In this document: positions 1 through 34,287 of the stretch, one piece after another
How positions within the stretch are numbered: position 1 is the first letter of the stretch
Layout of the letters: the number at the start of each line of letters is the position of its first letter
Origin: Chloroflexota bacterium
GTDB lineage: Bacteria; Chloroflexota; Anaerolineae; Promineifilales; Promineifilaceae
Direction: 5' to 3'
Assembly: GCA_018004935.1 (NCBI GenBank)
Contig: JAGNBF010000087.1
Span: forward strand, 1-34,287
DNA length: 34,287 bases
Made by a program: the position numbers and the translations under genes
The notes under the pieces: generated by a model
What the model was told of the DNA's origin: nothing
Databases searched by the model: none
Seen by the model: the letters and a program-made list of their open reading frames with translations, nothing else

Positions 1-237
1 CCGAAGAGATGAATGAAAATGACGCCACAAGTTCTCATTCCCATCCGTGTTTCTTCCTTAGCCTGCGGCGCGGCGAAGCCTACCGTGTTTCCACTATCCG
101 TGGCTATTTTCGTAGGAGTTCCCCATGAACACGTCGTGCACCAAGATGAATGAAAATGACGCCACCATTTTCATTCCCATCCGTGTTTTTTCCTATCCGT
201 GTTTCCATTATCAGTGGCTATTTTCGTAGGAGACCTT
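1..237 (+). repeat. Tandem copies of a leader repeat ahead of the first gene
   Basis: This stretch holds two successive copies of one leader module, about 7-126 and 121-240. Each contains the phrase ATCCGTGTTTC, then a TCCGTGGCTATTTTCG-like block (TCAGTGGC in the second copy), then a GTAGGAG ribosome binding site and an ATG. The second copy supplies the binding site (228-232) and the start codon of the gene at 238. The ATG that ends the first copy (125) opens a 34-codon reading frame closing at TAG 227-229, which overlaps the next binding site. A third near-complete copy lies in opposite orientation before the GH1 gene at 19810. I see no other gene here. Confidence 0.75.
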
Positions 238-1038
238 ATGACCGGAACACAATCCCTAATGGAACTGCTTGCCGACCAACCCGATGTTGACAGCACCGGC
301 TGGTTCGGCCAACTGTGGGACATCACCCGCGAGTTGAGCCAAAAATTAACCGCCCGTTTCGAGGTACACCCCGACGGCTCCACGGCCCAGTTCGCCAGCT
401 ACACCTCGCGGGATGGCAATGCGCGTGGTTCACTCAACACCTTCACCGGCCCCGAAATTGATTGGCTCGTCCATGCCCACATCGGCAACCCCAAACACAG
501 CTTCACCAACATGCACTTCACCGTCTGGCTCGGCCCCCAAACCAATGCCCCCCACTTTGGCATGGCCCTGGGAACCATGCCCGACATCTTCCTCTACTTC
601 GATTATGTTCCCCGTGTAGATTTGATGGTGGATTTAGAGTATCTCGACCGTTACTACGAGCCGGTGAGTGCCAAATGGCGCGAATTTCAGGACAACCCGA
701 ATTATCGCCCCTTTGTCAGCCGCACCATCTACATGCGCCAGGCGGTCTCCCAAACCGGCTTCGTCTACCTCGTCAAACCATCGGCGCAAGCCATTACCGA
801 AATCCGCGACCTGGCTCACTGGATGTTCGATGGTTTCCTGCACAACGTCAACACCGCCCCCCCCACCCCGGAACACGAACGCCCCGCCCTGGCCGCCCGC
901 GACCTACACATCCGCCGCACCGTCGCCGAGCGCGACCCCGCCAACGTCGTCGGCGAACAACTCTTCGGCAAAGAAATGGCCGACCAACTGGTACGCGGCC
1001 TCTGGGGCGGTGATAGACTGACCGCGCGGCCGCAGTGA
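238..1038 (+). CDS. Red chlorophyll catabolite reductase-like protein, copy 1
   Basis: The product (266 residues) resembles red chlorophyll catabolite reductase and ferredoxin-dependent bilin reductases, which reduce open-chain tetrapyrroles. What I recognise is the central block: an APHF segment (about 104-107), a beta strand running into YFDYVPRVDL (120-129), then DLEYLDRYYEP, followed by a PFVSRTIYMRQ segment and a C-terminal helix. In plant RCCR the same order reads DAPxF, LDLPPRKDL, PDYLxxFYED, PYxSSSLFxRS. The start at 238 is chosen because AGGAG lies six bases upstream; an in-frame ATG at 199 lies inside the repeated leader. The stop codon is part of a heptamer repeat. The gene heads a + strand cluster with a hydrolase, a PaO-like Rieske oxygenase, a second RCCR-like gene and an NYC1-like SDR. 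Family membership is by eye; substrate (red chlorophyll catabolite, bilin or another linear tetrapyrrole) is unknown. Confidence 0.72.
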   Translation: MTGTQSLMELLADQPDVDSTGWFGQLWDITRELSQKLTARFEVHPDGSTAQFASYTSRDGNARGSLNTFTGPEIDWLVHAHIGNPKHSFTNMHFTVWLGPQTNAPHFGMALGTMPDIFLYFDYVPRVDLMVDLEYLDRYYEPVSAKWREFQDNPNYRPFVSRTIYMRQAVSQTGFVYLVKPSAQAITEIRDLAHWMFDGFLHNVNTAPPTPEHERPALAARDLHIRRTVAERDPANVVGEQLFGKEMADQLVRGLWGGDRLTARPQ

Positions 1039-1099
1039 ACAGTGAACAGTGGACAGTGAACAGTGAACAGTGAACAGTGAACAGTGAACAGTAAACAGT
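1034..1099 (+). repeat. Heptamer tandem repeat (AACAGTG)n
   Basis: About nine near-perfect units of AACAGTG run from the stop codon of the preceding gene to 1099. One unit has GGACAGTG and one GTAAACAG. The TGA stop of the upstream gene is itself part of the first unit. It fills most of the spacer before the hydrolase gene and would be a likely site of slippage. Confidence 0.9.
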
Positions 1100-1128
1100 C
1101 TCTCAGTCTCTTAGTCTCTTAATCTCCC

Positions 1129-2079
1129 ATGATCCGCTCCCTCTACCACGCCACCCACATTCCAGAAGCCTCGCGGCCGCATGATAGCCTGCACCTTAAG
1201 GTATATTACCCTGCGGCCGCGAGCGGGAGCCAGGCCGAGCGCATGAGCGGCATCATCCCCGCCGACCTCAGCCACGCCCCGTTGCCCGTGCTCATCTTCT
1301 GCAACGGCATCAACGTAGGGGCCGAAAGTTACCACTGGTTAGCGGTGCAACTCGCGGCCGCGGCCAACCTCGTCGTCGTCCTCTACAACCACATCGCTCC
1401 AACATTACCCAACGTCATCGGGCTGACCCCCGCCATTGACCTGGCCCGCGTCCGCCCCGACACCTACGGCAGTGGCCCCACCTGCCCCGCCATCCAGCCC
1501 ATCCTGGACGCCCTGCACCATCTCCACACCAACCCGTCCAGCCCCTTATACAACGCCCTTGACCTGGAGACGATCATCCTGGGGGGACACTCCGCCGGGG
1601 GAACCATCGCCCTGCACAACGGCCTCTTCTTCCCGGCGGTCAAAGCCGTCTTCGCCTACGCCGGACACACGATGGCCTCTACCATGCTCGGCTTCCCGCC
1701 CGGAACGGTGCTAAACATTGCCGACAAACCTACCCTGCTCCTACGCGGTGATCAAGATGGGGTGATTGCGGCCAGTCGCGGCCGCTATGGCCCCGAAACC
1801 GAGGACAAAGACCCCGTCGCCCGCACCTTCGACGAAGCCTACCCGGAACCCCATCACAGCCCAGCCTACGATGCCCTGATAACAGGGGCGAACCACTTTT
1901 CCATCGTGTATCCTTTAGATGAGACAAGCGGCCGCTCCTTCCTGGATCAGCCCACCACCCGTCCCGACGCCGACATCCGCGCCGACATCGTGACCTTGAT
2001 CACCACCTTTATCACCAAACACATCCGGGGCCAAAACCTTGAACTCACCGCCCCCCACACCATCATCCGGCACAAATAA
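1129..2079 (+). CDS. Alpha/beta hydrolase with chlorophyllase-like serine motif
   Basis: A 316-residue serine hydrolase of the alpha/beta fold. The nucleophile elbow is GHSAGG (Ser155), the acid is probably Asp208 or Asp210 in LRGDQDG, and the histidine is His256 in GANHF; the oxyanion strand is LPVLIFCNG (52-60). Plant chlorophyllases, which remove phytol from chlorophyll, have GHSRGG at the elbow, and dienelactone hydrolases are related. Given its place between an RCCR-like and a PaO-like gene, de-esterification of a tetrapyrrole is a reasonable inference, but an unrelated ester or lactone is possible. The ATG at 1129 has no clear ribosome binding site; I keep it because the first beta strand (LHLKVYYPA, 21-29) would be lost with the next ATG. 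The gene carries five GCGGCCGC octamers (1173, 1213, 1354, 1778, 1928) read in more than one frame. No signal peptide is seen. Confidence 0.88.
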   Translation: MIRSLYHATHIPEASRPHDSLHLKVYYPAAASGSQAERMSGIIPADLSHAPLPVLIFCNGINVGAESYHWLAVQLAAAANLVVVLYNHIAPTLPNVIGLTPAIDLARVRPDTYGSGPTCPAIQPILDALHHLHTNPSSPLYNALDLETIILGGHSAGGTIALHNGLFFPAVKAVFAYAGHTMASTMLGFPPGTVLNIADKPTLLLRGDQDGVIAASRGRYGPETEDKDPVARTFDEAYPEPHHSPAYDALITGANHFSIVYPLDETSGRSFLDQPTTRPDADIRADIVTLITTFITKHIRGQNLELTAPHTIIRHK

Positions 2080-2163
2080 GAGGACCTCACTTCTATCCCT
2101 GTTCCCCCCATCCGTGGCTAATCTCACCAAAATTCCCATGACCCTACGACACACCAAGAGAAA

Positions 2164-2247
2164 TGAAGATAGCGAGTATGCGAGTAGCGAGTATGCGAGT
2201 AGGCGTTCACTCGCCACTCGCCAACTCGCCACTCGCCTACTCTCACA
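2164..2247. repeat. GCGAGTA tandem/inverted repeat, copy 1
   Basis: The left half repeats GCGAGTA units (GCGAGTATGCGAGTA), then GGCGTTCACTCGC, then the right half repeats the complement (CCACTCGCCAACTCGCC). The whole can fold into a long imperfect hairpin. A longer relative is at 21357-21451 with the same central GCGTTCACTCGC. It lies in the spacer 5' of the Rieske gene. Confidence 0.85.
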
Positions 2248-2298
2248 CACTCACCCCAAATCCGTCTTAATCCATGTACCAAAACCGAGGAGTCAAAC

Positions 2299-3456
2299 AT
2301 GCTGAAAAACTTTTGGTGGCCGCTTGAATTTGCCCATGTCGTCAAAGACAAACCCATCCGCGTAACCGCACTCGAACAAGAATTCGTCCTGTACCGCACC
2401 CCCGATGGCTCCGCCCACGTCCTGAGCGACCTCTGTGTCCATCGCGGCGGCGCCCTCTCCGATGGCTGGATGAGCGGCAACTGCATCGTCTGCCCCTACC
2501 ACGGTTGGGAATACCAGGCCGATGGCGCGTGTAGCAAAATTCCCGCCAACCAACCCGGCGTCGCCGTACCCAAAAAAGCCCGCGTAGATGCCTACCCCAC
2601 CGTCGAAAAATACGGCTACATCTGGGCCTTCCTCGGCGACCTGCCCGAAGCCGAACGCCCCCCGCTCCCCGACTTACCCTACTTTGACGATCCCCAATTC
2701 AAAGTGGTGCGCGGCACCTTCGAGTGGCCCGTCTACTACGAACGCGCCCTGGAAAACAGCCTCGACGCCGCCCATGCCCCCTTCGTGCATGGCGGGGCCT
2801 TCGGCAACCGGGACGAACCCGAAATTCCCGACTACGAAGTCACCAACTACCCCTACGGTGGCGAGATGGTCGTCACCCTCAAACCCAAACGCAAAAACAT
2901 TCCCGGCCTCTGGAAATGGCTCTACAAACAAGAAGCCGAACCCAAAGGCGTTCGCACCCGTGCCGCTTTCTGGATGCCCTGCATGACCCTGCTCGAAGTC
3001 ACCTTGCCCATGGGGTTGATGGTTCTGTTCAACTTCCATCTCCCGGTAGATGAATTCAAAACCATCACCAAATGGACCCAACTCCGCACCTTCTTCAAAG
3101 GCAACTGGGCCGATGGTGACGCCGTTAAGCGGGTATTCAAAATCTTCAACCAGGATTACCCCATCGTCCTGGCCCAACGCCCCGAACTCCTGCCCTACGA
3201 CATCGGCGCTGAACTCTCCGTCAAATCAGACGGCATCCAGATCGCCTATCGCCGGATGCGGCAAAAATACATTGACATGGGGTGGCAAATTGACATCCAC
3301 CGCATCAAAAAGGAGTTCGGTCGCCAACACGCCGTCGTTATCCCCTCACCCGCCCGCCGCGAAGTCCCCGAACTGGCCCAGGCGTGGGTGTTGAAGGAAG
3401 TGCCGACTACCGAAGTGAAGATGCGGGGGAACTCGGGGAATTCAGAGGAACTCTAG
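2299..3456 (+). CDS. Rieske non-heme iron oxygenase, pheophorbide a oxygenase-like
   Basis: A 385-residue oxygenase of the Rieske/mononuclear iron type. The N-terminal [2Fe-2S] domain has Cys46-x-His48 and Cys65-x2-His68 (CVHRG and CPYHGW). The catalytic domain has Asn153-x2-Asp156-x2-His159-x4-His164 (NSLDAAHAPFVH), the usual iron-ligand and electron-bridge segment. The opening FWWPLEFAHVV and the layout recall the PaO/CAO/VanA-type monooxygenases rather than dioxygenase alpha subunits. In plants PaO opens the ring of pheophorbide a. The CxxC and C-terminal membrane anchor typical of plant PaO are not seen here, so the protein is probably soluble and the substrate may differ. The start follows CCGAGGAG by several bases. 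No reductase partner is adjacent; the flavin-reductase domain encoded at 6508 is the nearest candidate. The gene contains no GCGGCCGC, unlike its 5' neighbour. Confidence 0.92.
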   Translation: MLKNFWWPLEFAHVVKDKPIRVTALEQEFVLYRTPDGSAHVLSDLCVHRGGALSDGWMSGNCIVCPYHGWEYQADGACSKIPANQPGVAVPKKARVDAYPTVEKYGYIWAFLGDLPEAERPPLPDLPYFDDPQFKVVRGTFEWPVYYERALENSLDAAHAPFVHGGAFGNRDEPEIPDYEVTNYPYGGEMVVTLKPKRKNIPGLWKWLYKQEAEPKGVRTRAAFWMPCMTLLEVTLPMGLMVLFNFHLPVDEFKTITKWTQLRTFFKGNWADGDAVKRVFKIFNQDYPIVLAQRPELLPYDIGAELSVKSDGIQIAYRRMRQKYIDMGWQIDIHRIKKEFGRQHAVVIPSPARREVPELAQAWVLKEVPTTEVKMRGNSGNSEEL

Positions 3457-3555
3457 GAACTCGTAGGAACTCCCTCTCCATCCGTGTTTCTTTCATCCGT
3501 GGCTATTTCCCAGGGGGGTTCCCCAAGACCTGCAACACATCAGGATGAACGAAAA

Positions 3556-3586
3556 TTTGTAGGGCGATTTGGCAAATCGCCCCACA
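3556..3586. repeat. TTTGTAG-family palindrome, short form
   Basis: TTTGTAGGGCGATTT and AAATCGCCCCACA form a single hairpin with GGC between the arms. It matches half of the larger elements at 3702 and 28302. Confidence 0.8.
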
Positions 3587-3701
3587 TGGATAACTTACTT
3601 TCTATCCGTGTTCCTATCCATCCGTGTTTCTTTCATCCGTGTTTCTTTCATCCGTGGCTATTTTCCCAGCAGTTCCCCAGCAACAAAGTGTGGAACAGAA
3701 A

Positions 3702-3757
3702 TTTGTAGGACGATTTTGTAAATCGTCCACCGGGCGATTTACAAAATCGCCCTACAT
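3702..3757. repeat. TTTGTAG-family nested palindrome
   Basis: The outer ends TTTGTAGG and CCTACA are complementary. The interior holds two half-size hairpins (CGATTTTGTAAATCG and GCGATTTACAAAATCGC), so either one long or two short stems can form. It ends about 16 bases before the start of the second RCCR-like gene and so would lie in its leader. Confidence 0.85.
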
Positions 3758-3773
3758 TTTCAGAGAAAACAAT

Positions 3774-4490
3774 ATGTCTTTACCTCAAGAACTTTCGCAA
3801 GAAACATTGACCAAAATCATAACCCGGTTTGGGATGACCGAAGTGGGTGCGCCGTATATGAGCCTCACCAGTCCCATGAGTCCGGCTCCGGTGGGGGCGC
3901 TCCGGCTGTTCGGCGGCAACAAAGTTCACAAAATGGTCTACATCAGCCTCACCGTGCCACCCATTGGGTTAGATTCCCACATGATCTTCGCCTTCACCCC
4001 ACCCGAGAGCCACATCCCCCACTTCACCCTGGACTCAGTTTTGGCCGGGCCACACTTCGCCTTCCACCTCGACCTGATCCCCCGCGCCGACCTGGGGGCC
4101 AATCTGGCTTATCTCAACGCCATCTTTGACCCCCTCACCCCCATTTTCGAGGCCGCCAAACAGATCGAAGGGTTGACACCGGCCCAACTTGGCCCCAAAC
4201 AGTACGCCCTGATGTCCCCCTGGATGTTGGCCTACCGGGCCAACGAATCCGCCTTCACCCAGATTCAGACGCCAGTGCATGGGTACCTGGAACATTGGTT
4301 TAATCTGGTAGAGAACGGCATCCCGGCTGAGGCCATGCCAACGGGTGATTTCGCCCAGCGGGATCAACTCAACCGTAACGCCATCTTTGATCCCACGGTG
4401 GATAAGGTTTGGGCACAAGTGGCTCGTTTGGTGGGGGAAGAAACCAGCGAAAAGATGCGACATATTTTGAGAAATCAGGCGGTAGAGTAA
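3774..4490 (+). CDS. Red chlorophyll catabolite reductase-like protein, copy 2
   Basis: A 238-residue protein of the same fold family as the product of 238-1038 but clearly divergent. Shared marks in order: HIPHF (80-84; APHF in copy 1), a strand ending FHLDLIPRADL (97-107; YFDYVPRVDL in copy 1), LAYLNAIFDP (111-120; LEYLDRYYEP in copy 1), then a helical C-terminal half. RCCR of plants has LDLPPRKDL and PDYLxxFYED here. The start is set at 3774 because the upstream in-frame part is repeat DNA; the ribosome binding site (CAGAGAAAAC) is weak. The following gene begins three bases after the stop, so the two are almost certainly co-transcribed. Having two RCCR-like proteins in one cluster suggests either successive reductions or a two-subunit reductase. 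Function is inferred from motifs only. Confidence 0.68.
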   Translation: MSLPQELSQETLTKIITRFGMTEVGAPYMSLTSPMSPAPVGALRLFGGNKVHKMVYISLTVPPIGLDSHMIFAFTPPESHIPHFTLDSVLAGPHFAFHLDLIPRADLGANLAYLNAIFDPLTPIFEAAKQIEGLTPAQLGPKQYALMSPWMLAYRANESAFTQIQTPVHGYLEHWFNLVENGIPAEAMPTGDFAQRDQLNRNAIFDPTVDKVWAQVARLVGEETSEKMRHILRNQAVE

Positions 4491-4493
4491 ACA

Positions 4494-5432
4494 ATGAGCG
4501 AACAACCATCCAATTGGCAAAAAAGCATAGAAGGGGAATGGCACGGGTATCCTTCTATTTTTGATGTGAACGGCAATCATTGTGGTTATAACAAGGTGTA
4601 CCGCTCGTCTACGTTTCAGGACGGGCAAACCACTTACATGATGAACACAAAAATCCAAGAAGGGCTGGGGGAGCTTCTGCCCCGCCTGGAAGTGTCGGAC
4701 ATTTTCCTGTTTGGGGTGATTGATAGCGATCAGGATCGGATTTATCTGGGGCCGGATTTTATTGGGGCGGGACATCCGTATGGCACCCTGGTAGATGCCC
4801 ATTACTACTCGCCCGGCTGGACGGGGGATTTGCGGACAATGGTGCATATTTTGCCGGACGGGGAAACACAGGTCTATTCATCCCTCATTTATGATGGCCC
4901 CACATTGTTTACGGTGTTTAACGGCATTTACAAGGTGGCGTTTGATTATCACAGCAACCCGGCAACAAAGACACGAATTGATGCTTTTTGTGAAACGGAG
5001 CGCATCAATGGGCGCAAGCCGCACATTTTGCCATCCAAAAAGAAGGGAACCTGGACAGGGGAGATGATCGTCTGTGGGGCGGATCAAAAGCAGGTGGGGG
5101 TGAATCAGGTGGAGATTGTTTATACGCCGCTGGATTTGCTCCGGGCGGAGATGCAGGTGCGGATCAGTGGGGTGTTGGAGAAAGAGTACACCTTCAAGCG
5201 GTATCGTAACCAGGCCAAACATTATTTCGAGGGGCCGGATGTGTATGGCAACAGCATGGGGTATGGTCGAGCGTTGTATACGTCACAACATTTTTACGGG
5301 GAAGCGTTGAAGATCAAGGGGCGGGAGTTCCTGATTGATGATGATTTTACTCTGAGTGTAGTGTGGCAATTTTTTAAGTCGGATAAGATGTTATATACGA
5401 CGTTTGGGGTACTGAATTGGAATGAAGGGTAA
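4494..5432 (+). CDS. Unrecognised beta-rich protein, possibly calycin-like
   Basis: I do not recognise this 312-residue protein. It has no signal peptide or membrane segment. The sequence is rich in beta-strand patterns and seems to hold two similar halves, each opening with a G-x-W-x-G motif (GEWHGYPSIFDVNG near residue 13; GTWTGEMIVCGADQ near 185), as in two consecutive lipocalin-like barrels. That would suit a binding or chaperone role for a hydrophobic tetrapyrrole, but this is speculation. The start follows the second RCCR-like gene by three bases, which argues for a shared task. The gene is visibly less C-rich at third positions than its upstream neighbours and has no GCGGCCGC; its 3' end and the spacer to 5499 are AT-rich. 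Confidence 0.6.
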   Translation: MSEQPSNWQKSIEGEWHGYPSIFDVNGNHCGYNKVYRSSTFQDGQTTYMMNTKIQEGLGELLPRLEVSDIFLFGVIDSDQDRIYLGPDFIGAGHPYGTLVDAHYYSPGWTGDLRTMVHILPDGETQVYSSLIYDGPTLFTVFNGIYKVAFDYHSNPATKTRIDAFCETERINGRKPHILPSKKKGTWTGEMIVCGADQKQVGVNQVEIVYTPLDLLRAEMQVRISGVLEKEYTFKRYRNQAKHYFEGPDVYGNSMGYGRALYTSQHFYGEALKIKGREFLIDDDFTLSVVWQFFKSDKMLYTTFGVLNWNEG

Positions 5433-5498
5433 GAGGAAGAAAATAATTAATAGTGAATTGTTGAACAGATGAATTGTTAATGTGGACATTGGAGCGAT

Positions 5499-6290
5499 AT
5501 GAGTAAGACGATTGTGATTACGGGTTCGACGAAGGGGATTGGGTATGGGCTGGCTGAGGCGTTTTTGAAGCGGGGGCATAAGGTGGTGATCAGCGGCCGC
5601 AAACAATCCCCCCTTGATGAAGCTGTCGCCAGGCTCGCGGCCGCGTACCCACCCCACCTTATCGCCGGTCATCTGTGCGACGTAACCCGCCTGGCCGACA
5701 ACGAGGCCCTCTTCGCCTTCGCCCAAAAAACCTTTGGCCGCGTAGACATCTGGATCAACAACGCCGGTATCGCCCACCCCATGATGAACACCTGGGAATT
5801 GCCCGTTGAATTGATACAAGAGGTGGTCAACGCCAACGTCCTGGGTTCACTTTACGGTTCCCGCGTGGCTATCAAAGGGATGTTAGCCCAAGAGGGGGGC
5901 GGCTGGCTCTATAACCTGGAAGGGTTTGGCTCTAATGGCCGGGTGCGGGCGGGCATTTCGGTCTATGGCATGACCAAAGCGGGGACCGCCTTTTTGGGTA
6001 AATCATTGGCGCAAGAGGTAAAAGGAAGCAACGTCAAAGTCGGCACGATTCAGCCGGGCATGGTCATCACCGACATGGTGGTGGGGCAGTATAAAACCCC
6101 GGCCGAATTAGACAAGGTCAAACCGATTTTCAACATCATCGCCAGCCGCCTCGAAGATGTGGTTCCGGTCCTGGCGGAGAAAATCCTGGCTAACGAGAAG
6201 AATGGTAAGCTGATTGAGTTCCTGCCCCGCTGGAAACTGTTGTTACGCTTCCTGGCGGCTCCCTTTAGCAAACGGAACGTTTTTGATTAG
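5499..6290 (+). CDS. Short-chain dehydrogenase, NYC1/NOL (chlorophyll b reductase)-like
   Basis: A 263-residue SDR. The cofactor motif is TGSTKGIG (8-15), the NNAG motif is at 87-90 in VDIWINNAG, and the catalytic residues are Ser145, Tyr156 and Lys160 (YGMTK). Several segments go beyond generic SDRs and follow plant NYC1/NOL: WINNAG, YNLEGFGSNG where NYC1 has NMDGAGSGG, VYGMTKAG, IQPGMVITDMV for SPGMVLTELL, IFNIIASRLEDV for MFNIICELPETV, and a hydrophobic C-terminus RWKLLLRFLAAPF for PRILLALVTSWL. NYC1/NOL reduce the 7-formyl group of chlorophyll b. Start: GGAG lies four bases upstream. Codon usage changes abruptly at the GCGGCCGC at 5593, from G/T-ending to C-ending codons. Activity on chlorophyll b is not shown; a related formyl or keto tetrapyrrole is possible. 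Confidence 0.88.
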   Translation: MSKTIVITGSTKGIGYGLAEAFLKRGHKVVISGRKQSPLDEAVARLAAAYPPHLIAGHLCDVTRLADNEALFAFAQKTFGRVDIWINNAGIAHPMMNTWELPVELIQEVVNANVLGSLYGSRVAIKGMLAQEGGGWLYNLEGFGSNGRVRAGISVYGMTKAGTAFLGKSLAQEVKGSNVKVGTIQPGMVITDMVVGQYKTPAELDKVKPIFNIIASRLEDVVPVLAEKILANEKNGKLIEFLPRWKLLLRFLAAPFSKRNVFD

Positions 6291-6364
6291 AAAGTGTCAC
6301 AGAGATTCACAGAGCAAAGCTTTGATCTTTTTGTGTGCTCTCTGTTCTTTATCGTAGTACCCAA

Positions 6365-6498
6365 CGAGTCAACTTTTTGACCAGATGGCAAGAAGATCAG
6401 CCACGAATTTCACGAATTGACACGAATTTTTATTTTCCCATTCGTGTGAATTCATGAAATTCGTGGCAAAAACCTCTTTGGTTCAGGTTTGTCCAGGA
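6365..6498. repeat. Composite inverted-repeat element, copy 1 (CACGAA core)
   Basis: The element begins CGAGTCAACTTTTTGACC, passes through GGCAAGAAGATCAG, then a pair of complementary arms built of CACGAATTT repeats (6402-6428 and 6443-6464), and ends TTCAGGTTTGTCCAGG just before the ribosome binding site of the next gene. Copies with the same ends but a CACAGAG core are at 19990 and 22420. Confidence 0.7.
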
Positions 6499-6507
6499 TA
6501 GGATTGC

Positions 6508-7890
6508 ATGGGATTTGAAGCACAAGATTTTAAGCGGGCGATGGCCCAATTTGCTTCGGGGGTGACGGTGGTCACGACCCGGTATGGTGAGACGCCTATC
6601 GGCATTACCGCCAGTTCGTTTACCAGTTTGAGCCTGGAGCCACCCCTGGTGTTGGTATCGCTGAGCAAGAAGTTGTTTACGCACAACGCCATTGCCGAAA
6701 GTGGCTTTTTTGCCGTGAACGTGCTGAGTGCCCACCAGTTAGAACTGGGGATGCGTTTTGCCGGTATGCGGCCGCAACTCCCCGACCGTTTCGCCGGTTT
6801 AACCACCCACCGGGCCAGCACCGGCGCACCCATCCTGCCCGATTCCCTGGCCTGGGTAGATTGCACCGTCTGGGCCATGTACGACGGCGGCGACCACACC
6901 ATTTTCGTCGGCGAAGTGCAAGATTTGTCCGTTTCCGACCTGGATACGCCACTCCTCTACCACAACCGGCTGTGGCGACGCTCCGAAGCGTTGGATGTGC
7001 CCACCGTGCCCGTCGAGGCCACCCTGATTGAAGTGGGTCTGCGCGATGGCATCCAACGGGAAGAAGCGTTCATCCCTACCGAGGTTAAACTGGCGATTGT
7101 ACAAAAATTGGTTGACGCCGGGCTGAAGGAGATTCAAGTCACCTCGTTTGTGAACCCTAAGATTGTGCCCCAGATGGCCGATGCGGAACAGCTCGCGGCC
7201 GCATTGCCCCCTTGTAACGATGTGGTCTACTCGGCGCTGGTGCTCAACATGAAAGGGCTGGAGCGTGCGGCCGCGGCTGGTATCCCCAAGGTGGACATGG
7301 GCGTGCCCGCTTCCGAAACCCTGGCCCGCAAAAACGCCAACACCACCATCGAGGCCGGTATGGCGGAGATGGCCGAAATGGTGCAAAAGGCCCGCCAACA
7401 CGGCATGAAAGTCCGCGCCGGGGTGCAAGTCGCCTTTGGTTGCGCCTACGAAGGCAAAATCGAACCGGCCAAAGTTGTCAATCTGGCCCGCCGCTTTCTG
7501 GCCATGGGCATTGACGAACTCTCCCTGGCCGATTCCGCCGGGCTGGGCAACCCGCAACTGATTCGCCGCCTCGTCCAGGAAATTTTACCCCTGGCCGGGC
7601 CGGTTCCGGTAGTGCTCCACCTGCACGACACCCGTGGCCTGGGATTAGCCAATCTCCTCGCCGCCCTGAAATCGGGCGTCACCCATTTTGACACCTCTTT
7701 CGGTGGCCTGGGCGGTTGCCCGTTTATCCAGACCGCCAAAGGCAACATCGCCACCGAAGACACCGCCCACATGCTACACGAAATGGGCATCCACACCGGC
7801 CTCAACGTCGCCCAAATCGCCGCCCTCTCCAGAGAAATAGAAACCTACCTCGGCAAACCCCTACCCGCCAAGATGCACCACCTTATTTGA
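6508..7890 (+). CDS. Flavin reductase domain fused to HMG-CoA lyase-family domain (probable citramalyl-CoA lyase)
   Basis: One open frame of 460 residues joins two normally separate proteins. Residues 1-160 are a FMN-binding flavin reductase-like domain (AMAQFASGVTVVTTR, GITASSFTSLSLEPPLVLVSL, FAVNVLS). Residues 170-460 are an HMG-CoA lyase-type TIM barrel: EVGLRDGIQREE with Arg179/Asp180, VTSFVNPKIVPQMADA, AFGCAYEGKI, HLHDTRG (371-377) and the cysteine loop GGLGGCPF (Cys404) with GNIATED. In Chloroflexus aurantiacus R-citramalyl-CoA lyase belongs to this family and makes acetyl-CoA and pyruvate. The downstream hydro-lyase subunits and CoA-transferase fit that reaction. Start: AGGATAGGA upstream of ATG 6508. 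The role of the fused flavin domain is unclear; it might serve the Rieske oxygenase upstream. HMG-CoA itself or a related 3-hydroxyacyl-CoA is an alternative substrate. Confidence 0.93.
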   Translation: MGFEAQDFKRAMAQFASGVTVVTTRYGETPIGITASSFTSLSLEPPLVLVSLSKKLFTHNAIAESGFFAVNVLSAHQLELGMRFAGMRPQLPDRFAGLTTHRASTGAPILPDSLAWVDCTVWAMYDGGDHTIFVGEVQDLSVSDLDTPLLYHNRLWRRSEALDVPTVPVEATLIEVGLRDGIQREEAFIPTEVKLAIVQKLVDAGLKEIQVTSFVNPKIVPQMADAEQLAAALPPCNDVVYSALVLNMKGLERAAAAGIPKVDMGVPASETLARKNANTTIEAGMAEMAEMVQKARQHGMKVRAGVQVAFGCAYEGKIEPAKVVNLARRFLAMGIDELSLADSAGLGNPQLIRRLVQEILPLAGPVPVVLHLHDTRGLGLANLLAALKSGVTHFDTSFGGLGGCPFIQTAKGNIATEDTAHMLHEMGIHTGLNVAQIAALSREIETYLGKPLPAKMHHLI

Positions 7891-7922
7891 GACCTGACAG
7901 GTTTTCAGAAACCTGTCAGGTC
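7891..7922. repeat. GACCTGACAGG hairpin directly after a stop codon
   Basis: GACCTGACAGGTTT (7891-7904) and AAACCTGTCAGGTC (7909-7922) are perfect 14-base arms around a four-base loop. The hairpin starts at the first base after the TGA of the fusion gene and ends 11 bases before the next ATG. It lacks a T tract and is more likely a repeat element or an RNA processing/stability stem than a terminator. Confidence 0.9.
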
Positions 7923-7933
7923 TGCCCAAGCCT

Positions 7934-9157
7934 ATGTCCCAAACCCTCGCCGAACGCATCATCTCCCAACACGCCCAACAGCCTGTCACCGCTGGCGACA
8001 TCGCCATTGTCGAGGTGGATGGGGTCATGGCGACCGATGCCACCGCCCCGTTAGCCATCCAGGCGTTCCGGGCGATGGGGGGCAAAAAGGTATGGCACAA
8101 GGACAAAGCCTTCCTCGTTATTGACCACGCCGCCCCGGCCCCCAATGAACGAGTGGCGAATTTGCACAAACTGATGCGCGACTTCGCCCGCGAACAGGAG
8201 ATCAAGCTGTACGATGTGGGCGCGGGCATTTGCCACCAACTGATGGTCGAAAATGGGCATGTCCGCCCCGGTGATCTGTTCCTGGGAGCCGATTCGCACA
8301 CGCCAACCTACGGCGCGTTGGGGGCAATGGCCGTGGGGGTCGGCTCGACTGACCTGGCCGGGGTGTTACGCACCGGGCAAACCTGGCTCAAAGTGCCGTC
8401 CACCGTTTTGTTCACCCTGGACGGCCAACTGGCCCGAGGCGTCACGGCTAAAGATGTGATCCTGTTTCTGGTGCAGAAAATGGGGGTCGAAGGAGCGGTG
8501 TACGAGGCGATTGAGTTTAACGGCCCGGCGGTGGAACGGATGACGCTGGCGAGCCGTATGGTGCTGACGAACATGGTGGCCGAAATGGGGGCCAAGACGG
8601 GGTTTGTGGACACCACGGGATTGGTGCTGGATGCGCCCTTTGTTCACCAACAGGTTGACGAAAGGGCTACCTTCCGGGCCAGATTTACAGTGGATTTGTC
8701 GGATCTGCGGCCGCAAATCGCCTGCCCGCACTCTCCCGACAACGTACTCCCCCTGGATGAACTGGTGGGCACAAAAATAGACGCGGCCTTCATCGGTTCC
8801 TGTACCAACAGCCGCCTGGAAGATTTGCACGCGGCCGCGGACATCGTGCGTGGTCATCAGCTCAAGGCACGGCTCCTCATCGCGGCCGCGTCCCAGGCCG
8901 TATTCAACGCCGCCCTTAACGATGGCACGGTTCACACCCTCACCACTGCCGGAGCCGTGTTCATCACCTCTGGCTGTGGCCCCTGCGTCGGCACCCACCT
9001 GGGCGTACCCGGCGATGGCGAGACGGTCATCTCTTCCACCAACCGCAACTTCCAGGGACGTATGGGCAACCCGAAGAGTAACATCTACCTGGCGTCACCA
9101 GCAGTGGTTGCGGCCGCGGCCGTCGCGGGGGAGATTGTTGATCCTGAGGATGTTTGA
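7934..9157 (+). CDS. Aconitase-superfamily hydro-lyase, large subunit (3-isopropylmalate dehydratase type)
   Basis: A 407-residue large subunit of the LeuC/homoaconitase type. The [4Fe-4S] ligands are Cys290 in FIGSCTNSR and Cys348/Cys351 in SGCGPCVGTH. Other family marks are DHAAPAP, GAGICHQ, GADSHTPTYG and GNPKSNIYLASP. The length fits the archaeal-type LeuC (about 410-430) rather than the enterobacterial one (about 465). It probably pairs with the small subunit encoded at 9258. Because neighbours are a citramalyl-CoA lyase-like protein and a CoA-transferase, interconversion of citramalate with mesaconate, citraconate or itaconate is more likely than leucine synthesis, for which no other gene is present. 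The ATG has no evident ribosome binding site. Five GCGGCCGC or near-adjacent octamers fall in the last third (8707, 8831, 8882, 9110), where codons become C-rich. Confidence 0.93.
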   Translation: MSQTLAERIISQHAQQPVTAGDIAIVEVDGVMATDATAPLAIQAFRAMGGKKVWHKDKAFLVIDHAAPAPNERVANLHKLMRDFAREQEIKLYDVGAGICHQLMVENGHVRPGDLFLGADSHTPTYGALGAMAVGVGSTDLAGVLRTGQTWLKVPSTVLFTLDGQLARGVTAKDVILFLVQKMGVEGAVYEAIEFNGPAVERMTLASRMVLTNMVAEMGAKTGFVDTTGLVLDAPFVHQQVDERATFRARFTVDLSDLRPQIACPHSPDNVLPLDELVGTKIDAAFIGSCTNSRLEDLHAAADIVRGHQLKARLLIAAASQAVFNAALNDGTVHTLTTAGAVFITSGCGPCVGTHLGVPGDGETVISSTNRNFQGRMGNPKSNIYLASPAVVAAAAVAGEIVDPEDV

Positions 9158-9257
9158 GGAGAACTCATAGGAACTCGTAGGAACTCTGTGAACCCATCCT
9201 CTTATCCGTGTTCCTTCTTATCCGTGTTTACACCCTGTCACCCTGTCACCCATCACC

Positions 9258-9752
9258 ATGTCCCACATCTTAACCGGCACAGCCCACGTCTACCCCATTG
9301 ACAACATAGACACCGACCGGATCATCCCCGGCAAATACACCAAAACCCTCGACCTCACCCACCTGGCCGGGCACGTCCTGGAAGACCTCGATCCCACCTT
9401 CAGCCAGCGCGTGCAACCGGGTGACATCCTGGTGGCGGGGCGCAATTTTGGGTGTGGCTCCAGCCGGGAACAAGCCCCCCTCGCCCTCAAAGCGGCCGGT
9501 GTCTCCGCCGTCATTGCCCACTCCTTTGCCCGGATTTTCTTCCGCAACGCCATCAACATCGGCCTGCTCGTCATCGAATTGCCGGATCATGCCCTTAATA
9601 ACGGTGCTCAGGTGACGATTGACAGTGTGAACGGGCTGGTGGAGAGCGAAGGCATCACCTATCAGGCCACCAAAATGCCCCAGGTCATGCTCAAAATCCT
9701 CAATGCCGGGGGGCTGATCAACTTTCTCAATCAAGAAGGGGGCTACCGATGA
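9258..9752 (+). CDS. Aconitase-superfamily hydro-lyase, small subunit (LeuD type)
   Basis: A 164-residue swivel-domain subunit. Recognisable parts are NIDTDRIIPGKY (17-28), the substrate-recognition segment GRNFGCGSSREQAP, and SFARIFFRNAINIGL. Length matches the short LeuD/DmdB class. It would form a heterodimer with the product of 7934-9157. Its TGA overlaps the ATG of the CoA-transferase gene (ATGA at 9749-9752), so the two are translationally coupled. The 100-base spacer to the large subunit holds the AACTCATAGGAACTCGTAGG direct repeat, two ATCCGTGTT phrases and a short (CACCCTGT) repeat; no ribosome binding site is obvious. Confidence 0.93.
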   Translation: MSHILTGTAHVYPIDNIDTDRIIPGKYTKTLDLTHLAGHVLEDLDPTFSQRVQPGDILVAGRNFGCGSSREQAPLALKAAGVSAVIAHSFARIFFRNAINIGLLVIELPDHALNNGAQVTIDSVNGLVESEGITYQATKMPQVMLKILNAGGLINFLNQEGGYR

Positions 9753-10924
9753 ACCGTCCACTCACCGGTCTGCGGGTGCTGGAGTTCACCCACGCCGTGC
9801 TTGGCCCCACCACCGGCCTCATCCTGAGCGACCTGGGGGCCGAGGTGATTCGTGTCGAGCCGGTTCCGGGGGGCGACCCCACCCGCACCCTGAAAGGGTT
9901 TGGTCTAGGCTATTTCCCCTTTTTCAACCGGAACAAAAAAAGTATCGGCGTGAATTTGAAGGATGTTCGCGGCCGCGATCTCATCACCCACCTGCTCCAC
10001 ACCACCGATATCCTCATCGAAAATTACGCCCCCGGTACGATGGAGCGGCTCCACCTGGGGTATGACGACCTATCGCCCCACTTTCCCCGCCTCATCTACT
10101 GCCAGCTCAAAGGTTTCCTGCCTGGCCCCTACCAGACCCGCACCGCCCTGGACGAAGTGGTGCAAATGATGAGCGGCCTGGCCTACATGACCGGGCCGGT
10201 CGGTCAGCCATTGCGGGCGGGGGCTTCCGTCATTGATGTGACCACCGGTATGATGGGGGCGATGGCTATCCTGATGGCCTTGCGCGAGCGGGACAGCACC
10301 GGTCAGGGGCAACTCGTGCGCTCCGCCCTCTTTGAAACCGCCGCCTTCCTGATGGGGCATCATCTGGCTTACGCCGCTGTGGCTCAAGAGCCGGTTCCGC
10401 CCATGCCCGCCCGTGTCAGTGCCTGGGCCATCTACCACCAGTTCGAGACGAGCAACGGGCAACGGGTGTTTATCGGCGTGACGAGCGATAAGCAGTGGGA
10501 GAAATTTTGCCACACCTTCGACCGGGCGGATTGGCTCCACGATCCCCGGCTCAAAACGAACAACAACCGCATCACTGAACGGGAATGGCTTTTGCCTGCC
10601 GTGCGCGACATGGTGGCCGCGTACCCTCTGGCTGAGGTTCTGCGCCGTTGCGAACAGGCCCAACTCCCGTTTTCCCCCATCGCCCACCCCGAAGATTTGT
10701 TTACCGATGAACAGCTACACCAGGGGGGCAGTCTCATCCCCACCACCCTGCCCAACGGCGAGCAGACCGTTTTGCCCGCGCTCCCGTTCCGGCTGGACTC
10801 GTTGGTTATGCCAGAAAACGCCACCCTGCCCACCTACGGCGAACACACCGAGGCCATTTTGCTGGAGTTGGGTTACGCCGCAGAGGCGATACAAGCATTA
10901 CGCGCCACCCAAACCATTGCTTGA
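9749..10924 (+). CDS. Family III (CaiB/BaiF) CoA-transferase
   Basis: A 391-residue class III CoA-transferase. The N-terminal nucleotide-binding part reads GLRVLEFTHAVLGPTTGLILSDLGAEVIRVEP; the catalytic aspartate is probably Asp135 in TALDEVVQMMSG, followed by GVTSDKQWEKFC typical of the second domain. Enzymes of this family move CoA between carboxylic acids through an aspartyl-CoA anhydride. In Chloroflexus a succinyl-CoA:citramalate CoA-transferase works with R-citramalyl-CoA lyase, and this gene closes an operon with a lyase of that family and a hydro-lyase, so activation of citramalate, mesaconate or itaconate is the best guess. It overlaps the LeuD-type gene by four bases. A GCGGCCGC at 9969 marks a change to strongly C-ending codons. 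Confidence 0.93.
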   Translation: MNRPLTGLRVLEFTHAVLGPTTGLILSDLGAEVIRVEPVPGGDPTRTLKGFGLGYFPFFNRNKKSIGVNLKDVRGRDLITHLLHTTDILIENYAPGTMERLHLGYDDLSPHFPRLIYCQLKGFLPGPYQTRTALDEVVQMMSGLAYMTGPVGQPLRAGASVIDVTTGMMGAMAILMALRERDSTGQGQLVRSALFETAAFLMGHHLAYAAVAQEPVPPMPARVSAWAIYHQFETSNGQRVFIGVTSDKQWEKFCHTFDRADWLHDPRLKTNNNRITEREWLLPAVRDMVAAYPLAEVLRRCEQAQLPFSPIAHPEDLFTDEQLHQGGSLIPTTLPNGEQTVLPALPFRLDSLVMPENATLPTYGEHTEAILLELGYAAEAIQALRATQTIA

Positions 10925-10936
10925 GTAGAAATCTCG

Positions 10937-10996
10937 GGTTCGTAGTAACGACTTTAGTCGTCCCGCGTTGGACTGCTAAAGCAGTTACTACGAACC
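10937..10996. repeat. GTAGTAACGACTTTAGTCGT nested palindrome, copy 1
   Basis: Outer arms GGTTCGTAGTAA and TTACTACGAACC enclose two small hairpins, ACGACTTTAGTCGT and ACTGCTAAAGCAGT, so the DNA can form a cloverleaf-like structure. It lies between the convergent CoA-transferase and peroxidase genes and could end transcription from both. A near-identical copy is at 23618-23677 and a diverged one at 33701-33776. Confidence 0.88.
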
Positions 10997-11080
10997 GGGA
11001 CCAGTCCGCCCAGCGGTCGTTTCACGGCCGGGCGGGTCAGGCTTCAAGAGCTACGATGCCCTGGTGTAAAAAGAATCCGT

Positions 11081-11605
11081 TCAGGTGAGTGCTCTTTTGG
11101 CCTCGGCAATCACTTCCGCGTAATCCGGCTCATCACCTAATGTGGGCAGGTAGTTGACATAAGTCAGACAGCCATCGCGCCCCACAATGAAGACCGCCCG
11201 GCGCAGATAACGCCGCTCTTTGATCAACAGACCATATTTCTCCCCAAATTCAGCATTCAACACATCAGAGACAACCACCACTTTGTCCACCCCGGCGGCC
11301 CCGCACCACCGTTTTTGGGCCATCGGGAAATCGGTGCTGATGGTGTAAATGATGATGTCATCACCGAGTTGGGCGGCTTCTTCGTTGAAGCGGCGTGTCT
11401 CACGGTCACAAACATCCGTGTCCAGCGAGGGCACAGCGGACAAGATAATCACCTTGCCCCGCGCCTCGGTGATTGGCTGCACCGGTTTCCAGTTGAGTGC
11501 CGATGACGTAAATTCAGGAGCCGCGTCCCCCACCTTCACATCATCACCAATGACTGTCACAAATTTATCGCCCAGTTTGAAAAAATCGTTTCGTTCAGTT
11601 GCCAT
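11081..11605 (-). CDS. tpx: Thiol peroxidase (atypical 2-Cys peroxiredoxin, Tpx)
   Basis: A 174-residue Tpx that reduces hydrogen peroxide and alkyl hydroperoxides with thioredoxin. The peroxidatic cysteine is Cys66 in PSLDTDVCDRETRRFNEEA and the resolving one Cys101 in RWCGAAG, the spacing expected for Tpx; the C-terminal segment YVNYLPTLGDEPDY is also typical. It is cytosolic. Start: AAGGAGA lies eight bases before the ATG at 11605. The gene is convergent with the CoA-transferase gene and separated from the next minus-strand gene by a 284-base spacer that carries a large inverted repeat. No fault seen. Confidence 0.97.
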   Translation of the reverse strand: MATERNDFFKLGDKFVTVIGDDVKVGDAAPEFTSSALNWKPVQPITEARGKVIILSAVPSLDTDVCDRETRRFNEEAAQLGDDIIIYTISTDFPMAQKRWCGAAGVDKVVVVSDVLNAEFGEKYGLLIKERRYLRRAVFIVGRDGCLTYVNYLPTLGDEPDYAEVIAEAKRALT

Positions 11606-11650
11606 ATAGGTTCTCCTTGAGTAACTATTCAGGTGGCACTTTTGCCAGAG

Positions 11651-11713
11651 AGACCCTAAAGGTTTTGATTAACATGAGGCCAGAATCACCAGAGGTCAAA
11701 ACCTTTAGGGTCT
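11651..11713. repeat. Inverted repeat with 18-base perfect arms
   Basis: AGACCCTAAAGGTTTTGA (11651-11668) is the exact complement of TCAAAACCTTTAGGGTCT (11696-11713) with a 27-base loop. It lies about 45 bases upstream of the tpx start, between tpx and the FAD monooxygenase gene, so it could be a leader structure of tpx or the terminator of the monooxygenase transcript. The rest of the spacer (to 11889) shows AG-rich repeats but no gene. Confidence 0.9.
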
Positions 11714-11889
11714 GAATAGCTACCTCCTTGATGGGTATGGTTACTGGAGTTTAGAGTTCAGAGCCAAAGCTAGAGGGTTTTCCAGAGTAAATTCCTCTCG
11801 CTCTCTCCTCTTGCTCTAAACTCCAGGGGTTAAGACAATGGGTGTGTTTTATTTCGGTCGGGGTGTCACCTCCTGAATTCCCCAAGAGC

Positions 11890-13074
11890 CTAAATCCTTT
11901 CTTCTAGCATGGAGGCGCGTAACAGGTAAGCACGAGCCTGGGCCGGGTCCGCGGCCGCGTTCCTCAAACCCTCATTCCGTTTCTGCCGCTCTTCCGCCGT
12001 GTTCATCACCATATTTTTGTATTGCTGATCGCTGTACAACTGCACCGACTCAATGGCATATTGTCGCCTGACCCTGGTGTATTCATCCAACAGGTTATCC
12101 GGCTCCCCCTGGTGAATGCGGACGAGGGCAGAGGTGAGCGCGGCCGCGTCGTGAATCCCACTGTTCATCCCCATCCCCCCGGAGGGGTTGTTGTTGTGGG
12201 CCGCATCCCCCACCAACACGGCCCGCCCCACCCGGAAGGTATCGGCGACCCGCTGGTGGACCCGGTACAGTTGGATGGTTTTAATGGTGAATGGGGGAAC
12301 AACGCCGAAGAAGGTGTGGATGCGGCCGCGTAAATTCTCCTCGCGCAAAGCCACCGTCTCATCCTCATCATTCTGCATCCGAAACACAATCCGCACAATA
12401 TCCGGCAGGTTCAAAATAATGACCCACTCCTGCGGATCAAAAATGTAACAAACCTGGGCCGCAGACGGCAATAAATCACTCGTTTTCAGATCATTGCCAA
12501 TCAGCAAAAATCGGTCTTCATACGTTTTGCCCTGAAACCCGATTCCCAATTGTTTCCGCACCGTGCTGTGCGTGCCATCTGCCCCACACAGATACGCTCC
12601 CTCTCGTTCTACAATGCCCTTCTCCGTAACAAACCGGGCCGAAATATGCGTCCCCTGATCAGTGAAATCCACCAGCCGGTGTCCCATGTGAACACGCCCG
12701 GTTGCGGCCGCTTCGACCGCCGGTTTCAGCAAGCGGGTGGCAATATGTTGGGGGCATTGGAGCCGAAACGGGTAGGCCGTGTCCTGAGCGATGGCCTTGT
12801 AATCAAAATCGGCAATGAGGCGGCGCGGCTCCCGCTCCCAATATTGCAGACGATTCACCTGATACCCATGCTGGAGAAGAGCATCGGCCACCCCCCATTG
12901 CTGGAACAATTCCAGCGTCTTAGGGTGGAAGGTACTGGCCCGAATTTGCGTATTCAGTTCGGCATCCGCCTCAAAAACTTCGGCCGGAATGCCCGCCCGG
13001 GCCAACGCCAGGGCCAATGACAGGCCCACCGGCCCGGCCCCGGCAATAAGAATAGGTTTTTCAGATGTGATCAT
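11890..13074 (-). CDS. FAD-dependent aromatic-ring monooxygenase (PHBH/UbiH fold)
   Basis: A 394-residue group A flavoprotein monooxygenase. It has the N-terminal dinucleotide motif IAGAGPVGLSLALALARAG (10-28), the DG motif CGADGTHSTVRKQLG (163-177) and the GD motif VLVGDAAHNNNPSGGMG (286-302). Such enzymes hydroxylate aromatic or polyene substrates with NAD(P)H. No substrate can be read from the sequence. I choose ATG 13074, preceded by GGTGG; an in-frame extension to 13161 would run through a perfect palindrome and is probably not translated. Four GCGGCCGC octamers occur (11951, 12140, 12322, 12704). The gene stands alone between tpx and a defective kinase gene; a link to the tetrapyrrole cluster is only positional. 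Confidence 0.94.
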   Translation of the reverse strand: MITSEKPILIAGAGPVGLSLALALARAGIPAEVFEADAELNTQIRASTFHPKTLELFQQWGVADALLQHGYQVNRLQYWEREPRRLIADFDYKAIAQDTAYPFRLQCPQHIATRLLKPAVEAAATGRVHMGHRLVDFTDQGTHISARFVTEKGIVEREGAYLCGADGTHSTVRKQLGIGFQGKTYEDRFLLIGNDLKTSDLLPSAAQVCYIFDPQEWVIILNLPDIVRIVFRMQNDEDETVALREENLRGRIHTFFGVVPPFTIKTIQLYRVHQRVADTFRVGRAVLVGDAAHNNNPSGGMGMNSGIHDAAALTSALVRIHQGEPDNLLDEYTRVRRQYAIESVQLYSDQQYKNMVMNTAEERQKRNEGLRNAAADPAQARAYLLRASMLEERI

Positions 13075-13113
13075 AGTCGCCACCGGCCTTTGCAGGGAAT
13101 TTCTAAATAAGAT

Positions 13114-13153
13114 TTGGTTTGTAGTGACCGCTAAAGCGGTCACTACAAACCAA
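13114..13153. repeat. Perfect 18-base palindrome of the GTAGT family
   Basis: TTGGTTTGTAGTGACCGC and GCGGTCACTACAAACCAA flank a TAAA loop. It lies 40 bases upstream of the monooxygenase start and resembles a single-hairpin member of the element at 10937. Confidence 0.92.
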
Positions 13154-13161
13154 GATGCCAA

Positions 13162-13499
13162 AAGATTATCTGAACAGCTATAAGTCAGTTGCCTGAATTT
13201 GTCGAAGGCAAAACGGGGTTCGACAGGCTCAGCCTTCGAGAGGCTTCGTAGTTACCCCAAAAGCCTTATTCCTTATATTTAATGACAACAGAATGTTATA
13301 ATGTTATAACAATATAGTTTAAGAGCAAAGAGAAGTTATTGATACAACGGCCTAGAGAATAAAGGTCACTTTATGAACGTGCAGATTTATAGCTTTGCCT
13401 CCAGCCGGATTACATATTAGAGTTTATCGGTAATAACTTTCCGAAGGTTTATGTCAACTAACTACTCAAAGGCACAAACCTTCGGAAGGTTTCCAAATG
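13162..13499. other. AT-rich intergenic island with dyads
   Basis: No gene is seen. The stretch is much richer in A and T than its surroundings. It contains a TTCGACAGGCTCAGCCTTCG-type phrase (13219-13239), an operator-like dyad TGTTATAATGTTATAACA (13294-13311), and an inverted repeat TTCCGAAGGTTT / AAACCTTCGGAA (13439-13450 and 13476-13487) just beyond the stop of the kinase gene, where it could act as a terminator stem for that gene. Confidence 0.65.
13294..13311. promoter_or_regulatory. Operator-like dyad TGTTATAA-TG-TTATAACA
   Basis: Eight-base perfect arms separated by TG, in the AT-rich spacer upstream of the FAD monooxygenase gene. The size and symmetry fit a binding site for a small dimeric regulator, but no regulator gene is nearby and the repeat may be chance in AT-rich DNA. 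Confidence 0.3.
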
Positions 13500-14930
13500 C
13501 TATTGCCGATAATGTCTATTGACACAGGGCACACTAAACCAGAAGGTGGATCCATGACCCTCGCTTGATTCAACGCCCAAATCTCCCCCATGGGCATGAA
13601 TAACACGCCGAACAATCGCCAATCCCAGCCCCGTACTTTTTTCTCCCCCCGTTGCTTGTGCCGAAAGTCGGGTAAAGTCTTGAAACAACTTTTGTTTATC
13701 CGCTTCGCTGATGCCCGGGCCTTGATCTTGGACCTCTATACGCCAACCTTTCTCGTCACACAATCCCCGAATTATTACGGTACTCCCGGCAGGGGAATAT
13801 TTCACGGCATTGCTGATGAAATTATCAATGGCTTGATGTAAACGGGTCACATCAATACGGGCCTAGCCTTCCGGTACTTTTTCTAAAACCAGATAAGTAC
13901 CTTTCTTTGCCGCAATGGGTGATTGTCGTGCTACGACATCGGTCAAAAAATCCTGCATAACCACCAACTCCGGATTCAACTGGAGCTTACCCGATTCAAT
14001 ATGGGACACATCCAATAAATCATTCAACAGGTTAGCCATATAATGAGCCTGTCCTTGAACCAGGTGCAACATTTGCTGGCGTTCGGGTTGTGACAATTCA
14101 TCTTCAGGGGTCATTAACATTTCCATGGCCATCACAATCGTGCTTAGTGGATTTCGCAAATCATGGGCGGCCATCCCCAGAAAAGAATTCTTCAATTGAT
14201 TGAGCGTCTGCAATTCTTTATTTTGCTGGTGAATTTCTGCCTGTTGGTCTACGATTTTGGAGACCAACCGCCCTTTCTCCAAAGTAATTGCCAATTGCGA
14301 AGAAATCTGTTGGAACAGTTTAATATGAGCATTGGCATATGTATTGGGCGCTCTGCTCGAAAAAAACATGAAACCAATAGGTACACCATTGGCGATGAGA
14401 GGACAGGTGAGGGATGAACGGATGCCTTCGCTAAGAATTAATTGGGTAGATTCTGAAGAAGGTTTCTGACGGGCATACTTTTCCAGGTCGTTGATAATGC
14501 GGGGTTTTTGCGTCTGCATAATTTTTTCCAGACTACTTCCACGCAATGGGGCACTGAAGCCCTTAGTAAGAATCATGGACGCCTGATCACTCTTGGCCCA
14601 ACGCGCCCGGACTGTTTGTCCATCGTCGTCAATTACGGAGAAACCAATTCGGTTATAAGGGATCAAATCCCTAAAATCGGCATATACCTTTTCCAAAATT
14701 TCATCTAATAATAAACCCGCATTAATATGGGAGGTAATCCGGCTGATTTTCTCTGTTTCACGTTGGCGAGTTTCAATAATTTGTGCTAATCGAGTCAGGG
14801 CCTGCCCTAATTGTCCCACTTCATCAGCTGGCGTGAGAGGAAGCAAATCAATGTGCTGGCCTGCGCTGATCTGGCGAATAGCGTTAACGTACTTAGGGAT
14901 GCGATTGTCCACGGGAATTGTATGATACAT
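13500..14930 (-). pseudogene. HAMP-GAF histidine kinase interrupted by an in-frame TAG
   Basis: The reading frame encodes a sensor kinase of about 475 residues: a HAMP-like linker (RIPKYVNAIRQISAGQ through DEVGQLGQALTRL), a GAF domain (NAGLLLDEILEKV to GRLVSK), a coiled coil, a HisKA domain with GMAAHDLRNPLS, and an HATPase_c domain with N box DNFISNAVKYSP, DQGPGIS and GLGLAIVRRV. One TAG (13863-13865) cuts it between HisKA and HATPase_c; frame and sequence continue on both sides (VPEG-stop-ARIDVTRLHQAIDNF). ATG 14930 has a strong GAGGAG site. There is no membrane segment before the HAMP, so the N-terminus may also be lost. It has no GCGGCCGC and is AT-richer than its neighbours. The likeliest reading is a recent pseudogene; TAG readthrough or a split kinase would be the alternatives. 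Confidence 0.85.
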
Positions 14931-15397
14931 AGTTCTCCTCAGGTGTGTTCCTTTAGGCTTTACGAGCCGAGGCCGATGCACTACTGATGACTGAGGAAAA
15001 GGGCCAGGGAGTGGTTCCGGTCTAGGTGTTGTTCCTAAAGTGTCAAGATGCAGGACCAAACGATGTTGTAGGAAGGATATTGAGTGCACGTAACTGATAT
15101 TAGTAGTTTACCATGCTTATAGAAAAGCGAAATGTGAAAAAAGTAACGGGTGAATCATACTATGTTCCGAACACACGCCTTTAATAATTGTAATATTGTT
15201 GTTATTTAACGCTACTGAATCTGAAAATGGGGGGATGAGGAAGGGGGCACGCGGCCGCGAACATAACAAAAATCCCCAGCGGGGGCGTAAAAAGGTTTAT
15301 TATGGCCGGTCTCCTGACCGAGCCACCACTCATCGAAAAACTCGCCCTCATTTTTCAACCCCGGCTTGAATCAACAGGATATTCAATGTAGTACACC
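14931..15397. other. Intergenic region between divergent broken genes
   Basis: No gene is supported. The part near 14931-15090 is open in the kinase frame but lacks a good start. The middle is AT-rich (15105-15220). A GCGGCCGC lies at 15251. GCCGGTCTCCTGACC (15303-15317), a phrase also found at 20111 and in altered form at 33822, may form a small hairpin. Confidence 0.6.
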
Positions 15398-15761
15398 ATG
15401 AAACCTAAATTTACAGCGCAGTTCATTATTTTCTCGGTGATCCTGGTATTGATTTTCAGTGCCGCGAGAGCTATACCCGTCCAGACGGCGGGCACCTGTT
15501 ACGTCAATGACGATGCCACCGGTGCCACTAGACGGTTTCACGATCATTGCCGGGCAGGCAAATGGAGGTTACCCAGACTATTATGGGGGCGGGATGTTCA
15601 ATTGGCCTGACACGAATCCGACGTTCACGAACGTCACCTTCAGCGGCAATTCGGCCACCATTGGCGGTGGGATGTCCAATAACTGGTATAGTAGCCCGAC
15701 CCTTACGAATGTCATCTTCACAGGCAACTCGGCATCTATATTGGCAAAGGGCATAATCTGA
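15398..15761 (+). pseudogene. Remnant of a secreted parallel beta-helix protein
   Basis: The first frame encodes a signal peptide (MKPKFTAQFIIFSVILVLIFSAARA) followed by CYVNDDATGAT, a start common in beta-helix adhesin-like proteins of these bacteria. The reading then passes to another frame at about 15520, which encodes GFTIIAGQANGG and two repeats of the type PTFTNVTFSGNSATIGGGMSN and PTLTNVIFTGNSA. The usual long segment between the start and the repeats is missing, and the frame ends after two repeats at 15761. So there is both an internal deletion/frameshift and a 3' truncation. The 3' end abuts the GH2 gene on the other strand. Confidence 0.75.
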
Positions 15762-15791
15762 CATTTTCCAAGAGACGGGAGACCAAGGCCC

Positions 15792-18545
15792 TTACGCTTT
15801 GAGCAAATGAGCCACCATATCATTAACCATCGCGGCCGCGACCGGATTTCTGCTCAGGTTTTGCGCCAGGCGAAAGGTCGAAACCAGTAATTGCCCCCGG
15901 CCTATGCCCCGCTCCGCCACGAGCGCGACCGTCTTATGGAGCCAACCCGCAAACAGCCCGGCGTGCACATCGGTGGCAAACTCATGGGGTTGCAGGCCAT
16001 GAATGATGTGTTCTGGCGTCAGCCCCGCAAAGGTGAAATCAACCAGATTTTGCGTGGGAATATCGCCAAACAGGGTGTCCTGGCGTAACCAACTAAAGGT
16101 ACTGGCCCAATCCCCTTGCCAGCTACTGCCCCGCCGCCGATTAATCTTCAGCGACCCCAAATGGGTTTGCAGGGCACGGGTTGATTCGGCTAACCAGAGG
16201 ACACAGCCACCCTCATGCAGATGAAGCCGAAGTTCATCCGTCATGGTTTCAACCACGGCTAACCCGGCGTCGGGCAGGGACTCAGCCAGGGTATACCCTA
16301 ATTTTCGCAGTGGCTCAGCCAGTGTGGGGGCATAAATTGGGGGGCAGGAAGTAGGCGGTACGGGTGGGGCAAAAAACGTTAATTCTTGCTCATTGTAGCT
16401 AACCCGATTTCCCTGCCGGTCAAACAGAGTGCATTGCAGGCGCGTCTTCATCCCCTGCGTCACCGCCGGAACCCGGAAGGTGACTTTGCCCACGGCCGTC
16501 ACTGAGGCGGGCGGCACGGTGAGTTCGGCAAATGTCCCCCTGTGCTCAGGAAACCCTTCCAACTGCCACACCAGATAACTACCTTGTAAATCAGCCGCCG
16601 AATAGTGGGAGAGGTGTAGATGGATGTCGCACCGTTCCCCGGCCCAAAAAGCCAGACGTTTCCAGTCCGGCAGGATCAAATCATCGCTGTTGATTTGGGC
16701 CAGGGCTTCATAGGTTTGTTTGGGGTGACGCGCCATGTCAAGCAGGCCATTGGCCTCCCAATGGACATCGGTAAATTCGGTGATGATGTAGCCGGTGATG
16801 GTGGGATGGCGGCGTATTTGTTCAATTTCATATTTGAGGGCCGCCAGTTGCAGACGTTGGCTGGCCTTCGCCAGGTCTGTCAGCGTCGGGAAGATACGGT
16901 CCAGGTGAAATTGCCGGAACCGCGTCTCGATGCCGTGGGGATAAACCACCCCTTCCCCCCAATCCAGCCCCGTTTCAAACCACCAGGGTTCACCCCCATA
17001 AGCCTGGCGCAGTTGCGCCACATCCGGCAAACCCCAATTACCAAATTCGGAGACGAGCAACGGCTCATCGCCACGACTCCGCACTTCGTCCGCGCGCGGG
17101 CGGGTGCGCCGTTGCCACGGCTTTTTCAGGAAAGCCCGCCACTCTTTGAAGGTTTCGTAAGGGTGTGCCCACATCCAGGCCGGGCGATCTGCAAAGTTGG
17201 CGACCCAGTCACGCCAGCGGTCGTACCGGTCTGGCATGGCGTAGTAGTTGTGAAAATCTACCAGGTCGCCCACGATGTGGAAATTGCCTTCGCAGGCGGA
17301 GTTGCCCACGGTGAGCCGGTGGGGATCAAGTTGTTTGAGGGTATGGCCCATGGTGTTCAGCCAGGCGCGGTGCTCCGGGTTGCTGAGATCAACCCCCCAA
17401 CTTTCATTGATGATGGTCCAGATAATAATGGAAGGATGATTCCAATCACGTTGCACCATGCCCACCAGGGTATCATGGGCACGCTGTTGAGCGGCCGGGG
17501 TGAGCAGTTGCCAGTTGGGTAGTTCGGCCCAGATGAGCAGGCCCAGCCGGTCCGCGGCCGCGTAGTAGCGCGGATCGGCAATCTTTATGTGTAGGCGCAG
17601 GCAGTTTAGCCCCATCGCTTGGGCCTGGCGGAACTGCGCCTCGATATAGTCGGCCGAGGGGGGTGTGCAGATCAGGTCGGGATAATAATCCTGATCGAGT
17701 GCGCCCCGCAGGTAGAGGGGACGCCCATTGAGAAGCAGTTGCCCGTTGTGTGTCTCCACTGTGCGAAAGCCAAATGTATCACTTAACACATCGGTGGTCG
17801 CGGCCGCGGGTCCCTGCAACGTCACGCGCAAGGTATACAGGTTGGGGGAATCAATGTCCCAGAGGAGCGGTGCAGGCACGGGGATAGACACCGTGGGCAG
17901 GTCTGATTCAACCTGGGCACACAGTTGACCATCGGGGGCCAACACGGCGAAGGTGAGACCATAACCGGCGGGTAAAGGGTGGTTCAGAACTGCCACCACC
18001 TCTACCTGTTCTGCCAGCGGGGTGATGAAGAGTTGGCGCAGGTGGTAAACGGGTCGGCTCTCTAACCAGACGGATTGCCAGAGGCCGGATAGTTGACCGT
18101 ACCAGGATTGTTTGCCGTGGGGAAGTTCGGGGAAGAGAGCCAGGGGGTCGTTCACGCGCACGGTGAGGCGGTTGCGGCCGCGATGAGCGGCATCGGTCAC
18201 ATCCAGGGTGAACGGCAGATACCCCCCTTCATGTTCGCCCACCGGGATCTCATTCAGCCAGACCTCAGCCAGATAATCAACCGCCCCAAAACCCAGCACG
18301 ATAACCCTGTCGCCAAACCATTCATCAGGGATGTCAATGTCGCGGCTATACCAGGCCACCCCGGCATAAAAACGCCACTCCGGTGACTGGGCTTGCCAGG
18401 GAGCCGGAACCGTTATCGGCAAAGTCTGCTCGTCGAGCAAGGTGGTGGGGGTGAAACGGCCTTCCGGGTCGGTGCAGAATTGCCATGGCCCATCCAGGGA
18501 AAGATGGGGCCGGTGTGTTTTGTCAGCCAAAGAGTGTTTGTTCAT
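15792..18545 (-). CDS. Glycoside hydrolase family 2 enzyme (beta-galactosidase/glucuronidase type)
   Basis: A 917-residue GH2 protein: sugar-binding jelly-roll domain (DGPWQF to VNDPLALFP), an immunoglobulin-like sandwich, and a TIM barrel with acid/base Glu381 in IIIWTIINESWG and nucleophile Glu500 in LLVSEFGNWG, followed by about 300 C-terminal residues of uncertain beta structure. No signal peptide, so it acts in the cytoplasm on imported oligosaccharides. The exact sugar (galactose, mannose, glucuronic acid) cannot be told. Its ATG overlaps the stop of the GH1 gene (ATGA), making the two translationally coupled. Four GCGGCCGC octamers occur (15832, 17554, 17800, 18174). It is the last gene of the minus-strand glycan operon. 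Confidence 0.95.
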   Translation of the reverse strand: MNKHSLADKTHRPHLSLDGPWQFCTDPEGRFTPTTLLDEQTLPITVPAPWQAQSPEWRFYAGVAWYSRDIDIPDEWFGDRVIVLGFGAVDYLAEVWLNEIPVGEHEGGYLPFTLDVTDAAHRGRNRLTVRVNDPLALFPELPHGKQSWYGQLSGLWQSVWLESRPVYHLRQLFITPLAEQVEVVAVLNHPLPAGYGLTFAVLAPDGQLCAQVESDLPTVSIPVPAPLLWDIDSPNLYTLRVTLQGPAAATTDVLSDTFGFRTVETHNGQLLLNGRPLYLRGALDQDYYPDLICTPPSADYIEAQFRQAQAMGLNCLRLHIKIADPRYYAAADRLGLLIWAELPNWQLLTPAAQQRAHDTLVGMVQRDWNHPSIIIWTIINESWGVDLSNPEHRAWLNTMGHTLKQLDPHRLTVGNSACEGNFHIVGDLVDFHNYYAMPDRYDRWRDWVANFADRPAWMWAHPYETFKEWRAFLKKPWQRRTRPRADEVRSRGDEPLLVSEFGNWGLPDVAQLRQAYGGEPWWFETGLDWGEGVVYPHGIETRFRQFHLDRIFPTLTDLAKASQRLQLAALKYEIEQIRRHPTITGYIITEFTDVHWEANGLLDMARHPKQTYEALAQINSDDLILPDWKRLAFWAGERCDIHLHLSHYSAADLQGSYLVWQLEGFPEHRGTFAELTVPPASVTAVGKVTFRVPAVTQGMKTRLQCTLFDRQGNRVSYNEQELTFFAPPVPPTSCPPIYAPTLAEPLRKLGYTLAESLPDAGLAVVETMTDELRLHLHEGGCVLWLAESTRALQTHLGSLKINRRRGSSWQGDWASTFSWLRQDTLFGDIPTQNLVDFTFAGLTPEHIIHGLQPHEFATDVHAGLFAGWLHKTVALVAERGIGRGQLLVSTFRLAQNLSRNPVAAAMVNDMVAHLLKA

Positions 18546-19810
18546 GGGGTGATATTTTCTGCCCGGTATACGGGGGGCATAGGCCGGGTCATCTGTTGTT
18601 GGAAGTGGGCCACCAGCGGGGTTTTGTGGCGTTGGAGAATGCCTTCGGCGTCAAAGGTGCCATCGTAGAGGCCCAGATGAACCAGAAAGGAAGTGAGGGG
18701 TTTGCGGCCGCGGCGATAAGTCCAATCCACCATCGTCAAAAAGGGAAACCAGGTGTAACCCACCACTGGCACACCCTGCGCCCGTAAACCACGGATGGAG
18801 TCAAGCGTCTGATCCATCCAACGGGCACGGCCCGCCACATCTCGTTTGGCCGATGTTTCCGTCACGATCAAGGGCATCTGGTAGCGGGTGTAGGCTCGCT
18901 CGATGACCTCACCCAGCTTTGACCCATGCGTGGAGCGCAAAATGTGACGGGGCAGACCATTGGTTCGTTGTGCCCACTCCACATAAGACCAGGGGTAAAA
19001 ATTCACCCCCAAAAAATCAAAGGTTACGGCCTGGGCGCGGAACCAATCCAGTTCACGAGGCGTGACCCCATGCGCTTGCAGGTAAGCGGCCAGAATATAA
19101 TTTTCATCTACCCGGCCAGTCGCCAGATCAAAACAGAGGTATTGGGTGGCGTTCGCTTCTTCTACCAGCGGGGCCAGGGCTTCCACCTTGCTCCAGATGT
19201 GCCACAGGGCCTCGACCTGCACGGTGATGGCGTCGGGTTGTTCAGCCTTGAGGGCCTGGGTTGTCAAAACCATCCCTTTGGCCAGCGCCAGGGCGACTTT
19301 GACAAAACCATCTTCGCCCACGAGATACGGCGGCCAATCGCCCCGCCGTCCGCACAAATCGGCGTTGATCATCGGCTCGTTGAGGGGGGTGTAATGGCGC
19401 ACCAGGGAACCATAACGCTGGGCGACTGCACCGGCGTATTCGGCCACGCGGTAGGGGTATTGGCTATTGATGAAGCTGTTGTCTAACCAGAGGGGTGTGC
19501 CGTAATGAATCAAATCAAGGATGGGAACGATGCCCTTGACATTAACCAGATAATCAATCACTTCATCTGTCCAGCGCCAATCCCAGACATTGGCTTTAGG
19601 CTGAACCTTGTACCAGGGAATGCCCCAGCGCAGGGCTTGTATTCCCAGGTCGGCGGCCAGGTCCAAATCTTGTTTCCAATATTGATAATGCTGGATCAGT
19701 TGGTATTCATCCAGGGCACGCCGTCCTGGGCGCACATGGGGCACGAAGGTGTTTTCGATGCCGGTGGCCCAGCCAAAACCGGCCGGGTCAAGTGAAAAAA
19801 GTTGGGTCAT
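18542..19810 (-). CDS. Glycoside hydrolase family 1-like beta-glycosidase
   Basis: A 422-residue TIM-barrel enzyme of clan GH-A, GH1-like. The acid/base is Glu145 in TPLNEP and the nucleophile Glu318 in IVTETS; FGWATGIEN near the N-terminus and RWGIPWYKVQP (71-81) fit GH1. Unlike classical GH1 enzymes (about 450 residues), the C-terminal ENG/W motif is not seen and the protein is short, so substrate preference may differ. No signal peptide. The start has AGGAG seven bases upstream, supplied by a copy of the leader repeat that also precedes the gene at 238. The gene overlaps GH2 by four bases. Confidence 0.92.
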   Translation of the reverse strand: MTQLFSLDPAGFGWATGIENTFVPHVRPGRRALDEYQLIQHYQYWKQDLDLAADLGIQALRWGIPWYKVQPKANVWDWRWTDEVIDYLVNVKGIVPILDLIHYGTPLWLDNSFINSQYPYRVAEYAGAVAQRYGSLVRHYTPLNEPMINADLCGRRGDWPPYLVGEDGFVKVALALAKGMVLTTQALKAEQPDAITVQVEALWHIWSKVEALAPLVEEANATQYLCFDLATGRVDENYILAAYLQAHGVTPRELDWFRAQAVTFDFLGVNFYPWSYVEWAQRTNGLPRHILRSTHGSKLGEVIERAYTRYQMPLIVTETSAKRDVAGRARWMDQTLDSIRGLRAQGVPVVGYTWFPFLTMVDWTYRRGRKPLTSFLVHLGLYDGTFDAEGILQRHKTPLVAHFQQQMTRPMPPVYRAENITP

Positions 19811-19933
19811 AGGGAACTCCTACGAAAATAGCCACGGATGACGGGAACACGGATAGGAAGAAACACGGATGGGGATGAAAATGGTGGCGTTATTTTCATC
19901 CAACTTGGTGCGCGATGTGCTCATGGGGAACTC
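19811..19933 (-). repeat. Leader repeat, copy 3, in front of the GH1 gene
   Basis: Read on the minus strand, this matches the leader at 121-237 almost without gaps over more than 100 bases: a GGGAGTTCCCCATG start, GCACCAAG, AACGCCACCATTTTCATC, ATCCGTGTTTCTTCC, CATCCGTGGCTATTTTCG, then GTAGGAG and the gene's ATG. As in that copy, the ATG at 19926 opens a frame of exactly 34 codons whose TAG overlaps the ribosome binding site of the next gene. Confidence 0.85.
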
Positions 19934-19989
19934 CCGCTGGTGTATTGGGTAGATTCATGGTTTTACAGGGGCACTGCTTTAAGACCTGA

Positions 19990-20238
19990 CGAGTTAGCTT
20001 CTTGAACAGTTGGCAAGAAAGAGGTTACACAGAGATGCACAGAGGGGGCACAGAGGGTCACAGAGAACTCTTTAAAACTAAGGGCTTACGGGGTTGCGCG
20101 AGCCGGTCTCCTGACCACGCTCGTCGTAGCTCAGTGGGGACACCGGCCACAGCGCGTAAGTCCTAACCTCTGTGTATCTCCGTGTCTTCTCTGTGACCCT
20201 CTGTGTTCCCTCTTTTTCCTTCTGGCTTACCCAGGTTA
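19990..20238. repeat. Composite inverted-repeat element, copy 2 (CACAGAG core)
   Basis: This fills most of the 425-base gap between the GH43 stop and the GH1 start; I see no gene. It begins CGAGTTAGCTTCTTGAACAG, has GGCAAGAAAGAGG, then an arm of CACAGAG units (20028-20067), a centre containing GCGCGAGCCGGTCTCCTGACC, the complementary arm of CTCTGTG units (20167-20213), and ends CTTACCCAGG against the TAA stop of GH43. Copies are at 6365 and 22420. Confidence 0.75.
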
Positions 20239-21327
20239 GGGTTTGATCTGCGGTTCCAGGGTTGGCCCGACCACATCAGGCACGCCATCCGTCCAGACCA
20301 GCCGATCAAGCCACATAAAGCGGCGGCTCCCTCGCGTGCCCGAAGAGAGGACTTCCCAGGCGTGATAAACGAGCCAGATTTCCCCGTCATCATCCCGGAT
20401 AATTGTCTGGTGGCCGGGGCCAACTACCGGGGGGTTTTGGGTCATAAGGCTGGCGAGGATAGGGTTCGCGGCCGCGTCCTGGCATGGCCCGGTGGCTGTC
20501 TCACAGGTGGCGTAACCCACTGCATACTCAACCCCCGTGTAGTTGTTCCCGGAGAAGAAGAGGTAATAATTGTCATCTTGTAGCCACATGGTGGGGGCCT
20601 CTACCACCCGCCCTTCCCAGGCCGAATCATTACGCACCAGACGTACTGGCTCCCCCACCAGGCTCAAACCATCCGGGGCCAATTCCTGCACATAGAGATA
20701 AGTCGCCAGCGAACAGCAGTTGCCATCGTTTTTCCAGTAGAGATACAACGTGCCATCGGCATCACGGAACGGGCTGGGATCAATCGAACCCCCTTCCTGC
20801 ACCTGGCAGACCAGGGCGGCTTCGTTGTTATCCCTGAACTTGCCTTCCGGTTTGTCGCTGGTGGCTACGCCAATACATTGCCGGTCGGCGGCTTTGTCCC
20901 GCGCCGTGTAGTAAAGGACGTATTGCTCCCCAATTTGCATGACTTCCGGTGCCCAGATGAAGGAGCCGCCCAGTTTGGCCCAGGCAGGCAGGGACGGCAT
21001 GGCGTCCGTGAGCAGTTCCCACTCCACCAGATCCGTGGAATGGGCCAGTTGCACATTTTTGCCTGAGCCGTTGGTGGCATAGGCGTAGTAGACGCCGTCG
21101 GCAAACAGAAGGCCGGGATCAGGGAAATCGGCGCGTAGGACCGGGTTTTGGAAACTGCCTTCGGGGATGCCGCTGGTGGTGGGGGTGGCTATGACCGTAG
21201 CGGGTAGGGTCGGTTCTGGGGTGGTATCTGGCGCGGCCGCACGGCAACTGATGAGAAGGAGGGGGAGAAGGAACGCGGCCGCGAACAAACGTGACCAGCC
21301 ACGCCCGTTTCGAGAGGAGTACCCCAT
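20236..21327 (-). CDS. Glycoside hydrolase family 43 lipoprotein
   Basis: A 363-residue five-bladed beta-propeller enzyme with a lipoprotein signal peptide: basic N-terminus, hydrophobic core FAAAFLLPLLLISC with the lipid-bearing Cys28. Catalytic residues expected for GH43 are Asp70 in RADFPDP (base), Asp183 in GSIDPSPFRD (pKa modulator) and Glu243 in VVEAPTMW (acid). Such enzymes release arabinose or xylose from plant polysaccharides; it would sit on the outer face of the cytoplasmic membrane beside the transporter. I choose ATG 21327; the frame stays open further upstream through the GCGAGTA repeat, which would give an unlikely repetitive leader. The ribosome binding site is weak. Octamers GCGGCCGC at 20468, 21233 and 21275. 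Exact specificity is unknown. Confidence 0.93.
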   Translation of the reverse strand: MGYSSRNGRGWSRLFAAAFLLPLLLISCRAAAPDTTPEPTLPATVIATPTTSGIPEGSFQNPVLRADFPDPGLLFADGVYYAYATNGSGKNVQLAHSTDLVEWELLTDAMPSLPAWAKLGGSFIWAPEVMQIGEQYVLYYTARDKAADRQCIGVATSDKPEGKFRDNNEAALVCQVQEGGSIDPSPFRDADGTLYLYWKNDGNCCSLATYLYVQELAPDGLSLVGEPVRLVRNDSAWEGRVVEAPTMWLQDDNYYLFFSGNNYTGVEYAVGYATCETATGPCQDAAANPILASLMTQNPPVVGPGHQTIIRDDDGEIWLVYHAWEVLSSGTRGSRRFMWLDRLVWTDGVPDVVGPTLEPQIKP

Positions 21328-21356
21328 AAACCCAGGGCGCACCAGGGATGAAAACA

Positions 21357-21451
21357 GCGAGTAGGCGAGTAGCGAGTAGGCGAGTAGCGAGTAGGCGAGT
21401 AGCGAGTTTGCGAGTGGGCGTTCACTCGCTACTCGCAAACTCGCCACTCGA
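21357..21451. repeat. GCGAGTA tandem/inverted repeat, copy 2
   Basis: About seven GCGAGTA or GCGAGTAG units form the left arm; GGGCGTTCACTCGC is the turn; the right arm repeats CTACTCGC and CCACTCG. The structure is longer than the copy at 2164 but has the same centre. It lies in the 5' leader of the GH43 gene. Confidence 0.88.
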
Positions 21452-21500
21452 AACTTATTTTCACAGGCGTACCAGGGGGAACCATTCTGTTCTCTCATTG

Positions 21501-22388
21501 TTACCCCTTCAACCCACTTGTGGCCACACTTTCTACAATGTAGCGTTGCAGGACGAGGTAGATAATCAGCACGGGCACAGCGGTAATGGCCGCCCCGGCC
21601 ATCATCTGCCCATATTCTGAGGTAAACGCGCCTTGCAAGGTTCGCAAACCGGGCGGCAACGTCAACAAAACCCGATCTTTCAGAATGAGCAGGGGCCACA
21701 AAAAATCGTTCCAGCTTCCCAGGAAGGTGATGACCCCCAATGTCACCAGGGCGGGTTTCGCCAGAGGCAGGGCAATGTAGTAGAAGGTCTGGAACGTCGT
21801 CGCGCCATCTATGCGGGCCGCTTCTTCCAGCTCGCGGGGAATGGACTCAAAAAACTGGCGCATCAAAAAGACGCCAAACACCCCGGCCATCGCGGGCAAA
21901 ATGACCCCCATGTAGTTGTTGAGCAAATCTAACCGGGCAATGGTCAGGAAGTTGGGGATGAGGAACATAATGCCCGGCAGGAATAAGGTCGCCAGGAGCA
22001 TGGCAAAGAGGAATCGGCGGCCGCGGAACTCCAGACGGGCATAAGCGTAACCGGCTAAGGAGTCTACGATCAGCACCAGTACCGTCACGACGGTAGCGAC
22101 TCCGGCACTGTTGACAAACCAGCGCATGATGGGCAGGCTGGGGTTGTTCAGGATTTTTTCGTAGTTGTCCAGGGTGAACGTTTTCGGTATCCAATAAATC
22201 TCAGGCAAAAACCATTGCGACTTGGGTTTGAACGAGGTGGATAACATCCAGACCATCGGCATCAAAACCAACAGGGCGATCAGGATGAGCAGGGTGTAAA
22301 GGATGAGACGCTGGCCTATTTTGCGGTTGCGGTTGCCCCAGCGCAAGGTGGTTTTCTCTTCCGATGGTGGGGGAGATAAAGTGGTCAT
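21501..22388 (-). CDS. Sugar ABC transporter permease, MalG type (CUT1)
   Basis: A 295-residue inner-membrane permease with about six hydrophobic segments, beginning with LILYTLLILIALLVLMPMVWM. The cytoplasmic EAA loop that contacts the ATPase reads EEAARIDGATTFQTFYYIALPLAKPAL. C-terminal end is SVATSGLKG, typical for MalG-like permeases. Start: GGAGAG lies eight bases before ATG 22388. It works with the MalF-type permease and the binding lipoprotein upstream in the same operon. One GCGGCCGC at 22017. Confidence 0.96.
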   Translation of the reverse strand: MTTLSPPPSEEKTTLRWGNRNRKIGQRLILYTLLILIALLVLMPMVWMLSTSFKPKSQWFLPEIYWIPKTFTLDNYEKILNNPSLPIMRWFVNSAGVATVVTVLVLIVDSLAGYAYARLEFRGRRFLFAMLLATLFLPGIMFLIPNFLTIARLDLLNNYMGVILPAMAGVFGVFLMRQFFESIPRELEEAARIDGATTFQTFYYIALPLAKPALVTLGVITFLGSWNDFLWPLLILKDRVLLTLPPGLRTLQGAFTSEYGQMMAGAAITAVPVLIIYLVLQRYIVESVATSGLKG

Positions 22389-22419
22389 GGTAACGGCTCT
22401 CCTTGTCGTTAGGCACTTA

Positions 22420-22583
22420 CGAGTCAACTTCTTTTACAGTCAGCAAGAAACAGTTACACAGAGAGCACAGAGGTGAAGACACAGAGATTCACAGAGAAAA
22501 ACCCGGCTTTTCTTAAAACTCTGTGTATCTCTGTGTCTTCTCTGCGTCCTCTGTGTTCATTTGTTTCTGGTTTGTCCTGGTTA
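22420..22583. repeat. Composite inverted-repeat element, copy 3 (CACAGAG core)
   Basis: It begins CGAGTCAACTTCTTTTACAG, continues CAGCAAGAAACAG, has arms of CACAGAG units (22453-22497) and the complement (22519-22557), and ends GTTTGTCCTGG directly against the TAA stop of the MalF-type permease gene. It occupies the whole gap between the two permease genes. Confidence 0.78.
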
Positions 22584-23534
22584 AGAATCACGGGTACGGA
22601 AAATGCGGAAATTCAGGTAGGAGAAGAGAATCATGATGGTGGCGACAACAAAAGACATCGCGGCCGCGCTACCCTGGCGATTCCTCTCAAATCCTTCCCG
22701 ATAAAGCCGGAACACCACCGGCTCGGTAGCACCGCCACCGGCCGCCTGCGCTGGCCCCCCGTTGGTCATAAAAAAGGGCTGAGCAAACAAGTTAAACGCG
22801 CCAATAATGGTGATGGTGATTACAAAAACGAGCACCGGTCGCAGGAGCGGCAGGGTAATGCGAAAAAACGTTTGCCAGTTCGTCGCCCCATCCATAGACG
22901 AGGCTTCATATAAATCCGTGGGGATGTCTTGCAGGGCGGCTAACAGAATAATCATGTTAAAGCCGCTGATCCACCAGATGGTGATGAGCAAAATGGAAAG
23001 CCAGGCCCAGGGCATAGACGAGAGCCAGCGCGGCGTCGTCAACCCCAAATCGGCCAGGTAATAATTCACCAATCCCCCCTGGCTCTGAAAAATCCAAAAC
23101 CCCAAAAGCCCCACCACCGCCGCAGACAGCACCCAGGGGGCAAAATAAATGGTGCGAAAGAAGCTACGGCCAGGGATTTTGGTATTGAGTAAAACGGCCA
23201 ATAACAGCGGCACAATCACCAGCGGCGGAACGCTGATGACAGCAAATTCGAGGGTGTTAATCAGGGCATTCCAAAATTCCTGGTATTGCACTGTCCCTGG
23301 GGTAAACAGCTTGACGTAATTATCCAGCCCGACGAATTTGGTGGCCGCCGGGCGCAAAAAATCAAACTGAAAGGCACTGGTGTAAAGGCCATAAAAGAAG
23401 GGATACCCCACGAAGACAGCAAAAAAGATCAGGTGCGGCAGGATAAACAGATAGGGCGTCCAACTAAACTTACCCTTCTTACCCACAGCCGGAACGGATG
23501 TTACGGCTTCCTTGATTGTTGTGGTTGTTGCCAT
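22581..23534 (-). CDS. Sugar ABC transporter permease, MalF type (CUT1)
   Basis: A 317-residue permease with six predicted membrane segments, beginning PYLFILPHLIFFAVFVGYPF. The EAA loop reads DLYEASSMDGATNWQTFFRITLPLLRPVL. Start: GAGAGG lies eight bases before ATG 23534; a GTG nine bases upstream is less likely. Forms the membrane channel with the MalG-type partner. No ATPase gene is in the window, so a shared MsmK/MalK-type ATPase encoded elsewhere is expected. One GCGGCCGC at 22660, with G-rich sequence on its left and C-rich on its right. Confidence 0.96.
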   Translation of the reverse strand: MATTTTIKEAVTSVPAVGKKGKFSWTPYLFILPHLIFFAVFVGYPFFYGLYTSAFQFDFLRPAATKFVGLDNYVKLFTPGTVQYQEFWNALINTLEFAVISVPPLVIVPLLLAVLLNTKIPGRSFFRTIYFAPWVLSAAVVGLLGFWIFQSQGGLVNYYLADLGLTTPRWLSSMPWAWLSILLITIWWISGFNMIILLAALQDIPTDLYEASSMDGATNWQTFFRITLPLLRPVLVFVITITIIGAFNLFAQPFFMTNGGPAQAAGGGATEPVVFRLYREGFERNRQGSAAAMSFVVATIMILFSYLNFRIFRTRDS

Positions 23535-23617
23535 TCGAGCCACCTCTCTGGGGGGAAGTGGCGAACCTGTATGTAGTCAGCGTCCGTAACGGTCAAGAGA
23601 GAGACTGGAGATTTACA

Positions 23618-23677
23618 GGTTTGTAGTAACGACTTTAGTCGTCCCACGCTGGACTGCTAAAGCAGTTACTACGAACC
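23618..23677. repeat. GTAGTAACGACTTTAGTCGT nested palindrome, copy 2
   Basis: Nearly identical to 10937-10996, with outer arms GGTTTGTAGTAA and TTACTACGAACC and the same two inner hairpins. It lies between the binding-protein stop and the MalF start, where it could attenuate or protect the transcript and so raise the binding protein over the permeases. Confidence 0.88.
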
Positions 23678-23788
23678 AAAAACATGCCACGAACTTCCGG
23701 GAACTTATACCAGTCTCTGGTCTTGAAATCGCAGTTTACCAACAAACGACGACTTAACAGGTTCACCACAACCCAATAAACGTTTCAG

Positions 23789-25318
23789 CTAGGGAGCGGC
23801 GGGTGCGTCACCGTAATTGTCCCGGTTTTCAGTCAGGATTTGGTTAGCACGGGTGGCGGCGTCGTCTAAAGCAACTTGAATATCGGTGGCCGTGCCCGCC
23901 ATAATGGCGCCAACGGCTTCATCGAGGGGGCCGTAAGCATCGGTGATGCCGGGAACAGAGGGGGGAATGAAGACTGATTCGACGGAGGGGGCGATGGCGG
24001 CCTGGGGCATAACGTCTTGAAACTCGGCACTGCTACGAACCGTGTTACTGGCGGGAATTTGCCCGGCACTGGCCCAGGTGATGGAGTTGTCAAGCAGGTA
24101 TTGGATGAAGACGCCCGCGGCCGCGTCCTTACATTCATCCACCCCACTCTGATGGGTCGGCAGGGTCAACTGGTGCGAGCCACCCCATACCGCCGGATTT
24201 GGTCCAATTTGCGGCACAGCCGTAGCCTGCCCATTAAACTCAACGCCTTCGCCGGTCACGTTGGTTGTCTGCCAAATACCATTCCAGATCATACCCACCG
24301 TACCACCCTTAAAAGAATTTAGTTCGGCATCTACTTCCAGGTTGGGTTGTGACCAGTTGGCCTGCGCCTCTTGCAACCACTGCAACGCTTGCACCCCGGC
24401 CTCACTGTTCCAGGTGGCTTCGGTACCATCTTCGTTGAACGATGCACCGCCATATTGGTAAAGCAGCATTTCAAAAATCTGGCGGATGGGGAAACCCGAG
24501 GTGAGCATGAACCCATTGTTGCCATCCTGGGTCATCGCGGTCGCGGCCGCGGCAAACTCTTCACCCGTCGTGGGTGGGCCATCCAGACCGGCCGCTTCCA
24601 GCAGGTCCGCATTGTAGAACATCGTCATGGGGTGAATATCGAGGGGAATGGAGTAACGCTGTCCGGCCACTTCACCGGCATTCCAGACACCAGCGGGGAA
24701 GTCACTGCCATCAATACCGACTTGCGCGACCATATTGTCAATGGGGCGGATAATGTTGCGGAAGGCCTGGGTAGCCACCTGGTCCGCATGGACAATGGCG
24801 ACATCAGGTAACGTATCGGACGCGGCCGCGGTGCTGAGTTGGGTGTAATATTCGCCCTGCGTGGTCATCACCACCTGAATGTTGTCGTGCGTCGCATTGA
24901 ATTCATCCACCATCTGGCCCATATAGGGGCCATCCGGGCCGGTGAAGGGATTCCAATATTGCAACTCCACGGTGCCACAATCAGCATCAGCTACCTCATC
25001 AGAGGTATCCCCCGCATTGCCTTCGTCCACATTGTTAGAACTATTTACGTTATTGCTGGTTGCGTTCGGTTCATTATTGCCGCCACAACCAGCCAGAATG
25101 AGGGTCAAAACAAGAAACATAGGAAATATGGTAAGTATAGCACTCAGGAAAAGAAAGGTGGTTCTTTGGGGTTTCGTGGGGGGCGGACAACCGTTGTGGT
25201 TGCCCCCCACGGGGCAGGCACAAGGCCAGCCCCTATATCTGCTGTCAACCCCCTGATCTCCCAAAAAACCAGAAAGGTATTGACCATAGCCTGTGTAGTG
25301 TGAGAGTATAGGTTTCAT
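23789..25318 (-). CDS. Sugar-binding lipoprotein of the ABC transporter (extracellular binding protein family 1)
   Basis: A solute-binding protein for oligosaccharides with lipobox LTLILAGC and a low-complexity N/S/D/E linker after the cysteine, then LQYWNPFTGPDGPYMGQMVDEFN and DTLPDVAIVHADQV typical of family 1 binding proteins. It delivers sugar to the two permeases encoded downstream. The start is uncertain. ATG 25318 would put the lipid cysteine at residue 77, too far for a signal peptide; ATG 25120 would leave only 11 residues before it. The DNA for residues about 22-45 is G- and C-rich and looks like inserted repeat sequence. A start near KPQRTTFLF is most natural, but only non-ATG codons are available. 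Octamers at 24117, 24543 and 24822. Confidence 0.9.
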   Translation of the reverse strand: MKPILSHYTGYGQYLSGFLGDQGVDSRYRGWPCACPVGGNHNGCPPPTKPQRTTFLFLSAILTIFPMFLVLTLILAGCGGNNEPNATSNNVNSSNNVDEGNAGDTSDEVADADCGTVELQYWNPFTGPDGPYMGQMVDEFNATHDNIQVVMTTQGEYYTQLSTAAASDTLPDVAIVHADQVATQAFRNIIRPIDNMVAQVGIDGSDFPAGVWNAGEVAGQRYSIPLDIHPMTMFYNADLLEAAGLDGPPTTGEEFAAAATAMTQDGNNGFMLTSGFPIRQIFEMLLYQYGGASFNEDGTEATWNSEAGVQALQWLQEAQANWSQPNLEVDAELNSFKGGTVGMIWNGIWQTTNVTGEGVEFNGQATAVPQIGPNPAVWGGSHQLTLPTHQSGVDECKDAAAGVFIQYLLDNSITWASAGQIPASNTVRSSAEFQDVMPQAAIAPSVESVFIPPSVPGITDAYGPLDEAVGAIMAGTATDIQVALDDAATRANQILTENRDNYGDAPAAP

Positions 25319-25622
25319 CTGTGGCCCGGCTCCCGGCTACTGACGTATCCCATAAGCTGGTGCTTCTCGTACCCCCAAACCCCGCCCCCAGGGGTGGAAA
25401 ATTTTTCTCGGCGCGGTTTCGGGGTAGACACCCCCAAATCGCGCCGGTGGGTTTCTCCCCATCCCTCTGGGATCGAGGGGGGATGGGTCTTCAACCCCAA
25501 CCTACCCCGGCTGTGGCCGCCCATAATCAGGGAAACGCGCATCCCTCTCTATCCCTCTTCGCACCCATCCTGCTTGCTTCGCCAGACCACTGTCCATTCA
25601 TATCAAGCCTTCTGAGGTCTCC
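25319..25622. other. Divergent promoter region with dual-hairpin repeat
   Basis: The gap between the binding-protein gene (leftward) and the CorC-like gene (rightward) must hold both promoters, but I cannot point to convincing boxes. It contains the dual-hairpin element 25371-25460 and further C-rich and G-rich complementary tracts to about 25520. No gene is seen. Confidence 0.55.
25371..25460. repeat. Dual-hairpin element, copy 1
   Basis: Order: ACCCCCAAACC, a short stem CCGCCCCCAGGGGTGG, an ATTTTTC tract, a longer imperfect stem (GGCGCGGTTTCGGGGT with ACCCCCAAATCGCGCC), then GGTGGGTTTCTCCCC. The same order, with a different but perfectly paired long stem, is found at 34190-34280. Confidence 0.75.
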
Positions 25623-26936
25623 ATGTTATCTGATCTATTATTTGAATCAATCATTATTCTGATACTTACCCTGGCCAATGGCCTTTTTTCCGGTTCAGAG
25701 ATCGCCATCGTTTCGGCACGCCGCAATCGCCTGGAACTACGGGCCGCCAATGGCTCGCGCGGGGCACAACAAGCACTCAGGCTGAGTGAACGCCCAGACC
25801 GGTTTATGGCTACTGTACAAGTTGGCATTACCTTGATTGGTACATTTTCGGCGGCTTTTGGTGGTGCCCGCATTGGCGATATTCTCACGGTCTGGTTAGC
25901 CCAGATACCTATTCTGCTCCCCTATGCGGAAAGCGTGTCTCTGGTCATAGTGGTTGTGGGTATTACCTATTTGTCATTGGTCATTGGCGAACTTGTGCCC
26001 AAGCAGATTGCCCTACAACATGCTGAAGAGTTTGCCCTGCGGACAGCGCCCATCATGGCCTTATTAGCCGCAATAACGCGGCCGCTGGTCGCCCTGCTTT
26101 CTCTTTCCGTCAAATTAGTATTACGTCTGCTAGGACAACAAACTGTTACCGAGAACAACATAACCCCAGAAGACATCGTCTATATGGTGCATGAGGGAAC
26201 CCAGAGTGGTGCCGTTGAGGCTGGAGAGGCCCAAATGATTCAGCGAGTGTTCAAATTTACCAATCGCCCCATAAAAACGGCGATGGTTCCCCGTACTGAA
26301 ATTGTCGCCATTGAGGTTGCCTCCCCCCTCGTACAAATAGCCGAGACCTTTATTGAAAGTGGCTATTCCCGTGTGCCCGTTTTTGAAGGCTCTCTGGAAA
26401 ATGTACTGGGGTTTCTCTATGCCAAGGACTTGATGCGTTATCTGACCCACCCAGAAGCAACAGTCAACATTCGTCATCTGCTCCGCCCGGTTAAATATGT
26501 TCTGAGTAATGATCACATAGATGACGTATTAAATATATTCCGCCGCAAGGCGACACACATGGCCCTGGTTCTGGATGAATATGGGCAGACAGCCGGGTTG
26601 GTGACTCTAGAAGATTTGTTGGAAGAGTTGGTGGGCGAAATTCGGGATGAATATGATGAGGGCGAAGAGCAACCCATTGTGCGCCGTGATGATGGGAGTT
26701 GGTTAGTAAGTGGTCTAGAAGCCTATGACAAAGTAAAGGAGCGTCTTGGTCTGCCAACAATACCGCATCTTGACGAAGAGAATTTTACAACCCTGGCGGG
26801 GTTGATTCTCGTACTGCATAAGGAACTGCCTAAGGTAGGTGAAAAAGTCAAACTGGGGAGTTTTACTTTAGAAGTAGTGGATATGGATGGTCGCCGGGTG
26901 GATAAGGTGCTGATTTATCAAAACCAGGATGACTAA
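25623..26936 (+). CDS. CorC/HlyC-type membrane protein (CNNM, CBS pair, CorC_HlyC domains)
   Basis: A 437-residue protein of the UPF0053 family. Residues 1-190 form the DUF21/CNNM membrane domain (NGLFSGSEIAIVSARRNRLE, GELVPKQIALQHAE); residues about 210-335 contain two CBS domains (TAMVPRTEIVAIE, YSRVPVFEGSLENVLGFLYAKDL, MALVLDEYGQTAGLVTLEDLLEELVGEI); residues about 350-430 are the CorC_HlyC transporter-associated domain. Related proteins take part in magnesium or cobalt movement. GGTCTCC precedes the ATG and the ribosome binding site is weak (TTCTGAGG). The stop is two bases from that of the convergent CHAT remnant. Codon use is less C-rich than in the operons around it; one GCGGCCGC at 26078. 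Confidence 0.95.
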   Translation: MLSDLLFESIIILILTLANGLFSGSEIAIVSARRNRLELRAANGSRGAQQALRLSERPDRFMATVQVGITLIGTFSAAFGGARIGDILTVWLAQIPILLPYAESVSLVIVVVGITYLSLVIGELVPKQIALQHAEEFALRTAPIMALLAAITRPLVALLSLSVKLVLRLLGQQTVTENNITPEDIVYMVHEGTQSGAVEAGEAQMIQRVFKFTNRPIKTAMVPRTEIVAIEVASPLVQIAETFIESGYSRVPVFEGSLENVLGFLYAKDLMRYLTHPEATVNIRHLLRPVKYVLSNDHIDDVLNIFRRKATHMALVLDEYGQTAGLVTLEDLLEELVGEIRDEYDEGEEQPIVRRDDGSWLVSGLEAYDKVKERLGLPTIPHLDEENFTTLAGLILVLHKELPKVGEKVKLGSFTLEVVDMDGRRVDKVLIYQNQDD

Positions 26937-26938
26937 CC

Positions 26939-27715
26939 TCAGGGGGAGGGACAGGTGAGGGTGTAGGGTTCATAGACCTGTCGCCCGTGGAAGGTCACGG
27001 GTTCCCCATTCACCCCCCAGGCAACCCCATTGGTAAGTGTGGCGATGGCAGGGTCTTCCTGGCCGCGGCCGCGTACCGACCACGTTGCCCCACTGTGTTC
27101 CCATAGCACCAACTCATTGGCCTGAGTCAGCACCGCCAGAGCCGTCCCTTCCCGGTTAAACGCCATTTTGGCCACAGGAGCCTCGTGGGTCAGGGTGGTC
27201 ACAATTTGTTTTTGGGTCGTATCAACCAGAAACAGTTGCCCCGTGTCATCACTAAACGCCACCAACTCCGCATGGGGAATCTCGGCCAGGGCGGTGTGTA
27301 GACCGGCCATGTTCTCTTCGGTGTCGAAGTGGGTCAGGTTGAACCGGTTGCCCTCGGCGGGGCTGGCGATGACCACCAGGGCACGCAGGTCACGGCGACC
27401 GATGGGGGGAAAGCGGCGGTCAGTGAGGCTGGGCAGGTAGCGGGAGTAGAGGACGCGCTGATCCAGGGCCAGCAAATGCCAATCATCACCGGCACTATCG
27501 GGCACGCAGAGCCGCTCCCAGCGTAACGCCCGTAAATCGGTGTCCTCGATGACCAGCAACAGGCGCAAATTGTCCTGGCTTTGCGCTCGGGCCTGCATAA
27601 AGCTATCACGGATGGCGGCGAGGAAATTACCGGACTGGCTATATTCGCTGATGACGGGGAAATGGGTGGGCGTCGCGGCCGCGGGTCATTGGATGACGAT
27701 TTCCAGGACGTTCAT
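26939..27715 (-). pseudogene. Broken CHAT/WD40 protein gene
   Basis: From ATG 27715 the frame reads MNVLEIVIQ and then TGA (27686-27688); after this stop the same frame stays open for about 250 codons. The sequence next to the stop encodes the N-terminal part of a CHAT (caspase-like) domain: FPVISEYSQSGNFLAAIRDSF, RLLLVIEDTDLRALRWERLC, LPSLTDRRF, LRALVVIASPAEG. It then changes abruptly, near AEIPHAELVAFSDD, into WD40-type repeats (DDTGQLFLVDTTQKQIVTTLTHEAPVAKMAFNREGTALAVLTQANELVLWEH). The catalytic His/Cys half of CHAT is missing. Typical intact proteins of this kind have several hundred more residues. So an early stop plus an internal deletion fusing the two domains is the best explanation. 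A GCGGCCGC (27675) lies beside the stop. Confidence 0.78.
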
Positions 27716-28584
27716 GGGACACCTGTGGGGAGGAAGAGAGTGGGAGATTGGGTTGCGGCCGCAATACTACAAAGGAACGGTTGCCTTGTCTAATAGATTA
27801 AACCCGCCTCAGCAATTCTCAATTTTCCGAACGATGACTAAGGCTCTTGATGAGAGAATTTTATTCTAACCAAGCTCAAACTTTTTTCCCCATCAACAAA
27901 CGGGACGAAAAATTAAACCATGTTACAATATTCCCATTGACTAAAAAGGAATATTTCATAGTGCAAATCTGTCTGCTGTCCCGTTTGCAGGGGATGAGCA
28001 CGGAAATTCGGGGCAAAAACCAACGCTTTAGGAATGTGCGTCGGCAATAGGTCACGGTGCCGTTGTAACAGGCCAAAGGAATAGCTTCTGCGGCCGCAAC
28101 GGAACATGACACGCATCGCCAACAGCACCAAAAACCGCAAGCGGTAAACCTTTGCCCTGTGGTAATGCGGTATGCGCCCGTTAAGGGGAATTGCCCACTG
28201 AGGAATTGGTGGAGCAACTAACGGTGTCGCGGCCGCGGATGGTCAGTGCCAGTTTCGGGGAAATCGGCGTGGTTCAAAAGTCGGCAAATGGTGCTTAACA
28301 GTTTGTAGGGCGATTTTGTAAATCGCCCACGAGACGATTTACAAAATCGTCCTACAAATTTGTAAAGCTGACCTGAACCATGCCGGGAAATCTCACTCGT
28401 AATTCACCCAAAACAGTTCTTAACCCACCGGGCTACGGTCGGTTAGATCAATATCATCTCGTTTTTTAACGACGACAAACCTTGCGCTTCGTAGCATTGG
28501 TAGACGCTTCGTGTCATCCAGTCCCGCTCCCTGGCGTCAGGTTCATCGTCGTGATTAACCCTTGTCAGCAAAATTGGAGGAAAA
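27716..28584. other. Long spacer without a supported gene
   Basis: The 869 bases before the large beta-helix gene contain three GCGGCCGC octamers (27755, 28090, 28229) and the palindrome at 28302-28358. Short open frames on both strands at 27850-28220 show no family motif and no good start, though the stretch 27960-28240 has a coding-like composition and could be a decayed gene. A ribosome binding site GGAGG (28575-28579) belongs to the next gene. Confidence 0.6.
28302..28358. repeat. TTTGTAG-family nested palindrome, copy at 28 kb
   Basis: TTTGTAGGGCGATTTTGTAA pairs over its full length with the complementary right half ending in CGTCCTACAAA; each half can also fold on itself (CGATTTTGTAAATCG, CGATTTACAAAATCG). 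Same family as 3702-3757. Confidence 0.9.
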
Positions 28585-31500
28585 ATGTTGGTTCGCCGCT
28601 CTCACACCTTGCCCTGGATACTCTTGTTGTTCCTTTCCCTAGTCCTTTTTTCGTCGGGGCAAAAAGCCCTGGCGGCCCCCAACGTGACACGAACGGTCAA
28701 TGGGGGCGGGGGCGGAGATTATCTCACCCTCAAAGCCGCCTTCGACGACATCAACGCCGGTCTCTTAACCGGTGACATCATATTGGATGTCACGGGCGAT
28801 ACCACCGAAACAGCTCCCGCTGTCCTCAATGCCAGTGGCTCCGGAGCCGCTTCCTACACCTCGGTTCTCGTTCAACCTTCGGGCGGCGCCGCCCGTACCA
28901 TCAGTGGCGCTATCGTCGCCGGTAGCCCGCTCATTGACCTGAACGGAGCCGACAATGTCACCATCAATGGTCTAAACACCGGCGGCAATACGCTGACAAT
29001 TGCCAATACCACCGTATCGGCGACATCTGGCACCAGTACCATCCGCTTCATCGGTGGGGCCACCAGCAACACCATCACCAATGCCAACATTCAAGGGTCG
29101 GGCACGATGAGTGTAGCCACCAACGGCGCGGTCATCTTCTTCAGCACCGACGCTCTCACAGCCAACGGCAACGACAACAATACCATTTCCAACAACAACA
29201 TTGGCCCTGCGGGGGCGAACTTGCCGACTAAGGGCATCTTGTGCAACGGCTCAACCACTACCACGGCTATCGGCAACAGTGGTGTCCTGGTTACAAACAA
29301 TAACATCTTCGACTTCTTCGGTGCCGCTGTCACCAGTTCCGGCATTGCCAGCAACGGCGGTTGCAACACCTGGACGATCACCAACAACCGGCTCTACCAA
29401 ACCGGCACACGCACCTGGACAACAGGGGCGAGCCACCGGGCGATTGACATTGGCAACACGTCGGCGACTTCTGGTGCCCAAGGTTTTACGATCACTGGCA
29501 ACATCATCGGTTACGCTTCCAGCACCCAGACCGGTACGTACACCCTGACAGGCTCAACCGGCAAGTTTCAAGGGATCGTCTTCAACGGCATTACCGGCGG
29601 CACACTTTCCGACATCAGCAACAACACCATTGCCTCTGTGAGCCTGACGGGGGTGACATCGAACGGCACAAGCACATCCAGCCCCTTTCTGGGTATTCTG
29701 GTGACAAATGGGGTTGCTAATACCAACAACAATACGATTGGCAGTCAATCGGCGACAGGGTCTTTGACCTTCTCCACCAATTCGACCGCCACGACCGATG
29801 TGCATGGCATCTACAACTTCAGCCTGAACACCTGGACGGCTACCGGCAACAACATTGGCGGCATTGCCGTAACCAACGCCGCGGCTTCGGGTACGTATAT
29901 CATTTACGGGTTGCGAGCGAATACCGGGACGACGGTGAGTTTTACGGCGACCTCGAACAACATTGGCGGCACAGTTGCCAACTCCATTCAACTTACCGCC
30001 ACCGGTACTGCTTCGCAAGTGATCGGGATGCATACCTCAAATGCCCCGGCCCTGTTTACAGCCAACACTATCCGCAACCTGACCACCAACATCGGTACGG
30101 GCACGACAACAACGGCCTCGGTGATTGGGATCAACGTTACGACGGCAACGCCCAATCATACGTTATCGCAGAATACCATCTATAACTTGAGCAACACCAA
30201 TGCCACGGCCGCCAGTGTGGTGACGGGGATCCAGTTCACCGGAAGTACGGCTAATGTGGTGGAAAGAAACCTGATTTATGGGCTGACGGTGGCGACCAAC
30301 AGCGCGGCCGCGGAAGTCAATGGCATCCGGGTGGCAGGTGGTACGACCATCTACCGGAACAACATGATTGCTCTGGGCGCGGGGATTGCCAATGCCATCG
30401 GCGCGGCCGCGACCAACAGTTCAACAGTTGGGATTGTGGGGATCAACGAATTTTTAGGCACCGACCAGTTTTTCCACAACAGCGTGTATATCGGGGGCAC
30501 GGCCACAGCGGGTACGGGTAGCTCCTATGCGTTCAACGGCGTACAGACAACCAATACCCGTTCGTTCCGCGATAACATTTTCTTCAATGGGCGCACCAAC
30601 AGCGGAGCCACGGGCAAACATTACGCCATCAAGATCAACGGCACAACGCCCAACCCAACCGGTTTGACCCTCAATAACAACATCTACTTTGCCAACGGAA
30701 CCGGCGCGGTTTTTGGTTTCTTCAACGGGGCGGATGTGGCGAACCTGGCGGCCTGGAAAGTGGCAGTCGGCCAGGACGGGAGCAGTTTTGAGGCCAATCC
30801 TCAGTACAACGATCCCACCAATGCGGTTCCTGATCTACACCTGCATCCCACCAACCCCACAGTAGCCGAAGGGAATGGTGTAGACCTGGGGGTAACGAAT
30901 GATTATGATGGTCAAACCCGTAGCACCCTGACCCCGGTAGATATTGGGGGCGATGCGGGCAACTTCATTGGCCTTGATCTTCTGGGACCCACGATCAGCT
31001 ATACCGCGTTGGGCAATACCGCCCTGACAACGGATCGGGTCCTCGTCGCCACCCTCACCGACGTGACCGGTGTGCCCACTTCCGGTGGTTTGCAACCGCG
31101 CATCTATTATAAAAAGGGGTTAGCGGGAGCCTGGTTCTCCTCACAAGGGGTACTTGCCAGTGGCACGGGCACGAATGGAACCTGGAATTTCACCATTGTG
31201 GCGGCCGATATGGGTGGTGTTGCTGCCGCGGACACCATCTATTACTATGTGATTGCTCAAGATACCCTGGGGAACCTGGCCTCGAACCCGGCGGGAGTTG
31301 TGGCTTCGGATGTTAATACCGTCATAACACCCCCAACCACGCCCAACAGCTATCTCATCGTAGCCGCCTTCAACGGCTCTTATGATGTGGGCGTCGGGCA
31401 AACTTATACCTCACTGACCAATGCCGGGGGCATTTTCGAAGCCATCAATGCCGGTGCTTTAACCGGCAACGTCGTGATCAACATCGTGTCAGACCTGAGT

Positions 31501-33699
31501 GGTGAACTGGGCACAAATGCCCTGAACCAGTGGCCGGAAGATGGGGTCGGTGGTTATACCATTCTCATTAAACCCAGCGGTGGGCCGCGCCTTGTCACCG
31601 GGAGTATTAACGGGGCTTTAATTCGGTTATTTGGTGCTGACCGGGTACGCCTTGACGGTTCAACGGCGGCCACCTTAACGGAAGTTGTGGGCGGGACACC
31701 CGCCCTGCGCGAACTCACCATTCAAAACACCAATATCGGTACATCGGCCGCCGTCATTGCTGTGCAAAGCGGCACCAATGGGGCACAAAACAACACGATT
31801 AAAAATGTGAACGTCATCGGGCAAGACCCCACCACAACTCTGATTGGTATTGCCCTGGGCGGCAACACGGTAGGAACAGTAGGCACAGACAACGATGGCA
31901 ACCGGATTGAAAACTGTACTGTACAAAAAGCGATTTATGGGATTTACGCGGCTGGGCAGAACGCCACCAACCCCAACACCGGTACTGTGATTACCATGAA
32001 TGATCTCACCGCTACAGGAACCAACCGGGTACGCCGCGTCGGGATTCTCGTCTTTAATGAGGATGGCATACAAATCACGGAAAATAGTATTGGGGGATTA
32101 GACACAAACGAATCGGCCGATGCCATTGGGATTGGGGTAGGCATACAAGGGATTGACGCAACCATCACCACCAGTGGCGGCGTTATCAATGCCCTGATTA
32201 CCAACAACAAAGTCAATGGTGTTGCCAGTATCAGCACAACCGGTTTCTCGGCCGTCGGGATTGCCCTGGCGGGTGGGACAGGTAGTAATACCCTGGCCAA
32301 CAACATGATCACAGGTGTGACCGCGCCCGCGACTTCGCCCGATCTTGTGGCTGGGATTTTCGTGGCTGGCGTAACTGGCTCAACCTCACGCCTTTACTAC
32401 AACTCGGTTTCCATGACAGGGGATCGCGGGACGGTTGCCACCCAAATGCCCAGTTATGGTTTGGCTGTTACTGGTACGGATCCGACGGTGATTTTGCGCA
32501 ATAACATCTTCTACACCACCCAAACGGCCAGCGGCGGTGGGGTCAATGCCAAGAGCTATGCCCTGGGCATGGTGACAACCACGTTTGTCAACCTGGACTC
32601 GAACAACAATATCTTCTGGTCCACAGGGGCGAATGACGGTGGGTTCCGTTCCGCGTCGCTGGGGGCAGGTACAGGCACCGATTATGCTACGTTGGCATTA
32701 TGGCAAGCGGCCGTCAGTGATGATAGTAGTTCGGTTGAAGCAGACCCGTTGTTTACCTCAACGAGCGATTTGAGCGTGGTGGTTGGCACAGGGTATGACC
32801 CAGCTTCGCCCGCTTCTAACCGGGGTGTAACCGTACCTGGGTTTAGCAGTGATATGAACGGAGTAGATGTACGCGATGCCTCCCGGCCAGATATTGGCGC
32901 AGATGAGTTTGTAGTGAATCGCACGTTGTCTATCACGGGAACATTACCCGGCGGACTCAATGGCCGTTACGACAACATCACCGTCACCCAATATCAGGCG
33001 AATGCCGGAGGGTTGTTAGACTTCAACGGCAACCTGAACGTAAATGCCGGAGCACAGTTTAATCTGGCGACTTACGGCCTCTCAGTCGAGGGAACGATCA
33101 CCAATAATGGCACTCTGCAACAGACCCAGGATGTCGTCGCTTCAGCTACGACGCGCTTCCTGTACATCACCAATGTCGCTGGAGCCAGTGCCAAATATTA
33201 TGGTGTGGACATTACCACTGCGGGCGTGGCGATGGGCAACACAACTGTCAAAATCCTGGGTAACCAGGCAGGCGGTTGTGCCGTTTTGTCCGGGGTTATG
33301 AACCGTTGTTTCGACATAACACCAACGACAGCCACACCGGTCACGATGCGTCTATGGTTCACCGAAGCGGAACGGAACAGCGCCCCCGCGAATGCGGCGA
33401 GGTTATGGCACTGGGATGGTTTGGCGTGGGGATTGGTAGGGAACAACCACCAATATTCCGAGACGGGCGCAACCTGTATCAGTGGAAGTGGAACAGCGTG
33501 TTGGTCTCAGGCAGACAATGTGTCATCGTTTTCACCGTTTATTCTGAGAGCAGACGGTTCACCCACAGCCATCCAGTTGCAGAAATTGGCGGTTTCCTCT
33601 GCGGATGCCCATATGGTTTTCGTGTTGGTTATAGGGATTGGGTTATTGGTGTTGACAGCCTGGATTTTGCGGAGTCGTTCACGCGTCTTCAGTCAATAA
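28585..33699 (+). CDS. Giant secreted parallel beta-helix protein with C-terminal membrane anchor
   Basis: A 1704-residue surface protein. It starts with a signal peptide (basic MLVRRSH, hydrophobic WILLLFLSLVLFSS, cleavage near ALA-AP at 30/31) and ends with a membrane helix (MVFVLVIGIGLLVLTAWIL) followed by RSRSR, so it is secreted and held at the membrane. The bulk is Asn/Thr/Gly-rich with ITNNxI, NTITNANI, TGNIIG, NNTI turns typical of right-handed beta-helix folds. Two copies of an opening module, each with LTG-D/N-I/V-I and QPSGG or KPSGG then LFGAD/LNGAD, occur at about residues 42-130 and 927-1020, separated by a fibronectin-like or Ig-like segment (about 800-912). Start: GGAGG five bases before ATG. 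Role is probably adhesion or polysaccharide binding/cleavage; no catalytic motif is recognised. Only two octamers (30304, 30403). Confidence 0.9.
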   Translation: MLVRRSHTLPWILLLFLSLVLFSSGQKALAAPNVTRTVNGGGGGDYLTLKAAFDDINAGLLTGDIILDVTGDTTETAPAVLNASGSGAASYTSVLVQPSGGAARTISGAIVAGSPLIDLNGADNVTINGLNTGGNTLTIANTTVSATSGTSTIRFIGGATSNTITNANIQGSGTMSVATNGAVIFFSTDALTANGNDNNTISNNNIGPAGANLPTKGILCNGSTTTTAIGNSGVLVTNNNIFDFFGAAVTSSGIASNGGCNTWTITNNRLYQTGTRTWTTGASHRAIDIGNTSATSGAQGFTITGNIIGYASSTQTGTYTLTGSTGKFQGIVFNGITGGTLSDISNNTIASVSLTGVTSNGTSTSSPFLGILVTNGVANTNNNTIGSQSATGSLTFSTNSTATTDVHGIYNFSLNTWTATGNNIGGIAVTNAAASGTYIIYGLRANTGTTVSFTATSNNIGGTVANSIQLTATGTASQVIGMHTSNAPALFTANTIRNLTTNIGTGTTTTASVIGINVTTATPNHTLSQNTIYNLSNTNATAASVVTGIQFTGSTANVVERNLIYGLTVATNSAAAEVNGIRVAGGTTIYRNNMIALGAGIANAIGAAATNSSTVGIVGINEFLGTDQFFHNSVYIGGTATAGTGSSYAFNGVQTTNTRSFRDNIFFNGRTNSGATGKHYAIKINGTTPNPTGLTLNNNIYFANGTGAVFGFFNGADVANLAAWKVAVGQDGSSFEANPQYNDPTNAVPDLHLHPTNPTVAEGNGVDLGVTNDYDGQTRSTLTPVDIGGDAGNFIGLDLLGPTISYTALGNTALTTDRVLVATLTDVTGVPTSGGLQPRIYYKKGLAGAWFSSQGVLASGTGTNGTWNFTIVAADMGGVAAADTIYYYVIAQDTLGNLASNPAGVVASDVNTVITPPTTPNSYLIVAAFNGSYDVGVGQTYTSLTNAGGIFEAINAGALTGNVVINIVSDLSGELGTNALNQWPEDGVGGYTILIKPSGGPRLVTGSINGALIRLFGADRVRLDGSTAATLTEVVGGTPALRELTIQNTNIGTSAAVIAVQSGTNGAQNNTIKNVNVIGQDPTTTLIGIALGGNTVGTVGTDNDGNRIENCTVQKAIYGIYAAGQNATNPNTGTVITMNDLTATGTNRVRRVGILVFNEDGIQITENSIGGLDTNESADAIGIGVGIQGIDATITTSGGVINALITNNKVNGVASISTTGFSAVGIALAGGTGSNTLANNMITGVTAPATSPDLVAGIFVAGVTGSTSRLYYNSVSMTGDRGTVATQMPSYGLAVTGTDPTVILRNNIFYTTQTASGGGVNAKSYALGMVTTTFVNLDSNNNIFWSTGANDGGFRSASLGAGTGTDYATLALWQAAVSDDSSSVEADPLFTSTSDLSVVVGTGYDPASPASNRGVTVPGFSSDMNGVDVRDASRPDIGADEFVVNRTLSITGTLPGGLNGRYDNITVTQYQANAGGLLDFNGNLNVNAGAQFNLATYGLSVEGTITNNGTLQQTQDVVASATTRFLYITNVAGASAKYYGVDITTAGVAMGNTTVKILGNQAGGCAVLSGVMNRCFDITPTTATPVTMRLWFTEAERNSAPANAARLWHWDGLAWGLVGNNHQYSETGATCISGSGTACWSQADNVSSFSPFILRADGSPTAIQLQKLAVSSADAHMVFVLVIGIGLLVLTAWILRSRSRVFSQ

Positions 33700-33700
33700 G

Positions 33701-33776
33701 GGTTCGTAGTAATCGCTACTTCGACAGCGCTCAGCACCAGTTTAGCGGTCCCACGCTAGACAGCTAAAGTCGTTAC
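33701..33776. repeat. GTAGTAACGACTTTAGTCGT nested palindrome, diverged copy 3
   Basis: It begins GGTTCGTAGTAATCGC two bases after the stop of the beta-helix gene and ends AGCTAAAGTCGTTACC. The right half keeps GGTCCCACGCTAGACAGCTAAAG, like the GTCCCACGCTGGACTGCTAAAG of 23618-23677; the left hairpin has diverged. Confidence 0.7.
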
Positions 33777-33780
33777 CTGG

Positions 33781-33822
33781 CTGTGGCGAGGTGTTCTTAT
33801 TCAAGAAGAAACCTCGCCACAG
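33781..33822. terminator. Hairpin downstream of the beta-helix gene
   Basis: CTGTGGCGAGGT (33781-33792) pairs with ACCTCGCCACAG (33811-33822), and TTCTT-ATTC-AAGAA pairs inside the loop. It lies about 80 bases after the stop. No T tract follows, so a factor-independent terminator is possible but not certain. Confidence 0.5.
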
Positions 33823-34189
33823 CTGGTCTCCTGATCGGGCCACCGGGTGACAACAACGAATTTGAGGAAGGAACGAAGGGTCAAGTCCTGAAATATGTTT
33901 ACAGGTAACCCGTAAGGTCACAAACCGCCATCCACCTCTTCCCTGCTCCAGCCCATTCGCAAAATAACGCCGCCCCCCTCTCCTCCCCCACCTCATGCAG
34001 ACGCCAGTAACTACGTCGCGGCCGCAGACCTCACACCGGACGTTACCCTCGGCCGCGATCACCAGCACCGACCCCCACGCCCATTCGAGCATTGTGACCA
34101 AACCCCAGCACCCCATTGACCACCGCTCCCTTTTCGATTTGCTGGTGTAACCTTGCCATACAGGGCGATTGCATATTCGGATTTCCCCC

Positions 34190-34280
34190 ACCCCCAACCC
34201 CGCCCCCAGGGGCGGGGAGTTTTTTAAGGCGGGTAAAATCGGGGCGAAGCCCCGATTTTACCCGCCGAGTGGGTTCCCCC
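34190..34280. repeat. Dual-hairpin element, copy 2
   Basis: ACCCCCAACC, short stem CCCCGCCCCCAGGGGCGGGG, AGTTTTTT, then a perfect 18-base stem GGCGGGTAAAATCGGGGC / GCCCCGATTTTACCCGCC with a GAA loop (34228-34266), then GAGTGGGTTCCCCC. The short stem with its T6 run looks like an intrinsic terminator in the + direction. Confidence 0.85.
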
Positions 34281-34287
34281 TTCCCGA

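What the first reader, a model, noticed from the sequence alone, without database searches (positions are those of the whole stretch)
238..4490. Two divergent RCCR/bilin-reductase-like proteins in one cluster
The products of 238-1038 and 3774-4490 share the order H/APHF, xFDYVPRVDL or xLDLIPRADL, LEYLDRYYEP or LAYLNAIFDP, but differ widely elsewhere and are separated by two other genes. Known RCCR systems use one reductase. A pair suggests two successive reductions, two substrates, or a heteromeric enzyme.
Basis: partly seen in the sequence, partly recalled or inferred. Interest (0 to 1): 0.5.

Follow-up and report, generated by a model that had tools for sequence, protein, structure and literature searches.

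The report
Paired bilin-reductase-like enzymes in bacteria
A bacterial gene cluster carries two distantly related proteins of the family that plants use to break down chlorophyll, and its relatives nearly always keep both, which points to an uncharacterised bacterial route for taking apart chlorophyll-like pigments.

Summary
Product A (238-1038) is an RCCR-family protein: PF06405, 64.8 bits, cut-off 24.9. Product D (3774-4490) is below that cut-off, but its predicted structure (pLDDT 94.7) has the RCCR/bilin-reductase fold: RCCR is the top Foldseek hit, E=3.1e-12; Z 22-23 to PebB, PebA, HY2, RCCR. A and D are homologous (BLASTP 3e-10; profiles 8e-14). An A-family protein accompanies D in 28 of 30 genomes and in 30 of 30 further Micromonosporaceae loci, there in the order nitrilase-A-hydrolase-Rieske-D-calycin-SDR. 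Their active sites differ consistently: D has the aspartate pair of bilin reductases; A has Ala at the first acid and keeps the second. Best reading: a catabolic pathway for a chlorophyll-type tetrapyrrole, in which a Rieske enzyme opens the ring and A and D make two different reductions. Against it: the Rieske gene is not of the plant PaO type, and Staygreen is found in none of 34 genomes. Substrate and order are inferred; a heteromer was not tested. I found no description in the searched library.

The parts
238..1038 (+). A: RCCR-family protein, 266 aa; Ala110 where plant RCCR has Glu and FDBRs have Asp, Asp233 (DPAN) kept
   Evidence: PF06405 64.8 bits, cut-off 24.9; AtRCCR chain 3agb E=2.9e-18 with the family profile; acids
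1129..2079 (+). B: alpha/beta hydrolase with GHSAGG; candidate esterase (dephytylation or demethylation, inferred)
   Evidence: PF12697 29.7 bits, cut-off 26.3; motif; no PDB sequence match at E<=0.01
2299..3456 (+). C: Rieske non-haem iron oxygenase, VanA_C type; candidate ring-opening oxygenase (inferred)
   Evidence: PF00355 and PF19112 over cut-off; CVHRG, CPYH and N-x2-D-x2-H-x4-H motifs; nearest PDB sequences NdmA, SxtDIOX, SxtT, DdmC
3774..4490 (+). D: second RCCR/FDBR-fold protein, 238 aa; Asp87 and Asp210 at the FDBR catalytic pair
   Evidence: AF2 pLDDT 94.7; Foldseek and VIA-align; D87 and D210 invariant in 31 of 31 rows
4494..5432 (+). E: two-barrel calycin (BFA1/DUF3598-like fold); candidate tetrapyrrole binder or isomerase (inferred)
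   Evidence: AF2 pLDDT 87.9, first barrel partly 59-70; Z 19.3 to 2o62 and 19.0 to BFA1 5yvf (Foldseek)
5499..6290 (+). F: short-chain dehydrogenase/reductase
   Evidence: PF00106 123 bits; an F match next to E in 30 of 30 fetched Micromonosporaceae loci
6508..7890 (+). G: fusion of flavin reductase and HMG-CoA-lyase-like domain
   Evidence: PF01613 and PF00682; NF004283 hydroxymethylglutaryl-CoA lyase subfamily model 311.7 bits, cut-off 246
7934..9157 (+). H: aconitase-superfamily hydratase large subunit (LeuC/homoaconitase type)
   Evidence: PF00330; subfamily models NF001614, TIGR02086 and TIGR01343 over cut-off
9258..9752 (+). I: hydratase small subunit, LeuD/DmdB family
   Evidence: TIGR02087 subfamily model 186 bits, cut-off 108.95
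9749..10924 (+). J: class III (CaiB-type) CoA-transferase
   Evidence: PF02515 346.4 bits
11890..13161 (-). S: FAD monooxygenase whose orthologue adjoins the second RCCR-family gene (A') in relatives
   Evidence: PF01494; 76% identity over 391 aa to L077:10518-11717 beside A'

Best explanation
The locus encodes part of a bacterial catabolic pathway for a chlorophyll-type closed tetrapyrrole taken from outside. B removes an ester group. C, a Rieske oxygenase, opens the macrocycle with O2 to a bilin. A and D are two cofactor-free, ferredoxin-driven reductases of the RCCR/FDBR fold that act on different double bonds of that bilin, one after the other, as PebA and PebB do on biliverdin. D uses the canonical aspartate pair. 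A uses only the second aspartate and so must protonate its substrate differently. E carries or isomerises the bilin, and F and S modify it. In Chloroflexota, G-J and neighbouring hydrolases finish the ring fragments as substituted maleates, through hydration, CoA transfer and retro-aldol cleavage. Shown here: homology, D's predicted fold, conserved linkage and co-occurrence, and the acid pattern. Inferred: substrate, reactions, order, electron donor and the fate of fragments.
For: A is RCCR by curated model. D has the fold. A-family presence with D: 28 of 30 genomes, 30 of 30 loci. Order R-A-B-C-D-E-F-U in 30 of 30 fetched Micromonosporaceae loci, and C beside D in 31 of 31 first-round loci (L032 left out). 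Acid pattern: Asp/Asp in 33 of 33 D rows; Ala at acid 1 in 17 of 17 A and 15 of 16 A' rows; 30 of 30 A and 30 of 30 D in the new set, one D read by eye. The Asp pair is essential in GtPEBB (PMC6755814, passages). A Rieske oxygenase followed by RCCR is the plant order (PMC4950323, passages; the ester-hydrolysis step before it is recalled). Haem oxygenase PF01126 gave no match in the 27 genomes other than the 7 Actinoplanes/Paractinoplanes, so the usual biliverdin source is lacking there. 28 of 33 D carriers gave no reaction-centre PF00124 match, so own pigment is an unlikely substrate in most.
Against: C shows no PaO domain; its C-terminal half is VanA_C and its nearest solved relatives include N- and O-demethylases. 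Staygreen (Mg-dechelatase) was found in 0 of 34 genomes, although the same search finds it in 6 of 199 genomes of the class. No ferredoxin turned up among the genes scanned around D. A lacks an acid that is critical in FDBRs, so A may not be a reductase. Two D genomes (G407, G424) show no A-family match, and in Chloroflexota A or A' is often not next to D. G's lyase domain passes an HMG-CoA lyase subfamily model and H/I pass broad subfamily models, so G-J could serve an unrelated acid pathway. There is no substrate evidence of any kind.
Confidence: 0.5

Rival explanations
1. A and D form a heteromer: D is the catalytic subunit, and A, lacking the first acid, is a regulatory or substrate-binding subunit.
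For: Near-constant co-occurrence; Ala in place of the first catalytic acid in all A rows.
Against: A keeps the second Asp and many invariant residues. In about half of the Chloroflexota genomes (11 of the 30, plus G112 and G325) the only A-family member is the A' type; in the 8 of 8 A' regions fetched it lies beside a nitrilase and a FAD monooxygenase rather than beside D. G134 has A' without D.
Confidence: 0.15
2. A and D work in parallel on two different substrates, for example chlorophyll a- and b-type or plant and bacterial pigments, not in series.
For: Different active-site acids; separate genomic modules for A' and D in some genomes.
Against: Fixed order A-B-C-D-E-F in 30 of 30 fetched Micromonosporaceae loci, and near-constant pairing, are easier to explain by one pathway.
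Confidence: 0.15
3. The substrate is haem or a bilin such as biliverdin, and the Rieske enzyme demethylates or hydroxylates rather than opening a ring.
For: D's best PDB sequence match is the biliverdin reductase HY2 (E=6.5e-4). C's nearest solved relatives include N- and O-demethylases. All 7 Actinoplanes/Paractinoplanes searched have PF01126 haem oxygenase.
Against: No PF01126 match in the other 27 genomes (other haem-degrading families not tested). A groups with plant RCCR, not with Cyanobium FDBRs (support 86, long branches).
Confidence: 0.15
4. The cluster makes, rather than degrades, a tetrapyrrole-derived compound.
For: Conserved in Micromonosporaceae, D in 37 of 300 sampled genomes, a family rich in natural-product clusters (recalled).
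Against: In Chloroflexota it is joined to hydratase, CoA-transferase, lyase, amidohydrolase and transporter genes typical of catabolism.
Confidence: 0.05

Closest known systems
Plant PaO/phyllobilin pathway (pheophorbide a oxygenase + red chlorophyll catabolite reductase)
   Same: A Rieske oxygenase and an RCCR in one system; A is over the RCCR cut-off
   Different: Two RCCR-fold proteins; the Rieske enzyme is VanA_C type without a PaO domain hit; Staygreen found in 0 of 34 genomes; bacterial operon, in Chloroflexota joined to acid catabolism
PebA/PebB ferredoxin-dependent bilin reductases
   Same: Two reductases of one fold acting one after the other on one bilin (PMC6755814, abstract and passages); D has the same Asp pair
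   Different: PF05996 cut-off not met by the window's A or D (D family); no PF01126 haem oxygenase in 27 of 34 genomes
Bacterial pre-PcyA proteins and RCCR-like outgroup sequences (Rockwell et al. 2023, PMC10151467, abstract and passages read)
   Same: Bacterial members of the superfamily, some in Chloroflexi
   Different: Those clusters hold globins, V4R and Fe-S proteins; no globin or V4R domain turned up in the genes scanned here, and the passages read describe no paired RCCR operon
Dimethylmaleate hydratase route of nicotinate fermentation (recalled; DmdB is named only in TIGR02087)
   Same: LeuD/DmdB-family hydratase genes beside CoA-transferase and lyase genes
   Different: Joined to tetrapyrrole-type enzymes; specificity untested

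Membership tests
RCCR (PF06405) | A: curated score cut-off 24.9 bits | tested here: met
   64.8 bits, residues 30-253 on profile 6-249
RCCR (PF06405) | D: curated score cut-off 24.9 bits | tested here: not met
   11.8 bits, E=0.14; best E among 31 members 0.0024 (bits not shown there)
RCCR/FDBR fold | D: alpha/beta/alpha sandwich matching solved members over most of the chain | tested here: met
   Z 22.6 to RCCR over 225 residues, 23.1 to PebB and PebA; RCCR top in Foldseek
RCCR/FDBR fold | A: fold seen in a model | not tested
   No model made; inferred from PF06405 and the AtRCCR match E=2.9e-18
FDBR (PF05996) | Curated cut-off 31 bits | tested here: not met
   A 17.2 bits, D no match at E<=1; 2 of 31 D-family members match at E<=0.1, best E=0.00055, bits not shown
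FDBR | D: catalytic Asp pair (Asp-99/Asp-219 of GtPEBB) | tested here: met
   Asp at both aligned positions in 33 of 33 rows
FDBR | A: catalytic Asp pair | tested here: not met
   Ala at the first position in 17 of 17 rows, Asp at the second
RCCR | Ferredoxin-dependent reduction of red chlorophyll catabolite | not testable with these tools
   Needs purified protein and substrate
Pheophorbide a oxygenase (for C) | Rieske domain plus PaO domain | tested here: not met
   Rieske met; C-terminal half is VanA_C, and no PaO domain is listed at E<=1
Chlorophyllase (for B) | Chlorophyllase family match | tested here: inconclusive
   Only general alpha/beta hydrolase PF12697 over cut-off; PF12740 at 16.5 bits, below 28
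DUF3598/BFA1 calycin (for E) | Two-barrel calycin fold | tested here: met
   Z 19.3 and 19.0 over 245 and 260 residues; first barrel modelled with lower confidence

The most novel reading that the evidence does not exclude
Non-phototrophic bacteria mineralise chlorophyll completely. A Rieske enzyme opens the ring, three RCCR-fold lineages (A, A', D) strip its conjugation in successive reductions, the bilin is cut to maleimides, and imidase, amidase, dialkylmaleate hydratase, CoA-transferase and lyases feed every ring into central metabolism.
Probability: 0.25. Interest if true: 0.9.

Novelty: new variant of a known kind. Interest (0 to 1): 0.68.

Why it matters
Chlorophyll is made and destroyed on a very large scale (general knowledge), yet the enzymes by which heterotrophic bacteria might break it down did not turn up in the open-paper library I searched. 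This cluster gives concrete genes to test in culturable Actinoplanes relatives. It may also help to show how the RCCR and bilin-reductase families diverged, since it keeps two or three distant branches working side by side.

Tried and rejected
1. Own chlorophyll turnover of a phototroph: rejected for most carriers. Photo_RC PF00124 was found in 6 of 34 genomes, that is 5 of 33 D carriers, and not in the window's genome. Type I centres were not tested, and many genomes are incomplete assemblies.

2. Staygreen as the first step: 0 of 34. That empty result had no positive control, so I ran the class: 6 of 199 at E<=0.001, 5 of them over the family's cut-off. Dechelation would have to be spontaneous, done by others, or unneeded.

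3. Haem oxygenase as the bilin source: 7 of 34, all Actinoplanes/Paractinoplanes.

4. X, a gene of unknown family before A or B in Chloroflexota relatives, as a third RCCR-like protein: rejected. hhalign gives no match of X to A or D, and X groups with the calycins; the safe figure for that is phmmer of the X of L005 against an Ep member, 4.5e-10.

5. The A-D value (E about 1e-112) is an artefact: the iterative searches merged A and D. I discarded it and used the separate alignments. The X, Ep and E values may be inflated in the same way; phmmer of E against Ep members (down to 5.8e-12) is the safe figure.

6. Upstream half of the operon in the window's genome: one query (Ep) gave nothing, without a positive control. 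The window starts at the contig's first base, so a gap in assembly is as likely as absence.

7. The tree is the quick version with long branches and warnings about them; the careful one did not finish. Only D as one group (99) and A + A' + plant RCCR together (86) are used. Tomato HY2 and L053 were left out of it.

8. The reading direction of several loci was wrong; redone, and nothing is used from 64.

9. Co-occurrence counts leave out L032 (a Cyanobium record, matched weakly) and L008 (same genome as L007). Whether A occurs without D in Micromonosporaceae was not tested.

10. E as a specific tetrapyrrole binder: not shown. Besides BFA1/DUF3598, its second barrel matches an outer-membrane barrel (Pla, Z 14.1) above nitrobindin (13.4), CpeS (11.5) and UnaG (8.2), so much of this is general barrel likeness.

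11. Promoter and terminator scans found no excess over shuffles; no Rfam match at the gathering scores. A search for maleimide and dimethylmaleate hydratase in the library gave only PMC7318184 of use in the rows listed.
Full report
What is there. The window is one whole contig, C75, of a 7.98 Mb genome. Its closest relatives are Chloroflexota (names), so I take it as one. Its first 11 kb hold ten genes on one strand: A RCCR, B alpha/beta hydrolase, C Rieske oxygenase, D RCCR-like, E unknown, F SDR, G flavin reductase fused to an HMG-CoA-lyase-like domain, H and I large and small subunits of an aconitase-type hydratase, J CaiB-type CoA-transferase.

Are A and D one superfamily? A passes the curated RCCR model (64.8 bits, cut-off 24.9), and its family profile finds Arabidopsis RCCR in the PDB at 2.9e-18. 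D alone gives nothing significant (E=0.14; no PDB match). Built from 31 orthologues, its profile finds phytochromobilin synthase (HY2) at 6.5e-4. The AlphaFold2 model of D is confident (pLDDT 94.7, pTM 0.92). Foldseek ranks RCCR first (E=3.1e-12, TM 0.77), followed by HY2, PebA, PcyA and PebB. VIA-align gives Z 23.1 to PebB and PebA, 23.0 to HY2, 22.6 to RCCR, 21.9 to PcyA and 16.1 to coproporphyrinogen oxidase; the first rows are tied. A and D match each other directly (3e-10) and by separate profiles (8.3e-14). No model of A was made.

Do relatives carry both? A scan of one genome for each of 84,980 species with D gave 32 loci; the scan starts from short patterns and is not exhaustive. Leaving out L032 (Cyanobium), C is beside D in 31 of 31, B is found in 27 of 31, and E, in whole or part, in 28 of 31. 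The loci without E (L008, L014, L016) stop within about 450 bases of D, and three of the four without B (L007, L018, L026) begin inside or just before C; L017 lacks B with sequence to spare. In the 30 genomes behind these loci, the A profile matches 29 at 1e-5. In G407, though, the only match is D itself, and G424 has none, so 28 of 30 have a true A-family member (E of 1e-67 or better). In 400 sampled Chloroflexota, D occurs in 3, the window's genome included, and PF06405 in 4, the same 3 plus G134. A second sample of 400 drawn around G134, overlapping the first, finds A-family members in G134, G112 and G325. In 300 sampled Micromonosporaceae, D occurs in 37. Seven of these were already in hand with A in place; in the other 30, A is present in 30 of 30. 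There the order nitrilase-A-B-C-D-E-F-(Y)-U holds, with Y found in 29 and the FAD monooxygenase S in 16.

The pairing is looser in Chloroflexota. A stands directly before B in the window and in L002, L003, L005, L008, L014 and L015; in L022 it lies downstream, after a transporter gene. In other genomes the A-family member is on another stretch or contig.

Three branches. A-family members fall into an in-operon type (A) and a second type (A'). In the 8 of 8 A' regions that I fetched (of 15 A' genomes seen), A' lies near a nitrilase-type hydrolase and a FAD monooxygenase. In two of them, L077 and L080, this module runs on into the D operon, about 15 kb away. The window's own FAD monooxygenase (11890-13161) is 76% identical to the one beside A' in L077. 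G401 and G402 have A, A' and D together. In a quick tree D is one group (SH-aLRT 99), and A, A' and plant RCCR group together (86) against three Cyanobium FDBRs. Branches are long and rooting is unsure.

Active sites. In GtPEBB the pair Asp-99 (on strand S4) and Asp-219 (on the loop between two helices) is essential. Asp-99 is described as critical in all FDBRs, with vascular-plant HY2, which has Asn, as the only exception (PMC6755814, passages). In the alignment, D has Asp at both positions in 33 of 33 rows. In the D model the first lies on strand 83-91 and the second in the loop before helix 212-220. A has Ala at the first position in 17 of 17 rows. A' has Ala in 15 of 16 and Val in one (L062). 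The second Asp is kept in all A rows and in the 15 A' rows that cover it. Plant RCCR has Glu and Asp there; the numbers Glu154 and Asp291 are recalled and come from no call. In the 30 new loci A has Ala in 30 and D has Asp in 30, one of the latter read from the printed sequence because the pattern missed it; the DPAN motif of A was matched in 29 of 30. So the two proteins differ, in the same way across two phyla, at the residue that in FDBRs contacts and protonates the bilin. I take this as the best evidence for two different roles. It equally allows A to be non-catalytic.

The neighbours. E folds as two calycin barrels like DUF3598 and BFA1 (Z 19.3 and 19.0). Its second barrel also matches an outer-membrane barrel (Pla, 14.1), nitrobindin (13.4), the phycobiliprotein lyase CpeS (11.5) and, weakly, the bilirubin-binding UnaG (8.2), so the likeness to tetrapyrrole binders is suggestive only. 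Paralogues of E, here called Ep and X, stand upstream in Chloroflexota. C has Rieske and mononuclear-iron ligand motifs but is of the VanA_C type, nearest in the PDB to NdmA, SxtDIOX, SxtT and DdmC, not of the plant PaO type. In Chloroflexota relatives the operon goes on from the hydratase, CaiB transferase and lyase domain to an allantoinase/hydantoinase-like amidohydrolase and an MFS transporter, and upstream to HpcH-type aldolase, isochorismatase-type, EutA/arylmalonate decarboxylase-type and nitrilase-type genes. The window itself has neither the amidohydrolase nor the upstream genes. This set would suit imide opening, amide hydrolysis, hydration, CoA activation and cleavage of substituted maleates. 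H, I and the lyase domain of G pass broad subfamily models, the last of them for HMG-CoA lyase; none of the proteins passes an equivalog cut-off. The chemistry is therefore inference, and a different acid pathway is possible. Mono- and dipyrrolic chlorophyll products are reported from leaves and herbivores (PMC7318184, outline and abstract).

Substrate tests by absence. Haem oxygenase PF01126: 7 of 34 genomes, all Actinoplanes/Paractinoplanes. Photo_RC: 6 of 34. Staygreen: 0 of 34, against 6 of 199 in the class. These disfavour biliverdin outside the Actinoplanes group and own-pigment turnover in most carriers, and leave dechelation unexplained.

Literature. RCCR-like sequences of Schekmanbacteria are noted as falling in the outgroup to FDBRs (PMC10151467, abstract and passages); RCCR is used as an outgroup again in PMC13193486 (passages). 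Bacterial Staygreen homologues are said to have no known physiological role (PMC8531759, passages). RCCR is described as cofactor-free, with a ferredoxin-driven reduction (PMC4950323, passages). The listings of searches of a library of open papers showed no description of a bacterial operon with two RCCR-fold proteins; some listings were cut at 10 or 20 rows. Subscription papers and preprints are not held, so this is weak evidence of novelty.

Verdict. The pair is real, conserved and divergent at the active site. My estimates: same superfamily 0.97; partners in one pathway 0.9; tetrapyrrole catabolism 0.75; chlorophyll-type substrate 0.55; successive reductions 0.5.

Noticed in passing
window 15792-25318: GH2, GH1-like and GH43 genes with an ABC transporter (two permeases, solute-binding protein): a polysaccharide utilisation cluster, which would fit a life on plant or algal remains.
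   Followed up: no
window 28585-33699: 1704-aa ORF with no Pfam match at E<=0.001.
   Followed up: no
window 3558-3586 and 3732-3752: Two similar GGGCGATTT hairpins in the C-D gap, possible copies of a small intergenic repeat.
   Followed up: no
window 6508-7890: Flavin reductase fused in frame to an HMG-CoA-lyase-like domain; relatives L015, L019, L020 and L021 match only the lyase part.
   Followed up: partly
chains 8xqw_H and 8xks_P: A chain of the algal Ycf2-FtsHi / Orf2971-FtsHi motor complex matches the RCCR/FDBR fold of D (Z 19.7 and 19.3), an unexpected place for this fold.
   Followed up: no
L076 (G134): A genome with reaction-centre genes has A' with nitrilase and FAD monooxygenase but no D match.
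   Followed up: partly
L062 (G410): A divergent A' copy with Val at the first acid and a long branch.
   Followed up: no
L019-L022: A second C-type Rieske gene lies before B in the Roseilinea/Thermoflexus-like loci, so these have two such Rieske genes.
   Followed up: no
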